From: Stappia stellulata DSM 5886
Lineage (GTDB): Bacteria; Pseudomonadota; Alphaproteobacteria; Rhizobiales; Stappiaceae
Direction of reading: 5' to 3'
DNA: 64,000 bases
Assembly (NCBI RefSeq): GCF_000423705.1
Contig: NZ_AUIM01000011.1
Span: forward strand, 248,001-312,000
The first letter of the stretch is position 1. Each line of letters begins with the position of its first letter. The translations under genes and the position numbers were made by a program. Under the pieces are notes generated by a model. That model had not been told where the DNA came from. It did not search any database and saw only the letters and a program-made list of their open reading frames with translations. Positions 1 to 64,000 of this stretch are shown here, one piece after another.

Positions 1-139
1 TGCTTTCGGGTCCGGCGCCCTCGTCCATGTGAATTGTTGATTGTTTTTGCGCTTCGGGCATGGTGTGCGGGCATCGTGAAACTTATGCCCAGACCGGGAC
101 CCTTTATGAACACCAAACGCATGACACGGGGATAACAGC

Positions 140-991
140 TTGGGAAAAACCCGTAACTTCTTTCATTTGCACATGGTTTCAGACTCCACCGGCGAAACGC
201 TGATGACGGTTGCCCGCGCCGCGACCGCGCAATATGAGGACGTGCAGGCGATTGAACACGTCTATCCGTTGATGCGATCCCTCCGCCAGCTCGACCAGGC
301 AATTGCGGAAATCGAGAACGCTCCGGGCATTGTCCTCTATACGCTTGTCGACGCAGATCTGGCGGAACGGCTGGAAAAAGCGGGCCGGGCGCTCGGTATT
401 CCCTGTGTCAACATCCTGTCGCCGGTGTTTTCCGTCTTTCAGTCCTATCTGAATGTACAACTGACCGGGCGGGTTGGCGGTCAACATGCGCTCGATGCCG
501 ACTATTTTCACCGGATCGACGCGTTGAATTTCACCATGATGCATGACGACGGCCAGATCCCCGACGATCTGGACGAAGCCGATGTGGTGCTTCTGGGCGT
601 CAGCCGGACATCCAAGACGCCAACCTGCATCTATCTGGCAAATCGCGGGATCAAGGCCGCCAACATTCCCATTGTTCCGGAAATCAGGCTGCCCTACCAG
701 CTTGACGAGGTGCGTCGGGCCATGGTCGTTGCCGTTATCGCGTCGGTGGAGCGTATCCAGCAGGTTCGCCAGAACCGGATCCTGTCGCTGAATGCGGCGA
801 GTTTCGCCAATGAAAGCTATGTCGATCGTCGTGCCATCGCAGGCGAAATCGCTGCCACGCGCAAACTGTGCGCGGAGCGCGGCTGGCCCGTCATCGATGT
901 GACGCGGCGGTCGATCGAAGAGACCGCCGCGGAGATCATGAGCCTCTATCGTGCGCACAAGAGTGCGCTGGAAAAGTCGCCCACTGCCTGA
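140..991 (+). CDS. Pyruvate, phosphate dikinase regulatory protein (DUF299 family)
   Basis: Family members are bifunctional ADP-dependent kinases / Pi-dependent phosphorylases that switch pyruvate phosphate dikinase (or PEP synthase) off and on. The 283-residue length is normal. The N-terminus reads FHLHMVSDSTGETL, a family hallmark, and the nucleotide-binding loop GVSRTSKT lies at residues 153-160, followed by the conserved run through NIPIVPE. The start is a TTG preceded by a GGGGA stretch seven bases upstream; an ATG at 121 is closed by a stop and is unusable. It heads a forward run with maf, aroE, coaE and dnaQ, an order common in rhizobia. Whether the target is PPDK or PEP synthase cannot be read from the gene; PPDK is usual in this group. 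Confidence 0.93.
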   Translation: MGKTRNFFHLHMVSDSTGETLMTVARAATAQYEDVQAIEHVYPLMRSLRQLDQAIAEIENAPGIVLYTLVDADLAERLEKAGRALGIPCVNILSPVFSVFQSYLNVQLTGRVGGQHALDADYFHRIDALNFTMMHDDGQIPDDLDEADVVLLGVSRTSKTPTCIYLANRGIKAANIPIVPEIRLPYQLDEVRRAMVVAVIASVERIQQVRQNRILSLNAASFANESYVDRRAIAGEIAATRKLCAERGWPVIDVTRRSIEETAAEIMSLYRAHKSALEKSPTA

Positions 992-1058
992 TATCGCCTC
1001 ACCGAATGTCCGCATGTATCGATGCGGACCCCGTCATCCAGACCTGTTGGATCCGATC

Positions 1059-1655
1059 ATGCCCGAACTCGTTCTTGCCAGCGGAAGCCGCATTCGCGGT
1101 GAGCTCCTGCGCAACGCCGGCCTGCGCTTTGCCGTCGATCCTGCGGATGTGGATGAACGCGCGATTGAGGACCCGCTCCTGAAAAGCGGTTTTTCGCCGG
1201 CCGATATCGCCCAGGTTCTTGCAGAAGCAAAGGCCCAGGCGGTAAGCGAACGGCATCCGGGCGCCTTTGTGATCGGCGCTGATCAGGTGCTTGAATTCGA
1301 AGGCGGGCGCTTGACCAAGCCCGAGGACATGGAGGCGGCGCGACGCCAACTCCTGGCCATGTCCGGCAAGCGGCACGAGCTTCACTCGGCGGTCGTCGTC
1401 GTTCGCGACGGCGAAACGCTGTGGCGCCATATCGGTACTGTCCGGTTGACGATGCGGCCGTTTTCGCCCGCCTTCGTCGGCCGATATCTGGCGCAGGTCG
1501 GCGATGCTGTATTGACGAGCGTCGGCGCTTATCAGCTCGAGGGACCGGGCGTACAGCTCTTCGAGACAATCGACGGCGACTATTTTTCCGTTCTCGGACT
1601 TCCGCTCCTTTCCCTTCTAGGAAGGTTGCGCGAGGAAGGGGCGATAGAGGCATGA
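1059..1655 (+). CDS. maf: Maf-like nucleoside triphosphate pyrophosphatase
   Basis: Maf/YhdE family proteins hydrolyse non-canonical or methylated nucleotides (dTTP/UTP/m7GTP) to monophosphates in the cytoplasm. The N-terminal LASGSRIRGELL (residues 5-16) is the Maf signature, and an Asp in GADQVLEFEG plus the TKPED segment match the active-site cleft. I start at ATG 1059, giving 198 residues, the usual Maf length; the open frame extends upstream to 951 but that part overlaps the previous gene and has no family similarity. The stop overlaps the aroE start (ATGA, 1652-1655), so the two are translationally coupled. Its exact nucleotide preference is not predictable here. Confidence 0.9.
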   Translation: MPELVLASGSRIRGELLRNAGLRFAVDPADVDERAIEDPLLKSGFSPADIAQVLAEAKAQAVSERHPGAFVIGADQVLEFEGGRLTKPEDMEAARRQLLAMSGKRHELHSAVVVVRDGETLWRHIGTVRLTMRPFSPAFVGRYLAQVGDAVLTSVGAYQLEGPGVQLFETIDGDYFSVLGLPLLSLLGRLREEGAIEA

Positions 1656-2491
1656 CGCGCCGCGCCGCCATTACCGGATATCCGGTCGCCCATTCCCGCT
1701 CCCCGCTCATTCACGGTTACTGGCTGAAGCGCCACGGGCTCGACGGGACCTATGAGCGGGTCGCGGTCGAGCCTGCGACCGCCGAGACATTCTACCGCGA
1801 ATTCGCAAAGAGCGGCCTTGTCGGTTGCAATGTCACCGTGCCGCACAAGGAAGTGGCCGCCGCCTGCTGCGATGTTCTGGACGATGCCGCCCAGGCAATG
1901 GGCGCGGCCAATACGCTCTGGCTTGACGACAACGGTCGCCTGATGGGCGCCAACACCGATGGTCTCGGGTTTCTGGGAAACCTGGACCAGAATGCACCCG
2001 GCTGGGTTGGACGGTGCGACACGGCGCTTGTGCTGGGGGCCGGCGGTGCCGCACGTGCGATTGTCTGGGCACTTGTCTCCCGGGGTGTGAAAAAGGTGCT
2101 TGTCGCCAATCGGACGCTGTCGAAAGCTCAGGATTTTGCGGATCGTTTCGCCCCCGTCGCAAAAGCCGTTTCCTGGGACTATCTTGCGGATATCCTGGGG
2201 AGATCTGATCTCGTGGTGAACACCACATCGCTCGGCATGGAAGGCCAGCCGCCGCTCGATCTGGATCTGTCTCCCCTGCCGGTCGATGCGCTGGTGAGCG
2301 ATATCGTCTATGCGCCCCTGGTCACGCCGTTGCTGCAGGCGGCGCACGACCGGGGAAATCCGACCGTCGACGGTCTTGGCATGCTGCTTCATCAGGCCGT
2401 TCCGGGGTTTGAACGCTGGTTCGGCGTGCGGCCCGAAGTCGACGAGGCCTTGCGGAACCTCGTTCTGGCCGATCTCGGGGTGGCCTCGTGA
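1652..2491 (+). CDS. aroE: Shikimate dehydrogenase (NADP+)
   Basis: AroE reduces 3-dehydroshikimate to shikimate with NADPH in the aromatic amino acid pathway. The 279-residue product begins [21 protein letters not shown], the shikimate-binding signature. The catalytic lysine is K66 in [11 protein letters not shown], the paired Asp is in GANTDGLGF, and the NADP fold carries GAGGAARA. The start at 1652 overlaps the maf stop by four bases, and the stop overlaps the coaE start (GTGA, 2488-2491). A longer open frame to 1421 runs over maf and is rejected. Confidence 0.95.
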
Positions 2492-3075
2492 TCGTCGTTG
2501 GCCTCACCGGCTCCATCGGCATGGGAAAATCGACGACAGCGGCCATGTTCGCCGGCGCGGGGGCGGCCGTTTACGACGCGGATGCCGCCGTCCACGACCT
2601 CTACCGAAGCGAAGGCGCGCCCGTGATCGAGGCCGCCTTTCCCGGGACCGTTGTCGCGGGCGTCGTTGACCGAAAGGCGCTTGGCGCGCGGGTGATCGGA
2701 AAGCCCGATGAGATGAAGCGCCTGGAGACGATCGTTCATCCGCTCGTGCATGCCCGGGAGACAGCGTTTCTTGAGACGGCAAAAGCCGCCGGTGCCCGCA
2801 TTGCCGTGCTTGATATTCCATTGTTGTTCGAGACCGGCGGCGAGGCGCGCGTTCACGCCAGTGTTGTCGTCACCGCGTCCGCCGAGGTTCAGCGGTCCCG
2901 CGTTCTGGCGCGTCCTGGTATGAGCGAAGACACTTTTGCCGCGATCCTGGCCAAACAGATGCCCGACGCGCAAAAGCGCCGTCGCGCCCACTTCCTTGTG
3001 GATACCGGTCATGGAAAGGCCCATGCCCGGCGAACCGTGGCTGCCATTCTGCGCGCGCTTGCCGCTCTCGGCTGA
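2488..3075 (+). CDS. coaE: Dephospho-CoA kinase
   Basis: CoaE performs the last step of coenzyme A synthesis, ATP-dependent phosphorylation of the 3'-hydroxyl of dephospho-CoA. The Walker A loop GSIGMGKS is at residues 8-15, followed by [11 protein letters not shown] and the lid/CoA-domain motifs HPLVHARE and [11 protein letters not shown]. Its 195 residues are typical. The GTG start overlaps the aroE stop, making it the fourth gene of a tightly coupled operon. There is then a 131-bp gap before dnaQ, so dnaQ may have its own promoter. Confidence 0.94.
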
Positions 3076-3206
3076 ACGAAGCGCCAATCGCCGTCATATG
3101 GATAAGCAGGGGATGAACGGTGGACCACCATTGCGCGGCTTGAGCGCTCCGCCTCGCGCGTCGAGACTGCACCGTCCCCCGGGATCAACAAGAGAGATCT
3201 GCCGCC

Positions 3207-3914
3207 ATGCGTCGTGAAATTGCCTTTGATACGGAGACCACCGGTCTCGATCCGCGAAACGGTGATCGTCTTGTCGAGATCGGCGGCGTGGAGCTGATCA
3301 ATCACGTTCCCACGGGGCGGACCTATCACGTCTATCTCAATCCCGAACGTGACGTGCCGATCGAGGCCTTCAACGTTCATGGCCTGTCGGCGGAGTTTCT
3401 GGCCGACAAGCCGAAATTTGCCGAGATCGTGCAGGAATTCCTGGAGTTCGTCGGCGATGCGACGCTCGTGATCCACAATGCCGCTTTCGACATGGGCTTC
3501 ATCAACATGGAGCTCGGTCGGCTCGAACTCGGTCGCTTTCCGGATGAGCAGGTGCTCGACACGCTGGCGATCGCACGACGCAAGCATCCCGGGTCGCCCG
3601 CCTCGCTCGATGCGTTGTGCTCGCGCTACAGGATCGACAATTCCAGGCGGACCAAGCACGGCGCGCTGCTCGATTCCGAGATCCTGGCGGAAGTCTACAT
3701 CGAGCTGATTGGCGGCAAGCAGGCAGGCCTTGCGCTTTCGGTTGAGGATGAGACGGATTATTCCGGGTCCGAGTCAAAGCGGAAGCGCGTGCCGGCACGC
3801 CCGCGCCCGCAACCGTTGCCTCCGCTGCTGAGCGATGCCGAGATCGAGGCGCATCGCGCCTTTGTTTCCGAGATGGGTGAGGCTGCGCTCTGGCGGCGCT
3901 ACGACGCCGACTGA
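3207..3914 (+). CDS. dnaQ: DNA polymerase III epsilon subunit (3'-5' proofreading exonuclease)
   Basis: The protein is the proofreading subunit of the replicative polymerase core. All DEDDh exonuclease motifs are visible: FDTETTG (residues 7-13), the IHNAAFDMGF motif, and the KHGALLDSEILAEVY motif with the catalytic His and last Asp. The C-terminal tail from about residue 180 is charged and Pro-rich and ends in a short helix, where epsilon normally contacts the alpha subunit. At 235 residues it is standard length. Many rhizobia have secB next; here a convergent dehydrogenase follows instead. Confidence 0.93.
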   Translation: MRREIAFDTETTGLDPRNGDRLVEIGGVELINHVPTGRTYHVYLNPERDVPIEAFNVHGLSAEFLADKPKFAEIVQEFLEFVGDATLVIHNAAFDMGFINMELGRLELGRFPDEQVLDTLAIARRKHPGSPASLDALCSRYRIDNSRRTKHGALLDSEILAEVYIELIGGKQAGLALSVEDETDYSGSESKRKRVPARPRPQPLPPLLSDAEIEAHRAFVSEMGEAALWRRYDAD

Positions 3915-3943
3915 GCCTTTTGCGGGTTATTCGTCAATGAAAA

Positions 3944-3983
3944 CGCCCGCGAATCGATCCGCAGGCGAATCCTTTCGCGGGCG
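3944..3983 (-). terminator. Hairpin between dnaQ and the convergent dehydrogenase
   Basis: Ten-base perfect inverted repeat, CGCCCGCGAA (3944-3953) and TTCGCGGGCG (3974-3983), with a 20-nt loop. On the minus strand the stem is followed by TTTTCATTG, so it best fits a terminator for the dehydrogenase gene, though it may serve both convergent transcripts. The loop is longer than in a canonical intrinsic terminator. Confidence 0.5.
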
Positions 3984-4013
3984 CCAAAATGGTCGCGGGC
4001 GGTTTTCCTCGCC

Positions 4014-5000
4014 TCAAAGCATCGACGGCAGAACGCGATCCGGCGGACGGTGGCCGTCCATGAAGGTCTTGATGTTGATGATGACCTTTTCGCCCATGTC
4101 GATGCGTCCTTCGATGGTGGCCGAACCCATGTGCGGCAGCAGCACCACCTTGTCGGAGGCAACGAGCTTGGGATTTACCGCCGGCTCGTGTTCGAACACG
4201 TCGAGGCCGGCGCCTGCCAGCTGACCGGCTTCCAGCTGGCGGATAAGGGCCGCTTCGTCGATCACTTCGCCGCGGGCCGTGTTGACGAGATAGGCTTCGG
4301 GTTTCATCAGCTTCAGCCGGCGCGCCGACAGAAGGTGATAGGTCGCGGGCGTGTGCGGGCAATGCACCGAGACCACGTCCATGCGCGCCAGCATCTGGTC
4401 GAGACTGTCCCAATAGGTCGCCTCGAGCGCTTCTTCGGTCGCTTCCGGCACCCGGCGGCGGTTGTGGTAATGGATCGACATGCCGAAGGCTTTTGCCCGC
4501 CGCGCGACGGCCTGGCCGATGCGGCCCATGCCGACGATGCCGAGCCGCTTGCCCCAGATGCGGTGGCCCAGCATCCAGGTCGGCGACCATCCGGCCCATT
4601 CGCCGTGTTCCATCGCCTTGATGCCTTCGGCGATGCGGCGCGGCACGCCGAGCATCAGCGCCATCGTCATGTCGGCGGTGTCTTCCGTCAAAACGCCCGG
4701 CGTGTTGGTGACGGTGATGCCGCGATTGTTGGCGGTGACGACATCGATGTTGTCGACGCCATTGCCGAAGTTCGCGATGAGCCTGAGGTTCGGACCCGCT
4801 TGCGACAGGACGGCGGAATCGATGCGGTCGGTGACGGTCGGAACGACGACGTCGGCCGTCTTGACGGCCTCCACCAGCTCTGCCTGGCTGAGCGGCCGAT
4901 CCGTATCGTTGAGCCGGGTTTCGAAGAGTTCGCGCATGCGCGTCTCCACGACGTCCGGCAATTTGCGTGTCACGACGACCAGCGGCTTCTTCTTCGGCAT
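4014..5000 (-). CDS. D-2-hydroxyacid dehydrogenase (glyoxylate/hydroxypyruvate reductase-like)
   Basis: NAD(P)-dependent oxidoreductase of the D-isomer 2-hydroxyacid dehydrogenase family. The Rossmann motif GIVGMGRIGQAV lies near residue 155. The catalytic triad is visible as Arg in NTARGEVID, Glu in the LDVFEHEP segment and His in LLPHMGSAT. Length (328 residues) and the FGNGVDNIDV segment resemble D-glycerate dehydrogenase / glyoxylate reductase (GyaR) enzymes of rhizobia. It stands alone, convergent with dnaQ, with 259 bp of non-coding DNA upstream. The substrate (glyoxylate, hydroxypyruvate or another 2-keto acid) is inferred and not certain. Confidence 0.85.
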   Translation of the reverse strand: MPKKKPLVVVTRKLPDVVETRMRELFETRLNDTDRPLSQAELVEAVKTADVVVPTVTDRIDSAVLSQAGPNLRLIANFGNGVDNIDVVTANNRGITVTNTPGVLTEDTADMTMALMLGVPRRIAEGIKAMEHGEWAGWSPTWMLGHRIWGKRLGIVGMGRIGQAVARRAKAFGMSIHYHNRRRVPEATEEALEATYWDSLDQMLARMDVVSVHCPHTPATYHLLSARRLKLMKPEAYLVNTARGEVIDEAALIRQLEAGQLAGAGLDVFEHEPAVNPKLVASDKVVLLPHMGSATIEGRIDMGEKVIINIKTFMDGHRPPDRVLPSML

Positions 5001-5259
5001 GCTCCTCGCCTTCCGCGCTTTATTGAGGGGTCCTTAACCCTGAATCCTCCAAAGTGCGCCCTTTCCACACAGGACGGCACGACGCTGTCGTTCTCCTTAC
5101 CAGATGGTCCGGTCAAAACAAGGGATTGCAGCCGATTGATTTTGGCACAATCGCGACCGCTTTTGGGAGATGCCCTGTCGGGATGCCATCAAAATGTGCG
5201 ATTCGGGCGGTGTTGGTAAGGGTGGTCAGCGTGCATCGTGGAGAAAGGAAACGATTGAA

Positions 5260-5796
5260 ATGATACTTCACCCGGCCGGCAGGATCGGCCTCGTGTCCCT
5301 CCTCGCGCTCTGCCTTTTCGCCGCCGTCGCCGTGGGGCCGTCCCTGGCCCAGTCGGGAACCGTCGGCGCGAGCGGCTTTCCCGTCCCGCGGTTTGTCAGC
5401 CTGAAATCGGATCGGGTCAATGTGCGTGTCGGACCGAGCCGGGATCATCGCATCGGCTGGACCTTCGTGCGCGCCGGGCTTCCGGTGGAGATCGTTCAGG
5501 AATTCGAGAACTGGCGCCGAATTCGCGATTGGGAAGGCTCGGAGGGCTGGGTGTTTCACTCGCTGCTCACCGGTCGGCGGACCGCTCTGGTCACGCCCTG
5601 GGAGAGCGACATTGTCACGCCGCTCCGGCAGGAGCCGCGCTCGGACGCACGCATCGTGGCCGAACTTTCGCCCAAGGTCCTGAGCGAGGTCGGAGAATGC
5701 GGGCAAGGTTGGTGCGAAGTGTCGGGCGACGGGTTTTCCGGCTGGATCGACCAGACCCGCCTGTTCGGCGTTTACCCCGACGAAACGGTGGAGTAA
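5260..5796 (+). CDS. Secreted protein with two bacterial SH3 domains
   Basis: 178-residue exported protein. A signal peptide covers roughly residues 1-31 (hydrophobic GLVSLLALCLFAAVAV, then likely cleavage after SLA). The mature part has two SH3b-like repeats: FVSLKSDRVNVRVGPS through the EGWVFHSLL segment, and a second ending WIDQTRLFG. Such proteins (COG3807 type) are widespread in Hyphomicrobiales and probably bind cell-wall or periplasmic targets, but the function is unproven. I start at ATG 5260 because a GGAGAAAGGA ribosome-binding site lies at 5240-5249; a longer frame to 5170 would bury the signal peptide. Confidence 0.82.
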   Translation: MILHPAGRIGLVSLLALCLFAAVAVGPSLAQSGTVGASGFPVPRFVSLKSDRVNVRVGPSRDHRIGWTFVRAGLPVEIVQEFENWRRIRDWEGSEGWVFHSLLTGRRTALVTPWESDIVTPLRQEPRSDARIVAELSPKVLSEVGECGQGWCEVSGDGFSGWIDQTRLFGVYPDETVE

Positions 5797-5797
5797 G

Positions 5798-5846
5798 CGC
5801 GCCGGGCACCAGTCGATGCAGGCACGGTGCCGCATCGACCGGCGCG
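5798..5846. terminator. Bulged long hairpin between convergent SH3 gene and fabI
   Basis: Outer arms CGCGCCGG (5798-5805) and CCGGCGCG (5839-5846) plus inner arms TCGATGC (5813-5819) and GCATCGA (5832-5838) form a 15-bp stem with a 7-nt bulge on one side. It starts two bases after the SH3 gene stop and lies 23 bases past the fabI stop. This suits a bidirectional terminator, although neither side has a long T run. Confidence 0.45.
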
Positions 5847-5868
5847 TGGCGGCCGGAGACGAGGATGA

Positions 5869-6699
5869 TCAGTCGTCTTCGACGATCTTCTGCGCCCGCG
5901 CTTCCTGGGTTTTGAGTGCATCGAGACGCGGCATCGACACGGTGCTGAAACCGGAATCCACGAAATGGATCTCGCCGGTTACGCCGGACGAAAGATCCGA
6001 CAGCAGATAAAGCGCCGAGCCGCCGACCTCATAGTGGGTGACGGTGCGGCCGAGCGGCGAATGCTGCTTCTGGTAATTGAACATCACCCGCGCGTCGGAA
6101 ACGCCCGATCCCGCCAATGTGCGCACCGGTCCCGCCGAAATCGCGTTGACGCGAATATTGTCCAGTCCAAAATCCATCGCCAGATAGCGGACGGAAGATT
6201 CCAGCGCCGCCTTGGCAACGCCCATCACATTGTAGTTGGGCATGACCTGGTTGGAGCCACCGTAGGTCAGCGTGATCATCGAGCCGCCCTCGTTCATCAT
6301 CGCTGCCGCGCGTTTTGCGACCTCGGTGAAGGAGAAGCAGGAAATCACCATGGTGCGGGTGAAGTTCTCGCGCGAGGTGTCGGCGTAGCGCCCGCGCAGT
6401 TCCGACTTGTCGGAAAAGGCAATGGCGTGCACCAGGAAGTCGATCTTGCCCCATTTTTCCCTGAGGGTATCGAAGACCGCATCGACCGTCTCGATGTCCT
6501 CGACGTCGCAGGGCAGCAGCAGATCGGCACCGACGCTGTCGGCCAGCGGCTTCACCCGGCGCCCGAAATTCTCGCCCTGATAGGTGAAGGCGAGCTCGGC
6601 GCCGTGGTCGGCAAGCGTCTTGGCGATTCCCCAGGCGATGGAGTGGTCATTGGCCACGCCCATCACCAGGCCGCGTTTGCCTTTCATGATTCCCGACAT
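5869..6699 (-). CDS. fabI: Enoyl-[acyl-carrier-protein] reductase, FabI type
   Basis: FabI reduces trans-2-enoyl-ACP in each round of type II fatty acid synthesis, using NAD(P)H; it is the triclosan-target type. The N-terminus KGKRGLVMGVANDHSIAWGIA is the FabI cofactor motif. The catalytic Tyr and Lys occur as NYNVMGVAKAALESSVRYLA, and ISAGPVRTLA follows. 276 residues is normal. It lies 10 bases after fabB on the same strand, completing the conserved fabA-fabB-fabI order that sits divergent from irr in rhizobia. Confidence 0.95.
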   Translation of the reverse strand: MSGIMKGKRGLVMGVANDHSIAWGIAKTLADHGAELAFTYQGENFGRRVKPLADSVGADLLLPCDVEDIETVDAVFDTLREKWGKIDFLVHAIAFSDKSELRGRYADTSRENFTRTMVISCFSFTEVAKRAAAMMNEGGSMITLTYGGSNQVMPNYNVMGVAKAALESSVRYLAMDFGLDNIRVNAISAGPVRTLAGSGVSDARVMFNYQKQHSPLGRTVTHYEVGGSALYLLSDLSSGVTGEIHFVDSGFSTVSMPRLDALKTQEARAQKIVEDD

Positions 6700-6709
6700 T
6701 CTGGCCCCC

Positions 6710-7933
6710 TCAGCCGTGATAGCGCGACAGCGCGAGGGAGGCGTTGGTGCCTCCGAAACCGAAACTGTTGGAAAGCACCGTATCGAGGCCCGCGTTGTCG
6801 ACCCGCTTCATCGCGATCTCGTCGGGGCTGAGTGCCGGGTCGAGTTCCGTGATGTTGGCGGAGGCGGTGATGAAATCGTTCTGCAGCATCAACAGGCAGT
6901 AGATTGCCTCATGCACGCCGGTGGCACCGAGACTGTGACCCGTCAGCGACTTGGTGGAGGAGGCAACCGGCTGGTCGTCGCCGAACACCTTGCGGATCGC
7001 CTCGATCTCGCCGATGTCGCCGACCGGCGTGGAGGTGCCATGGGTGTTGATGTAGTTCACTTTCCGCTCGCCCAGCGTCTCGATGGCAAGGCGCATGCAA
7101 CGCTCGCCGCCTTCTCCGGACGGTGCGACCATGTCGTAGCCGTCGGAATTGGCGGCATAGCCGGTGACCTCGGCGTAAATCTTGGCGCCGCGGGCCTTGG
7201 CATGCTCCAGCTCTTCCAGCACCACCACGCCGCCGCCGCCGGCGATGACGAAGCCGTCGCGGGTTGCGTCATAGGCCCGAGAGGCTGTGGTCGGCGTGTC
7301 ATTGTATTTCGACGACATGGCGCCCATCGCGTCGAACAGGCATGACAGCGTCCAGTCGAGTTCCTCGCCGCCGCCGGCGAAGACGATGTCCTGCTTGCCA
7401 AACTGGATCTGTTCGGTGCCCGCGCCGATGCAATGCGCCGAGGTCGAACAGGCGGAGGTGATGGAATAGTTGATGCCCTTGATCTTGAAGGGCGTCGCAA
7501 TGCAGGCGGAATTGGTCGAACTCATGCCGCGCGTAACCATGAAGGGTCCCATGCGTTTGGGAGACCCCTTCTCGATGACGATCTTGTGCGCCTGGAACAG
7601 GTTCTTGGTCGACGGGCCGCCGGATCCCATCACGATGCCGGTGCGCGGATGGGACACCTCGGTGTCTTCAAGCCCGCTGTCGGCGATCGCCTGTTGCATG
7701 GCGAGGTAATTGTAGGCCGCGCCGTCGCCCATGAAGCGCAGCTGGCGCTTGTCGATCTCGGCCGCCAGATCGATGTTCGGCATGCCGTGCACCTGGCTGC
7801 GGAAGCCGTGTTCGGTGTAGTCCGGCGCCGCGCAAATGCCGGATGTGCCGTCGCGCAGGCTTTTGGTGACTTCTTCCGCCGAATTGCCGATCGACGAAAT
7901 GATGCCCAGTCCGGTTATAACCACCCGCCTCAT
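6710..7933 (-). CDS. fabB: Beta-ketoacyl-ACP synthase I
   Basis: Condensing enzyme needed with FabA for unsaturated fatty acid synthesis. The Cys-His-His triad is visible: Cys in [13 protein letters not shown], His in [11 protein letters not shown] and His in [11 protein letters not shown]. The start is ATG at 7933 ([16 protein letters not shown]), giving 407 residues, preceded by GGGAGA. The frame stays open up to 8518, but that extension is antisense-free shadow lying over fabA and the 233-bp fabA-fabB gap. The gap is longer than usual for this pair. Confidence 0.95.
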
Positions 7934-8166
7934 CGCGGTCTCCCGTCTGTTTCGGACCGTCCTCGCCTCTGATCGCGATTGGCCCTGTCTTCCTTGCCGA
8001 ACCGGATGGCCTCCGTTCAGGGAGATTTCCGGTTCGAAACCTGTCGAATTCGTTGACCGTTCGAGCCGCATTCGGGGTCGCCGGTGCTCGCGGCGAAACG
8101 TCGCGCCGCCCCCCCCGCAGATAGGGACCGCGGCGCGGGGGATCAATCGGTGGTGAGCTGCAAGGC

Positions 8167-8676
8167 TCAGTCGGTCTTGAAAAGACCCACGCGCAGATCC
8201 TTGGCCTTGTAGATGGTTTCGCCATCGGCCTTGAGCCAGCCGTCGGCAATGCCGAGCACCAGACGCCCGCGGCGCAGTTTCTTGATGTCGATGCCGTATT
8301 CCACAAGCTTCACGTCCGGCGTGACCATCTTGGAAAAGCGGATTTCGCCAGTGGAGATCGCGCGGCCCTTGCCCGGCTCTCCGAGCCAGCCAAGGAAAAA
8401 GCCGGTCATCTGCCACATTGCGTCGAGCCCCAGGCACCCGGGCATGACCGGATCGCCCTGGAAGTGACATGCGAAGAACCACAGGTCGGATTTTACGTCG
8501 AGTTCGGCGCGCACGCATCCAAGGCCGTGTTCGCCGCCGGTCTCGGATATCTCCGTGATCCGGTCGAACATCAGCATCGGAGGAAGCGGCAATTGCGCGT
8601 TGCCGGGGCCAAATGTCTCGCCGCGTCCGCAGGCAAGCAATTCGTCGTAGGAGTAGCTCGATTGCCGCACGTTCAT
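8167..8676 (-). CDS. fabA: 3-hydroxyacyl-[ACP] dehydratase/isomerase
   Basis: FabA dehydrates 3-hydroxydecanoyl-ACP and isomerises the 2-trans product to 3-cis, the branch point to unsaturated fatty acids. The catalytic His and Asp are in [18 protein letters not shown] (about residues 70-87), the FabA signature. The 169-residue length and the N-terminal [15 protein letters not shown] are typical. It is the first gene of the reverse fabA-fabB-fabI cluster; its promoter must lie in the 472-bp region shared with irr. Confidence 0.95.
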
Positions 8677-9148
8677 ATTCTTCCCGCAGGTTATGGATGC
8701 TTCGATCCCGTCACGAGGAAACGACGGACGGGCGAAGTCTAGATTATGGAGCGCTTACTAACATAGCCCCCTGCGCTCCGAAAGCCCGCCGCCAACCGAG
8801 AAATCTGCGTTCCGACAGCGTTTTCCGCTTCGACCCCCGATTTTCGCCCGGACCGCTTCGGTGCAGGCCGGTGGCGGGCGCGTGTCGTGCCATGCTGCAG
8901 GACTTGCAAAACGCGCGGGGTTTGTGGCAGAAATCTGCGACTGACGTGCGGTCGGATTGCCCAGCGGGCATTCGCCGGTCCTGATACGGCAAAGGGCCGC
9001 GAACGCCTTGCGCAAGCGCGCGCGAGATCGTGCAGCTTGCGCAATATGCACAGGATGGCATGATGTCGACAGACGGGGCGGCCGGACAACCTGCGGTCCA
9101 CCCTGACGTTGGCAGTCCGCGAGACGCCCAGACAGCAAGCGAGGCAGA
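8677..9148. other. Intergenic region between divergent fabA and irr
   Basis: 472 bp with no convincing gene. It should hold both promoters. The only clear structure is a repeated CTTGCGCAA, once at 9007-9016 as the perfect palindrome CTTGCGCAAG and again at 9036-9044. I did not find an obvious AT-rich Irr/ICE box. Confidence 0.6.
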
Positions 9149-9568
9149 GTGAGCGAGATCGAGGGACAGCGCGAAGTTCGGGACATGCTTCGGGTGGCGG
9201 GACTGCGTCCGACGCGTCAGCGCGTGGCGCTGGCCGAACTCCTGTACTCCCGCGGCAACCGTCACATCTCGGCGGAACTCCTGCATGAGGAAGCCGAGGC
9301 CGCACATGTGCCGGTGTCGCTCGCGACCGTCTACAACACCCTGCATCAGTTTACCCAGGCCGGCCTTTTGCGCGAGGTCGCGGTCGAGGGCACAAAGACC
9401 TATTTCGACACCAACACCGACGATCACCATCACTTCTTCATCGAAGGCGACAACCAGGTGATCGACATTCCCGGTTCGGGCGTCTCGATGGCCCGTCTTC
9501 CGGAAGCGCCCGACGGCATGGAAATCGTGCGGGTCGACGTGGTCGTGCGGCTGCGTCGAAAGCAGTAG
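9149..9568 (+). CDS. irr: Fur-family iron/heme response regulator Irr
   Basis: Irr is the alphaproteobacterial Fur-family regulator that responds to heme and controls iron and heme genes. The 139-residue protein has the winged-helix segment GLRPTRQRVALAELLY through SLATVYNTLHQF and the His cluster DDHHHFF typical of Irr. The N-terminus lacks the Cys-containing heme regulatory motif known from Bradyrhizobium Irr, so it resembles the Rhizobium/Brucella form. The start is GTG 9149; an in-frame TGA just upstream (near 9104) excludes a longer form. Its location divergent to fabA is conserved in the order. Confidence 0.9.
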   Translation: MSEIEGQREVRDMLRVAGLRPTRQRVALAELLYSRGNRHISAELLHEEAEAAHVPVSLATVYNTLHQFTQAGLLREVAVEGTKTYFDTNTDDHHHFFIEGDNQVIDIPGSGVSMARLPEAPDGMEIVRVDVVVRLRRKQ

Positions 9569-9664
9569 ACGCGGGCCCCGACTGTTCGACGGCGAGGATT
9601 TCGTTCTTTTTCGATCTCTTGCGTTTCGACCCGCACCGGCAGGGCACGAATGCCGCGCCATGCG

Positions 9665-10411
9665 TCATCGGCGCTGCGTGTTTTCCGGGCTCTTGCACAG
9701 ATCCGCGATCAGGCATTTCTCGCATTCCGGCTTGCGGGCCTTGCAGATGTAGCGTCCATGCAGGATCAGCCAGTGATGGGCGTGCAGCAGGAAGTCCGCC
9801 GGCACCGCCTTCTCCAGCGATATCTCCACCTCCAGCGGTGTTTTTCCGGGAGCAAGGCCGATCCGGTTGCCGAGCCGGAAGAGATGCGTGTCGACAGCGA
9901 TCGTCGGTTGGCCGAAAGCGATGTTCAGGACGACGTTGGCGGTCTTGCGACCCACACCCGGCAGCCGCTCCAGCGCCGCCCGGTCGCGCGGGACCTCCCC
10001 GTCGTAGTCGTCCACCAGCATCCGTGACAGCGCGATCACGTTCTTGGCCTTGGTCTTGTAGAGGCCGATCGTCCTGATTGCCTCGCGCAGCGCGTCCTCA
10101 CCGAGCGCCAGCATTTTTTCCGGGGTGTCGACGGTTTCGAACAGCGGCCGCGTTGCCTTGTTGACGCCGACGTCGGTCGCCTGTGCCGACAGGGCAACCG
10201 CCACCAGCAGCGTGTAGGGATTGACGTAATGCAGCTCGCCGGTCGGCTCGGGGTTCGCGGCATGAAAGCGCGCGAAGATCGCATGGATCTCGGCCTTCGT
10301 GTAACGCGGCCGTTTCAGTGTGCGCTTGGGTTTCGGCGCCGTCGCGGATTTCTTCCCCGCAGGTGTCGATGCCATAGGTGTTTTCACGGGATCGCTCTGG
10401 TTCTCGCTCAT
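9665..10411 (-). CDS. nth: Endonuclease III (DNA glycosylase/AP lyase)
   Basis: Nth removes oxidised pyrimidines and cleaves abasic sites in base excision repair. The helix-hairpin-helix motif LPGVGRKTANVV carries the catalytic Lys. The catalytic Asp is in VDTHLFRLGNRIGL, and the 4Fe-4S cluster ligands appear as C-x6-C-x2-C-x5-C at the C-terminus. I choose ATG 10411 (MSENQSDPVK), giving 248 residues; the frame stays open to 10528. The first ~35 residues are a basic, Pro/Lys-rich tail often seen in alphaproteobacterial Nth. Confidence 0.93.
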   Translation of the reverse strand: MSENQSDPVKTPMASTPAGKKSATAPKPKRTLKRPRYTKAEIHAIFARFHAANPEPTGELHYVNPYTLLVAVALSAQATDVGVNKATRPLFETVDTPEKMLALGEDALREAIRTIGLYKTKAKNVIALSRMLVDDYDGEVPRDRAALERLPGVGRKTANVVLNIAFGQPTIAVDTHLFRLGNRIGLAPGKTPLEVEISLEKAVPADFLLHAHHWLILHGRYICKARKPECEKCLIADLCKSPENTQRR

Positions 10412-10433
10412 GGCTTCTCTATACTGTTGCATC

Positions 10434-10991
10434 ATGACGAGCGGCAATCCGAAAACAGATCGTACCCTTGCGGACGGCGGCGGCGACGCGCGGGTCGACG
10501 ACCCGCCGTTCTTCGCGGCCATGCTCACGCCCTATCGGTCGTTGGGGGCGAACGGCTTTCGCGTGCTCATGCTGGTCGTTTGCGCCATTTGCCTTGTCTC
10601 CGGCCTGGTTTTCCTGGCGCTGGGCGCCTGGCCGGTCTTCGGATTCCTGGGCCTCGATATTCTGCTGATCTTTCTGGCGTTTCGCTGGAACTACAAGGCC
10701 GCGCGGGCCTATGAGCAGGTCAGCGTGTCGCGCACCGAGATCACCATTTTGAAGGTCAGTGCCGGCGGGCGGCGCTCCTGCTACCGCTTCAACCCGTTCT
10801 GGGCGCGGCTTCTGGTGCGCGAGGAAGACGACGAGGGCGTGGTGCGCATCACCATCAAGGCGCGCGGGCAATCCGTCGACGTCGGCGGGTTCCTCAACCC
10901 CGACGACCGCACCAGCTTTGCCGGTGCGTTTCGTCAGGCGGTCGCGACGGCCAAGGCCGGCGGACCGTTTCCCGCGCCGCTTGCCTCGTGA
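10434..10991 (+). CDS. DUF2244 membrane protein
   Basis: 185-residue protein of the DUF2244 family, common in alphaproteobacteria and of unknown role. After an Asp/Gly-rich N-terminus there are two close transmembrane helices (about residues 40-62 and 66-83: VLMLVVCAICLVSGLVFLAL and a following hydrophobic stretch), then a soluble domain with YEQVSVSRTEITI and a basic patch. The start ATG 10434 is only 22 bases from the divergent nth start, so promoters must overlap the opposite coding region or one start is off. It ends 18 bases from the convergent secreted-protein gene. Confidence 0.8.
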   Translation: MTSGNPKTDRTLADGGGDARVDDPPFFAAMLTPYRSLGANGFRVLMLVVCAICLVSGLVFLALGAWPVFGFLGLDILLIFLAFRWNYKAARAYEQVSVSRTEITILKVSAGGRRSCYRFNPFWARLLVREEDDEGVVRITIKARGQSVDVGGFLNPDDRTSFAGAFRQAVATAKAGGPFPAPLAS

Positions 10992-11009
10992 TCCGGGCAG
11001 CGCCCGCCG

Positions 11010-12983
11010 TCAGTTGAAGACGCGACAGGACTGGGGCGCTGCCCCGGGCCGTTTCCATGTCACCCGGTTTCCCGCGCCCGACAGAACGTATCCGCGCTGG
11101 GCATAATAGAGGTCGGCGTTGTTCGACCGGTCTGCAAGCGTCACCGGAGACAGGCCGGACTCCCGAACGATGGCGACACGGCGGGTGTTGTCGATGGTCA
11201 CCGCCAGATACGCGCCGCTGTCGCAGTCGTAGCTGATCTCGACCAGATCGCCACCCGGACCGGGAAAAAGCGGGGCCGGAGCGATGGGCGCGACATAGTT
11301 GGGTTCGGGAAGGCGCGCAGGCGCACGACCCGGTGAGATCGTCACGACGCGCGACCGGTCCCGTGGCAGATAGATGCCGAGGCAGTCGCCGCGCGGGGTG
11401 GTGACGAGCCAGGGGTGACCGATGAGCGTCGGTTGCACCATTTCGCCGCCTGCAGGAACCCGGGCCTGGCTTTGCCGCTCGCCGTTGAAATCGAGCCAGT
11501 GCACGACAATCGGACGGCGGCGTTCGTTGCGAAAGATCAGCGTGGCGGGGCGGTCGCTGGCGACCGAGGTGATAAAGCCCTCCTCCCGGCAACTTGGCCG
11601 GCCGCGCGGATCCGTGTCCGAGACGCCGGAGGAGCGACGGGGCGCGGAGGCGACAGCCTCCGGCCGGGGAACGGCGCAGGCCTCGCGGAACCGACCGACC
11701 GGGCCTGCGCTTCCCGAAAGCGATACGCGATAGGCCGGACTGCCCTCGACGTTGACGGACAGGGTCGAGCCCCGGATCAGTGCGGTCCAGATCGGATCGG
11801 TCGCGCGCAGCGAGACAACGGCGTCCGGTTGTCCGCTTTGCGTGTTCGCGGACGAGCCGCGCGCGGTGTAGGAGCGCGTCTGGTCGCGGGCGGACAGTGT
11901 GACGGAGGCCGTGCCGCCCGGGGCAAGCCGGTCGACGGTGGTCTGCGTGATGAAGTCGATTTCCCCCGAACCGGGGCGGCAGGTCGCCAGAAAGCCGCGG
12001 TCGTCGGTCTCGCGAATGCCGTAGACCAGGGCCAGGCTTTCTCCGCCAGCGCGCTCGACATACCATGTGCGGTCCTCAAACAACGGGATTTCCGCCGATC
12101 GGAGGGTCCCTTGCAAGGATCGCGGATCGGTTTCGCTCGCGTCGCGCGCCAGGGCGTCGGTCTCGCCCGTCCGGGTCCGTGATCCCGACCTTGTGTCCCC
12201 GGACCGCGTCGTGGCGGAGGGCGTGTCCTCGGCGCTGCCGCGAAGGCTGGTCTCCGGCCGCCGCACGCCGCCGGCAAGCGGCGGAGCCGCCGGACCCTGG
12301 CCCGAGGGCACCGCCTGGCGCACGCCGCGCGCGGAGCCACGGGCGAGGGTTGCCGAGGAATCCACCGTCACCTTCCAGTCGCCGCAAATGTCGACATCGT
12401 CTTCCAGAATGCGGCCGTCTGCGAGCACCAGCCGCAACGACCTGCGGCAGGCGATCTGGCCGGCGTTGTCGGGATCGCCGGCGACCTCGACGAACACGCG
12501 CGCCTTCGACCGCCGGCGCACCTTGACGGCCGCGCCGTCGATGGCGACGTCGCGAATGGCGGTGTCGTCATCGGTCTGGATCATCACCAGCTTGCGCTGG
12601 ATGCGCGTTTCGGGTTTGCCTCTGGCAGCAAGATCGTCCGCCGAAACGCTGACGACGTAGTTGATCGCGCAAAGATCGTAGGTCCTGGTCAGCGACCGCC
12701 CGTCCGACAGACCGAGGGTCAGCTCCTGCTCGCAGGTGAAGGCCTTGTTCTCGCGTCCCGCTTCCGCGAAGAGGATCCCCGACCCGCGCCCGACCTGCTT
12801 CAGCGCGGTGGTCCCGCTCTTCACGCTGTCGACCGTCACGCCCTCAATGGTGCTTTTCAGCGAGACAATGCGGGTTTCGGCGGTGCCGGCGTTGGGCGCG
12901 GCGATCAGCGTGACGGCAAGGGCGGCTGCAAACAGGCGGCGGCGGATTGTGGAAGAGGGCCGGATGGGCATTGGCGGTGTCAT
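11010..12983 (-). CDS. Secreted protein with VHL-beta-like and MliC-like C-terminal domains
   Basis: 657-residue exported protein of unknown function. A signal peptide (RRRLFAAALAVTLIAAPNAGTA) ends near residue 33. An N-terminal Cys-containing module spans about 35-215, followed by a low-complexity Ser/Arg/Thr-rich linker. A second module ends SLSGSAGPVGRFREAC. Residues about 463-540 look like the von Hippel-Lindau beta domain: LIFRNERRRPIVVHWLDFNG, then HPWLVTTPRGDCLGIYLP. Residues about 582-657 match the MliC lysozyme-inhibitor fold (YDCDSGAYLAV, YVLSGAG, W, terminal Cys). I start at ATG 12983; the frame stays open to 13160 but without a signal peptide there. Export and a cell-envelope role are inferred. 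Confidence 0.75.
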   Translation of the reverse strand: MTPPMPIRPSSTIRRRLFAAALAVTLIAAPNAGTAETRIVSLKSTIEGVTVDSVKSGTTALKQVGRGSGILFAEAGRENKAFTCEQELTLGLSDGRSLTRTYDLCAINYVVSVSADDLAARGKPETRIQRKLVMIQTDDDTAIRDVAIDGAAVKVRRRSKARVFVEVAGDPDNAGQIACRRSLRLVLADGRILEDDVDICGDWKVTVDSSATLARGSARGVRQAVPSGQGPAAPPLAGGVRRPETSLRGSAEDTPSATTRSGDTRSGSRTRTGETDALARDASETDPRSLQGTLRSAEIPLFEDRTWYVERAGGESLALVYGIRETDDRGFLATCRPGSGEIDFITQTTVDRLAPGGTASVTLSARDQTRSYTARGSSANTQSGQPDAVVSLRATDPIWTALIRGSTLSVNVEGSPAYRVSLSGSAGPVGRFREACAVPRPEAVASAPRRSSGVSDTDPRGRPSCREEGFITSVASDRPATLIFRNERRRPIVVHWLDFNGERQSQARVPAGGEMVQPTLIGHPWLVTTPRGDCLGIYLPRDRSRVVTISPGRAPARLPEPNYVAPIAPAPLFPGPGGDLVEISYDCDSGAYLAVTIDNTRRVAIVRESGLSPVTLADRSNNADLYYAQRGYVLSGAGNRVTWKRPGAAPQSCRVFN

Positions 12984-13137
12984 CTCGTCGGTTTCGGGTC
13001 GGGACCGTTGCTGCAACAGTGGCGCGGGTTTTTGGCCGAAGCAAGACGAAGTCCGTCCGCCCACGCTCGCAAATCGGGTGGCGGGCGCGACCGTTCGGGC
13101 GATAGTGTCACGGCACCGACAATGAAGGTGACTTGCC

Positions 13138-14049
13138 ATGACCGCGACCGGCCCAGCCATTGCCCTGACGTCTCCCGCCGCCCTGCCATCGGGCCAGGAC
13201 CTCGACGACTATGACGTGGTGCGCCGGACCTTGCAGGCGATCACCGAGCGCTGGCGCGACCAGCCGCAGCTGGAGGAACTCGCCGCGGAGGCCGGCGTGC
13301 AGCCGATCCAGCTGCAGCGGGTGTTTTCGCGCTGGGCCGGACTGACCCCGAAGCAGTTCCTGCAGGCGGTGACGCTCGATCATGCCCGGGCGTTGCTGAA
13401 GAGCTCCGCGACGGTGCTTGAAACGAGCTATGAGGTCGGCCTGTCCGGCCCGGCGCGCCTGCACGATCTCTTCGTCACCCACGAGGCGATGACGCCCGGC
13501 GTCTACCGGGCCAGGGGGGCGGGCGTCACGCTTCGCTACGGATTTCATCCGTCCCCCTTCGGCATCGCGCTGGTGATGGCGACCGAACACGGTCTTGCCG
13601 GTCTGGCCTTTTGCGATCCCGGCGGCGAGGCGGAGGCGCTCGACGACATGCGCGCGCGCTGGCCGGCCGCGGACTATGTGGAGGACCTCGCGGTCACCGC
13701 TCCCGTCGCGCGGCGCGTGTTCGATCCGGCAAGCTGGTCGGCGGAAACGCCGCTGCGCGTCGTCATGATCGGGACGGATTTCGAGATCCGCGTCTGGGAG
13801 GCGCTGCTGCGCATTCCCGTCGGTGCGGCGACGACCTATGCCCGGATTGCCGAAGGCCTCGGCAAACCCAAGGCCGCCCGCGCGGTCGGACGCGCCGTCG
13901 GGCGCAATCCGGTGTCCTTCGTGGTGCCCTGTCATCGGGTGCTGGGCAGCGGTGGCGGGCTGTGCGGCTACCACTGGGGGCTGACCCGCAAGCGGGCAAT
14001 CCTCGGATGGGAAACAGGACTGGTCGGGGGCGGTGCAGCCAGCCGTTGA
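13138..14049 (+). CDS. Ada-like protein: AraC-type HTH fused to O6-methylguanine-DNA methyltransferase
   Basis: Repair protein of the Ada/Ogt class, 303 residues. Residues about 25-125 form an AraC-type DNA-binding domain (QPIQLQRVFSRWAGLTPKQF). The C-terminal methyltransferase domain carries the active-site VPCHRVLG with Cys265, preceded by RAVGRAVGRNP and followed by GGLCGYHWGL. The N-terminal zinc/phosphotriester domain of E. coli Ada is absent, so methylphosphotriester-triggered activation is not expected in the same way. The ATG at 13138 follows an AAGGTG. It ends 12 bases from mutS, tail to tail: two DNA-repair genes side by side. Confidence 0.9.
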   Translation: MTATGPAIALTSPAALPSGQDLDDYDVVRRTLQAITERWRDQPQLEELAAEAGVQPIQLQRVFSRWAGLTPKQFLQAVTLDHARALLKSSATVLETSYEVGLSGPARLHDLFVTHEAMTPGVYRARGAGVTLRYGFHPSPFGIALVMATEHGLAGLAFCDPGGEAEALDDMRARWPAADYVEDLAVTAPVARRVFDPASWSAETPLRVVMIGTDFEIRVWEALLRIPVGAATTYARIAEGLGKPKAARAVGRAVGRNPVSFVVPCHRVLGSGGGLCGYHWGLTRKRAILGWETGLVGGGAASR

Positions 14050-14061
14050 GAACAGCCGTCC

Positions 14062-16824
14062 CTATCGCGGTCCGGACGCCGTGGCGGCCGCGCGCTTGAG
14101 CCGGTAAAGCGCCTCGAGCGCATCGCGCGGCGTCATATCGTCGGGATCGAGCTCGGCAAGCGCCTCAGCCAGGACATCGCGGTCCCGGACAGCCGGAGCC
14201 GGGGCGGCGACCGGCGCGGCGGCAAACAGCGGCAGGTCGTCGATTGCCTGCTTGCCGGGCGTGCGCCGGTCCTGTTCCTCCAGTTGCGCCAGAACGGCGC
14301 GGGCACGCTCGATCACCTGCGTCGGCAGGCCGGCGAGTTTCGCCACCTGGATTCCGTAGGAGCGGTCGGCCGCGCCTGCGACGATCTCATGCAGGAAAAC
14401 GACTTCGCCTTCCCACTCCTTGACGCGCACGGTGGCGTTCGACAGGCGCGGCAGGCGCGCCGAAAGCGCCGTAAGCTCGTGATAGTGGGTGGCGAAGAGC
14501 GCGCGCGCCTTGTTGGTCTCATGCAGATGCTCGATCGCCGCCCAGGCAATCGACAGTCCGTCGAAGGTCGAGGTGCCGCGCCCGATCTCGTCCAGGATGA
14601 CGAGCGCCCGCTGGCCCGCCTGATTGAGGATGGCGGCGGTCTCCACCATTTCCACCATGAAGGTGGAGCGTCCGCGTGCCAGATCGTCGGCCGCACCGAC
14701 GCGGGAGAACAGCCGGTCGACGATGCCGATATGGGCATGGGCTGCGGGGACGAAGGCCCCCATCTGTGCGAGAACCGCGATCAGTGCGTTCTGGCGCAGG
14801 AAGGTCGACTTGCCGGCCATGTTCGGGCCGGTGATTAGCCAGATCCGCCCGCCGTCCTCGCCCTCGCCCGGGCCGAGGTCGGCGTCATTGGCGACGAAGC
14901 CTTCGCCGCTCGATTGCTTCAGCGCCCGCTCCACCACGGGATGCCGCCCGCCCGAAATGTCGAAGGCGAGACTGTCATCGACCAGCGGTCGGGTGTGATT
15001 GTCTTCCTCTGCAAGCTCGGCAAGGGCGGCGGCAACGTCGAGGACCGAGAGACCGTCGGCAACCCCCTTGATCGCATCGCCGCGCGCGATGACATCGTCG
15101 CACAGCCGTTCGAAGGCGGCCGTCTCGAGCGCCAGCGCGCGGCCCGCCGCATTGGCGATGCGGCTTTCCAGATCCGCCAGATCCGGTGTGGTGAAGCGCA
15201 TGGCACCGGCCATGGTCTGGCGATGAATGAAGCGCGCCGGATCGCCGGTGAGCTTGTCGGCATGAGCCGCCGGCACCTCGATGAACCAGCCGAGCACATT
15301 GTTGTGCTTGATCTTCAGCGCCCGGACCGCGAGTTCCTCGCAAAGGCTGCCCTGAAGCTGCGCGATCACCTTGCGGCTGTCGTCCCTGAGCCGGCGCAAT
15401 TCGTCCAGCTCTCCGATATAGCCTTCCGCGATGAAATTGCCGTCGCGGGCGAGAAGCGGCAGATCGTCCTTCAGTGCCCGGGCAAGGTCCGCGCATAGAT
15501 CGCGCGGCGCCGCGTCGATGCGCGTCAGGGCCGCATCGAGTTCTTCTTCTTCCAGCCGGCCGGTGTCGTCGCGCGGGACAAGTCCGGCAATCTCGAGCGC
15601 GGCCTGAAGGCCCTGGGCCAGCGCCAGAAGATCGCGCGGACCGCCCCGGTTGAGCGAAATGCGCGACAGTGCGCGGGCCATGTCCGGCACCTGCTTCAAC
15701 TGGGCCCGCAGCCGTTCGCGCAGATAGGTGTCGGCGTGAAAACGGGCGACGGCGTCCTGTCGGCGACGGATTTCCGCAACGTCTGTCAGCGGACTTGCAA
15801 GCCGCGATGCCAAAAGCCTGGAGCCGGCGCCGGACACGGTGCGGTCAATCACCGACAGCAGCGATCCGCCGCGTTCGCCCGACAGCGTGCGCATGAGTTC
15901 CAGATTGGCGCGCGTCGCCGGGTCGATAAGCATGCGCGCGCCGGCGCCTTCGCGGGCCGGCGGGTCAAGCGGCGCGCGGTCGCCGAACTGGGTCTTTTCC
16001 ACATAGGCAAGCGCGCCGGCGGCGGCCGTCGTTTCCAGTCGCGAAAACTGGCCGAAGGCCTCCAGCGTCGCGACGCCGTAGTAATGCGCCAGGCGGTCGG
16101 CGGCGGTCGCCCCGTCGAACAGGCTGCGCGGCACGGGCGAGAGCGACGCCGGGCTTTCCTCAAGCAACGCGCGCAGGGCGGGGTCGTCGAGCAGGGTGTC
16201 GGCGACGACGATCTCACGCGGGTCGATGCGGGCGAGATCGGCGGCAAGACGGGCGCCCTCGCTGCTCGCCACCTTGAAGGCCCCGGTGGAGATATCGACC
16301 CAGGCAAGCGCATAGGCGGTGTCGTCATCGAGCGATCCACCGCGATTGCGCGCCAGCGCCAGCAGAAAATTGTTGCGTGACGCCTCCAGCAGTCGCTCTT
16401 CGGTGAGCGTGCCGGGCGTGACCAGCCGCACGACCTCGCGGCGCACAACCGACTTTGCGCCGCGTTTTTTCGCTTCGGCCGGATCCTCGGTCTGTTCGCA
16501 AACGGCGACCCGAAAGCCCAGCGCTATCAGTTTTTGAAGATAGTCGTCGGCCGCATGCACCGGCACGCCGCACATGGGGATATCCTCGCCCAGGTGCTTG
16601 CCGCGCTTGGTCAACGTGATACCGAGCGCGCGCGAGGCATCTTCCGCGTCCTGGAAAAACAGTTCGTAGAAGTCGCCCATGCGGTAGAACAGCAGGCAGT
16701 CCGGATTGGCGGTCTTGATCTCGATGTATTGCGCCATCATCGGCGTCGGCTGCGCCAGGGGGGCCTGCGCGCGCGTCGGTGCCGCATCCTTGCCGGTCCG
16801 GGGTTCGCCTGCCTCTTCGACCAT
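14062..16824 (-). CDS. mutS: DNA mismatch repair protein MutS
   Basis: MutS recognises mismatches and small loops and recruits MutL. The mismatch-binding N-terminus includes the Phe-x-Glu motif in [14 protein letters not shown]. The ATPase has Walker [16 protein letters not shown], Walker [16 protein letters not shown] and a conserved His in [11 protein letters not shown] 16824 gives 920 residues, matching the family; a TTG at 16905 would add 27 residues without support, while ATG 16824 has an AAGG about ten bases upstream. It is convergent with the Ada-like gene and divergent from maeB. Confidence 0.95.
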
Positions 16825-17017
16825 GCTCGCGACCTTCGTGTTCGGGTAGCGGGTGTCGCATCCACCCTTTGCCTCTGGTGAGGACGTTCTAGCGCGGTTT
16901 AGCAAATCGGCGGAAGGGTTTCAGCCCGAGGCGACCCCATGGCGGGTTGAGTGCAGTATTTGCAGGGGATAATGTCTGCCCCCGCTCTCACGGGCGGCAG
17001 CGCAATTGGAGGGCTAT

Positions 17018-19300
<2,283 letters not shown>

Positions 19301-19383
19301 GCCATCTGTCCCGGCGTGTCGTAAAGGGTTCGGCACGTCGGGACGGTTCGTCCCTCACCGCGATACCGAAAGTGACAGGAACA

Positions 19384-20094
19384 ATGGCCAAGGGCCCGAT
19401 CAAGATCTGCGGTCTGTCGACCGAGGACACGCTGGAGGCGGCGATTGCCGCCGGTGCCGGCATGATCGGGCTTGTTTTCTTCCCCAAAAGCCCGCGCCAT
19501 GTCGACCTTGCGACCGCTGCCCGGCTCGCCGATCTGGCGCGTGGACGGACCGAAATCGTCGCCCTCACGGTAAACGCCGACGACGCGACGATCGACGCGA
19601 TCGTGGCGCGCGTGCGCCCCGACTGGCTGCAGCTGCACGGATCGGAAAGCCCGCAGCGCTGCGCGGACCTCAAGGCGCGCCATGGCGTCAGGATCATGAA
19701 GGCGCTGGGCATCCGCGAGGCCGATGACATCGCCGCCGCCCTGCCCTATGTGGGCCACGTGGACCGGCTGCTGTTCGATGCCAAACCGCCGAAGGGCGCG
19801 GATCTGCCGGGCGGCAATGGCGCAAGCTTCGACTGGACGCTGCTTCAGGGCCTTGACCTTGGCGTTCCGCTCATGCTTTCCGGAGGGCTCGATCCGCGGA
19901 CGGTGGCGGACGCGATCCGCATCGGCGGCATCGCCGACGTTGACGTTTCCTCCGGCGTGGAGCGAGCACGCGGGGAAAAGGACGAAGATCTCATTCATGC
20001 GTTCGTGGCGGCGGCACGCCAGGGCGCAACCGACAGGCCCGCCGGAGACAGATCGCTCTCCGGGCGCGCGGCGCAACAAGGACGGACCGCATGA
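19384..20094 (+). CDS. trpF: Phosphoribosylanthranilate isomerase
   Basis: TrpF carries out the Amadori rearrangement in tryptophan synthesis. The N-terminus [19 protein letters not shown] holds the catalytic Cys. The catalytic Asp is in [16 protein letters not shown], and [14 protein letters not shown] and DVSSGVE are the phosphate-binding loops. ATG 19384 with an AGGA just upstream gives 236 residues; the tail of about 20 residues past the barrel ([19 protein letters not shown]) is an extension. The stop overlaps the trpB start (ATGA, 20091-20094). Confidence 0.93.
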
Positions 20095-21305
20095 CCACCC
20101 AGCCCAACACCTACCGTTCCGGCCCCGACGAGCGCGGCCATTTCGGCATTTTCGGCGGTCGCTACGTGGCGGAAACACTGATGCCGCTGATCCTCGATCT
20201 GGAGCAGGCCTACGAGGACGCCAAGGCGGATCCGGCCTTCCAGGCCGAGGTCGACGACCTAAATACCCATTACACCGGCCGGCCCTCGCCGCTTTATTTC
20301 GCCGAGCGCCTGACCGAGGAGCTGGGCGGCGCCAAGATCTACTTCAAGCGCGACGAGCTGAACCACACGGGCAGCCACAAGATCAACAACTGCCTGGGCC
20401 AGATCCTGCTGGCGAAGCGCATGGGCAAGACCCGGATCATCGCCGAGACCGGTGCAGGCCAGCATGGCGTCGCGACGGCCACCGTCTGCGCCCGTTTCGG
20501 TCTGCCTTGCGTCGTCTACATGGGCGCGACCGACGTGGAGCGGCAAAAGCCGAACGTTTTCCGCATGAAGCTTCTGGGCGCGGAGATCGTGCCGGTGACG
20601 GCGGGGGCCGGAACGCTGAAGGATGCGATGAACGAGGCGTTGCGCGACTGGGTGACCAATGTCGAGGACACCTACTATCTGATCGGCACGGCGGCCGGCC
20701 CGCACCCCTATCCGGAAATGGTGCGCGACTTTCAGTCGGTGATCGGCACCGAAACCCGCGAGCAGATGCTGGCCGCCGAAGGCCGTCTGCCCGATGCGCT
20801 GGTCGCAGCCGTCGGCGGTGGATCGAACGCCATCGGCCTGTTCCATCCCTTCCTGGACGATCCGGGGGTGGAGATCTATGGCGTCGAGGCGGGTGGCAAG
20901 GGACTTGAGGGCGAGGAGCATTGCGCCTCGCTCAACGCCGGCAAGCCGGGCGTGCTGCACGGCAACCGCACCTATCTGCTGCAGGACGACGACGGCCAGA
21001 TCCTGGAAGGCCATTCGATCTCGGCCGGTCTCGACTATCCCGGCATCGGGCCGGAGCACTCCTGGCTCAAGGAAAGCGGCCGGGTGAGCTATCTTCCGGT
21101 CACCGATGCGGAGGCGATGGAAGCCTTCAAGCTGCTCACGCGGGTCGAGGGCATCATTCCCGCGCTCGAGCCGGCGCATGCGCTGGCCCAGGTGATGAAG
21201 CTCGCCCCGACGATGGCGAAGGACAAGATCATTGTCATGAACCTGTGCGGGCGCGGCGACAAGGACGTCTTCACCGTCGGCAAGATGCTGGGTTACGACC
21301 TCTGA
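20091..21305 (+). CDS. trpB: Tryptophan synthase beta chain
   Basis: TrpB makes tryptophan from indole and serine with PLP. The PLP lysine is in HTGSHKINN, the ammonia/indole region in [14 protein letters not shown], and the phosphate cup in [14 protein letters not shown]. Its 404 residues are standard TrpB1 length. It is translationally coupled to trpF. Unusually for this group, trpA does not follow; a strong terminator comes 28 bases after the stop. TrpB normally needs TrpA for the channelled reaction, so trpA is presumably elsewhere. Confidence 0.95.
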
Positions 21306-21332
21306 TCGGTCCGGCGAGCTTCTGAATTCCGG

Positions 21333-21363
21333 AAAAGGCGGCGAAGTGATTTCGCCGCCTTTT
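21333..21363 (+). terminator. Intrinsic terminator after trpB
   Basis: Perfect 13-bp stem, AAAAGGCGGCGAA (21333-21345) and TTCGCCGCCTTTT (21351-21363), with a 5-nt loop and a T-rich 3' side. This is the best intrinsic terminator in the window and shows that the trp transcript ends at trpB. The symmetric A/T ends allow it to work from both sides. Confidence 0.9.
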
Positions 21364-21852
21364 CTGTCTCCCAGCGCAGGATCCCGGTCGCACTGCCGGT
21401 CGGGCTCCTTGGGGCTGTACGGCTGCGGGCGCATGACAGGTACGCATGGTGCTGACCGGCGATGATTTCGCATGGCCTGAAGCGCGCGTGAACGAGGCGG
21501 CTTGTGCGGGGACCTGCCGTGGAGATGGCCCCTCGCGGGCCCGGCCGACCGGCATGTCCGCTTTGATGGAGAAAGCGCGGCGCCGACCTCTTCGGCCGAC
21601 ACCTTCGCGGCGGTCTTGCAAGACCGGGATGCGCCACGCAAAGTCCCCCACCCTGCTGCCGACGATCTTCCCCACGAACAGGACGTCCGCGGTTGCGACA
21701 TGCGTTCGCAGGGTCTTGGGGCCGATCCTGCGCGCGCCGGAAATGCCGCGCGACGAGAAGTCGTTTGCCGCAGGCGAAGCCGAGACAAAACCATTGCCTC
21801 TCCCCGGCGGATCGGCTATCCCTCGGCCTGTTCGGCGCATCCACGCGCCAAG
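21364..21852. other. Non-coding stretch between trpB terminator and tRNA-Arg
   Basis: About 490 bp without a gene I can support. Open frames cross it on both strands, but they run into tRNA sequence and look like shadow translations. It must contain the tRNA promoter. No repeat, IS end or recognisable trpA remnant was seen. Confidence 0.5.
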
Positions 21853-21929
<77 letters not shown>

Positions 21930-22247
21930 TCTCTTTCAATGACTTATCAGGTTCTGGCTTTCCGCCGAAATGTCCCGGGTAGCACGCTGGGCTGGGATTT
22001 CGCGCATTTTGGCCGTGACACGCGCTGCCTTTGCCGCGCTCTCGAGCGCGGGCTGTTTGCGTTTGACGGCGCAGATCTCATTCTTGTCGAGGACTTGGGG
22101 TCGCGGTTGGCGTCATCGTCCGGATTGCGGAAACTCGAAGTCCGCGCCCCGGCGGCCGCGGGATGGTCCGCCGCCGCCGGGGTCGAAAATCAACTCTGAC
22201 CGTCTGGCACACATTCAGCGCCTGACGTTTCGACACCGTCAGATCTG
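21930..22247. other. Non-coding stretch between tRNA-Arg and the bicupin gene
   Basis: 318 bp with no gene I can support. It contains a 10-bp perfect inverted repeat CCCCGGCGGC (22147-22156) / GCCGCCGGGG (22173-22182) and a short hairpin CTGACG (22222-22227) / CGTCAG (22237-22242) just past the bicupin stop. Either could end the minus-strand transcript; neither has a T run. Confidence 0.4.
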
Positions 22248-23093
22248 TCAGAAGTCCGGCGCAACGCCGAAGACGAACTCGCAAGGCGTTTGCGACATGT
22301 TGAAATACTGGTGGTCGAAACCGGCGGGAATGTAGAAGCCGTCGCGCGGGTTGAGCTCGAACCAGGCTTGTCCCTCGGCCTCGGGGATATGGATGTTGAG
22401 CACGCCAGAGACAACATAGAGGCACTCATCGCCCTTGTGACGCTCGATGCGCGTGCGATTGCCGCCGAGCACTGTCGTTTTGCCGACCGTCAACTGGTCT
22501 GTGGCACAGTAAAAGCCGGTATAGGCGCCTTGTGTTTCCGCGTCGAGGCTCCACAACATGTCGGCCTCGTGCTTGGGATGGATGGTGCGGGCCTCTTGTC
22601 GCTCGGCCGAAGCCATTGGCCAGCGGCCGAGGAATTCCTCCTGGATGTAGCGGCTTTCCGCAAGCATCGGCTTGGTGCGCGCATAGGGACCGGACGTGCC
22701 CTTGGCCGGCGGCGGAGCGAAGAATTCGAGAACGCGAACCTGGTCCTGGCCAAGGTTGAAGCCATGGTGCCAGGTGTCCTTGCGGAAGAACAGTGCTTCG
22801 CCCGGCCTGGCGATACAGACTTCACCCGTTTCCGGGTTTGCGAGACCGAGCGTTCCGCTGACCACATAGAGCAACTCGTCGGCGCCAAAGATGGTGCGGA
22901 AGGCATCGGTGTGTTTGAAGCAGCCGCCCGGCTGCATGCCGAAGACGATCTGGTGGATTTTGTCCGTGGACGCGTAGATCCAGTCGTCGACGAGGCCGGC
23001 ATTTTCCTCGCCCCACAGGTGGCGCGTCACGCCGGCATAGGGAATGTGGCTGGGTCGATCAAAGACGGGGCGGGGGGATGGCTTGTAGCCCAT
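22248..23093 (-). CDS. Bicupin protein (two cupin_2 domains)
   Basis: 281-residue protein with two beta-barrel cupin halves. The first has GCFKHTDAF and ELLYVVSGTLGLANPETGE; the second has RIERHKGDECLYVVSGVLNIH and DGFYIPAGFDHQYFNMS. His and Glu/Asp positions are consistent with metal binding. Function is unknown; cupins near sugar operons are often isomerases, dioxygenases or sensors. The start ATG 23093 follows AAGGAGAAGG. It is the last gene of System A, but a 291-bp gap separates it from the TetR gene, so it may be transcribed independently. Confidence 0.75.
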   Translation of the reverse strand: MGYKPSPRPVFDRPSHIPYAGVTRHLWGEENAGLVDDWIYASTDKIHQIVFGMQPGGCFKHTDAFRTIFGADELLYVVSGTLGLANPETGEVCIARPGEALFFRKDTWHHGFNLGQDQVRVLEFFAPPPAKGTSGPYARTKPMLAESRYIQEEFLGRWPMASAERQEARTIHPKHEADMLWSLDAETQGAYTGFYCATDQLTVGKTTVLGGNRTRIERHKGDECLYVVSGVLNIHIPEAEGQAWFELNPRDGFYIPAGFDHQYFNMSQTPCEFVFGVAPDF

Positions 23094-23384
23094 GGAAACC
23101 TTCTCCTTCATGTGGTGGAACGCTTGGATGCGGACCCAAAAATGAGACTGACGTGACGTCGGAACGCGGGAGCCTTCGCGAGACAGGGCGCGCGAAGCGG
23201 GTCGGTTGCCCGGTCGAGCGCGCCGACAATGAGGGACATGCCTGTTTCCGGGACCCGGGACTTGACCGGACTGCGTCTCCCGGGCATCGCAGAAGCTTGA
23301 AAACAGCTGCATTTCCCGCGTTTTTGCTTCCTGACGAGACGCAATCCGCGTCTGGCCGATCAACCTCATTCATGGGTCCGCACC

Positions 23385-23951
23385 CTAGGAAGCGGTGTTT
23401 TCGGGCCGTGTGCGTGCGACCAGCCGGTCGATGACGGCCTGTTTCATGGCGGGGTCGAGATGCATGACGTTGAACACTTCGGCCATCCACATGCCTTCGA
23501 TGGCGAGGCGGATGATTGTGGCTTCAACAGGATCGAGGCCGTCTGTCTCGACAGCGGCCTGGCAGCGGATGTTCTGCTGATGGACGATCTCGAGGAGATC
23601 GGGAAAGTTCGACAGCGCTGCCGTGATGCTGGCGCCGAGGCGGTCGTAATGGTTGCCGGTGCTGGCCGCCGCTCCCATTGTCGCCTTCATGTAGGCGCGC
23701 GTATAGCGGCCATGCGGTTCCTCGTCCTCGCCTTCGAGCCCGGACAGTCCGGTCTCGAAGCGATAGACGAAACGCTCAACCATGGCGCGCACCAACGCAT
23801 CCTTGCTGGCGAAATGGTAGAGGATGCCGCCCTTGGAAAGGCCGGTCACCTCCGCCACCTTGTCGAATGTAAGAGAAGAGACGCCCTCGTTGACGACGAT
23901 CTCTTCGGCCGCGGTGAGAATGCGTTCCCGTGCGGTGCCACGTTTGGCCAT
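23385..23951 (-). CDS. TetR/AcrR-family repressor (System A)
   Basis: 188-residue regulator. The N-terminal helix-turn-helix is clear: ERILTAAEEIVVNEGVSSLT, then LSKGGILYHFASKDALVRAM (about residues 8-55). The C-terminal ligand domain is not assignable to a ligand. It lies downstream of the oxidoreductase in the System A gene run (32-bp gap). Its likely target is the near-perfect palindrome in the System A promoter (31863-31888); autoregulation as part of the operon is inferred. Confidence 0.85.
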   Translation of the reverse strand: MAKRGTARERILTAAEEIVVNEGVSSLTFDKVAEVTGLSKGGILYHFASKDALVRAMVERFVYRFETGLSGLEGEDEEPHGRYTRAYMKATMGAAASTGNHYDRLGASITAALSNFPDLLEIVHQQNIRCQAAVETDGLDPVEATIIRLAIEGMWMAEVFNVMHLDPAMKQAVIDRLVARTRPENTAS

Positions 23952-23983
23952 GTCGAACCCCGATATTGTTGCTGGTCTTCGCG

Positions 23984-25066
23984 TTACAGCGACGAACTTT
24001 CGCGCAGACGGCCGACGATGTCTGCCATCAAGGCAAGGTCCTGGCGGGAATCGTCGAGCGTCGTCTTCGGCGTCGTGCCGTTCACGAGATGGTCGTGAAA
24101 GGCGTTCAGCTCGATGGAGAAGGGGTCGGTGTAGCTGGGACCGAATGTTCGGGTTTCCGTTTCGGTGTCGGTTGAATCCGTCACCTCCAGCGTTGTCGGC
24201 AAATTGCGGATATAGGGCGTGTCGTAGCCGACGCTCATGCGGCGGCGGTCGGAATAGACTTCAATGCTGGCGTCGAAGCGCGCGACATTGTCGATCAGCG
24301 CCTCGTAGACCGCGGTGAAATGACCGTAATCGAAGAGCGCCACGATCTGCTCCCCGTTCTGCTTGTGGTGGGCGGCGATGACCCGCTGCGGCAGGCCGAT
24401 CAGCTCGCGCATCGCGGAAAGGCTGTGCGAGGAGAGCCCGGTCAGGACCTGGTAGGCGCGCATCAGGCTCGGCGGAGCGTCCTTGCCGGCGACGTCGTGC
24501 AGCAAGCTGTCGGTCTCGGCGCGGGACCGCTCGAGGAAAGCGTCGTCGAGATCGTCAGGATAGAAGATGTCACGGGTCTGCCGGATGAAAAACGGACCTT
24601 CGCAGATAAGGTCGCGCACGCGCACATAGCGCAATTCTTCGCGCGGCGGCATCATTTCCTTGGCCTTCAGGAAACTCGCCGAATAGCGTCGCATGTAGGC
24701 GACGAAGACAAGACAGCCGGACTGTCGGGCAAGCGGCATGACGCTGTCGACCTCCTCCAGGGTCAGGCAGGCCGGCTTCTCGAGGAAAACGTGCTTGCCG
24801 GCCTTCAGTGCCATGTCGAGATAGTGGCGATGCGTCTGGTCCGGCGTCAGGACGAAGACGGCATCGATATCGGGAGCGGAGGCCAGGGCCTCGGCACTGT
24901 CATAAGCCTTTGCAGAGTACCGGTCGGCGCAATGCGCGGTCAGGCTCGGCGAGACGTCGAAGACGCCGGCGATTTCGAACAGGTGGCGGTGATCGGCAAG
25001 GATCGGCAGATGCATGAGCTGGCTCACCTCGCCAAGGCCGATAAGGCCGACACGGACGATACGCAT
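23984..25066 (-). CDS. Gfo/Idh/MocA-family oxidoreductase
   Basis: NAD(P)-dependent sugar or cyclitol dehydrogenase, 360 residues. The Rossmann N-terminus VGLIGLGEVSQLMHLPIL is followed by the family EKP motif in KHVFLEKPACLTLEE; a conserved His occurs in GLSSHSLSAMREL. The C-terminal domain is of the usual mixed-sheet type. It follows the two permease genes by 30 bp. Paired with an IolE/MocC-like TIM barrel it could oxidise a ring hydroxyl of a sugar, amino sugar or inositol; the substrate is unknown. Confidence 0.85.
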   Translation of the reverse strand: MRIVRVGLIGLGEVSQLMHLPILADHRHLFEIAGVFDVSPSLTAHCADRYSAKAYDSAEALASAPDIDAVFVLTPDQTHRHYLDMALKAGKHVFLEKPACLTLEEVDSVMPLARQSGCLVFVAYMRRYSASFLKAKEMMPPREELRYVRVRDLICEGPFFIRQTRDIFYPDDLDDAFLERSRAETDSLLHDVAGKDAPPSLMRAYQVLTGLSSHSLSAMRELIGLPQRVIAAHHKQNGEQIVALFDYGHFTAVYEALIDNVARFDASIEVYSDRRRMSVGYDTPYIRNLPTTLEVTDSTDTETETRTFGPSYTDPFSIELNAFHDHLVNGTTPKTTLDDSRQDLALMADIVGRLRESSSL

Positions 25067-25096
25067 GGAAAAAGACCTTTCTGCCCCGCTAGGGGC

Positions 25097-25936
25097 CTAT
25101 CCCTTGACCGCACCGGCGGTGAGGCCGGACACGATGTATTTCTGGAGAAGGAGTGCCAGCAGGATCAGCGGCACTGTGACGATGGTGGACGCTGCCATGA
25201 TCGCGCCGTAGGGGAACTCATAACGGCTGGAGCCGGAAATGAGGCCGATCGCGACCGGCACCGTCCGGTTCTCATCCGTCAGGATGAAGGTGAGCGCGAA
25301 GAGAAACTCGTTCCACGAGGCGATGAAGGCAAGCAAGCCCGTCGAGATCAGCGCCGGCCCCATCATCGGCAGAAAAATGCAGCGCAGGATGCGCAGTGGC
25401 GAACAGCCGTCCATGATTGCCGCCTCTTCGATCTGCCGTGGCAGGCTGCGCATGAACGTGGTCAGCACCCAGATGTTGAAGGGCAGCGTGAAGATCATGT
25501 AGGCGAAGACCAGCGATCCGAGCGAGTTGTAGAGGCCCAGCCAGCGGATCATCTCGAAGAGCCCGGAAAGCAGCGCGATCTGCGGGAACATCGAGACAGC
25601 GAGGAACAGGAACATGATCGGCGAACGGCCAGCGAAGTCGATGCGGCCCAGCGCATAGGCGGCCGTGACCGCCAGTCCCAGCGAGAGCGCGACGACGGAT
25701 GTGGCCACGATGAACGAGTTCAGCAGGCTGCGCAGGAACACGCCATCCGACAGGATCACCTTATAGTTGTTGAACTTGAGGTCCGGCAGAAAGGTGACGT
25801 CGAAGATCGCCTGGCCCGATTTCAGCGAGGAGGCGATCATCCAGTAGAAGGGAAACAGCGTGTAGAGCGCGATCACGGCAAAAAGTCCGTAAATCGCGAT
25901 GCGCTGAAGACGCCTGCCTGTTGTGCTGTGCACCAT
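25097..25936 (-). CDS. Sugar ABC transporter permease, MalG type
   Basis: 279-residue inner-membrane permease of a CUT1 importer with about six transmembrane helices. The EAA loop that docks on the ATPase reads EEAAIMDGCSPLRILRCIFLP. The N-terminus (LFAVIALYTLFPFYWMIASSLK) matches MalG-like partners. It is separated from the first permease gene by one base. It works with the binding protein, MalF-like permease and MalK-like ATPase of System A. Confidence 0.92.
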   Translation of the reverse strand: MVHSTTGRRLQRIAIYGLFAVIALYTLFPFYWMIASSLKSGQAIFDVTFLPDLKFNNYKVILSDGVFLRSLLNSFIVATSVVALSLGLAVTAAYALGRIDFAGRSPIMFLFLAVSMFPQIALLSGLFEMIRWLGLYNSLGSLVFAYMIFTLPFNIWVLTTFMRSLPRQIEEAAIMDGCSPLRILRCIFLPMMGPALISTGLLAFIASWNEFLFALTFILTDENRTVPVAIGLISGSSRYEFPYGAIMAASTIVTVPLILLALLLQKYIVSGLTAGAVKG

Positions 25937-25937
25937 G

Positions 25938-26846
25938 TCATGCCCCCAGAAGCTTGCGGTTGAGCCGGAAGACGGTCAGGTAGATCGCTGTCACGAGGGC
26001 GATCATCAGGAAGATTGCAGCACTCGCCGCCGAGCCGACACCCATGTCCTGGAAGTTGACCAGCACCTCGCGGGCATAGATCGACACGGTCTTGGTATCG
26101 TCGCTGTTTGAGGAGAGAACGAAGCTGAGGTCGAACATGCGGAGCGCGTCGAGCAGGCGGAAGAGCACGGCAACGGCAATGCTGGGTGCAAGCAGGGGCA
26201 GGGTGAGCGCGGTAAACTGCCGCCACTGCGACACGCCGTCGATTGCGGCCGCTTCGTAGATGCTCTTCGGCAGCATTTGCAGCCCGGCAAGGATGAGCAG
26301 CACCATGAAGGGCGTGGTGATCCAGACATCGACCGCGATGATGACCGGCATCACGAGATCGGGGTCGGCTGTCCAGGCGATGCCATGGTCAATGAAGCCC
26401 ATCAGCTTCAGCACATGATTGACGATGCCGAACTGGTCGTGAAGCATCCACTGCCACATGCGCGCGCTCACGACCACGGGGATGGCCCACGGAATGAGAA
26501 TGACCGCGCGCAAGGCACCACGGCCGGAAAGTCTGGCATTCAGCAGCAGCGCGATGGCAAGCCCCAGCGCCGTTTCGATGGAAACGGAAATGACGGTGAA
26601 ATAGAGGGTATTGCGGACCGACTGCCACCAGAGCGGATCTTCGAACAGCGTGAAATAATTCTCCAGGCCGATGTAGTCGTAGAGGTCGGGCTGGGTGAGG
26701 AAGGCGTCGGTGAAGGAGAACAGGAAGGTTCGTCCGAGCGGCCAGAGCGCCACGGCAAAGAGCACGAGAAAGCTCGGTGCCAGGAAGAGCCAGGCCGTAC
26801 GTGCCCGCGTGGCTTTGAGGCCGATGCGCATGGGTCCGCTCGTCAT
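25938..26846 (-). CDS. Sugar ABC transporter permease, MalF type
   Basis: 302-residue CUT1 permease with about six transmembrane helices; the N-terminal AWLFLAPSFLVLFAVALWPL is typical of the MalF/UgpA side. The EAA loop is YEAAAIDGVSQWRQFTALTLP. It lies one base from both the ATPase gene and the MalG-type gene, so all three should be co-translated. No maltose-specific N-terminal extension is present. Confidence 0.92.
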   Translation of the reverse strand: MTSGPMRIGLKATRARTAWLFLAPSFLVLFAVALWPLGRTFLFSFTDAFLTQPDLYDYIGLENYFTLFEDPLWWQSVRNTLYFTVISVSIETALGLAIALLLNARLSGRGALRAVILIPWAIPVVVSARMWQWMLHDQFGIVNHVLKLMGFIDHGIAWTADPDLVMPVIIAVDVWITTPFMVLLILAGLQMLPKSIYEAAAIDGVSQWRQFTALTLPLLAPSIAVAVLFRLLDALRMFDLSFVLSSNSDDTKTVSIYAREVLVNFQDMGVGSAASAAIFLMIALVTAIYLTVFRLNRKLLGA

Positions 26847-26847
26847 G

Positions 26848-27921
26848 TCATGCCCCCTTCCTGCTTAGGGCGCGTTCGTCCTTGTCGAAGAGATTTGCGC
26901 GGGTATGGTTCCAGCCGACGCTGGTTGTGGCGCCCGGGCGGATGTCCGGCTTTCCCTGCACCTTCACGACGATCGAGCGACCGTCTTCGACATTGAGATG
27001 AACCAGGGCTTCGCCGCCCAGCGGTTCGACGAGCAGGACGTCAGCCGTCAGCGTGACCTCGCCGCCGCCGAGGATAAGGTCTTCCGGACGGATGCCGACG
27101 GTGACCTCGCCGGCATAGTCGTGAGCCGGGAGACGGTGGGGGGTGCCGAAAAGCGTCAGCACGCTTTCCTCTCCGTCCTGCGTCAGCGTTCCGGGAAGGA
27201 AATTCATCCGCGGGGAGCCGATGAAGCTGGCGACGAAGCGGTTTGCCGGGCGTTCGTAAAGCTCCATCGGCGTTCCGGCCTGCGCAATGCGCCCCTCCTT
27301 CAGGACGACGATGCGATCGGCAAGGGTCATCGCCTCCATCTGGTCATGGGTGACGTAGACGGTGGTGGCTTTCATCTCGCGGTGGATGCGGGCGATTTCC
27401 ACGCGCATCTCCATGCGCAGGTCCGCATCGAGGTTGGAGAGCGGTTCGTCGAACAGGAAGAGTTTTTGCTGGCGCACGAGCGCGCGGCCGATGGCGACGC
27501 GCTGCTGCTGCCCGCCGGAAAGTTGCGCGGGGCGGCGATCGAGAAGGTGGTCGATCTGCAGGAACCGCGCCGCTTTCGTCACACGCTCGCGGATTTCGGC
27601 GGCGGGAAGCCGCGCCGTTTCCAGCGCAAAGCCGAGATTGCGCTCGACATTCATATGCGGATAGAGCGCATAGGACTGAAAGACCATGGCGATGTTGCGT
27701 TTGGCCGGCGGCGTCTCGTTCATCCGATTGCCGGCGATGCGCAACTCGCCGCTTGAGATTTCCTCCAGCCCCGCGATCATGCGCAACAATGTCGACTTGC
27801 CGCAACCGGAGGGGCCGACGAAGACGACGAACTCGCCCTCGGTTATGTCGAGATCGACGCCGTCGATGACTGTCAGCTCGCCGAAGCGTTTGACGACGTT
27901 GATGAGATCCAAGCTGCTCAT
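26848..27921 (-). CDS. Sugar ABC transporter ATPase, MalK/UgpC type
   Basis: 357-residue ATPase. Walker A is GPSGCGKST, the signature LSGGQQQRVAIGRAL, Walker B LFLFDEPLSNLD, and the switch His is in YVTHDQMEAMTLAD. The C-terminal ~120 residues form the TOBE/MalK-like regulatory domain (VTVGIRPEDL). The start overlaps the ROK kinase stop (TCAT read on the plus strand, 27918-27921). It energises import by System A and could serve other CUT1 systems, as known for MalK-like ATPases. Confidence 0.93.
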   Translation of the reverse strand: MSSLDLINVVKRFGELTVIDGVDLDITEGEFVVFVGPSGCGKSTLLRMIAGLEEISSGELRIAGNRMNETPPAKRNIAMVFQSYALYPHMNVERNLGFALETARLPAAEIRERVTKAARFLQIDHLLDRRPAQLSGGQQQRVAIGRALVRQQKLFLFDEPLSNLDADLRMEMRVEIARIHREMKATTVYVTHDQMEAMTLADRIVVLKEGRIAQAGTPMELYERPANRFVASFIGSPRMNFLPGTLTQDGEESVLTLFGTPHRLPAHDYAGEVTVGIRPEDLILGGGEVTLTADVLLVEPLGGEALVHLNVEDGRSIVVKVQGKPDIRPGATTSVGWNHTRANLFDKDERALSRKGA

Positions 27922-28862
27922 GACCGTTCCATCTTGCTGATTGTCTTATTCGTACCTGCGTCGAGTGACCTGGCCGCCAATGCGGCCACGCCGACGGTGC
28001 AGGCTGTGCCGCCGAGGTGGCTTGCGACAATCGGCATGTCTCGCGCGCCGTCGGCCCAGATGAATTCGCGCGTCAACGCTGCCAGGCGAGGCGTCACATT
28101 CGGATCGCTGCCGATGCCGCCACCCAGGACAAGCATGCCGGGGTCCAGAGTGTTGACAAGCTGGCCCAGATAAGAGGCGAGCGACAGGAGCGCCTTGCCG
28201 ATCAGCTCCGCGGCGCGCGTATCGTCCGCCTCAGCTTCAAAAAGCGTCTGTGCCGAAGCCGCGGACCGTCCGACAAGCGCGGCATATTGTTCGCCAAGTG
28301 CCTTTCCGCTCGCGAAGAGCTCCAGATTGTGCCGGACTTCCCGGCCGTTTCCGTCGAAGGCGACGATGTCGCTGCCGGAGAAGTGGATGGCGAAACCGCG
28401 GGCGCCTTCATAGGGGGTGCCGCCGATGACCAGCGAGTGGGAAAGGCCCGTGGAAATGGTGACATAGACGAAAGGATCGACATTCTTGCCTGCGCCGATC
28501 CAGCCCTCCGCATAGGCGGCCGCGCGCACGTCGCTGTCGATGTGGCATGGGGCAAGGGCGTTCAACCGCGCACGGTAATCGAGGCCACGCCAGTCGAAAT
28601 TCCAGGCCGATGCCGCTTCACCGTCCCGCGTCACGAGTTCCGGCAGGCAAATTCCGAGGGCGGCAACGCCGAGGCCCTGTGCCGTCGCGCGGTCCTGCAT
28701 GCCGGCTGCGAGGCCGCAGACAAGATCGAGCACGGCCTCTCCGCCCTCACGGCAGGGTGTCGCCTCCGTGCGCTCGGCGACGACCCTTCCGTCCGAAAGC
28801 CTGACGATGCAGGCCTTTGTCTTGGTGCCGCCCACATCGATTCCGATTGCATGGCCTGTCAT
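27918..28862 (-). CDS. ROK-family sugar kinase without the usual zinc cysteines
   Basis: 314-residue protein. The N-terminal ATP-phosphate loop GIDVGGTKTKACIV and the second phosphate motif TISTGLSHSLVIGG identify a ROK kinase. The catalytic Asp is probably D111 in DSDVRAAAYAEG, where an Asn is usual two positions later and Arg is found here. H160 is in place, but the following CxCGxxGC zinc motif is replaced by a segment with no Cys (about residues 165-181). It would phosphorylate the sugar imported by System A. Start at ATG 28862, overlapping the NagB-like stop. Confidence 0.82.
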   Translation of the reverse strand: MTGHAIGIDVGGTKTKACIVRLSDGRVVAERTEATPCREGGEAVLDLVCGLAAGMQDRATAQGLGVAALGICLPELVTRDGEAASAWNFDWRGLDYRARLNALAPCHIDSDVRAAAYAEGWIGAGKNVDPFVYVTISTGLSHSLVIGGTPYEGARGFAIHFSGSDIVAFDGNGREVRHNLELFASGKALGEQYAALVGRSAASAQTLFEAEADDTRAAELIGKALLSLASYLGQLVNTLDPGMLVLGGGIGSDPNVTPRLAALTREFIWADGARDMPIVASHLGGTACTVGVAALAARSLDAGTNKTISKMERS

Positions 28863-29644
28863 GGCCGGCGTCCGGCGGCGATATCGGCATGGAGTTCGCC
28901 GTTGGCGCATTCGGCAAGAATGGTTGCCGGCCAGCTGGGGTCGTAGGCCGTGGCGTTTGAAAGTCGCCCAAAGGCTGCGCGTTTGCCATCCCCCCAAACG
29001 ATCATTGCAACGGCTTTCGAGAGCGTGGCGATGGAACCGGTGCCGATGGTCAGGCCATGGGCCGGGACGCTTTCGATCCCGGTGAAATCGGGAAAGGTCG
29101 CGAGGTTGTCGTGCCGTGTCTGCTCGGCCAGGGCGACGATGCGCGTCCGGCTGTTGCGATCGGAACCCGGCGGGTTGAAGGCGATGTGGCCATCGCCGGC
29201 ACCGGAGGCCAGCAGGAAGAGATCGACGCCGCCGAGCTTGGCAAGATCACGATCGAAGGCCTCAGGCTCAGCGAGCGAAGGCATACGGAAATTCGCCTCC
29301 TGCATGCGCAAGGCGTCCGGCAAGGGCCCGTTTATGCGACCGACGATCTCCCGTTCGCCAAAGCCGCGGCAGGAATAATGGGCACACGCGGGGGGGACAT
29401 GAAGGCCGTCGGCATCCCCCAGCAGATATTCGTCCATCATCGCGATGACCAGCCGTGAACAGTCGACCGGAGTCGCTTTCAACCGACGCTCAAGGGCCTG
29501 GTAGACGGGCATCGGGCTGCGTCCGCCCGGGCAGCCGAGAACATATGGCCTGCCGTCGGCATTGGCCTCGCCGATTTCGGCGAGAATGCGGGTTGCGAGA
29601 TGTTCTCCGATCGCCTCGGGCGTATCGTGGATCGCGATTTTCAT
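28859..29644 (-). CDS. NagB-like glucosamine-6-phosphate isomerase/deaminase family protein
   Basis: 261 residues, about the length of NagB. NagB converts glucosamine-6-phosphate to fructose-6-phosphate and ammonia. The phosphate loop GCPGGRSPMPVYQAL, the MMDEY motif (D71) and DGHIAFN (D151, H153) are preserved. The catalytic Glu that follows in E. coli NagB (FNEP) is Pro158 here (FNPP), so the classic Asp-His-Glu relay is incomplete. Overlaps its neighbours at both ends by four bases (ATGA type). Likely acts on the product of the ROK kinase; deamination is plausible but not assured. Confidence 0.8.
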   Translation of the reverse strand: MKIAIHDTPEAIGEHLATRILAEIGEANADGRPYVLGCPGGRSPMPVYQALERRLKATPVDCSRLVIAMMDEYLLGDADGLHVPPACAHYSCRGFGEREIVGRINGPLPDALRMQEANFRMPSLAEPEAFDRDLAKLGGVDLFLLASGAGDGHIAFNPPGSDRNSRTRIVALAEQTRHDNLATFPDFTGIESVPAHGLTIGTGSIATLSKAVAMIVWGDGKRAAFGRLSNATAYDPSWPATILAECANGELHADIAAGRRP

Positions 29645-30516
29645 TTGCCGGCCCGCTCCGCGACCAGGCTGGAGACGAAGGTGAAGTTTCGGGCGGCGAT
29701 CGCCTCGGGCGGTTCCGGGTGTTTTGGTGCAAGATCCTGTTCGACGACGAGAGGGCCGTCATAACCGCTTGCAGCCACGGCCCGCATGAAATCGGCGATA
29801 TCGACGGCACCGCGGTCGAGGTCGGTCATGATGCCGTCTTCGAAGGCGCTGTCGCAATGGATGTTTTCCGCCAGGACCTTCTCGCGGAACGCGCCGTCGA
29901 CGTTCTTGAGATGGATGCTGTTGATGCGTGCCTTGTGGCGCAGGAAGAACGCTTTCGGATCGGCCTTCCAATAGGCATGGTGGCCGGTATCGAGGCAAAT
30001 CCCGACGAGATCAGGGTCGGTCTCTGCGAGAAGCCGCTCGATCTGGTCCTCATGCTCGATGCAGGTGCCGACGTGCGGGTGGAAGCTGAACTGGAGGCCG
30101 TATTCGCGCACGATCCGGGCGGATAACAGGGTCGATCCGACGACCGCGCGCCAGCCGTCCTCGTCGACGACCCCCATCCTGTCCTTCGGGTAAAACTCGG
30201 ATTCATCCATCAGGATAAAATGCGTGCCCCCGACGGACTTGAGCAGGCTGCATATCTGATGGGTCCGCTCGGCGAGCGCGGCCGAGGTGGCCGCGTCCGC
30301 CAGCGTGTGGACATGTGCCGCCGCGACCGCGGACAGGCCGCGGCGGTCCAGTTCGCGCGAAAGCACCTCGGGATCGGTCGAGAAATAGCCGTAGGGGCCG
30401 AGTTCGGTATGGCGGTATCCGGCGGCAACGATACGGTCGAGATAATCGGTCCAGCCGAGAGTGTTTCCTGTGGGCCAGTAGATGCCCCAGCAACACGGTG
30501 CAATCGCGATGTTCAC
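29641..30516 (-). CDS. Sugar phosphate isomerase/epimerase (IolE/MocC-like TIM barrel)
   Basis: 291-residue xylose-isomerase-like TIM barrel. The N-terminus APCCWGIYWP resembles the ISWG region of inosose dehydratase (IolE) and rhizopine protein MocC. Candidate metal ligands are Glu in MDESEF, Asp and His in CLDTGHHAYW, His in INSIHLKN and Glu in PLVVEQD. The enzyme would isomerise, epimerise or dehydrate a keto-sugar or keto-inositol. It overlaps the NagB-like gene by four bases and follows the binding-protein gene by 40 bases. Confidence 0.82.
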   Translation of the reverse strand: MNIAIAPCCWGIYWPTGNTLGWTDYLDRIVAAGYRHTELGPYGYFSTDPEVLSRELDRRGLSAVAAAHVHTLADAATSAALAERTHQICSLLKSVGGTHFILMDESEFYPKDRMGVVDEDGWRAVVGSTLLSARIVREYGLQFSFHPHVGTCIEHEDQIERLLAETDPDLVGICLDTGHHAYWKADPKAFFLRHKARINSIHLKNVDGAFREKVLAENIHCDSAFEDGIMTDLDRGAVDIADFMRAVAASGYDGPLVVEQDLAPKHPEPPEAIAARNFTFVSSLVAERAGK

Positions 30517-30556
30517 TGTCTTGTCCTTGCGTTTTTGCTGGAATTGCGTCGAGCGC

Positions 30557-31825
30557 CTACCAGCCGCGTTTCTTTAGCCGTTCGAGGTTGTCGCTCACCT
30601 TCGAAAGGCCTTCTTCGGCGTTTTCCTTGCCGCTCAACACGTTGTGCACGCCGCTGAAGATGCGTTGCGAAACGCGATTGTAGGAGGCTCCCGTGACCTG
30701 CGAGGGCCGCGAAGCGCTTTCCGCATAGGCCTCCTCGGCAAACCGCAGCGAGGGGTTTTTCGCGAGGATTTCCGCGTCCTGGTAAAGCGCCTTGAGCGTC
30801 GGGCTGTAGCCCTGCAAGGCACGGCGCTTTTGCTCCCTGGCGTTTGTGAGGTACCGCACCAGGCTGACGGCCGCCTCGACGTCTTCGGCGTATTTGGACA
30901 CACCGAGAAGGCCGGCGCCGTAGCAGCCGCTCGAGCGTTCCCCTTCCACGCCAATCGGCAGCGCCATCACGCCGACCTTGCCGAGAAGTGCCGAGCCTTC
31001 GGCCTGGCTGGTCCCCCACACGTAACCCCAGTTGCGGTGGAAGACTGAATTGCCGGCCTCGAAGACGCCGCGCGAGCCCTCCTCGTCATAGTTGAGCACG
31101 CCTTGCGGGCTGATGCCGCCGATCCAGGTGCGCGCAAGCTCAAGCGCTTCGACAGCTTCGGGATTGTTCGCCGTGATTTCACCGTCCGGAGCGATGAAGG
31201 TGCCACCACCATGAGAGGCGACCCATTCGAGCGCATTGCAGGTCAGGCCCTCATAGGCACGGCCCTGCCAGACGTACCCCCACATGTCGTTGTTGCCGGC
31301 GGCGCGTTCCTGCTCCTGAATGAACTTTGCGGTCTCTGTCAGCTCTGCCCAGGTTTTCGGCTCTGGCTTGCCGTATTTTTCGAGCAAGTCCTTGCGGTAG
31401 AACATCTGGCCCGCATCGACGAACCAGGGCATGGCGAGCAGCTTGCCTTCAAGGGTGGAGTCGGCAAGGGCTGCTTCGAAATGGGCCGACAGTTCCTCCG
31501 CCGGCACCTTCTTCTTCAGGTCGACGAGGTGGGGGGCGAGCGCGCCGACCCAGATATTGTCGAGTGTCAGCACGTCGATATCGCCGGACTTGCCGGCAAG
31601 AAGCTGCTGGTAGAGCGGGAGCGCCTCGCCCCAGTTTGCCGGCATCTTGTTGATCTTGACCGTGTTGCCAGTTTCCTTCGCCCAGGCGTCGGAGGCCGAT
31701 TGGCAAAGCTCGAGTTCGGCGCCGGCCGAGCTGCAGAAGATCGAGATTTCCGCTGCCCCTGTCGAACCGCTCCAAAGGATGGCCCCGACAAGGGCCGTCG
31801 TTTTCAATAGTCCGTCCAATTGCAC
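30557..31825 (-). CDS. Sugar ABC transporter substrate-binding protein (CUT1)
   Basis: 422-residue periplasmic binding protein, first gene of System A. The signal peptide ends near residue 25 (ALVGAILWSGSTGAA). The mature domain is a family 1 (MalE/ThuE-like) fold with DVLTLDNIWVGALAPHLVDL and LLAMPWFVDAGQMFYRKDLLEKYG. I start at GTG 31825, preceded by GGAGG seven to eleven bases upstream; an upstream in-frame start at 31861 would sit on the operator and lacks a ribosome site. The ligand is not predictable; a phosphorylatable, probably aminated sugar fits the operon. Confidence 0.88.
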   Translation of the reverse strand: MQLDGLLKTTALVGAILWSGSTGAAEISIFCSSAGAELELCQSASDAWAKETGNTVKINKMPANWGEALPLYQQLLAGKSGDIDVLTLDNIWVGALAPHLVDLKKKVPAEELSAHFEAALADSTLEGKLLAMPWFVDAGQMFYRKDLLEKYGKPEPKTWAELTETAKFIQEQERAAGNNDMWGYVWQGRAYEGLTCNALEWVASHGGGTFIAPDGEITANNPEAVEALELARTWIGGISPQGVLNYDEEGSRGVFEAGNSVFHRNWGYVWGTSQAEGSALLGKVGVMALPIGVEGERSSGCYGAGLLGVSKYAEDVEAAVSLVRYLTNAREQKRRALQGYSPTLKALYQDAEILAKNPSLRFAEEAYAESASRPSQVTGASYNRVSQRIFSGVHNVLSGKENAEEGLSKVSDNLERLKKRGW

Positions 31826-31862
31826 CGTGTTTCCTCCCCGGTCACGTTCAAGACAGGTCAAT

Positions 31863-31888
31863 TACTATACCGTCTGGACGGTAAAGTA
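31863..31888 (-). promoter_or_regulatory. Probable TetR operator inside the System A promoter
   Basis: Nearly perfect 26-bp palindrome. The core TACCGTC (31868-31874) / GACGGTA (31877-31883) is extended by TACT at 31863 and AGTA ending at 31888, with one mismatch pair outside the 2-bp centre. On the minus strand a -35-like TTTACT and a -10-like TATAGT flank the core with 15-16 bp spacing, so a bound dimer would block RNA polymerase. The regulator is most likely the TetR gene at 23385-23951 in the same operon (inference). Confidence 0.7.
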
Positions 31889-32106
31889 AACGGATCGGCG
31901 TGGCGCATGGGTCAAGGAGCGCGAGGGGTGTGGATGCCCGAGGTGGCGTCCGCGCGCCGGCGCGACGATTCAACCGGCCATGCGGCGACTTGAGCCCGCG
32001 TTTCATTTGCTTTGGGCCGACTGGCTGAGCGGGCGATGTCCAACGGGATGCGGTGGTGCAGATCGATCGCTTTCGGCGGCGTCGGAGAGCGCGCCGCACG
32101 GAGACG

Positions 32107-32157
32107 TTGACAGCGCGCGCCAATCCCGTAGTGTGAATGTGACTAACTGGTCACATT
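32107..32157 (+). promoter_or_regulatory. System B promoter and probable operator
   Basis: A consensus -35 TTGACA (32107-32112) is followed after 16 bp by a weak -10 TAGTGT (32129-32134). Just downstream lies an 8-bp perfect inverted repeat AATGTGAC (32136-32143) / GTCACATT (32150-32157) with a 6-bp spacer, over the expected transcription start. The TetR gene two cistrons into System B (33101) is the obvious candidate to bind it. Confidence 0.65.
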
Positions 32158-32181
32158 TGCTGAGGGGAGCGCGTTTCGGCA

Positions 32182-33114
32182 ATGACGATAGGGATCGCCG
32201 CATACGGACAGAACGCGGGACGCGCCGTTCTCGACGGCCTGCGCGCCACTGAAGTCCTCGGGCGCGGCGCCATCGGTGGCTTTGCGGTGTTCTCGATTCT
32301 GGACCGCCAGGGCGTGCATCGCCAGATTGCATGCCAGCGCGGCGGGGCCTCGCAGCTCCAGGCTGCCGACGCCTTTGGAGACGCGCGTTGTGCGGCCGTA
32401 ATCTCGAGCGGGCCGGACCGCCCCGAACCGCTTTCCCAGTTTCTCGTCGCCGGCGCCGGGCTGGGGCTCGTTACCGGCCACCGTCTGCCGAACCGGATCG
32501 ATGCGGCGGGGGTCCCCTCCAATGCGTCGGTTCTCCGGCGCATGGCCCGGGGCGAGACGCCCTCCGAGGCGGTCCAGGCTGCGGTGGGAGGCGATCCGGA
32601 GATGGACGCCGGCCTGATCGCGGTGACGTTGGACGGGCGCATCGGATTCGCCAACACGGCAAGGGTCGCGCGACGGTGCGACCTGATCCAGGCGTCCCGT
32701 GCCGACGAACGGCGGGGCTATGCCCTGCTGGGCAACTCGATCCACTTCGCTGTCGGTTGCGGTGGCGGCACTGCCATTGGCGATGTCGTCTGGTCGCGTC
32801 TCTCGGGCGGGCCCGCGCGGACGTTTCTTGCCGAACTGGCACACCCCGTTCCGGTCTGTCGTGCGCGGACGGATCGCGTCGAGATCGACGCCGCCGGGCG
32901 GGTGACGCTGATCCGTCGCGCCGACCCGTGGTGGCCGGAGCCTGCGGGGCTGACGACCGTCATCTATTCCCGGGCACCCGTCTGGCAGGACGGCCGGCCG
33001 GTCGGGGTATGCGCATCCGAGGTTTTCGCGCGCCTCGCAGGAGATCTGGCGACACCCTCGCCCGAGATTCAGAGCCGTTTTGCGGTGGAAAGGGATCCGC
33101 ATGTCACGCCGTGA
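32182..33114 (+). CDS. Conserved protein of unknown function leading System B
   Basis: 310 residues. It starts MTIGIAAYGQNAGRAVLDGL and continues with GRGAIGGFAVFSI; from memory this resembles a recently defined family (DUF6963), which I cannot verify. There is no signal peptide or membrane helix. The N-terminal small-residue strand and repeated Gly segments (GDPEMDAGLIAVTLDGRIGF, FAVGCGGGTAIGD) recall Ntn-hydrolase-like folds, but this is speculation. It is the first gene after the System B promoter, and the TetR gene overlaps its 3' end, so a role in the same D-amino-acid pathway is likely. Confidence 0.65.
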   Translation: MTIGIAAYGQNAGRAVLDGLRATEVLGRGAIGGFAVFSILDRQGVHRQIACQRGGASQLQAADAFGDARCAAVISSGPDRPEPLSQFLVAGAGLGLVTGHRLPNRIDAAGVPSNASVLRRMARGETPSEAVQAAVGGDPEMDAGLIAVTLDGRIGFANTARVARRCDLIQASRADERRGYALLGNSIHFAVGCGGGTAIGDVVWSRLSGGPARTFLAELAHPVPVCRARTDRVEIDAAGRVTLIRRADPWWPEPAGLTTVIYSRAPVWQDGRPVGVCASEVFARLAGDLATPSPEIQSRFAVERDPHVTP

Positions 33115-33763
33115 GAAGACAGAGCGGGCAATTCTTGAGGCGCTGGGCGCGCAGCTGACCGAAGGCGGGATGCAGAGCGTCGGCATCAATGTGATCGCAA
33201 AGCGGGCGGGGGTGAGCAAGGAACTCATCTATCGTTACTTCGACGGCATGCCCGGCCTGATGCTCGCCTGGATGCAGGGCCGGGACTACTGGAGCAGCAA
33301 ATCCGGACTGCTCCCTTCCGCGGACACCAGCAGCCTGACCCCGGTCGCCCTGATCCGCGCCATGCTGCGCGAGCAGGAAGCCATCCTGGCCCGCGATCAG
33401 GCGGTCGCGGCGGTTCGCCGATGGGAGCTGATCGAACGCACGGAGGTGGGGGACCGTCTGCGGGAGCGCCGCGAACGCGAGGCGCGCACCTTCATTGATC
33501 GGCTCGACGGGCTGACCGGCGATGCGGATATGCCGGCTTTCGTCAGCGTTTTGCTTGCCGGGATCCTCTATCTGTCGCTGCGGTCCAAGACCGAAGACGT
33601 CTTCCTGGGGGTGCCGCTGCGCACCGACGAAGGCTGGAGCCGCATCTGGAGCGCGGTGGATCTTGCCCTCAGCGCATTGCCGGAAGACTTGCGCGCGGAG
33701 TCCCTGCAGGCGCTGGAACGGGCGCGGGCCGGAACAACGGACAAGACGGAGACGAATGAATGA
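33101..33763 (+). CDS. TetR/AcrR-family regulator (System B)
   Basis: 220 residues with an N-terminal helix-turn-helix: REKTERAILEALGAQLTEGG and AKRAGVSKELIYRYFDGMPG. Start at ATG 33101, which has GGAAAGG upstream and overlaps the preceding stop by 14 bases; the frame is open to 33080. The 3' end overlaps the ThDP enzyme start (ATGA, 33760-33763). Likely represses System B through the inverted repeat at 32136-32157 in response to a pathway compound (inference). Confidence 0.85.
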   Translation: MSRREKTERAILEALGAQLTEGGMQSVGINVIAKRAGVSKELIYRYFDGMPGLMLAWMQGRDYWSSKSGLLPSADTSSLTPVALIRAMLREQEAILARDQAVAAVRRWELIERTEVGDRLRERREREARTFIDRLDGLTGDADMPAFVSVLLAGILYLSLRSKTEDVFLGVPLRTDEGWSRIWSAVDLALSALPEDLRAESLQALERARAGTTDKTETNE

Positions 33764-35421
33764 CCAGGGCTGCGGATGTGCTTGTCAGGTCGCTGGTCCG
33801 CCATGGCGTCGACCGGGTCTTTTGCGTGCCCGGCGAAAGCTATCTGAGCGTACTCGATGCCCTTGTGGACACGCCGGAGATCCAGGTCGTGACCGCCCGG
33901 CACGAAGGCGGTGCGGGGTTCATGGCGGTGGCGGACGCAAAGCTGACCGGTCGCCCCGGCATCGCGTTTGTCAGCCGCGGGCCGGGCGCGATGAACGCGG
34001 CGATTGCTGTGCACACGGCGCAACAGGATGCGGTCCCGCTCATTTTGTTCATCGGGCAGGTCGAGCGGCCGCATCTCGGCATGAACGCCTTTCAGGAGGT
34101 GGATCACGCACGCCTGTTCGATCAGGTGTGCAAATGGACCGCCGAGGTTCACGATCCGCAACGACTGGCGGATACCGTCGCGACCGCGTTTCATCGCGCC
34201 CGTGCCGGCACGCCCGGTCCGGTGGTCATTTCGCTTCCGGAGGACATGCTTGAGGAAAGCGTGCTTGACGAAAGCGTTCCGTGCCGGGGACCCGTTCGCG
34301 CGGCGGCGGCCGACGATGACATTGCGGAATTGCGCCGGCGGATCGCGGGCGCGGAGCGGCCGCTGATCATCGCCGGCGGCCTCCTGCAAACCGAACCCGG
34401 CCGGAACACACTGCGCAGCGTTGCGGAGCGCTTCGGCATTCCGGTCGCGGCCGCCGTCCGGCAGATTGACGTCATCGACAACGACCATCCCCAATATGCC
34501 GGCCACCTGGGATATGGCGCGCCGACGGATCTGGTCGACGCGCTGTCTGAAAGCGATCTGGTGCTTGGCGTGGGAGCCAGACTGGGGGACGTTACCAGCC
34601 AGGGTTTCAGCTTTCCCGCCGCGCCGGGGCCGCGCCAGCCTGTCATCCAGGTCTGGCCGGACGCCACGGAGCTGGGCAGCTTTCGGGATCTGGCGTTCGG
34701 GATCGCCGCCGATCCGGCGGAGGTGCTGCGCCAGCTCCTTGCTACTGCGCCGCAGCAGCCTGACCAACGTCATCGCGACTGGAGCCGCTCGCTCAGGGAG
34801 GGCGCGTCCCGGCTCCGCAGGTGGGACGGGCCGGATGACGCCACGGACGGCGTCGTCTTCGGTGCCGTTGTGCGCCAGGTCGATGCGCTCCTGGACGAGA
34901 ACGCGATCGTTGCCAGCGACGCCGGTAATTTCGGTGCCTGGGTGCAGAAGCTGATCCGCTTCGGCGGTCAGCGGCGAATGCTCGGACCGTGCTCCGGCGC
35001 GATGGGCTTCGGCGTGCCCGGCGCTGTCGCGGCAAGCCTTCGATTTCCCGGCCGGCAGGTTGTCGGCTTCGCCGGCGACGGGGGCATTCTGATGACCGGC
35101 AACGAGCTCGCGACCGCCGTCCAGTACGGCGCGCGTCCGGTCCTGATCGTCTCGGACAACGGCTCATACGGAACGATCCGGATGCATCAGGAGAAAAATT
35201 TCCCTCGCAGGCGCGCCATGACCGATCTGTGCAATCCGGATTTTCGCGGCTGGGCCGAAAGTTTCGGTGCGCTGGCGTTGCAGGTCGACACGGCCGGAGC
35301 GATCCGTCCTGCGCTTCAGGAGGCGTTTTCCGCGGACCGGCCGGCGGTCATTTCGGTGCGCACGAGCCTCGAATACATCTCTCCGGCCACGACAATAACG
35401 CAGCTCGCAAGCGGTGGCTGA
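33760..35421 (+). CDS. ThDP-dependent enzyme of the acetolactate synthase/decarboxylase family
   Basis: 553 residues with three ThDP-enzyme domains: Pyr (about 1-170), central (190-320) and PP (365-540). The ThDP-activating Glu is E49 in ARHEGGAGFMA. The Mg-binding motif starts GDGGILMTGNEL and ends VSDNGSYG. Housekeeping acetolactate synthase would have a regulatory ilvH beside it; none is present. Lying between a TetR gene and a D-amino-acid import/oxidation set, a 2-oxo-acid decarboxylase acting after the DadA-like oxidase is the best inference. Confidence 0.82.
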   Translation: MTRAADVLVRSLVRHGVDRVFCVPGESYLSVLDALVDTPEIQVVTARHEGGAGFMAVADAKLTGRPGIAFVSRGPGAMNAAIAVHTAQQDAVPLILFIGQVERPHLGMNAFQEVDHARLFDQVCKWTAEVHDPQRLADTVATAFHRARAGTPGPVVISLPEDMLEESVLDESVPCRGPVRAAAADDDIAELRRRIAGAERPLIIAGGLLQTEPGRNTLRSVAERFGIPVAAAVRQIDVIDNDHPQYAGHLGYGAPTDLVDALSESDLVLGVGARLGDVTSQGFSFPAAPGPRQPVIQVWPDATELGSFRDLAFGIAADPAEVLRQLLATAPQQPDQRHRDWSRSLREGASRLRRWDGPDDATDGVVFGAVVRQVDALLDENAIVASDAGNFGAWVQKLIRFGGQRRMLGPCSGAMGFGVPGAVAASLRFPGRQVVGFAGDGGILMTGNELATAVQYGARPVLIVSDNGSYGTIRMHQEKNFPRRRAMTDLCNPDFRGWAESFGALALQVDTAGAIRPALQEAFSADRPAVISVRTSLEYISPATTITQLASGG

Positions 35422-35463
35422 GGAGAGAGACGTCCCGTTTCCAACAAGCAACAGGAGGAGCAT

Positions 35464-37059
35464 ATGACAACACAGGACAGGAAGACCGGACCCCGTCGGC
35501 TGCTGACGGGTGTGGCGGCGGCGGCGCTCTCGCTCGTATTCGTCTCGGCCCCGGCAAGCTCCGAAACGCTTCGTGTGGTGATGCAGTCCGGCCTGCGGAT
35601 AACAGACCCGATCATGACCACGGCGTTCATCACGCGAGACCACGGATACATGATCTACGACACGCTCCTGGGCGTGGATTCCGACTTCAATATCCAGCCG
35701 CAGATGGCGGACTGGGAGGTCTCGGATGACGACAAGACCTACACGTTCACGCTGCGCGACGACCTGAAGTGGCATGACGGCGCCGCCGTGACCGCCGAGG
35801 ACGCAGTTGCCTCGATCAATCGCTGGGCGGAAATCGACAGCACGGCAAAACCCTTGATGGATATGGTCGACACAATCGAGATTGTGGACGACAAGACCTT
35901 CACGGTGGCGCTCAAGACGCCGACGACGCTCTTGCTTGCCGGCCTTTCCAAAATGAGCTCGCGCGCTCCGTTCATCATGCCCAAGCGCGTGGCCGAGACA
36001 CCCGCAAGCCAGCCCATCGACGAGTTCACGGGCTCGGGCCCGTTCGTGTTCGTGGAGGACGAGTTCCGGCCCGGCGTGAAGGTGGTCTACGAAAAGTTCG
36101 AGGACTATGTCCCGCGTGACGAACCTGCAAGCTGGACCGCCGGTGGCAAGGACGTGAAGGTGGATCGTGTCGAATGGCTCACGATGCCTGACCAGATGAC
36201 CGCCGTCAGCGCGCTGCAGAGCGGCGAGGTGGATTTCATCCAGCAGGTCCCCTTCGACCTTTTGCCCCTCGTCGAGAATGCGCCCGAAATCACGGTCGAC
36301 ATTCTCGATCCGCTGGGCGCCTGGACGTATTTCCGCATGAACTGGCTCCACCCGCCCTTTGACAACAAGCTGGTGCGGCAGGCGGCAATCGCGGCTGTCG
36401 ACCAGACGGCGGTCATGCAGGCGCTGGTCGGCAATCCCGACTATTACCAGACCTGCGCGGCGATCATGGGCTGCGGCAACGTCAATGGCGACGAATACGG
36501 TCGCGATTGGGTTGTCAACGCGCAGCTCGACAAGGCAAAGGCGCTCCTCGCGGAAGCCGGTTATGACGACACGCCGGTCGTGATCATGGCGCCGACGGAC
36601 CTCGCCATGGTGGTGCCCCAGCCCATCGTGATCGGCGACGCGTTGCGCAAGGCCGGCTTCAATGTCCAGATGAAAATGATGGACTGGCAGACGCTTGCGG
36701 CCCAGCAAAGCAACCAGGACGCACCGTCGCAGGGCGGCTGGAACATCTTTTCGACCTATAGCATCCTTGCGACCAGCGGCGATCCCTTCGGCAACACTCC
36801 GCTTGCCACGGACGGGCGCGAATCCTGGGCCGGCTGGCCTGATGTGCCGGAGATTTCCGCATTGCGGATCGCTTACGCCAAGGCCTCCTCGGTCGATGAG
36901 CAAAAGCAGATCGCCAAGAAGATCCAGAAGATCGCCGTGGATGAGGGCGTCGTCGGACCTCTTGGCCAATTCAGGATCCCGGCCGCGTGGAACACCCAGT
37001 GGAGCGGCTTCCTTGAAAGCCCGATCACGGTGTTCTGGAACATCTCCAAGGACGGGTGA
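35464..37059 (+). CDS. Peptide-type ABC transporter substrate-binding protein (SBP family 5)
   Basis: 531-residue periplasmic protein. Signal peptide about residues 1-33 (LLTGVAAAALSLVFVSAPASS). The SBP_bac_5 signature WEVSDDDKTYTFTLRDDLKWHDG is followed by VTAEDAVASINRW. Good ribosome site (AACAGGAGGA) just before ATG 35464. It delivers a substrate to the DppB/C-type permease encoded next. In context (D-aminoacylase, D-amino-acid oxidase) the cargo is likely an N-acyl-D-amino acid or a D-residue peptide. Confidence 0.92.
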   Translation: MTTQDRKTGPRRLLTGVAAAALSLVFVSAPASSETLRVVMQSGLRITDPIMTTAFITRDHGYMIYDTLLGVDSDFNIQPQMADWEVSDDDKTYTFTLRDDLKWHDGAAVTAEDAVASINRWAEIDSTAKPLMDMVDTIEIVDDKTFTVALKTPTTLLLAGLSKMSSRAPFIMPKRVAETPASQPIDEFTGSGPFVFVEDEFRPGVKVVYEKFEDYVPRDEPASWTAGGKDVKVDRVEWLTMPDQMTAVSALQSGEVDFIQQVPFDLLPLVENAPEITVDILDPLGAWTYFRMNWLHPPFDNKLVRQAAIAAVDQTAVMQALVGNPDYYQTCAAIMGCGNVNGDEYGRDWVVNAQLDKAKALLAEAGYDDTPVVIMAPTDLAMVVPQPIVIGDALRKAGFNVQMKMMDWQTLAAQQSNQDAPSQGGWNIFSTYSILATSGDPFGNTPLATDGRESWAGWPDVPEISALRIAYAKASSVDEQKQIAKKIQKIAVDEGVVGPLGQFRIPAAWNTQWSGFLESPITVFWNISKDG

Positions 37060-37068
37060 GGCCAGACA

Positions 37069-38010
37069 ATGCTCTCCTATGTGCTAAAGCGCGTGTTGTC
37101 GTCGGTGCCGGTCATGATCGTCGTCGCCGTTGTCATCTTCGCGCTTCTGCGCCTGACGCCGGGCGATCCCGCAGCCGTGTTGGCGGGAAACGACGCGACG
37201 GCGGAGCAACTCGCCAAGATCCGCGAAAGCCTGGAGCTGGACGAGCCGATCCTCGTCCAGCTGCTCACCTGGTTCCGCAATCTCCTTGCCGGGGATCTGG
37301 GCGAGTCGCTGCTTTCGGGCATTCCGGTGGTTCGCATGATCGGGGAGCGGGTGGGGCCGACCCTCGCTCTGGCGGCGGGCACGATCTCCGTGACCATTCT
37401 TGTCGCGATCCCGATGGGCATCGTCGCCGCGCGTCGGCCCGGCGGCGTCCTCGACCGGATGGTCATGGCGCTGTCGGTGCTCGGGTTTTCGGTTCCCATC
37501 TTCGTGACCGGCTACGTCCTGATCTATCTGTTCGCGCTTAAACTCGGTTGGCTGCCCGTCCAGGGTTACAGGCCTCCGGGGGATGGGTTGTGGTCCTTTG
37601 CACAGCGGCTGATCCTGCCCGTGCTGGCGCTGAGCGGCGTCTATGTCGCGCTTGTCGCCCGCATCACCCGCAGCAGCATCATTGAGGTGCTGGGGGAGGA
37701 CTACATCCGCACGGCGCGCGCCAAAGGGGCGCCGGAACGTCGTATCCTGTTGCGACACGCCTTGCGCAACGCGGCCGTTCCCATCGTCACGATAATCGGG
37801 ATCGGCATCGCCTCGCTGATAACCGGCGTCGTGGTGACGGAATCCGTGTTCAACCTGCCGGGCCTAGGCCGGCTGGTGGTCGAAGCCGTCCTTGCGCGGG
37901 ACTATCCGGTTATTCAGGGTCTCATCCTGCTGTTTTCGTTCACATACATCCTGATCAACCTGGTGGTCGACATCCTCTACACGGTGTTCGACCCGCGGAT
38001 CCGGTATTGA
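37069..38010 (+). CDS. Peptide-type ABC transporter permease, DppB type
   Basis: 313-residue inner-membrane protein with about six helices. The N-terminus MLSYVLKRVLSSVPVMIVVA and the motif LRLTPGDPAAVLAG are DppB hallmarks. The ATPase-contact loop reads DYIRTARAKGAPERRILLRH, followed by VVTESVFNLPGLG. It starts 9 bases after the binding-protein stop and abuts the DppC-type gene. Confidence 0.93.
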   Translation: MLSYVLKRVLSSVPVMIVVAVVIFALLRLTPGDPAAVLAGNDATAEQLAKIRESLELDEPILVQLLTWFRNLLAGDLGESLLSGIPVVRMIGERVGPTLALAAGTISVTILVAIPMGIVAARRPGGVLDRMVMALSVLGFSVPIFVTGYVLIYLFALKLGWLPVQGYRPPGDGLWSFAQRLILPVLALSGVYVALVARITRSSIIEVLGEDYIRTARAKGAPERRILLRHALRNAAVPIVTIIGIGIASLITGVVVTESVFNLPGLGRLVVEAVLARDYPVIQGLILLFSFTYILINLVVDILYTVFDPRIRY

Positions 38011-38021
38011 AAGGTGTCCCG

Positions 38022-38930
38022 ATGAAAATCTCAGCACCGAGCGATGCCGCCGGCGGGTGCGCGCATGAGGATGCGCAGCCAAGTCGTCGCCGGCTCATCC
38101 TGCGGCACCTGTTGCGTGCCTTCGGCACCGGCCCGGCGCTGGTGGCGCTGGTCATTCTCTTGCTTGTCGTGCTGATGGCCCTGTTTGCGCCGCTGCTCGC
38201 CACGGCGGATCCCATCGCGATCGCCCCCGCCGAACGGCTTTCGGGAAGTTCGGCAAACCACCCGCTGGGCACCGATGCCTACGGCCGCGACATCTACTCC
38301 CGGGTTCTCTACGGGGCGCGTGTCTCGCTGATCGTCGGGGCCGGCGCGGCGCTCGTGAGCGTTGCGATCGGCCTGGTGATCGGGGTCCTTGCCGGTTACT
38401 TCCCCGCGGTCGATTCCGTCATCATGCGCACGATGGATGGCGTCATGGCGATCCCGTCGATCCTGCTCGCCATCGCGCTGATCTCCCTGACGGGCGCATC
38501 GCTCATGACGGTGATGGTGGCAATCACCATCCCCGAGATTCCCCGCGTGGTGCGACTGGTTCGCAGCGTCATCCTCAATGTGCGCTCGGAAGCCTATGTC
38601 GAGGCGGCGGTGACGCTTGGAAGCCCGGTTCGCCGCATCCTGATGCGGCATATGGTGCCAAACACGATCGCGCCGCTAATCGTCCAGGGCACGTTCGTCT
38701 TTGCGTCGGCAATACTGACCGAGGCGACGCTCAGCTTTCTCGGCGCCGGCCTGCCGACAGAAATCCCTTCCTGGGGCAACATCATGTCGGAGGGGCGGTC
38801 GTATTTTCAACTTTTCCCCGGCCTGGTGCTCTGGCCCGGTATCGCGCTCGCGCTGACGCTGCTCAGCGTCAACGTCCTCGGCGACGTCTTGCGTGACACA
38901 CTTGATCCGAAGATGGCGAAACGTACATGA
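38022..38930 (+). CDS. Peptide-type ABC transporter permease, DppC type
   Basis: 302-residue permease with an N-terminal cytosolic segment (to about residue 35) and six helices. It contains the DppC motif HPLGTDAYGRDIYSRVLYGA, the coupling loop SEAYVEAAVTLGSPVRRILM and ILTEATLSFLGAGL. I start at ATG 38022; an in-frame TTG overlapping the previous stop (38007) is less likely. Its stop overlaps the ATPase gene by four bases (38927-38930). Confidence 0.92.
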   Translation: MKISAPSDAAGGCAHEDAQPSRRRLILRHLLRAFGTGPALVALVILLLVVLMALFAPLLATADPIAIAPAERLSGSSANHPLGTDAYGRDIYSRVLYGARVSLIVGAGAALVSVAIGLVIGVLAGYFPAVDSVIMRTMDGVMAIPSILLAIALISLTGASLMTVMVAITIPEIPRVVRLVRSVILNVRSEAYVEAAVTLGSPVRRILMRHMVPNTIAPLIVQGTFVFASAILTEATLSFLGAGLPTEIPSWGNIMSEGRSYFQLFPGLVLWPGIALALTLLSVNVLGDVLRDTLDPKMAKRT

Positions 38931-40582
38931 CCGAACCGGCTGCTCCCCATCGAAATCCCGTTATCCGGGTCCGCGACCTGTCGGTCGGTCTCGTTCACGG
39001 AAGCCACCGCCCCGTGGTCGACAGGGTCGGGTTCGAGATCGCCCCCGGCGAAACGGTTTGCGTGGTCGGTGAATCCGGTTCGGGCAAATCTGTCACCGCC
39101 TTCTCCATCATGGGCCTCTTGCAGACCAACGCCCTGCGCCCCACCGGGGGCGAGATACTGCTGGGTGACGAGGATCTGCTGCGGGCCGCTCCGGAACGGT
39201 TGCGGCATCTCCGCTCGACGCGGATGTCGATGGTCTTCCAGGAACCCATGACCGCGCTCAATCCGGTCGAGAAGGTCGGACGCCAGATCGAGGAAGTGCT
39301 TCTGCTGCATTCGCGGATGGGGCCGGCGGAACGCCGCCAACGAACCCTTGCGATGCTCGAAACGGTTCATCTTCCGGATCCCGAGCGGATCTACGAGTCT
39401 TTTCCGCATCAACTCTCCGGCGGGCAGCGCCAGCGTGTGGTGATTTGCATAGCGCTCATTCTCGAGCCCGACCTGCTGATCGCGGACGAGCCCACCACGG
39501 CGCTCGACGTGACCACCCAGCAACAAATCCTGACCCTGATTCGCGAAATGCAGGAACGGCAGAACACCGCCGTCCTGTTCATCACGCATGACATGGGGGT
39601 CGTTGCCGACATTGCCGATCGCGTCGTCGTGATGAAGGACGGGCGTGTCGTCGAGGTCTCGGACAAGGAGAGGATCCTGCGGGCGCCAACCCACGACTAC
39701 ACGCGCATGCTGATATCGTCCGTGCCGAGCCTTGTGCCCGAACTCCGGGAACCGCTTCGCACCGAACCGGTCCTGACCGTCGAAGGGCTTCACAAGACCT
39801 TCCGCAAGAAACGGTTTCTTCGCCCGGCCTCGGAAGTCCGCGCCGTGCAGGATGTCAGCCTGACGCTCCAGCGAAAGGAGATCCTGGGTGTGGTCGGGCA
39901 ATCGGGTTCGGGCAAGTCCACGGTCGCGCGCTGTATCGTCGGGCTGGAGGAGCCGAGTGCCGGTGAAATCGTGATCTGCGGCGAGCGGCTCGACCGGGCC
40001 GGCACAGCCGCCAGAAGGCAGATGAGGCGGCGGATCCAGATGGTGTTTCAGGACCCGTACAGATCGCTGAACCCGCGGGTCAGGATCGGCCGTTCGATGA
40101 TCGAGGGGCCGACCAATTTTGGCGTCGCGACAGAGGCTGCCATGGAGCGGGCCGGCGAACTGATGGCGCTGGTGGGCCTGCCGACGTCTGCGCTCGACCG
40201 GTATCCGCATCAGTTTTCGGGTGGACAACGCCAGCGCATTTGCGTTGCCCGTGCCTTGATGCTGGAGCCGGCCGTGCTGGTCGCCGACGAGGCGGTTTCG
40301 GCGCTCGACGTGTCGGTCCAGGAGCAGGTTCTGGAACTCTTGGACGAGATCCGGGAGGAGACCGGCGTCGGCATCCTGTTCATTACCCACGACCTGCGGG
40401 TCGCGGCCCGGATCTGCGATTCCATCTTCGTGATGAACCATGGCCGCGTTGTCGAGCATGGCCCGGCGGAACACGTGCTGGCGCGGCCCGAACAGGCCTA
40501 CACGCAAAAGCTCTTCGAGGCGGCGCCCGGACGACACTGGGACTTTCGCAATTTCCGTCCTATTGAAGGAAACTCTGCATGA
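38927..40582 (+). CDS. Fused DppD-DppF-type ABC transporter ATPase
   Basis: 551 residues with two complete nucleotide-binding domains in one chain. Domain 1 has [31 protein letters not shown] and [14 protein letters not shown]. Domain 2 (from about residue 285) has [31 protein letters not shown] and [14 protein letters not shown]. Each domain ends with an oligopeptide-type C-terminal segment. It powers the System B importer. It overlaps both neighbours by four bases. Confidence 0.93.
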
Positions 40583-42090
40583 CGCAACACTTCGACCTGC
40601 TGATCCGCAACGGCACGATTGTCGATGGAACCGGCGCCGCGCGTTACGAAGGCGACGTTGCTGTGTGCGGCGAACGTGTGTCGCGGATCGGGGAACTCAG
40701 CGATTGCACGGCCACCCGGGAGATCGATGCGAAAGGCCTGATCGTGGCGCCGGGGTTCATCGATGTCCACACCCATGACGACCGCATGCTGTTGGCGGAG
40801 GGAGACATGGTGCCCAAGGTCAGCCAGGGCGTGACCACGGTTGTGGCTGGAAACTGCGGCATATCGCTGGCGCCCATGCCCGTCCCGGTCTCCCGCCCCG
40901 TCCTTCCGCCCCTCGATCTTCTGGACGCTTCCGGTGAATGGTATTGCTACCGTAGTTTCGCCGAGTATCTCGCCGCGCTCGGAGAGACCCCGGCTGCGGT
41001 GAACGCTGCGGCATACGTCGGACACACAACGCTGCGGGCCATCGTCATGGATGACCTGGACCGGCCCGCGAGTGCCGCGGAAGTGGCGCGAATGCAGGAA
41101 ATGGTTGCCGAGGCGATGGAGGCGGGTGCGATCGGCGTCTCGACCGGTCTGGCCTATCCGCCGGCCAGGGCCGCCACCACCGAGGAGGTGATCGAGGTCT
41201 GTCGTCCCATGGTGCCGCATGACGGACTTCACGCCACGCACATGCGCGACGAGGGCGAGGCGACAATGGCTTCGCTCGACGAGACCTTCGCCATCGGACG
41301 TGCGCTTGGGGTGCAGACGCTGATTTCGCACCACAAGCTTGCCGGCGCGGCGGCTCATGGTCAGTCGGTCGCCACCCTGCGCGTCATCGCAGACGAGATG
41401 ATCCGGCAGAAGGTCAGTCTCGACTGCTATCCCTACACGGCCTCATCGACCATCCTGACACTGGAACACGCGGAAAGTTCCGGGCGCACTCTGATCACCT
41501 GGTCGCGCAAGCGCCCCGAGTTCTCCGGGCGCGACCTGATGGACGTCATGTCCGAACTTGGGTGCTCGATGGCCGAAGCGGTGGCGCAGCTGCAACCGGC
41601 TGGCGCGGTCTACTTCCGGATGCACGAGGATGATGTCAGCCGGATCCTGTCCTTCGATCCGACGATGATCGGCTCGGACGGCCTTCCGCACGACGAGTTT
41701 CCGCATCCCAGGCTCTGGGGCACTTTCCCGCGTGTTCTCGGCCACTACAGCCGGGATCGGGGCCTGTTCACCCTGGAAACCGCCGTTCACAAGATGACCG
41801 GACTGACGGCGGCCGAAATCGGTTTCGTCGACCGCGGCGTTCTGCGCGCAGGTGCATTCGCCGACATCACGCTCTTCGATGCTGGGCTGATCCGCGATCA
41901 GGCGACGTTCGAGGAGCCGACGCGGCGCGCCGAGGGAATCGGCGCTGTGCTGGTGAACGGTGTTTCCGTGTGGGAGGGCGACGCTCCGACAGGCGCACGG
42001 CCCGGGCGTGTCCTGCATCGCCAGCGCTCCCCGATGCAAGCGCCCGGCGCGAACACCGGCTCGCGGGCCGCGGTGTCGACCGCAGGGTAA
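40579..42090 (+). CDS. N-acyl-D-amino-acid deacylase (D-aminoacylase)
   Basis: Amidohydrolase, 503 residues, that releases D-amino acids from N-acyl-D-amino acids. Metal ligands H64 and H66 are in GFIDVHTHDD. The D-aminoacylase Cys93 is in VVAGNCGISLAP. Further ligands fit ATHMRDEGEATMASLDE and LISHHKLAG, and the catalytic Asp fits MIGSDGLPHDEFPHPRLWG. The C-terminal ~25 residues are a divergent tail. It is the sixth gene of the TetR-ThDP-Dpp run and overlaps the ATPase gene by four bases; it has no signal peptide, so it acts after import. Confidence 0.92.
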   Translation: MTQHFDLLIRNGTIVDGTGAARYEGDVAVCGERVSRIGELSDCTATREIDAKGLIVAPGFIDVHTHDDRMLLAEGDMVPKVSQGVTTVVAGNCGISLAPMPVPVSRPVLPPLDLLDASGEWYCYRSFAEYLAALGETPAAVNAAAYVGHTTLRAIVMDDLDRPASAAEVARMQEMVAEAMEAGAIGVSTGLAYPPARAATTEEVIEVCRPMVPHDGLHATHMRDEGEATMASLDETFAIGRALGVQTLISHHKLAGAAAHGQSVATLRVIADEMIRQKVSLDCYPYTASSTILTLEHAESSGRTLITWSRKRPEFSGRDLMDVMSELGCSMAEAVAQLQPAGAVYFRMHEDDVSRILSFDPTMIGSDGLPHDEFPHPRLWGTFPRVLGHYSRDRGLFTLETAVHKMTGLTAAEIGFVDRGVLRAGAFADITLFDAGLIRDQATFEEPTRRAEGIGAVLVNGVSVWEGDAPTGARPGRVLHRQRSPMQAPGANTGSRAAVSTAG

Positions 42091-42097
42091 TCCGCCG

Positions 42098-43336
42098 ATG
42101 CCTGATGTTATCGTTTTGGGCGCAGGGATGGTCGGCGTCAGCACCGCGCTCGCCCTGCAGGAACGCGGCAGCGAGGTCGTCATGCTCGACCGTGGCGACC
42201 CGGTTGCCGCGAGCAGCTACGGAAACGCGGGGATCATCCAGGTCGAAGCCGCCGAACCCTATGCCATGCCCCGCTCGTTCCGGGAGCTTGCAGCGATCGC
42301 GCTCGGCCGCAGCAATGCCGTCGTATGGCACGCGGCTGCGCTTCCCGGCGCACTGCGGCCCCTTTGGGCCTATTTTCGCAATTCCGCGCCTGCGCGCCTT
42401 GAACGGATCGCGCGAACCTACGCGACGCTGACATCGCGTGCGACGTCGGATCACGCGCCCTGGATCGAGGCGGCGCGGGCGGACCGGTGGATCCGCCGTG
42501 ACGGTTTCCGGCATGTCTTTCGCGATCCGCGCGACTTGTCGACGGCAGTCATGCGTGCCGAGCGGGTGACCAGAGACCACGGTGTCCGCTTCGAGGTGCT
42601 GGACGGTCCGGCACTGGCACGCAAGGAGCCGTCTCTGCGCAGGCCTTTGGCGGGCGCGCTCCATTGGCTCGACCCCTGGACATGCCGTGACCCAGGCGCA
42701 CTGGTGAAGGCCTACACCGACCTGTTCCGGTCCCGCGGAGGACGTGTCTTGCACGGAAACGCGATGACGCTGACCAGGCGTGCGGGCGGATGGCACGCCA
42801 GAACAAATGAGGCAACATGGGTCGGCGCGCCGCATGCGGTCATTGCGATGGGCATGCAGTCTGCGGCGCTTTGCCGGCGGTTCGGCCTTCGCGTTCCCCT
42901 CTTCGCCAAGCGTGGCTACCACTGTCACTTCGAAACCCGGAGCGGACCCGACCTGCCGCTTGTCGATGTGGCGAGCAGCTCCGTTCTCGCGCCGATGGCA
43001 GGAGGGTTGCGCATCCTGACCGGTGCCGAGATCGCCCGGGAGGGCGCCAAGGCGCGGCATGTGCAACTGGAGCGCGCGCGAAACGACGCATCGGAACTGT
43101 TTGACCTCGGCGATCCCGTCGACCCGGTGCCGTGGCTCGGCACACGACCCTGCATGCCCGACATGTTGCCGGTTCTGGGAGGCGTGCCGGACCAGCCAGG
43201 TCTTTGGGCGCATTTTGGTCACGGTCATCAAGGGTTCACCCTGGGGCCGACCACCGCCGCCATCCTGGCGGAGGAGATGACCGGTGGCGCGCCGGTGCCA
43301 TCGGCGCTGACCCCGGCCCGTCTCGCTCGGCAGTAA
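42098..43336 (+). CDS. FAD-dependent D-amino-acid dehydrogenase/oxidase (DadA-like)
   Basis: 412-residue flavoprotein of the DAO family. The FAD-binding N-terminus is VIVLGAGMVGVSTALALQER, ending in an acidic residue (MLDRGD). The C-terminal motifs WLGTRPCMPDMLPVLG and GHGHQGFTLGPTTA are DadA-like. Start ATG 42098 is 7 bases after the deacylase stop. It would oxidatively deaminate the D-amino acid produced by the deacylase, giving a 2-oxo acid for the ThDP enzyme (inference). Electron acceptor unknown. Confidence 0.88.
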   Translation: MPDVIVLGAGMVGVSTALALQERGSEVVMLDRGDPVAASSYGNAGIIQVEAAEPYAMPRSFRELAAIALGRSNAVVWHAAALPGALRPLWAYFRNSAPARLERIARTYATLTSRATSDHAPWIEAARADRWIRRDGFRHVFRDPRDLSTAVMRAERVTRDHGVRFEVLDGPALARKEPSLRRPLAGALHWLDPWTCRDPGALVKAYTDLFRSRGGRVLHGNAMTLTRRAGGWHARTNEATWVGAPHAVIAMGMQSAALCRRFGLRVPLFAKRGYHCHFETRSGPDLPLVDVASSSVLAPMAGGLRILTGAEIAREGAKARHVQLERARNDASELFDLGDPVDPVPWLGTRPCMPDMLPVLGGVPDQPGLWAHFGHGHQGFTLGPTTAAILAEEMTGGAPVPSALTPARLARQ

Positions 43337-43738
43337 AGCGGCAGGCCCCCCTGATTGGTCCGTTTTTCCCGGCATCCGCAAACCGACCGACGGATTGAAG
43401 ACGGGTCGGTGCTCACTTCGGCGCAGCGTCCGGGCGGGCCCGCTGCCTGGGCTCACTCAGGGAATTGCGTGTTTCGATCCCGCGCTCGCCAGCGCGCGGT
43501 GCGGACGGCCCTGCCCTTCATCGCCGTTGTTACCGCCGCCGCAGGCGACCCGTTGACGGCGGAACGCGTCTTGCCGTTGGACCGCGTTTCCGGATCCCGA
43601 CGCCTTGGTCCTTCGGACCTGCAGCTCCGTTCTTCATCAAAACAGCCCTCAGCTTCTATAAGGGCACGCATATTTTTGATCGATATGCATTGACTCTTTC
43701 AATCCGATCATTAACGATCACAACCAAGGGGAGGCAGG
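43337..43738. other. Intergenic region before System C with repeated CGATCA boxes
   Basis: 402 bp with no gene I can support. Near its right end three copies of one hexamer occur in 45 bp: TTGATCG (inverted, 43677-43683), CGATCA (43705-43710) and CGATCA (43715-43720). These are a candidate operator for the adjacent DeoR regulator. A TTGACT at 43690 and TATAAG at 43657 are weak promoter elements. A strong AGGGGAGG ribosome site is at 43727-43734. Confidence 0.5.
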
Positions 43739-44503
43739 ATGCGCCATCGATTTCCACAAAAGCGGCAACGCCAGATGATCGACGTCATTGTCGAGCGCAA
43801 GCGCGTGAGCACCGCTGACCTTTCCGCCCAGCTGGGCATCTCGCTTCCGACCGTACGCCGCGATCTTGCCGTCCTGGAGCAGGCGGGTCTCGTTACCAGA
43901 ACGCATGGCGGGGTGGTCGCGCGCGGGGCCGGGGAAGACGGCACCGAGCCGCTTTTTCTGGAGAAGGTTCGGCAAAACCAGAACCTGAAGCAGCGTATCG
44001 GCCAGGCGGCCGCTGCCCTGCTGGCGGACGGACAGGCGGCGCTGCTGGATTCCGGAACGACGGCCATGGCAACCGCGCGCGCCCTTGCCGGTCGGCGCGT
44101 CACAATCGTCACGATGGACCTCAAGGTGGCGGAAGCGGCCTCCGTCGGCGCCACCGAAGTCCATATCGTCGGCGGTCGGGTTCGCAACGGCTATTTCAGC
44201 CTCGTCGGCAACTGGGCCAAGGACGCGCTGGCGAGCATTCAGGCGGATATCTGTTTTCTCGCCGCCGACGCCCTCGATCACAACGGCATCACCACCGCCA
44301 CGTTCGAGGAGGCCGAGGCAAAGCGGATCGCCATGTCGCGGGCGAAACGCATCGTCGCGATTTCCGATCACAGCAAATTCGGCAAGCGGGCGTTCGCGGA
44401 GGTCTGCGGGCTCGACGCCATCGACGAACTCGTCACCGACAGGGGCGGCGAGGCTCTCGTTGCCCCCTATCGGGCGTTGATACCGGTCATCAGGCTCGTC
44501 TGA
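43739..44503 (+). CDS. DeoR-family sugar-operon regulator (SgcR-like position)
   Basis: 254 residues. The N-terminal DeoR helix-turn-helix is ERKRVSTADLSAQLGISLPT, then VRRDLAVLEQAGLVTRTHGG. The C-terminal sugar-phosphate sensor has LLDSGTTAMATARAL and SDHSKFGKRAF, the DeoRC signature that binds a phosphosugar by an isomerase-like fold. It is the first gene of System C, 36 bases before the BtpA/SgcQ-like gene, and likely represses the system until the phosphorylated substrate accumulates. Confidence 0.9.
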   Translation: MRHRFPQKRQRQMIDVIVERKRVSTADLSAQLGISLPTVRRDLAVLEQAGLVTRTHGGVVARGAGEDGTEPLFLEKVRQNQNLKQRIGQAAAALLADGQAALLDSGTTAMATARALAGRRVTIVTMDLKVAEAASVGATEVHIVGGRVRNGYFSLVGNWAKDALASIQADICFLAADALDHNGITTATFEEAEAKRIAMSRAKRIVAISDHSKFGKRAFAEVCGLDAIDELVTDRGGEALVAPYRALIPVIRLV

Positions 44504-44539
44504 CGGGCGGGGACCGACTACACCAAGGAAAGATACGGA

Positions 44540-45349
44540 ATGTCAAAGTTCAAGCAGCTCTTCGGCGACAAGAAGCCCATCGTCTCGATGGTGCATCTGA
44601 TGCCGATGCCGGGGTCTCCGCTCTACCGGGCGGATGCAGGCATTGACGGCATCGTCGCTGCAGCGCGCAAGGATCTCCTTGCCCTGCAGGATGCCGACGT
44701 CGATGCGGTGATGTTCGGCAACGAGAACGACCGCCCTTATGAGCTGAAGGTTGATACCGCCTCCACCGCAGCCATGGCCTATGTCATCGGCCAGTTGCGG
44801 GACGAGATCAAGAAGCCTTTCGGTGTCAATGTTTTGTGGGACCCGATGAGCACCGTTGCATTGGCGGCGGCGACAGGGGCCTCTTTCGTTCGCGAGATTT
44901 TTACCGGAACCTACGCCTCCGACATGGGGCCGTGGACACCGAACGCCGGCGAGGCGCTGCGCTATCGCAATCGTCTGGGACGCGACGATCTGGTGATGCT
45001 CTACAACGTCTCTGCCGAGTTCGCCGACTCCATGGACAGGCGTCCGCTCGCAGACCGGGCGCGCTCCGCCGTGTTTTCGTCGATTCCCGACGCCGTGCTG
45101 GTTTCCGGCGCCATCACGGGCGAGGCGGCGGAAATGAATGACCTCGAGACCGTCAAGGCGAAACTGCCCGACACCCCGGTTCTGGCCAACACGGGTGTGC
45201 GCCACAACACCGTGGCCGACATCCTCAAGATCGCGGACGGCTGCATCGTCGGCTCGTCGCTCAAGGTCGACGGGAACACATGGAACCCCGTCGATCCGGA
45301 GCGCGCCAGGGACTTCATGCAGATCGTCAAGGCCGCTCGCGGCGGCTGA
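44540..45349 (+). CDS. BtpA/SgcQ-family TIM-barrel protein
   Basis: 269 residues of the BtpA family (COG0434). It contains PIVSMVHLMPMPGSPLY, DAVMFGNENDRPY and the C-terminal phosphate-loop-like DGCIVGSSLKVDGNTWNPVD. Cyanobacterial BtpA affects photosystem I, while E. coli SgcQ sits in a cryptic sugar operon; the enzymatic activity was not known to me. No photosynthesis gene is nearby, so the sugar role applies here. The phosphate-binding loop suggests action on a phosphorylated intermediate made by the FGGY kinase. Confidence 0.85.
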   Translation: MSKFKQLFGDKKPIVSMVHLMPMPGSPLYRADAGIDGIVAAARKDLLALQDADVDAVMFGNENDRPYELKVDTASTAAMAYVIGQLRDEIKKPFGVNVLWDPMSTVALAAATGASFVREIFTGTYASDMGPWTPNAGEALRYRNRLGRDDLVMLYNVSAEFADSMDRRPLADRARSAVFSSIPDAVLVSGAITGEAAEMNDLETVKAKLPDTPVLANTGVRHNTVADILKIADGCIVGSSLKVDGNTWNPVDPERARDFMQIVKAARGG

Positions 45350-45373
45350 TCATCGGGACGGGGGAGGAAGATC

Positions 45374-46357
45374 ATGGACGCAAGACAGGACACCACAGGA
45401 TCTCACCTGAAGAATCTGGGCGTTTTGACGTTGCTGGTTTTCGTGACGCTCGCTGTTGTCAGCCCGGCTTTTCTCTCGGCGTCGAACCTCAAGTCCATGG
45501 GCTTTCAGTTTCCCGAATTCGGGCTGCTGTCTCTTGCCGTGCTGCCGACGATGATCACCGGCGGCATCGACCTCTCGGTCGTTGCCGTTGCCAATCTGGC
45601 CTCCATCGTCGCGGCCGTGACCATGAAGGCCGGGCCGGAGGTGGCGTGGCTTGCCATTCCCGCCGGCCTCGCGGTCGGCGTTGTCTGCGGCGCCTTCAAC
45701 GGATTTCTGGTCGCCTATTTGCGGCTGCCTCCGATCCTGGCAACGCTCGGCAGCATGCAGTTGTTTGCCGGCATCGGCATCATCATCACGCGCGGACCGG
45801 CCATCACCGGCCTGCCCGACTGGTACACAGCTTTCGGCAACTGGACGATCGGGGGCATGCTTCCGCTTCCGCTCGTCCTCTTTGCCCTTGTCGCGTCGGG
45901 TCTTGCCTTTCTTCTGCGCCGAACGCCGGTGGGTCTGCGTCTGCGCCTGTTCGGCGCCAACCCGGTGGCGGCCGGCTTCGCCGGCGTGCCCGGGAAGAAG
46001 CTGATCGTTCAGACCTATGCGATCGCCGGCTTCATTGCGGCGCTCGCCGGTCTAGTGGTTCTGGCCCGGGTTAATTCGGCCAATGCCGACTATGGCAGCT
46101 CCTATCTGCTGCTCGTCATTCTCATCAATATTCTTGCCGGCGTCAGGCCGGCCGGTGGTTTCGGCACTGTGACCGGCATCGTCCTGGCAGTGATCTGCCT
46201 GCAATTCATCTCCAGCGGGCTCAACATTCTCTCCTTCAGCGCCTTCTCCCGCGATCTGGTCTTCGGCGGCCTGCTGATCGCCGTCATGTCCTATCGCGCG
46301 GCGTTCGCGCCCTTCGACGTGAAGGCGTTTCTCAAACGAAAGGCTCATCCCTCATGA
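45374..46357 (+). CDS. Ribose-type ABC transporter permease 1 (System C)
   Basis: 327-residue RbsC/BPD_transp_2 permease with about nine hydrophobic segments. It has MITGGIDLSVVAVANLASIV (the GGIDLS motif), and GLRLRLFGANPVAAGFAGV is the coupling region. The C-terminus NILAGVRPAGGFGTVTG is typical. It is separated from the other transporter genes by the M42 and kinase genes, an unusual placement; the second permease is at the end of the operon. Its stop overlaps the M42 start by four bases. Confidence 0.9.
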   Translation: MDARQDTTGSHLKNLGVLTLLVFVTLAVVSPAFLSASNLKSMGFQFPEFGLLSLAVLPTMITGGIDLSVVAVANLASIVAAVTMKAGPEVAWLAIPAGLAVGVVCGAFNGFLVAYLRLPPILATLGSMQLFAGIGIIITRGPAITGLPDWYTAFGNWTIGGMLPLPLVLFALVASGLAFLLRRTPVGLRLRLFGANPVAAGFAGVPGKKLIVQTYAIAGFIAALAGLVVLARVNSANADYGSSYLLLVILINILAGVRPAGGFGTVTGIVLAVICLQFISSGLNILSFSAFSRDLVFGGLLIAVMSYRAAFAPFDVKAFLKRKAHPS

Positions 46358-47454
46358 AAGAGCGCCTCCGCTCCCTGCTTAAAACCCTGATGCTGACGCC
46401 GGGTCTGTCCGGACATGAAGACCGCGTCCGCCGTCGTATCGAGACGGAGCTCTCCGATCTGCCGCTTTCGGTTCGCACCGATCGTCTCGGCAACCTCATT
46501 GCCACTTTGAAGGGCGACGAGGGCGCTCCCTCGGTCATGCTCTTCGCGCATACCGACCAGTTGGGCTTCATGGTGCGCAAGATCGAGGACAACGGCCTCG
46601 TTCGGATCGAGCGCCTGGGCGGCATTCCCGAAAAGGCGCTGGCGGCGCAGGCGGTGTTGTTTTGCATAGGCGAAGGCCGCGACGTGCAGGGCGTGATCGC
46701 CAACAAGAGCCATCATGCAACGCCGCCGGAGGAAAAATACAAGGTCACGCCTTATCAGGACGTCTTCATCGATGTGGGTGCGGAAGACGCCGCCGGCGTC
46801 AAGGCGCTGGGCATCGAGATCGGGACGCCGGTGGTCTATGATCCGCGCGTCATCGAACTCAACGAAAACCGCCTCATCGGCACGTCGATCGATGACCGCG
46901 CCGGCTGTGCAGTGGTCGTTGAGGTCGCCCGTGCGCTGGCAGAGGACGGCCCGCGCCCGACGGTACATTTTGTCTTTGCCGTTCTGGAGGAGTTCAATCT
47001 CCAGGGCGCGATGGTTGCAGCGCGCGCGATCAACCCGGACATCGCCATCCAGCTCGACCTGGCGCTCAATGCCGACACGCCCGACATGACGCAGCGCGGC
47101 GAAGTCGCGCTGGGGAACGGTCCGGCGATGAGCCTATATTCGTTCCACGGGCGCGGCACGCTGAACGGCACGATCCCGCATCCGGCATTGCCGAAGCTGT
47201 TCTCCGATACCGCCGCATCGGAAGGGATCAATCTTCAGCGCACGGCGCATACCGGCGCGCTCACGGATTCCTCTTACGTCCAGCTCGTCAATGACGGCGT
47301 GGCCTGCATCGATATGTGCTTCCCCTGCCGCTACACGCACACCTGTCTGGAAATGTGCGACCTGCGGGATCTGGAGGCACTCACGAAACTGTTGATCGCC
47401 GCGATCCGGCGGGTCGATGCCGATTTCAGCCTGAACCGGGATCATTACACCTGA
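46354..47454 (+). CDS. M42-family metallopeptidase-like protein (SgcX/FrvX-like)
   Basis: 366 residues. M42 dimetal ligands are in place: H66 in AHTDQLGFMV, D180 or D181 in TSIDDRAGC, E212/E213 in VLEEFNLQGA, an Asp in LDLALNADTPD and His in RYTHTCLEMCD. The usual HxDE and EEVGxxGA motifs read HTDQ and EEFNLQGA. M42 members are aminopeptidases, and some were called endoglucanases. SgcX and FrvX in E. coli are encoded in sugar operons, as here. Deacylation or hydrolysis of a sugar conjugate is a reasonable guess, not shown. Confidence 0.82.
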   Translation: MKERLRSLLKTLMLTPGLSGHEDRVRRRIETELSDLPLSVRTDRLGNLIATLKGDEGAPSVMLFAHTDQLGFMVRKIEDNGLVRIERLGGIPEKALAAQAVLFCIGEGRDVQGVIANKSHHATPPEEKYKVTPYQDVFIDVGAEDAAGVKALGIEIGTPVVYDPRVIELNENRLIGTSIDDRAGCAVVVEVARALAEDGPRPTVHFVFAVLEEFNLQGAMVAARAINPDIAIQLDLALNADTPDMTQRGEVALGNGPAMSLYSFHGRGTLNGTIPHPALPKLFSDTAASEGINLQRTAHTGALTDSSYVQLVNDGVACIDMCFPCRYTHTCLEMCDLRDLEALTKLLIAAIRRVDADFSLNRDHYT

Positions 47455-48968
47455 TGGATTGCTATCTCGGCATCGACATCGGAACTTTCGAGACCAAGGG
47501 CGTGCTGGCCGACGGCCGCGGACGCATCCTGGCATCGGCGAAGCGACGGCACGATCTGATCGTGCCGCAGCCCGGCTGGGCCGAACATGACGCCGAGAAT
47601 GACTGGTGGGGCGAATTCTGCGCCGTCAGCAAGGAGCTTGTCGCCACGTCCGGCGTCGCTGCCGGCGACATCAAGGCAGTGGCGGCAAGCGGCATCGGTC
47701 CATGCATGCTTCCCGTCGACAAGGGCGGCAAGCCGCTGATGAATGCGGTGCTCTACGGCGTTGACACGCGCGCCTCGGAGGAAATCGAGGAGCTGACCGC
47801 CGAGATCGGCGAGGAGACCCTTTTCGCCGAATGCGGCAATGCCCTCACCTCGCAGTCGGTTGGCCCGAAGATCCTGTGGCTGAAGAAAAACCGGCCCGAC
47901 GTCTACGCCCGAACGCACAAGGTATTGAACTCCTCGTCCTTCCTTGTGCACCGGCTGACGGACCGTTTCGTCATCGATCACTATTCCGCGGCGTCCTCGA
48001 CCCCGCTCTACGACATCCGCACCAATCAATGGAGCGAGCGCTACGCCTTGCGCATCATCGCGCCCGAACGGCTGCCTGACCTTTTGTGGAGCACCGAGAT
48101 CGCGGGCCAAGTCACGCAACAGGCAGCACGGGAAACCGGGCTTGCAGCGGGCACGCCAGTCACGGCCGGAACGATCGATGCCGCATCGGAAGCCATCAGC
48201 GTCGGTGTGCTGGGGCGCGGCGAAATGATGATGATGTACGGCTCCAGCATGTTCATTATCCTGGTGACCGACCATCGTGTCGCGGACGGGCGGCTGTGGT
48301 ATGCGCCCTGGCTCTTCAAGGGTCAGCATGCTTGCATGTCCGGGACCTCCACCAGCGGCACGCTGACGCGCTGGTTCCAGGAGCAGTTCGCCCGCGAGCT
48401 CGAGGCCGACGATGCCCTGAGGCTGCTCGCCGAAGAAGCCCGGGCATCGCCGGTCGGCGCGAACGGGATTGTCGTGCTGCCCTATTTTTCCGGCGAACGC
48501 ACCCCGATCCACGATCCGCATGCGCGCGGTGTCATCTTCGGTCTCGATCTCACCCATACACGTGCGGACATCTATCGCGGGTTTCTCGAAGGCATTGCCT
48601 ACGGCGTGACCTCGGTGATCGAGACCTACCAGACCGCCGGGGCATCGGTGGACCGCATCGCCGCCGTCGGAGGCGGCACGAAGAATGCGGTCTGGTCGCA
48701 AGCGATTTCCGATGCGAGCGGCAAGACCCAGGACGTCGCCGCCCACACGCTTGGCGCGGCCTTCGGGAATGCCTTTCTCGCCGCCATTGCCGTCGGCGCC
48801 GCCGAACGCGGCGACATCCGGCGCTGGAACCCGGTGGAGCGGAGCATCGTCGCGGACGCGCGCAACCATGCCGTCCATCGCGCGCGCTATCGAACATTCA
48901 AGGAATTGTACGCCCGCAACAGCGATCTCATGAGGGGGACGGGGCAACGGGCGTTCGATGAAGCCTGA
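47454..48968 (+). CDS. FGGY-family carbohydrate kinase
   Basis: 504 residues, the usual FGGY length. N-terminal phosphate loop GIDIGTFETKGVLAD, then AEHDAENDWWGEF and YGVDTRASEEIEEL. The C-terminal ATP site holds GVTSVIETYQTAG and IAAVGGGTKNAVWSQAISDA. Most similar in style to xylulokinase-like or unassigned sugar kinases. Start ATG 47454 overlaps the M42 stop (TGATG); an upstream frame to 47316 lies inside M42. It probably traps the sugar imported by System C. Confidence 0.88.
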   Translation: MDCYLGIDIGTFETKGVLADGRGRILASAKRRHDLIVPQPGWAEHDAENDWWGEFCAVSKELVATSGVAAGDIKAVAASGIGPCMLPVDKGGKPLMNAVLYGVDTRASEEIEELTAEIGEETLFAECGNALTSQSVGPKILWLKKNRPDVYARTHKVLNSSSFLVHRLTDRFVIDHYSAASSTPLYDIRTNQWSERYALRIIAPERLPDLLWSTEIAGQVTQQAARETGLAAGTPVTAGTIDAASEAISVGVLGRGEMMMMYGSSMFIILVTDHRVADGRLWYAPWLFKGQHACMSGTSTSGTLTRWFQEQFARELEADDALRLLAEEARASPVGANGIVVLPYFSGERTPIHDPHARGVIFGLDLTHTRADIYRGFLEGIAYGVTSVIETYQTAGASVDRIAAVGGGTKNAVWSQAISDASGKTQDVAAHTLGAAFGNAFLAAIAVGAAERGDIRRWNPVERSIVADARNHAVHRARYRTFKELYARNSDLMRGTGQRAFDEA

Positions 48969-49022
48969 CAGGCGGCCATTCAGGTCGTCGAGGCGCGATT
49001 GATGAGTTAGAGGAGGAGTCTC

Positions 49023-50021
49023 ATGGTGTCGAAATTAGGGAAACTCACCGCCGGCGTGGCGCTTGGCGCCGCGCTGTTCCTGGGAGCGGGTGCCATCACC
49101 CAGGCTCAGGATGCCAAACACACCATCGTCACGGTGGTGAAACTGTCGGGAATTGCCTGGTTCAACCGCATGGCGGATGGGGTCGAGCAATATGCCGCCG
49201 ACACGGGCCACGACGCCACCCAGGTCGGCCCGGCCTCGGCCGATGCGGCGCTCCAGGTGCAGATGATCGAGGATCTGATCGCCCGGAAGGTCGACGCCAT
49301 CACCGTCGTCCCGAACTCCCCGGAAGCGCTGGAGCCTGTGCTCGGCAAGGCCCTCGATGCAGGGATCAAGGTCATCGGTCACGAGGCGTCGAGCCTCGAC
49401 AACATCACTTATGACGTGGAAGCCTTCGACAATGCGGCCTACGGCCGTCACCTCATGGAAGCCCTGGCGCAGGCCATGGGCGGGGAAGGCGAATATGCCG
49501 TCTTCGTCGGCCATCTGACTGCCAAGACCCACAATGAATGGGTCGACGCTGCGATTGCCTACCAGAAAGAAAAATACCCCGACATGACGCTCGTCACCGA
49601 CAAGCTGGAAAGCAACGAGCAGCAGCAGACCGCCTACCAGAAGACCAAGGAACTTCTGCGCACCTATCCGAACCTGAAGGGCATTCAGGGCTCGGCGGGC
49701 GAGGACGTCGTGGGTGCGGCCCTTGCCGCCGAAGAAGCGGGCCTCGACGGGAAGATCAAGATTGTCGGCACCAGCCTCGTCTCCGTCGCCGGACCGTATC
49801 TGGAGACCGGTGCCATCGAGATGATCTCGTTCTGGGATCCCGCCAAGGCAGGCATTGCCATGAACAAGGTCGCTTCCATGGCCATCGAGGGCAAGGACGT
49901 GACCGACGGCATGGATCTCGGCGTCGAGGGCTACAACGCGGTCAAGCTCGACGGCAAGGTGCTCTACGGTCAGGCTTGGGTCGATGTGACCACGCAAAAC
50001 ATGGGCGATTACGACTTTTAG
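49023..50021 (+). CDS. Ribose-type ABC transporter substrate-binding protein (System C)
   Basis: 332-residue periplasmic protein of the RbsB type (Peripla_BP_4). Signal peptide about residues 1-29 (LTAGVALGAALFLGAGAITQA). The motifs KHTIVTVVKLSGIAWFNRM, GPASADAALQVQMIEDLIAR and AITVVPNSPEALEPVLGKA are family-like and recall autoinducer-2/rhamnose-type binding proteins. Strong GAGGAGG ribosome site upstream. Ligand unknown; likely a free or substituted pentose, hexose or polyol. Confidence 0.9.
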   Translation: MVSKLGKLTAGVALGAALFLGAGAITQAQDAKHTIVTVVKLSGIAWFNRMADGVEQYAADTGHDATQVGPASADAALQVQMIEDLIARKVDAITVVPNSPEALEPVLGKALDAGIKVIGHEASSLDNITYDVEAFDNAAYGRHLMEALAQAMGGEGEYAVFVGHLTAKTHNEWVDAAIAYQKEKYPDMTLVTDKLESNEQQQTAYQKTKELLRTYPNLKGIQGSAGEDVVGAALAAEEAGLDGKIKIVGTSLVSVAGPYLETGAIEMISFWDPAKAGIAMNKVASMAIEGKDVTDGMDLGVEGYNAVKLDGKVLYGQAWVDVTTQNMGDYDF

Positions 50022-50082
50022 GGCCCGGGTCTCGTCGCCATGACCGGAAGCGGAAGACATCCCGCGTCGGCTTGCCGTCACG

Positions 50083-50150
50083 GGTCCGGGGCCACCGGAC
50101 CGCAACCCGTTTTCCGCTCCCCCTACCGCCGGGCCGACCTGCCCGGCGGT
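50083..50150 (+). repeat. Two perfect hairpins between binding-protein and ATPase genes
   Basis: Hairpin 1: GGTCCGG (50083-50089) / CCGGACC (50095-50101), 5-nt loop. Hairpin 2: ACCGCCGGGC (50125-50134) / GCCCGGCGGT (50141-50150), 6-nt loop. They lie in the 155-bp gap after the binding-protein gene and have no T run. Such intercistronic structures usually raise the binding-protein level by partial termination or by protecting the upstream mRNA (as known downstream of malE). Confidence 0.55.
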
Positions 50151-50176
50151 CTTGCCTGAACACAAGAGATCTGCGC

Positions 50177-51691
50177 ATGAACGACGAAGCGAGCGGCAGC
50201 ACGCCCATCCTGCAGATGCAAGATATTCGCAAGGCCTATGGATCCGTGCGTGTGCTGGAGGACGTCAGTCTCGAACTTGGGGCAGGCGAGGTGCGCTGTC
50301 TGGCCGGCGAAAACGGATCCGGCAAATCAACGCTGATCAAGGTTCTATCCGGCGTTGTGAGGGCGGATGCAGGCCAGGTACGGCTGCACGGCCGCCGTTT
50401 GAGCAGCGATCCGATGGCTGCCATTGCGGCCGGACTGTCGGTCATCTATCAGGACTTTTCCCTTTTTCCCAATCTGTCTGTTTGGGAAAACATCGGATTC
50501 CTGCGCTCCGTGACCTGTGAAGACGTGTTTCACCGACGTGGCGCGCGCCGTCGGCTTGCGGTCGACACACTCCGCCGCATGCAGGTGGACATCGATCCGG
50601 ACACACCGGTGGAAATGCTGCCTGTCGCGTCGAAGCAACTGGTCGCCATCGCCCGCGCCCTGGCCAATCAGGCCCGCATTATCGTCATGGACGAACCGAC
50701 GACCGCCCTCACCCGGAGCGAGGTCGCGCATCTTCTCGATATCGTCGAAACCCTGAAAAAGGACGGCGTTTCGTTTCTCTTCGTCAGCCACAAGATCGAG
50801 GAAGTCTTCGCGGTTTGTGACACGGTTACGGTTCTGCGCGACGGCTCCGTGGTGATGGAAGGTCCGATCGGGGCATTCGATGCCGGGCGTCTTGTGGAGG
50901 CCATGACCGGACGCTCCGTCGACAGCCAGCGCCTGCCGCGCGAGCAATCCCCGCCGCAGCCTCCCTTCCTCGAGGTCTCCGGTCTCGGCCGGCGCGGAGA
51001 GTTCGTTGACGTGAACCTCGCCTTGCGACCGGGCGAAATCGTCTCGGTGGTCGGACTGCTCGGCTCGGGTCGCACGGAGCTTGCGCAAACCCTGTTCGGC
51101 TACATGAAACCGGACGCGGGCCGCATCGAGATCGACGGCAAGCCGGTCGCATTCGGCGACCAGACCAGCGCCATCGCCCACGGAATTGCCTATGTGCCGG
51201 AAGACCGATTGACGGAGGGACTGTTTCTCAGTCAGTCGATTGCCGACAATATAACCGTTTCCAGCCTCGGCAAATCGACCTCCTTCGGCATTCTCGGCGC
51301 CGCCGCACTGCTGCAGCGCGCGCGTGCGGCGGTGCAGAACCTGCGGATCAAGACGCCCGACGTCACGCCCGCGGTCGCAACGCTTTCGGGTGGCAACCAG
51401 CAACGCGTCGTCCTTGCACGCTGGATGGAGCACGATCCCAAACTGCTCATCCTCAACGGACCGACCGTCGGAGTTGATGTCGGCTCGAAGCGGGACATTC
51501 ATGAGTTGCTGGTTTCGCTCAGTCGCAGCGGCACCTCGGTCATGGTCGTAACGGACGACATTCCCGAAGCGATTGCATTGTCGGACCGCATTCTGGTGAT
51601 GGTGCGCGGTCGCATCACCGCGAGCTTCGACGCCGCCGCCGTGGATGAAGATACGCTTTACAACGAAGTCATCAGGGAGGACCGGACATGA
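50177..51691 (+). CDS. Ribose-type ABC transporter ATPase (two domains, System C)
   Basis: 504 residues, RbsA type with tandem ATPase domains. Domain 1 has Walker A GENGSGKST and Walker B IIVMDEPTTALT. Domain 2 has the family GLLGSGRTE in place of Walker A, signature LSGGNQQRVVLARWM, and LLILNGPTVGVDVGSK where Walker B plus catalytic Glu (LDEPT) is usual. So domain 2 likely binds but hydrolyses poorly. Start ATG 50177; the open frame back to 49538 overlaps the binding-protein gene. The stop overlaps permease 2. Confidence 0.92.
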   Translation: MNDEASGSTPILQMQDIRKAYGSVRVLEDVSLELGAGEVRCLAGENGSGKSTLIKVLSGVVRADAGQVRLHGRRLSSDPMAAIAAGLSVIYQDFSLFPNLSVWENIGFLRSVTCEDVFHRRGARRRLAVDTLRRMQVDIDPDTPVEMLPVASKQLVAIARALANQARIIVMDEPTTALTRSEVAHLLDIVETLKKDGVSFLFVSHKIEEVFAVCDTVTVLRDGSVVMEGPIGAFDAGRLVEAMTGRSVDSQRLPREQSPPQPPFLEVSGLGRRGEFVDVNLALRPGEIVSVVGLLGSGRTELAQTLFGYMKPDAGRIEIDGKPVAFGDQTSAIAHGIAYVPEDRLTEGLFLSQSIADNITVSSLGKSTSFGILGAAALLQRARAAVQNLRIKTPDVTPAVATLSGGNQQRVVLARWMEHDPKLLILNGPTVGVDVGSKRDIHELLVSLSRSGTSVMVVTDDIPEAIALSDRILVMVRGRITASFDAAAVDEDTLYNEVIREDRT

Positions 51692-52704
51692 GCCCGCTTG
51701 CCCGCATCGTTGCCACACCGCAGGGCATCGTGTTCCTCGTCGCAGTGCTTTTCGCGCTGGTGCTCGGGTTTCTCAATCCGGCCTTCTTCACCCCCTCCAC
51801 CCTGCTCGATCTTGCGCGCAACGGCCTCGTTACCGGCATTTTCGCACTCAGCGTGATGTTGGTGCTGGCGTCGGGCGGCATCGATGTGTCGCACACAGCG
51901 ATCGGCGCCTTCGCCATGTACGCAACGATGAAGATCGTTCTCGGCATCGACATGGACCTGCCGATCATCGCCTATTTTGCTGTTGCGGCCATCATCGGCG
52001 CCGGTCTCGGCCTGATCAACGGCGTGTTGATCGGCGGGCTCGGGCTCAACACGCTGATCGTCACGCTTGGAACGCTGTCCTTCTTTCGGGGGGCCCTACT
52101 CACCTTTCTCGGCACGACCTACATCACGTCGGTGCCGCGCGAGGTGATCGATTTCTCGCGCACCATCCTGATCCGCATCGAGAACGGTGTCGGCCAGATG
52201 GTGTCGCTTCCGGCCTCTTTCCTCGTTTTGGTCGCGATCACGATCGCGCTCTCGATCGTCATGAACTTCACCATGTTCGGGCGAAAGGTCTATGCAATCG
52301 GGGGGTCGGAAGAGGCGGCCCAGCGCATCGGCATTCGCATCAAGCGGGTCAAGGTGCTGATCTATGTGATCGCCGGGGCCATAGCCGGGCTTGCCGGCAT
52401 GACGCATGTCACGCTCTCGCGCATGGCGAACCCGTTCGATCTCGTCGGCATGGAGCTCAATGTCATCGCCGCGGTCGTGCTGGGCGGGGCCCGTATCACC
52501 GGGGGGCACGGCACGGTGCTCGGGACCCTTCTCGGCGTTTTCGTGATTACCATGATCAACACGACGCTTCTGATGGCTGGCGTCCCGTCCTATTGGCAGA
52601 AATTCGTCATCGGCTGCCTGATCATCCTTGGCACGGGCTTGCCCATTGTTTTCGACCGTCTTGCAAAGTATCGCCGGCGCATGGCCCGCCCCTTGAATGC
52701 CTGA
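51688..52704 (+). CDS. Ribose-type ABC transporter permease 2 (System C)
   Basis: 338-residue RbsC-like permease with the membrane motif LASGGIDVSHTAIGAFAMYA; GRKVYAIGGSEEAAQRIGIR is the coupling region, and VLGGARITGGHGTVLGTLLG the C-terminal motif. It overlaps the ATPase gene by four bases (ATGA). With the permease at 45374 it makes a heteromeric pair, as in LsrCD-type importers, rather than the RbsC homodimer. It closes System C. Confidence 0.91.
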   Translation: MSPLARIVATPQGIVFLVAVLFALVLGFLNPAFFTPSTLLDLARNGLVTGIFALSVMLVLASGGIDVSHTAIGAFAMYATMKIVLGIDMDLPIIAYFAVAAIIGAGLGLINGVLIGGLGLNTLIVTLGTLSFFRGALLTFLGTTYITSVPREVIDFSRTILIRIENGVGQMVSLPASFLVLVAITIALSIVMNFTMFGRKVYAIGGSEEAAQRIGIRIKRVKVLIYVIAGAIAGLAGMTHVTLSRMANPFDLVGMELNVIAAVVLGGARITGGHGTVLGTLLGVFVITMINTTLLMAGVPSYWQKFVIGCLIILGTGLPIVFDRLAKYRRRMARPLNA

Positions 52705-53017
52705 TCGCGATTTCGGGGCATTTCTCCCACCAAGGATCCGGCAGCGTCGCCGGTTCCGGGAGCGAGCGCATGACGCCTCATGGCGACCGCGCCGGGCGGC
52801 TTCCGCGTCGTCCGGCCTGCGTCGGAGGCCGAATCCGGCCGCGCCCTCAGGATTAGGCGGGCGAGCAGCAGGCTGGTGCGGACGACGGACATTCGACGCG
52901 TCACGAAGCGCCCTGCCTTTGAGAAGCGATTTGCCGGACCTGTCGCGTTGCACGATGGCGTCAATATGCGGATGCTGACGACTGCGCCGGAATGCCGCAG
53001 CGTGAACGGGGATTGGA
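52705..53017. other. Non-coding stretch after System C
   Basis: 313 bp with no gene I can support. Two short forward frames (52697-52978, 52780-53037) are compositionally poor, Arg-rich and lack ribosome sites. A small hairpin CCGGC/GCCGG near 52738-52753 could end the System C transcript but lacks a T run. Confidence 0.45.
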
Positions 53018-53854
53018 ATGAATCGGTCGGAAAATGACAGGCGCGACAAGGTTCCGATCTCCGGGGGGCCGGTTCAAGTTTATCTGCTGCGCGATGCCGA
53101 TCCCGCCTTCGATGCGCTGGAGGAGCGCTGGCGCGGGACGCTGTCGCCGGCGGAGCGTGACCGGGCCGGCCGCTATCGCTTTCCCCGCCATGCGCGGCAG
53201 TCCAGGCTCGCCCATGCCCTGAAACGCCATGCACTCTCATGGCATCTTCCTAGGATCGCGCCGGCGGACTGGCGGTTCGAGTTGACCGATCACGGCAAGC
53301 CATATGTGGCGGGTGCCGCCGATGCGCCGGTGTTCAACCTGTCGCACAGCGACGGCATGATCGCGCTTGCCGTGGCGCCGCCCAACGGAGCCGGCCCGTG
53401 TCTCGGCGTCGATGTCGAGGCAATGAACCGCACGGTGTCGGAAGGGGTGGCGGAGCGGTTTTTCGCGGCCCGCGAGGTGGCGGACCTGCGGGCGTTGCCG
53501 AACCACGCCCGCGAAGAACGCTTCTTCGCGCTTTGGGCGCTGAAGGAGAGCTATATTAAGGCGGTGGGGCTCGGGCTTGGCATCCCGCTCGACAGTTTCG
53601 CCTTTCGCTTCACGGGCGCGGATCGGCGGTCGCTGTCGTTTCGCGCCGACCGCGAGGAACGGCCCGAAGACTGGGCGTTCCGCCAGACGGTCGTGCCCCG
53701 ACCCGGAGGCGGCGGGCACAGTCTCGCGCTTGCTTGCGGGATGGACGATCAGGTGTCGCGGATGGAAGTCGCCGTCAATGAAATCACGCCCGACGGAGAG
53801 GCAAGGCCGCAGGCCGTGCGATGGTTGCGCACAAGCGCTGCGACGGGAGCATGA
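53018..53854 (+). CDS. 4'-phosphopantetheinyl transferase, Sfp type
   Basis: 278 residues. Transfers the phosphopantetheine arm of CoA to carrier proteins. Signature motifs: TDHGKPYV, FNLSHSDGMIALAV, LGVDVEAMNR (Mg-binding Asp and Glu) and FFALWALKESYIKAVGLGL. The length is of the Sfp/AcpT-II class, not AcpS. No NRPS, PKS or siderophore gene is in the window, so its carrier protein is unknown; stand-alone copies often serve a distant cluster or a reductase. It is convergent with the peroxiredoxin gene. Confidence 0.9.
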   Translation: MNRSENDRRDKVPISGGPVQVYLLRDADPAFDALEERWRGTLSPAERDRAGRYRFPRHARQSRLAHALKRHALSWHLPRIAPADWRFELTDHGKPYVAGAADAPVFNLSHSDGMIALAVAPPNGAGPCLGVDVEAMNRTVSEGVAERFFAAREVADLRALPNHAREERFFALWALKESYIKAVGLGLGIPLDSFAFRFTGADRRSLSFRADREERPEDWAFRQTVVPRPGGGGHSLALACGMDDQVSRMEVAVNEITPDGEARPQAVRWLRTSAATGA

Positions 53855-53893
53855 GCGCGCCGGCGATCCGGCGCGCCCTCGGGTCATGACCCG
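53855..53893. terminator. Paired hairpins between convergent Sfp and peroxiredoxin genes
   Basis: GCGCGCCGG (53855-53863) / CCGGCGCGC (53868-53876) with a CGAT tetraloop is directly followed by the 14-bp perfect palindrome CGGGTCATGACCCG (53880-53893). They fill almost the whole 42-bp gap between the two stop codons, so a bidirectional terminator role is likely despite the lack of T runs. Confidence 0.5.
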
Positions 53894-53896
53894 GTA

Positions 53897-54523
53897 TCAG
53901 ACTTCGGTCAGGCGCAGGTAGGAGCGGACCTCGTCCCACCCTTGCGGGAAGATGTCCTTGGCCTGTTCGTTGCTGATCGACGGCGGAATGATGACCTTGT
54001 CGCCGGGACGCCAGTCGGCCGGCGTCGCGACGCGCTTGGCATCGCCCAGCTGCAGTGCATCGATCACGCGCAGGATCTCGTCGAAGTTCCGGCCGACCGA
54101 CATCGGATAGGTCATGGTCAGGCGGATCTTCTTGTTCGGGTCGATGATGAAGACGGAACGCACGGCCGCCGTCTCGCTTTCCGACGGGTGGATCATCTCG
54201 TAGAGCTTGGCGATCTTCAGATCCGGGTCCGCGACGATCGGGAAGGTCAGGCTGGTGTTCTGGGTGTCGTTGACGTCCAGGATCCAGGTCTTGTGCTCTT
54301 CCACAGTGTCGGTCGACAGGCCGATCGGCTTGGTGTTGCGCTTGGCGAACTCGTCGGCAAGCTGCGCGGTGCGGCCCATCTCGGTTGTGCAGACGGGCGT
54401 ATAGTCGGCCGGGTGGCTGAAGAAGAACGCCCAGCTGTCGCCGATCCAGTCGTGAAAGTTGATCTTGCCGTTGGTCGTCTCGACGTCGAAGTTCGGGGCG
54501 GTTGAACCGATCGTGAGGGTCAT
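53897..54523 (-). CDS. 1-Cys peroxiredoxin (Prx6 type)
   Basis: 208 residues. Reduces peroxides through the peroxidatic Cys in PADYTPVCTTEMG. The PVCTTE motif and the long C-terminal domain (FDEILRVIDALQLGDAKRVATPADW) mark the Prx6/1-Cys class. The start ATG 54523 has AGGAG six to seven bases upstream; the frame extends to 54655 without support. Monocistronic: a terminator-like hairpin separates it from the upstream aromatic operon, so it has its own promoter, near the TATATA at about 54556-54561. Confidence 0.92.
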   Translation of the reverse strand: MTLTIGSTAPNFDVETTNGKINFHDWIGDSWAFFFSHPADYTPVCTTEMGRTAQLADEFAKRNTKPIGLSTDTVEEHKTWILDVNDTQNTSLTFPIVADPDLKIAKLYEMIHPSESETAAVRSVFIIDPNKKIRLTMTYPMSVGRNFDEILRVIDALQLGDAKRVATPADWRPGDKVIIPPSISNEQAKDIFPQGWDEVRSYLRLTEV

Positions 54524-54600
54524 GGGCATCTCCTGAAAGTTTAATTTCGTAACACCGTATATAGGTGGCCGGGCAGGCGGACGGCATTGCGCGAAATCGT

Positions 54601-54632
54601 CACAGCCCCGGCGCGTCCGCACCGGGGCTGTG
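54601..54632 (-). terminator. Hairpin ending the homogentisate operon
   Basis: Perfect 11-bp stem CACAGCCCCGG (54601-54611) / CCGGGGCTGTG (54622-54632) with a 10-nt loop, 39 bases past the VOC gene stop. On the minus strand the stem is followed by ACGATTTCG. Next to it is a run of nine G (54635-54643). It best fits a terminator or 3'-end stabiliser of the reverse aromatic operon. Confidence 0.6.
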
Positions 54633-54670
54633 GAGGGGGGGGGCGCTAGGTGCATGCATCCGGTCGGATG

Positions 54671-55222
54671 TCAGGCCGTGCCGTCCTTCTTCAGCTCCTT
54701 GGCATGCAGCCAGGCGGCATGCTGGGGCGCGCGTTTGGTCTTGGACCATTCTTCCAGCATGTCCCATTTTACCGCGTCGAGCTTCTTGAGCATCTCGTCT
54801 TCCGCCGGGTCCGGGCAGGCCAGTTCCACACGGTGCCCGTTCGGATCGAAGAAATAGATGGAATGGAACAGCGAGTGATCGGTGACGCCCAGCACCTCGA
54901 TGCCGTTCTTTTCCAGCTTTTCCTTGTAGGCGATCAGCGTGTCGCGGTCCTTCACCTTGAAGGCGATATGCTGCACCCATTCCGGCGTGTTGGGATCCCT
55001 GCCCATTTCCGGCTTGGTCGGCAGTTCGAAGAACGCGAGAACGTTGTCGTTCCCGGCGTCGAGAAAGACATGCATGTAGGGATCCGGCTCATGGGTGGAG
55101 GGCACTTTGTCCTCCGCAATCGCCAGAACGAAATCCATGTTCAGGTTGTCGACATACCAGTTCACCGTTTCCTTGGCGTCCTTGCAGCGGTAGGCGACGT
55201 GGTGGATCTGCTCGATTTTCAT
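54671..55222 (-). CDS. VOC-superfamily protein (glyoxalase/extradiol dioxygenase-like)
   Basis: 183 residues with a vicinal-oxygen-chelate fold: IEQIHHVAYRCKDAKETVNW, VQHIAFKV and YFFDPNGHRVEL supply candidate metal ligands (His, His, Glu). It is too short for 4-hydroxyphenylpyruvate dioxygenase (about 350 residues). It is the last gene of the homogentisate operon and lies about 106 bp after the DUF2783 gene. A lyase, isomerase or dioxygenase role in aromatic breakdown is inferred from context only. Confidence 0.82.
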   Translation of the reverse strand: MKIEQIHHVAYRCKDAKETVNWYVDNLNMDFVLAIAEDKVPSTHEPDPYMHVFLDAGNDNVLAFFELPTKPEMGRDPNTPEWVQHIAFKVKDRDTLIAYKEKLEKNGIEVLGVTDHSLFHSIYFFDPNGHRVELACPDPAEDEMLKKLDAVKWDMLEEWSKTKRAPQHAAWLHAKELKKDGTA

Positions 55223-55328
55223 GGGTGGTCCTTTCAGGTCCGTGTCGGTGAAGGAACGCCCCGTCCGCGTTCGTGCAGAAGCCCTGTGCGGCGGTTCGGC
55301 CCTCTCCTTCCGGCCCGCCGGCGGGCGG

Positions 55329-55538
55329 TTATCGTTCCGGCAGCGCCGCCTCGAGCGCCGCGCGGATCGTGTCTCGGTCGCCGACGTGATTGGCGAGGAT
55401 CAGGACGAGACGCGCGTTGAGCGCCTCGCTGTCTTCCCGGCTCAGCCCCTCATGGGCGGCCAGCAGTTCGGCGTAGAAGCCGTCGGGATCCTTGATGTTG
55501 GGCTCAAGCGTGAGCGTGCCGTGTGTCGGTGCTGTCAT
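55329..55538 (-). CDS. DUF2783 small protein
   Basis: 69 residues. It matches the DUF2783 pattern: LEPNIKDPDGFYAELLAAHEG, then ARLVLILANHVGD. Function unknown. It sits 10 bases after the FAD monooxygenase gene, a pairing I know from other alphaproteobacteria, which suggests a subunit or accessory role for that enzyme. A 14-bp palindrome (GCCCGCCGGCGGGC, 55313-55326) follows its stop. Confidence 0.78.
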   Translation of the reverse strand: MTAPTHGTLTLEPNIKDPDGFYAELLAAHEGLSREDSEALNARLVLILANHVGDRDTIRAALEAALPER

Positions 55539-55548
55539 GATGCGCTCC

Positions 55549-57159
55549 TCAGGCCTGGGCCGTTGCGGTTTTCACGGCGGCTGCGACCGCATCGGCATCG
55601 AAAGCGTGCCAGCGGGCGGCCACATGCTGGTCCGGACGCATCAGGTAGACGGCGCTTGGCGCCGACCCGAGATAGCGCTCGGCAAGTGCGCCGGAGGGAT
55701 CGTCTTTTGCCGACAGCGCGAGCCGGGTGACGGGGATTCCGTCGACATCGAGCGTGTCGGGCGCTTGCGCATCGATGGTGACGAGCTGGAAGCCGCCGCC
55801 GAGCCGGTCGATAAGCCAGTCGCCTCCGATCGGCGCATCGCTCGCCGGTGCTCCGGGGCGCGCGCGCGCCGGGAGGCCGGTCGCGTCGGCTCCGTTGAGC
55901 GGAGAGCCGTCGTAGATCGCCGGCAGCGACAGGCGGCCGGAGTTCACCAGCGGACGGGCGAAGGCGTGATGCTCGGCGAGATCGAGCACCGCGTCGCGAA
56001 ACACCCGGCTGGCGTGGCTTTTCGGCGTGATGAAGTCGGTCGAGCGCGAGGAATTGAGAATGTTCTCGTCCGCGGCATAGACGCGCTCGTCATCATAGCT
56101 GTCGAGCAGCGTGTCCGGCGCCGTGCCGTCGATCACGAGTTTCAGCTTCCAGATCAGGTTGTCGGTGTCCTGGAACCCGGAGTTCGCGCCGCGTGCGCCA
56201 AACGGCGAAACCTGATGCGCGGCGTCGCCGGCAAAGACCACCCGTCCGTGGCGGAATTTTTCCATGCGTCGGCACTGGAAGGTGTAGATCGACACCCATT
56301 CGAATTCGTAGTCGGCTTCCTCGCCGAGCATCGCCTTGAGCTTGGGGGCGATCTTTTCCGGGTCCTTTTCCGCTTCGCGGTCGATGTCCCAGCCAAGTTG
56401 AAGGTCGATGCGCCACACGTCGTCGGGCTGCTTGTGCAGCAGCGCGGACTGCCCCTTGTTGAAGGGCGGATCGAACCAGAACCAGCGTTCGGTCGGAAAA
56501 TCCGCCTTCATCACGACGTCGGCGATCAGGAAATTGTCTTCAAAGACACGGCCCTGGAAGTCGAGACCGAGCATGGTACGGGTCGGCGAACCGGCGCCGT
56601 CGCAGGCAATCAGCCAGTCGGCGTCCATCAGGTAGGGGCCGTCCGGCGTCTCGACGGTGAGGCGCACGCTCGTGTCGTCCGGCTTGACCGCCGTCACCTT
56701 GTTGCCGCCGCGCAGCTCGATGGCCTTGCCGTCCGCCTGCAATGCGCGCACGCGGTCGACCAGATACTGCTCCAGATAATATTGCTGGAGGTTGATGAAG
56801 GCGGGCCGCTTGTGGCCGTCTTCGGGCAGGAGGTTGAAGTCGTAGACCTTGCGCTCGTCGAAGAACACCTTGCCGAGGTTCCACACGACGCCCTTGTCGA
56901 CCATTTCGTCGCCGCAGCCGAGCCGGTCGAGGATCTCCAGCGGCCGCTTGGCGAAACAGATCGCCCGCGAACCCCAGCTCACCTTGTCGTTCTCGTCGAG
57001 CACGACGACCGGAATGTCGGCCTGCGCCAGGTCGATGGCGGCGGCAAGTCCGACCGGCCCGGCACCCAGAACGACGACGGGGTGGCGAACCGGCGTTTCG
57101 GCGTCCTGGTCCGCGGAGCGCTGATAGGGGTAAAGCGGCGTTTCGAAGATCTTGGTCAT
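55549..57159 (-). CDS. FAD-dependent aromatic monooxygenase (MhpA/PheA family)
   Basis: 536 residues. FAD/NAD(P)H hydroxylase with GxGxxG VVVLGAGPVGLAAAIDLAQ (about residues 30-48), the DG motif IACDGAGSPTR and the FAD-binding GD motif VVFAGDAAHQVSPFGARG. The C-terminal thioredoxin-like domain is present. Such enzymes hydroxylate phenolic acids. In a homogentisate operon a plausible role is making homogentisate or a related hydroquinone from a hydroxyphenylacetate; the substrate is unproven. The start ATG 57159 follows GGGAGG; a frame to 57249 overlaps the MBL gene. Confidence 0.86.
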   Translation of the reverse strand: MTKIFETPLYPYQRSADQDAETPVRHPVVVLGAGPVGLAAAIDLAQADIPVVVLDENDKVSWGSRAICFAKRPLEILDRLGCGDEMVDKGVVWNLGKVFFDERKVYDFNLLPEDGHKRPAFINLQQYYLEQYLVDRVRALQADGKAIELRGGNKVTAVKPDDTSVRLTVETPDGPYLMDADWLIACDGAGSPTRTMLGLDFQGRVFEDNFLIADVVMKADFPTERWFWFDPPFNKGQSALLHKQPDDVWRIDLQLGWDIDREAEKDPEKIAPKLKAMLGEEADYEFEWVSIYTFQCRRMEKFRHGRVVFAGDAAHQVSPFGARGANSGFQDTDNLIWKLKLVIDGTAPDTLLDSYDDERVYAADENILNSSRSTDFITPKSHASRVFRDAVLDLAEHHAFARPLVNSGRLSLPAIYDGSPLNGADATGLPARARPGAPASDAPIGGDWLIDRLGGGFQLVTIDAQAPDTLDVDGIPVTRLALSAKDDPSGALAERYLGSAPSAVYLMRPDQHVAARWHAFDADAVAAAVKTATAQA

Positions 57160-57188
57160 GTTTCCTCCCGAAGAAACAGCAGCGCGAC

Positions 57189-57220
57189 GGGCGTTCCGGC
57201 CTTTGGGGGCCGGAACGCCC
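57189..57220 (-). repeat. Perfect intercistronic hairpin between MBL and monooxygenase genes
   Basis: 13-bp perfect stem GGGCGTTCCGGCC (57189-57201) / GGCCGGAACGCCC (57208-57220) with a 6-nt loop. It lies eight bases beyond the MBL-protein stop and 29 bases before the monooxygenase start on the minus strand. No T run follows, so an mRNA-stabilising or attenuating element is more likely than a full terminator. Confidence 0.6.
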
Positions 57221-57227
57221 TGTCGGA

Positions 57228-58187
57228 TCAGCCTTGCAGGGCTTCCCACATTTCCTTGTCGCGCTGGGCCGTCCAGATGCGCGGCGTGTCGATGTCGCGG
57301 GCCTCGTCATAGGCGCGCGCCACGTTGAAGGGCAGGCAGTGCTCGTAGATCGCATAGTCGGAGAACTTCGGGTCGCACTCGGCGCGCGCCGCGTCCCAGG
57401 CGTCCTTGAGCGAGCCGCCCTTCAAGGCGACCTGCGCCACCGGCCGGTAGGTCGACTTGACGAAATCCTTTGTGGAATCGAGGGCCGCGTTGACCATCTC
57501 CTTGCCGACGAGCGCGTCGCCGCGTCCCGGTGCGATGGCATCGACATCCCAGGCGCGGATCTTTTCCAGCGTGCCCGGCCAGTCGTGGAAGTGCCCGTCG
57601 CCGCAATAGCAGGCGGAGTGATACTCGACGATGTCGCCGGTGAACATGACGTTGCTGTCGGGCACATACATGACGATGTCGCCGGCCGTATGGGCGCGGC
57701 CCAGGAACATCAGGTCGACGCGGCGCTTGCCGAGATAGACCGACATGCGGTCGTTGAATGTCGTGGTCGGCCAGGTCAGCGGCGGAATGTCGGCAACATT
57801 GTCATAGCCCTGGAACAGACGCGGGAAGCGCATGAACTCGGACTCTCGGTCCTCCATGCCGCGCTCGACCACCATGGAGCGGGCTTTTTCGCTCATGATG
57901 ATGTTCGGGGCGTTATAGGCGGCTGCGCCCAGCACGCGCACGGCGTGGTAGTGGGTCAGGGCCAGATGGGTGATCGGCTTGTCGGTGACTTCACGCACCT
58001 TCTCGATCACCTTGTTGGCGAGACGCGGCGTGGCCTGTGCCTCGATGATCATCACGCTGTCGTCGCCGATGATCACGCCGGTGTTGGGATCGCCTTCCGC
58101 GGTGAAGGCCCACAGGCCGTCGCCGATTTCGGTGAAGGAGATGTTCTTTTCGCTCATGTCGCCCTGGGAGGCGAATGCCTTGGCCAT
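57228..58187 (-). CDS. MBL-fold protein with incomplete metal motif
   Basis: 319 residues with the metallo-beta-lactamase fold. The main motif reads THYHAVR (H79, H81, then V83 and R84) where active family members have HxHxDH. The later His (GRAHTAGDIVMYVPD) and Asp (FTGDIVEYHS) are kept. One metal site is therefore probably lost. It lies between the FAH-family hydrolase and the monooxygenase of the aromatic operon and may be a hydrolase of a pathway intermediate with altered metal use. ATG 58187 with AGGAG seven bases upstream. Confidence 0.83.
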   Translation of the reverse strand: MAKAFASQGDMSEKNISFTEIGDGLWAFTAEGDPNTGVIIGDDSVMIIEAQATPRLANKVIEKVREVTDKPITHLALTHYHAVRVLGAAAYNAPNIIMSEKARSMVVERGMEDRESEFMRFPRLFQGYDNVADIPPLTWPTTTFNDRMSVYLGKRRVDLMFLGRAHTAGDIVMYVPDSNVMFTGDIVEYHSACYCGDGHFHDWPGTLEKIRAWDVDAIAPGRGDALVGKEMVNAALDSTKDFVKSTYRPVAQVALKGGSLKDAWDAARAECDPKFSDYAIYEHCLPFNVARAYDEARDIDTPRIWTAQRDKEMWEALQG

Positions 58188-58244
58188 GGTTGGCTCCTGA
58201 AGTCTTGTGTTCGTTTGCAGCGCCGGAGCGCGCGGATCGCGGCC

Positions 58245-59261
58245 TCAGCCGCGGGTGTATTTCTCGACCGTTTGCTCGATGGCGCCGAAGATCGAATGGC
58301 CTTCCGCGTCCAGCATCTCGATGCGCACGGTGTCGCCGAAGCGCATGAAGGGCGTTTTCGCCTCGCCGCTCTCGATGGTCTCGATCATGCGGATTTCCGC
58401 GATGCAGGAGTAACCGACACCGCCGTCGGCGACCGGCTTGCCGGGCGCTCCGTCGAGCTTGTTGGAGACCGTGCCCGACCCGATGATGGCACCGGCCGCG
58501 AGCGGGCGCGTCTTGGCCGCATGAGCGATCAGCGTCGGGAAGTCGAAGGTCATGTCGATGCCGGCTTCCGCACGGCCGAAGGCCTTGCCGTTGAAGTCGA
58601 CATTGAGCGGCAGCGAGAGCTTGCCGCCGTCCCAGGCGTCGCCGAGCGCATCGGGCGTCACCGCCACCGGCGAAAACGCCGAGGACGGCTTGGACTGGAA
58701 GAAGCCGAAACCCTTGCCGAGTTCCGCCGGGATAAGGCCGCGCAGGGAAACGTCGTTGACGATCATCACCAGGCGGATGGCAGCGCGCGCTTCGTCCACG
58801 CTTGCACCCATCGGCACGTCGTCGACGATCACGGCAACCTCGCCTTCCATGTCGATGCCCCAGGCCTCGTCGGCCATGCGGATCGGTTCGCGGGGCGCAA
58901 GGAAGCTGTCGGAACCGCCCTGATACATCAGCGGGTCGGTCCAGAAGGAGGGCGGCATTTCCGCGCCGCGCGCCTTGCGAACCAGTTCCACGTGATTGAC
59001 GTAGGCGGACCCGTCCGCCCACTGATAGGCGCGCGGAAGCGGCGACAGCGCGTCATGTTCGTGAAAGCGCATGGACGGCACGGCGTCGTGTTCCAGGCTC
59101 TCGGCGAGCGTCGCGAGTTTCGGCCCAGCCTTGTCCCAGTCGTCGAGCGCGGCCTGCAGCGTCGGCGCGACATGGGCCGCCTCGGTGCAGCGCGTCAGCG
59201 TGGAATTGACGACGACGAGCTTTCCGTCGCGGGTGCCGTCCTTGAGGGTTGCGAGTTTCAT
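58245..59261 (-). CDS. Fumarylacetoacetate hydrolase family protein
   Basis: 338 residues; cleaves fumarylacetoacetate to fumarate and acetoacetate in homogentisate breakdown (inferred). Metal-binding Glu/Asp are in AWGIDMEGEVAVIVDDVP, followed by IRLVMIVNDVSLRGLIPAE, and the C-terminal GAIIGSGTVSN, GYSCIAEIRM motifs are FAH-like. I start at ATG 59261; a TTG at 59270 lies on the hmgA stop. It is shorter than animal Fah (about 420) but is the form usually found beside bacterial hmgA. Confidence 0.86.
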   Translation of the reverse strand: MKLATLKDGTRDGKLVVVNSTLTRCTEAAHVAPTLQAALDDWDKAGPKLATLAESLEHDAVPSMRFHEHDALSPLPRAYQWADGSAYVNHVELVRKARGAEMPPSFWTDPLMYQGGSDSFLAPREPIRMADEAWGIDMEGEVAVIVDDVPMGASVDEARAAIRLVMIVNDVSLRGLIPAELGKGFGFFQSKPSSAFSPVAVTPDALGDAWDGGKLSLPLNVDFNGKAFGRAEAGIDMTFDFPTLIAHAAKTRPLAAGAIIGSGTVSNKLDGAPGKPVADGGVGYSCIAEIRMIETIESGEAKTPFMRFGDTVRIEMLDAEGHSIFGAIEQTVEKYTRG

Positions 59262-59266
59262 GAGGA

Positions 59267-60580
59267 TCAATCCCAGTTGCCTTCGATCGTGCCGTCGAAG
59301 CGTTTCTTGAGCCCCGACCAGCAGTCGAGATAGGTGTCTTGCAGGCTGTCGAGTTCGGCAGCATAGCGTGTGAGATGCTGGGGGAACCGCGTTTCGAACA
59401 TGAAGGCCATGGTTCCGGAGAGTTTCTCCGGCTTCAGCTCGGCACGGCTCGCCTTTTCAAATCCCGTTGCGTCCGGCCCATGCGGCAGCATCATGTTGTG
59501 AAGGCTCATGCCGCCCGGCACGAAGCCTTCTTCCTTGGCGTCATATCGGCCGTAGATCAGGCCCATGAATTCCGACATGATGTTGCGGTGGTACCAGGGC
59601 GGACGGAAGGAATGTTCGGCCACCATCCAGCGTTCGGGAAAAATCACGAAGTCGATGTTGGCCGTGCCTTCCTCGCCCGAAGGCGCGGTCAGCACCGTGA
59701 AGATCGACGGGTCCGGATGGTCGAACAGGATCGCGCCGACCGGTGAGAAAGTGGTGAGGTCGTATTTGAACGGCGCGTAGTTGCCATGCCATGCAACGAC
59801 GTCGAGCGGCGAGGCCTCAAGCGTCGTCGCGTGGAAGCCACCGCACCATTTCACGATCAGCCGGCAGGGCTTCTCCACATCCTCGAAGGCTGCGACCGGC
59901 GTCTTGAAGTCGCGTGGATTGGCAAGGCAATTGGCGCCGATCGGCCCGCGATCGGGCAAGGTGAATTTCGCCCCGTAATTCTCGCAGACATAGCCGCGCG
60001 CGTCTCCGTCCAGAAGCGAAACGGTGAACACCATGCCGCGCGGAATGACGCAGATTTCCTTGGGCGCGACGTCCATCACGCCGAGCTCGGTGGCGATCCG
60101 CAAGGCGCCCACCTGGGGCACGATCAAAAGCTCCGCGTCGGCGTTGAAGAAGAAGTCGTCACTCATGTCCGCGTTGACCGCATAGACATGGGTCGCCATG
60201 CCGACCTGCGTGTGCACGTCGCCGGCGGTCGTCATGGTCTTCATGCCGGCGATAAAATCCGTCGGCGTGTCGGGCATCGGCACCGGGTCCCAGCGCAGCT
60301 GGGCGAGCGGCAGCGAATGCTGGTCGACATGCGGCGCGCTTTTCCATCCGTCCATGGAAAGGTGCGAGAACCGGCCCGAATGTTTGACCGACGGGCGAAT
60401 ACGATAGAGCCAGGACCGTTCATTCGTGCCGCGCGGCGCGGTGAAGGGCGAGCCGGACAGCTGTTCGGCGTAGAGCCCGTAAGGTGCGCGTTGCGGGGAA
60501 TTCTGGCCCTGTGGAAGGGCCCCGGGCAACGCTTCCGTCTCGAAGTCGTTGCCGAAGCCCGGCATGTAGTCGAGTGTCAT
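59267..60580 (-). CDS. hmgA: Homogentisate 1,2-dioxygenase
   Basis: 437 residues. Opens the homogentisate ring to maleylacetoacetate with Fe(II) and O2, the central step of tyrosine and phenylalanine breakdown. The N-terminus [19 protein letters not shown] and internal [13 protein letters not shown] are diagnostic. Iron ligands fit [20 protein letters not shown] (His, Glu) with a further His in [12 protein letters not shown]. It is the first gene of the reverse operon; its ribosome site AGGAGG precedes ATG 60580. Expression is probably controlled by the operator at 60606-60648. Confidence 0.95.
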
Positions 60581-60605
60581 GTCTGATCCCTCCTGAACTC
60601 AGACA

Positions 60606-60648
60606 GTTGATAGTTGCATGTGTAACTGTTTAGTTTGTAACTATCAAC
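60606..60648. promoter_or_regulatory. Operator between divergent hmgA and marR
   Basis: Ten-base perfect inverted repeat GTTGATAGTT (60606-60615) / AACTATCAAC (60639-60648). Nested inside are AGTTGCATGTGTAACT (60612-60627) and AGTTTGTAACT (60632-60642), all sharing AGTT/AACT half-sites. This A/T-rich cluster lies between the hmgA and MarR starts in otherwise GC-rich DNA, so it is the expected MarR binding site controlling both directions. Confidence 0.75.
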
Positions 60649-60694
60649 GCGCGATCACCGGATTTTTGCCGGGCGTCGCGTTTCCGGGGATCGA

Positions 60695-61153
60695 ATGGGG
60701 ACCACGATGACCGACCGCCTGCTTCTCGAGGAGTTTCTTCCCTATCGGCTCGTGCGGGCGTCGGAGCTTGTCAGCCGGCGGTTTGCGGCCCGCTATCGGG
60801 AGGCCTATGGCATTAGCCGGCCTGAATGGCGCACCTTCGCCATTCTCGGGCAATTGCAAAAGACCACCGCGACCGAGATCGGCCGGCAGTCGACGATGCA
60901 CAAGACCAAGGTGAGCCGGGCGGTTGCCTCGCTCGAGGCGCGCGGCTGGCTGGTGAGGCGTGTCGACGAGAGCGACCGCCGCATCGAATGGCTGACGCTG
61001 ACGGCGTCCGGCGCGAAGGTCTATTCGGAAGTGGCAGAGCTTGCCCGCAGCTTCCAGCAGGAGCTGGCCGAGGAGCTTGGTCCCGATGCCGCCGCGGCCC
61101 TGGAACAGGGACTGGCGGCAGTGGAGGCCAGGTTTGCCGTTTCGCAGACCTGA
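60695..61153 (+). CDS. MarR-family regulator (likely HmgR-type)
   Basis: 152 residues with a winged helix: YGISRPEWRTFAILGQL, TATEIGRQSTMHKTKVSRAV and the wing RRVDESDRRIEWLTLT. It is divergent from hmgA with a shared operator and probably controls the homogentisate operon by binding a pathway compound (inference). ATG 60695 and ATG 60707 are both in frame and both have nearby GGGGA sequences, so the first four residues are uncertain. Confidence 0.88.
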   Translation: MGTTMTDRLLLEEFLPYRLVRASELVSRRFAARYREAYGISRPEWRTFAILGQLQKTTATEIGRQSTMHKTKVSRAVASLEARGWLVRRVDESDRRIEWLTLTASGAKVYSEVAELARSFQQELAEELGPDAAAALEQGLAAVEARFAVSQT

Positions 61154-61164
61154 CGCATGTTTGC

Positions 61165-61185
61165 GCCGGGCCGACGACGGCCGGC
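61165..61185. terminator. Hairpin between convergent marR and polA
   Basis: GCCG (61165-61168) and GCCG (61170-61173), separated by one bulged G, pair with CGGC (61178-61181) and CGGC (61182-61185) around an ACGA loop. It fills much of the 45-bp gap between the two stop codons. No T run, so the terminator role is tentative. Confidence 0.35.
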
Positions 61186-61198
61186 TCGGAACGGGCGG

Positions 61199-64000
61199 TT
61201 AATGCGCTTCGTCCCAGTTGTCGGCGGCGCGGGCGTCGACCTGGAGCGGCACCTTCAGCGCGACGGCGGGTTCGGCGGCATATTCCATGACGTCGCGCAC
61301 CAGTTCGATCGTGGCGTCGACCTGGCCCTCCGGGACCTCGAAGATCAGTTCGTCATGCACCTGCAGCAGCATTTGTGCCTCGAGTTTCGAGGCGGTTAGC
61401 CGCTCTTCCATACGCACCATCGCGCGACGCAGGATGTCGGCGGCCGATCCCTGTATCGGGGCGTTGATGGCCGCGCGCTCGTAAAAGGAGCGCATGTTGG
61501 GGTTCTTGGTGTTCACATCCGGATAATGCGCGCGCCGGCCGAAGATCGTCTCGACGTAGCCATGGGCATGCACGAATTTCTTCGTCTCTTCCATATAATC
61601 GCGGATGCCGGGGAAGCGCTCGAAATAGGTCTTGATGTAATCCGACGCCTCGCCGCGCGAGATGCCGAGCTGTGCGGCGAGCCCGAAGGCGGAAATCCCG
61701 TAGATGATGCCGAAATTGATCGCCTTGGCGCGCCGGCGCACCATCGGGTCCATGCCGTCGATCGGCACGCCGAACATTTCCGACGCCGTCATCGCGTGAA
61801 TGTCGAGCCCGTCGGCGAAGGCCTGCTTGAGCTGGGTGATGTCCGCCATATGGGCCAGCACGCGCAGTTCGATCTGGCTGTAGTCGGCGGAGAGCAGCTT
61901 GTGGCCCCTGGCCGCGACAAAGGCCTTGCGGATCTTGCGGCCGGCTTCGGTACGCACGGGAATGTTTTGCAGGTTCGGCTCCGACGACGACAGCCGCCCG
62001 GTCGTGGTCGCCGCCAGCGAATAGGACGTGTGCACCCGTTTGGTCGTTGGATTGATGTAGCCCGGCAGCGCATCCGAATAGGTCGACTTCAGCTTCGACA
62101 TCTGCCGCCACTCGACGATCCGCGCCGGCAGCTCGTGTCCTTCCGCTGCAAGGTCGTCGAGCACCGAGGCCGAGGTCGACCAGGCGCCGGTCTTGGTCTT
62201 CTTGCCGCCGGGAAGCTCCATCTTGCCGAACAGGATGTCGCCAAGCTGCTTGGGGCTGCCGAGGTTGAAACTCTCGCCGGCCAGCCCGTGGATTTCCTCC
62301 TCCAGCCCCGCCATCGACTGCGCGAAATCGCCGGAAAGGCGCGACAGCATCTGCCGGTCGATGGAGATGCCGCGTTCCTCCATGCGTGCCAGAACCGGCA
62401 CCATCGGCCGCTCCAGCCGTTCATAGACGGTGGCCATGCGCTCCGCCGCGAGCCGGGGCTTGAGCACCTGCCAGAGCCGGAGGGTGACGTCGGCGTCTTC
62501 GGCTGCATAGGCCGACGCCTTGTCGAGCGCGACCTTGTCGAAGGTGATCATCGACTTGCCGGAGCCGGCCACCTCCTTGAAGGGGATCGGCACATGGCCG
62601 AGCCAGCGCTCCGACAGCGCGTCCATGCCGTTGCCGCCCTTTCCGGCGTCGATGGCGTAGGACAAGAGCATGGTGTCGTCGAAGGGGGCGACGGTGATGT
62701 CATAGCGACGCAGCACCAGCCAGTCGTACTTCATGTTTTGCGCGATCTTGAGAACCGACGGGTCCTCCAAGAGCGGCTTCAGGACGGCGAGTGCGTCCTT
62801 GAGCGCAATCTGCCCCTCGACCAGGGCGCCGCCGCCAAGCAGGTCGCCCTCCCCGTCGACGTGACCGAGCGGGATGTAGCAGGCTTTTCCCGGCGCGGTC
62901 GCCAACGACACGCCGACGAGGTCCGCCTGCATGGCGTTGAGCGAGGTGGTTTCCGTGTCGACGGCAACGTGACCGAGCTCGGTCGCCTCCGCCACCCAGG
63001 CCTTGAGCCGGTCGAGATCCATCACGGTTTCATAGGCTGAATGATCGATCGGCGTCGCCTTGGCGGCCTCTGCTGCTGCCTCCGCCACGCTCCGGGCTGT
63101 CCAGCCCGCGCCCGTTTCACCGCTCCCGGCAGAGGCGCTGGCCGTCTCGGCCGGTTCGCTGGCGCTCGCCGGGTCCTTCACCTGTCGGCCCTTGCCGTCG
63201 GGCGTGTCCCAGCCGGGAATGGCGAATGTCGCCGGCTCGATGTCCGTGACATCCGTGTTCGTCGCTTCCGCCACCCGCCGTGTCAAAGTGGAAAACTGCA
63301 TGGCCTTCAGGAAGGCCAGCGTGCGCGTCGCGTCCGGCGTCGTGACGGCAAGCGCATCGACCGGTTCCACCACCGGCACGTCGTCCTTGAGCGTCACGAG
63401 ATCCTTGGAGATGCGGGCCTGATCTGCGAATTCGATCAGGTTCTCGCGGCGCTTGTTCTGCTTGATGGTGTCGGCCTTGGAAAGCAGCGTTTCCAGATCG
63501 CCGAACTCGTTGATGAGAAGCGCGGCCGTTTTCAGGCCGATGCCCGGCACGCCCGGCACGTTGTCGACGCTGTCGCCGGCAAGCGATTGCACCTCGATCA
63601 CCTTGTCCGGTCCGACGCCGAATTTCTCGTGGACGTCATCCACCTCGAAGATCTTGTTCTTCATCGTGTCGATCATGCTGACGCGCGGACCGATGAGCTG
63701 CATCAGGTCCTTGTCGCCCGACACGATGGTGACCCGCGCGCCCGTTGCCGCCGCCGCGCGGGCATAGGTCGCGATCAGGTCGTCGGCCTCGAAGCCTTCC
63801 TGCTCGATGCAATGCACGCAAAAGGCCCGCGTCGCTTCCCGGATCAGGCCGAACTGCGGGATCAGGTCTTCCGGCGGCTCGGGGCGCTGGGCCTTGTACT
63901 CAGGATAGATCTCGCTTCGGAAGGTCTTGCCGGAATGGTCGAAGATCACCGCCATATGGGTGGGCTCGTCGCCCTCTTCCGGCGTAAGCCCCTCCTGCAG
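61199..64000 (-). CDS. polA: DNA polymerase I (5' end cut off by the window edge)
   Basis: 933 residues visible, running off the right edge; the frame stays open through position 64000, upstream of the first in-frame ATG at 63955, so the true start is outside. A partial 5'-3' exonuclease domain (with ATGARVTIVSGDKDLMQLIG and GDSVDNVPGVPGIG) is followed by an intact 3'-5' exonuclease (AVDTETTSLNAMQADL). The polymerase domain has LLSADYSQIELRVLAH, RRAKAINFGIIYGISAFGLA and LLQVHDELIFEVPE. It acts in Okazaki-fragment processing and repair. A linker rich in Ala/Glu/Ser (about 63050-63200) joins the exonuclease domains. Confidence 0.95.
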   Translation of the reverse strand: MQEGLTPEEGDEPTHMAVIFDHSGKTFRSEIYPEYKAQRPEPPEDLIPQFGLIREATRAFCVHCIEQEGFEADDLIATYARAAAATGARVTIVSGDKDLMQLIGPRVSMIDTMKNKIFEVDDVHEKFGVGPDKVIEVQSLAGDSVDNVPGVPGIGLKTAALLINEFGDLETLLSKADTIKQNKRRENLIEFADQARISKDLVTLKDDVPVVEPVDALAVTTPDATRTLAFLKAMQFSTLTRRVAEATNTDVTDIEPATFAIPGWDTPDGKGRQVKDPASASEPAETASASAGSGETGAGWTARSVAEAAAEAAKATPIDHSAYETVMDLDRLKAWVAEATELGHVAVDTETTSLNAMQADLVGVSLATAPGKACYIPLGHVDGEGDLLGGGALVEGQIALKDALAVLKPLLEDPSVLKIAQNMKYDWLVLRRYDITVAPFDDTMLLSYAIDAGKGGNGMDALSERWLGHVPIPFKEVAGSGKSMITFDKVALDKASAYAAEDADVTLRLWQVLKPRLAAERMATVYERLERPMVPVLARMEERGISIDRQMLSRLSGDFAQSMAGLEEEIHGLAGESFNLGSPKQLGDILFGKMELPGGKKTKTGAWSTSASVLDDLAAEGHELPARIVEWRQMSKLKSTYSDALPGYINPTTKRVHTSYSLAATTTGRLSSSEPNLQNIPVRTEAGRKIRKAFVAARGHKLLSADYSQIELRVLAHMADITQLKQAFADGLDIHAMTASEMFGVPIDGMDPMVRRRAKAINFGIIYGISAFGLAAQLGISRGEASDYIKTYFERFPGIRDYMEETKKFVHAHGYVETIFGRRAHYPDVNTKNPNMRSFYERAAINAPIQGSAADILRRAMVRMEERLTASKLEAQMLLQVHDELIFEVPEGQVDATIELVRDVMEYAAEPAVALKVPLQVDARAADNWDEAH

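Follow-up and report, generated by a model that had tools for sequence, protein, structure and literature searches.

An eight-gene operon of Stappia stellulata DSM 5886 probably encodes the uptake and degradation of a small amide-linked (presumably aminoacyl) sugar, and would represent an ABC-plus-kinase form of the pathway encoded by the sgc operon of Escherichia coli. The operon is located within a stretch of 64,000 nucleotides that was analysed as a whole and is referred to here as the window. Some conditions induce the sgc operon strongly; it belongs to the best-studied bacterium and, in the available parts of PMC13343008, is described without an assigned substrate. The ABC-plus-kinase variant narrows what both systems probably consume, and it offers what the PTS form cannot, namely a soluble binding protein suited to a direct ligand screen and a soluble kinase to generate the product for BtpA and M42. 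No sequence-significant solved relative and no assigned reaction were found for BtpA (PF03437), so that a single ligand would give a wide family its first function.

Operon structure

The original prediction of eight forward genes, mostly overlapping or closely spaced, was borne out with the same order and the same place, and all eight proteins scored far over their Pfam cut-offs (Table 1). Overlaps of 1-4 bases were present at three junctions (permease/M42, M42/kinase and ATPase/permease), while the remaining intergenic gaps were 36, 24, 54 and 155 bases. Promoter and terminator scans returned matches at chance level only and a pattern scan of viral contigs found no relative. A contig of Nitratireductor aquimarinus aligned with window positions 43677-52711 at 83%, with the operon matched and the flanks not.

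Table 1. Features of the operon and of the position immediately downstream
Feature	Coordinates	Strand	Evidence
DeoR/GlpR-type repressor, first gene; SgcR-like (30% identity)	43739..44503	+	Pfam DeoRC 6.1e-43, HTH_DeoR 1.7e-15
BtpA/SgcQ family protein; predicted (beta/alpha)8 barrel	44540..45349	+	Pfam BtpA 1.9e-75; TIGR00259
ABC permease A; best model AraH, below AraH cut-off	45374..46357	+	Pfam BPD_transp_2 2.1e-35
M42 metallo-aminopeptidase family, SgcX clade	46354..47454	+	Pfam Peptidase_M42 1.6e-76
FGGY carbohydrate kinase, xylulokinase-like	47454..48968	+	Pfam FGGY_N 2.9e-50, FGGY_C 6e-34
Periplasmic sugar-binding protein, related to AauA (D-ribulose binder)	49023..50021	+	Pfam Peripla_BP_4 6.3e-64
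RbsA/AraG-type double ATPase	50177..51691	+	Pfam ABC_tran 4.4e-52 in two stretches; 437 bits to the AraG model, under its cut-off
ABC permease B; best model YjfF, below YjfF cut-off	51688..52704	+	Pfam BPD_transp_2 8.4e-38
Position of DhaK-DhaL in close relatives; no trace in window	52705..53017	.	tblastn

Relationship to the E. coli sgc operon

An SgcQ-type BtpA, an SgcX-clade M42 and a DeoR-type regulator are common to the window and the E. coli K-12 sgc operon (sgcXBCQAER), although the protein sequences are just 30-46% alike. BtpA and M42 are homologues of SgcQ (46% identity over 267 amino acids) and SgcX (35%), respectively, and the DeoR protein was 30% identical to SgcR over 231 amino acids. 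A tree of M42 sequences placed the window protein and SgcX in one clade (support 100/99) with YpdE, FrvX and 10 of 13 other M42s outside; the tree tool warned of long branches, some rows were duplicated loci, and 13 of the 14 fetched "other" stretches yielded a row while L203 yielded none. In E. coli an M42 gene also adjoins a PTS in each of two further clusters, frv and fry (FrvX and YpdE), but these M42s lie outside the SgcX clade and no BtpA was annotated in the frv and fry stretches shown.

The two operons differ in that sgc encodes PTS IIABC components and SgcE, whereas the window has an ABC importer and an FGGY kinase. No PTS genes were among the eight genes of 43739-52704, where the ABC importer takes their place, and SgcE matched none of the eight proteins encoded there at E 0.001. 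Nine PTS-type sgc loci were read, and all nine contained M42 and none an FGGY kinase in the mapped stretch. Four ABC-type SgcQ loci from another family of the same order as E. coli each contained a ribose-type importer as in the window, an FGGY kinase and, instead of M42, an M29 aminopeptidase, with no M42 seen. The kinase was likewise present in 17 of 17 alphaproteobacterial loci with the window-type importer. These patterns point to an exchange of the PTS for an ABC importer and kinase, as originally predicted, with an aminopeptidase kept, and the substitution of M29 for M42 predicts the type of bond broken. Family f91 was taken as that of E. coli because the SgcQ of L246 was 97% identical to that of K-12, family f95 was placed in the same order as f91, and the PTS genes of L233 were assigned by eye. 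Nine further BtpA loci of f91 (L253-L261) belonged to classes P or R described below and showed no M42 or M29. One locus, L031, joined an SgcQ-like BtpA (70% identical to SgcQ) with a binding protein (57%), RbsA, two permeases, DeoR, M42 and FGGY. A description of the ABC-type operon was not found among open PMC papers by their titles and the starts of their abstracts.

Nitrogen-containing substrates induce the E. coli operon, and sgc mutants (the methods name delta-sgcC and delta-sgcX) grew without a defect on all 190 carbon sources, according to the available parts of PMC13343008. The induction would fit an amide-bearing sugar, but a general nitrogen response rather than the substrate may account for it.

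Conservation of the BtpA-M42-FGGY block

BtpA and M42 genes were at most 5 kb apart in at least 18 genomes of the order, own genome included, compared to 0.124 pairs expected under random placement at a single assumed genome size of 4.5 Mb. The count drew on 128 BtpA places (E <= 2e-50, weaker rows dropped) and 150 M42 places among the matches listed, and the closeness of the two genes is not due to chance.

Gene presence was scored by tblastn (identity >= 45%) in 80 named loci, which were the best 80 of 498 relatives and so lean towards the window's own BtpA. A tight BtpA-M42-FGGY block was found in 62 of these 80 loci, which supplied the genomes combining BtpA, M42, an FGGY kinase and ABC genes that the original prediction had called for. 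The full set with the window-type importer was present in 17 of the 80, all 17 with M42 and FGGY, so BtpA and M42 are not rare companions of this transporter. M42 was missing from ten of the 80, one of which (L190) lies at a contig end. An unrelated ABC importer, for which one permease was scanned, occurred in 40 of the 80 named loci and M42 stayed beside BtpA in 39 of those 40. Because a different importer can take this position, the conserved unit is BtpA-M42-FGGY rather than the ribose-type importer. The original reading was therefore upheld in part: the operon is a non-PTS counterpart of sgc at the level of gene content, given the SgcX-clade M42 and the FGGY pattern across loci, while the idea of a module built around a ribose-type importer was not sustained. 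The BtpA gene of L116-L119 was on the opposite strand, within a neighbouring operon.

Proposed pathway

Uptake of the free compound would fall to the binding protein and the ABC importer with its two permeases, and the FGGY kinase would phosphorylate it, the PTS performing both import and phosphorylation in sgc. The M42 enzyme would take off the amino-acid part of the amide-linked compound, and BtpA, as a phosphate-binding TIM barrel, would split or isomerise the phosphorylated sugar, although this order of steps is one that we infer. In most relatives with the window-type importer a dihydroxyacetone-like product may then be phosphorylated by DhaK-DhaL, and DeoR would be a local repressor responding to a phosphorylated intermediate.

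The operon's M42 was the sole M42 match in its own genome. Six positions, H66, D180, E212, E213, D235 and H329, were kept, which we take to be the M42 two-metal site and catalytic Glu, and the window protein is a putative aminopeptidase. All 77 rows of the alignment had the metal ligands, apart from H329, which was kept in 76, and GRGTL, common to SgcX, was in 77 of 77, with duplicate loci among the rows. It is possible but doubtful that BtpA/SgcQ is the first of a new phosphosugar lyase/isomerase class which, with M42 or M29 and a kinase or PTS, dismantles an aminoacyl-sugar, an unrecognised class of nutrient that E. coli would have in common with many Alphaproteobacteria and with one further family of its own order.

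Alternative explanations

The window BtpA scored 255.6 bits against TIGR00259 (BtpA/SgcQ, cut-off 153.4) and its structure model (mean pLDDT 86.8) resembled TIM barrels, many of them phosphate-binding, at Z 17.7-19.4 for the matches shown. KDPG aldolase, MJ1099 and hexulose-phosphate synthase were among these matches, K242 was kept in 70 of 71 BtpAs, and 14 of the 17 relatives with the window-type importer had DhaK and DhaL after the second permease, the other three lacking them. The phosphate-binding barrels and the DhaK-DhaL genes favour the pathway proposed above. These observations are also consistent with BtpA acting as a retro-aldolase on a ketose phosphate to release dihydroxyacetone for DhaK-DhaL, with M42 hydrolysing something other than a peptide (a lactone or an ester, or by deacetylation). 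However, many TIM barrels scored within 1 Z of one another, dihydropteroate synthases among them, and epimerases were present in the Foldseek list, so a reaction for BtpA cannot be read from the fold. The replacement of M42 by M29 argues for peptidase-type chemistry, and among the best 80 of 498 relatives tblastn found no DhaK at any of the 40 loci that carry the unrelated importer; overall this explanation seems rather unlikely. The DhaK and DhaL of L113 gave nothing significant against the window by tblastn (best E 0.20). Sequence searches for a solved structure akin to BtpA likewise gave no significant match (best E values 0.061 and 0.091).

The binding protein matched 9i1m (E 1.7e-65) and 5bra (E 1.4e-95), and the closest one found with a known ligand was AauA, which binds D-ribulose with a KD of 1.98 uM in the accessible part of PMC12307932. 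Five of the six D-ribulose contacts of AauA (K37 W43 E118 H167 E196 S223) were kept as K40 W46 E121 H170 E199, with G226 in place of Ser223. The same KWEHE with Ser to Gly was read in 14 of the 16 binding protein rows that could be extracted, the other two reading KWEHD-A. Such a pocket suggests a small free ketose and would leave little room for an aminoacyl group. The kinase is xylulokinase-like, and a plain xylulose system was rejected as it scored 324.2 bits against the xylulokinase model TIGR01312 (cut-off 380.25). This evidence would fit plain uptake of D-ribulose or another ketopentose to feed the pentose phosphate pathway, with BtpA and M42 as accessory proteins, for instance in metabolite repair and peptide turnover. 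The Aau and Rbl D-ribulose importers share a ribose-type ABC importer and a homologous binding protein with the window, and Rbl also has an FGGY kinase together with a KpsF-like isomerase, whereas the words "peptidase" and "btpa" are absent from the accessible text of that paper (PMC12307932). Against plain ketopentose uptake, M42 remains beside BtpA where the importer is different, PTS-type sgc retains both genes without the window-type importer, the Ser223 contact is altered, and D-ribulose 5-phosphate would need no BtpA, M42 or DhaKL. We therefore regard it as unlikely. The LsrACDB-LsrK autoinducer-2 system has the same general layout of a two-permease RbsA-type importer and FGGY kinase. 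Autoinducer-2 uptake was rejected by scores of 113 bits for the LsrB model (cut-off 384) and 175.6 for LsrK (cut-off 528).

TrpF and HisA run the Amadori rearrangement forward. A reversal of this reaction by BtpA on a phosphorylated 1-amino-1-deoxyketose, in a pathway of ketosamine degradation, would fit the phosphoribosylanthranilate isomerase at rank 49 of the Foldseek list, the ketose type of binding site and the link of sgc to nitrogenous substrates indicated in part of PMC13343008. It is nevertheless quite improbable, as an Amadori compound would offer aminopeptidases of the M42 or M29 type no free amino end, a SIS-type deglycase is absent from the operon, and the BtpA profile against PDB chains gave best values of E 0.091 (LBCATS-a) and 0.13 (a TrpA chain), neither significant. 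That a mobile sugar cassette simply carries M42 and BtpA along, with no pathway common to the two, is very improbable: the operon's spread is patchy (present in its own genome, with BtpA not seen in four other genomes of the genus) and its flanks differ from those of N. aquimarinus, but the trio is conserved with two importers, SgcQ and SgcX are paired with a PTS, and M29 occurs at the place of M42.

BtpA in other gene neighbourhoods

Eighty BtpA stretches, made up of the 60 best-scoring rows (own genome excluded), 19 hand-picked stretches and L091, which continues L040, were sorted into classes. Nine of them show no BtpA, namely L091 and eight in which the gene finder missed it, and the group names PTE, GATase1_like, TenA, M20, PfkB, HAD and SDR rest on one representative each. 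This set overlaps the 80 named loci, so some rows were duplicated in the M42 tree and residue alignments, and the same locus appears twice as L040/L128, L054/L130, L057/L161, L058/L171 and L052/L184. Class P loci (34 of the 80 stretches) featured DeoR in 27, a short-chain dehydrogenase in 24, another FGGY kinase in 19 and a HAD phosphatase in 9. Among them M42 of the window's cluster was present in L031 only, and an amide group therefore cannot be a general feature of BtpA substrates. The distant class R loci (21 of the 80 stretches) included a PfkB kinase in 12 and an M20 hydrolase in 10. Five of 14 control genomes, a cyanobacterium and an archaeon among the five, matched the BtpA profile, three of them over the cut-off.

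Operon structure and likeness to E. coli sgc

The eight genes were each assigned to a family backed by Pfam, with NCBIfam concordant, and together with the gene order this confirmed the original prediction of an sgc-like module around a two-permease ribose-type ABC importer. Three junctions overlapped by 1-4 bases and the remaining gaps were 24 to 155 bases. Compared with E. coli sgc, BtpA was 46% identical to SgcQ, M42 35% to SgcX and DeoR 30% to SgcR.

Features and their coordinates (in the window unless a locus is named)
Feature	Coordinates	Strand	Basis
DeoR, BtpA, ABC permease A, M42, FGGY kinase, binding protein, RbsA-type ATPase, ABC permease B	43739-52704	+, all genes	Pfam, NCBIfam
DNA match to N. 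aquimarinus contig, 83%	43677-52711
Two-domain ABC ATPase, amidohydrolase-like protein, then DAO protein	38927-43336	as operon	first two by eye
4'-phosphopantetheinyl transferase gene	53018-53854
DhaK, DhaL-like gene	L194:8796-10431
Recurring set of distant BtpA loci	L071:8358-16095

In a maximum-likelihood tree of 41 M42 rows, some of them duplicates as locus sets overlap, SgcX grouped with the operon M42s (support 100/99, with a long-branch warning). Of 13 M42s of the order fetched as 'other', 10 lay outside this clade, as did E. coli YpdE and FrvX, and three (L207, L209, L210) landed inside it. Across 77 aligned rows, likewise including duplicates, SgcX and the operon M42s shared a GRGTL stretch (77/77) and an FN behind the catalytic Glu pair (74/77), and the metal site was kept with one deviating row, at H329.

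The operon is a variant of the sgc kind. According to a 2026 E. coli study (PMC13343008), sgcABCEQX forms an expression module whose induction reached 16-25 fold when cells were on slow substrates containing nitrogen, sgc mutants had no growth defect on 190 carbon sources, sgc is given no known substrate and pentitol-related metabolism is put forward as a hypothesis. No paper describing the ABC-type operon was found in the open PMC literature.

Replacement of the PTS

BtpA matches occurred in 7 of 345 genomes of the order of genome G578 and in 29 of 188 genomes of f91, taken as the E. coli family. Nine loci, namely all eight SgcQ-like f91 places (L233 and L246-L252; E <= 2.2e-98) and E. coli, carried SgcX, SgcQ and PTS genes. 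In L250 no SgcE was called, SgcB mostly fell below the ORF cut, and the L233 PTS genes were named by eye. FGGY was absent from the mapped stretch in all nine. Nine other f91 loci read (L253-L261) were of class P or R, without M42. BtpA was present in four of 246 genomes of f95, another family of the same order (L240, L243, L244 and L245), and each locus combined an SgcQ-like BtpA (68-71%), the binding protein (57-62%), RbsA, two permeases, FGGY and an M29 metallo-aminopeptidase (Pfam 2.4e-55 in L240, the other three 75-77% identical to it), with no M42 seen in any of the four. BtpA, ATPase and one permease were apparently split into two frames in L245. M42 and M29 have unrelated folds, yet both are aminopeptidase families. 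Locus L031 joined a BtpA 70% identical to SgcQ to the ribose-type importer, DeoR, M42 and FGGY.

Import and phosphorylation are both the work of the PTS; in loci lacking one, an ABC importer together with an FGGY kinase takes its place. The predicted non-PTS counterpart was thus right on structure, the exchange being seen in the f95 loci. A very distant BtpA (25% to SgcQ) lay among mannose-family-PTS-like subunits, named by eye, in L262, a third kind of partner.

Conserved core and exchangeable importer

Among 498 relatives in GTDB genomes, the best 80 served as the named loci, a sample leaning to the window's own BtpA. They were labelled Alphaproteobacteria or wider groups containing them; the nearest named contigs were Nitratireductor (BtpA 93-94% identity). 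By tblastn at >=45% identity, M42 was present in 70 loci (one of the ten without it, L190, was at a contig end), FGGY in 67 and a tight BtpA-M42-FGGY block in 62. The ribose-type importer occurred in 17, from Nitratireductor, Aquamicrobium, Brucella grignonensis, Ochrobactrum, Aureimonas, Microvirga, Antarcticirhabdus, Aurantimonas, Mangrovicella, Rhizobium albus and a Rhizobiales isolate. All 17 had M42 and FGGY, the co-occurrence that the original prediction had proposed as its check; 14 had DhaK and DhaL and four an aldo/keto reductase. In 40 loci one or more genes of another ABC importer were found instead; it comprises a 560-aa protein, which had no match in Pfam and resembles a binding protein, and permeases (the single one scanned was BPD_transp_1). 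These 40 included M42 in 39, another aldo/keto reductase in 30, RbsD/FucU in 28, a xylose-isomerase-like barrel in 14, a PfkB kinase in 10 and a 183-aa protein without Pfam family in nine, with DhaK in none at the same threshold. Both importers were never found in one of the 80 loci at 45%. BtpA-M42-FGGY thus forms the conserved core, to which either importer can be joined.

In L116-L119 (Brucella grignonensis, Ochrobactrum, a Rhizobiales isolate) BtpA was on the opposite strand adjoining another FGGY sugar operon, as if two operons shared one BtpA.

Within the order, BtpA was found in 111 and M42 in 183 of 397 genomes, and both in at least 35 by the places used; a phylum-wide draw of 397 genomes gave a BtpA match in 24. 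BtpA and M42 were within 5 kb in at least 18 genomes, own genome counted, where random placement expects 0.124 pairs (128 BtpA places at E <= 2e-50 and 150 M42 places among the matches listed, genome size set at 4.5 Mb). An M42 at least 45% identical to the window's was in 16 of 80 stretches read, 15 of these within the first 60, and three of the 16 (L031, L040, L047) had the ribose-type importer.

BtpA reaction and hydrolase partners

The AlphaFold2 model of BtpA was a TIM barrel (mean pLDDT 86.8, pTM 0.88, 36 sequences). Structural matches shown included MJ1099, dihydropteroate synthases, a hexulose-6-phosphate synthase fusion, KDPG aldolases and TenI, and Foldseek matches also included epimerases; these are too close to one another for the fold to choose a reaction. 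No solved relative was found by sequence, seven of 11 insignificant profile matches being TrpA chains. Residues kept in at least 95% of 71 BtpAs of four kinds included H19, N61, N97, R118, R168, D184, G190, G219, G234 and K242. BtpA is likely a phosphosugar lyase or isomerase.

Class R, the distant BtpA loci (21/80 stretches), featured phosphotriesterase-like (13), PfkB kinase (12), GATase1_like (12), M20 (10) and TenA-like (5) genes, with an ABC importer in the recurring set of L071 and similar loci, TenA only at times; one representative was scanned for each of the PTE, GATase1_like, TenA, M20, PfkB, HAD and SDR group names. Amide hydrolases of differing families recur next to BtpA and a kinase, which suggests that cleavage of an amide bond is required. 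Class P (34/80) counts against this reading: it featured DeoR (27), short-chain dehydrogenase (24), another FGGY kinase (19) and HAD phosphatase (9), and since M42 of the cluster was in L031 only, BtpA's own reaction is not tied to an amide. BtpA was missing in nine stretches, L091 and eight where the gene finder missed it. L049, L063 and similar loci were polyol-like operons without M42, in which a different ABC importer accompanied BtpA, FGGY kinase, HAD phosphatase and short-chain dehydrogenase.

Binding protein

The nearest solved kin of the binding protein were 5bra, 9i1m and 3d02, of which 9i1m is AauA, a D-ribulose binder at 1.98 uM (PMC12307932). Five of six AauA D-ribulose contacts were kept, Ser223 being replaced by Gly226. 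The pattern KWEHE-G occurred in 14 of 16 extractable binding proteins, L031 and L240 having KWEHD-A. These contacts would fit a ketopentose-like core altered at the C5 end, compatible with a modified sugar.

Genomic surroundings

BtpA and M42 each had a single match in their own genome, inside the operon, and BtpA was not found in four other genomes of the genus. The operon looks as if it moves as a unit because the N. aquimarinus DNA match ends at both sides.

The genes directly upstream, including the D-amino-acid-dehydrogenase-like DAO protein, were not reached by that match. After the operon, the phosphopantetheinyl transferase gene was at the place of the relatives' DhaK-DhaL. The genome's sole DhaK match was away from the operon in L194, beside TRAP-transporter-like genes (by eye); it shared 53% identity with the operon-type DhaK found in L113.
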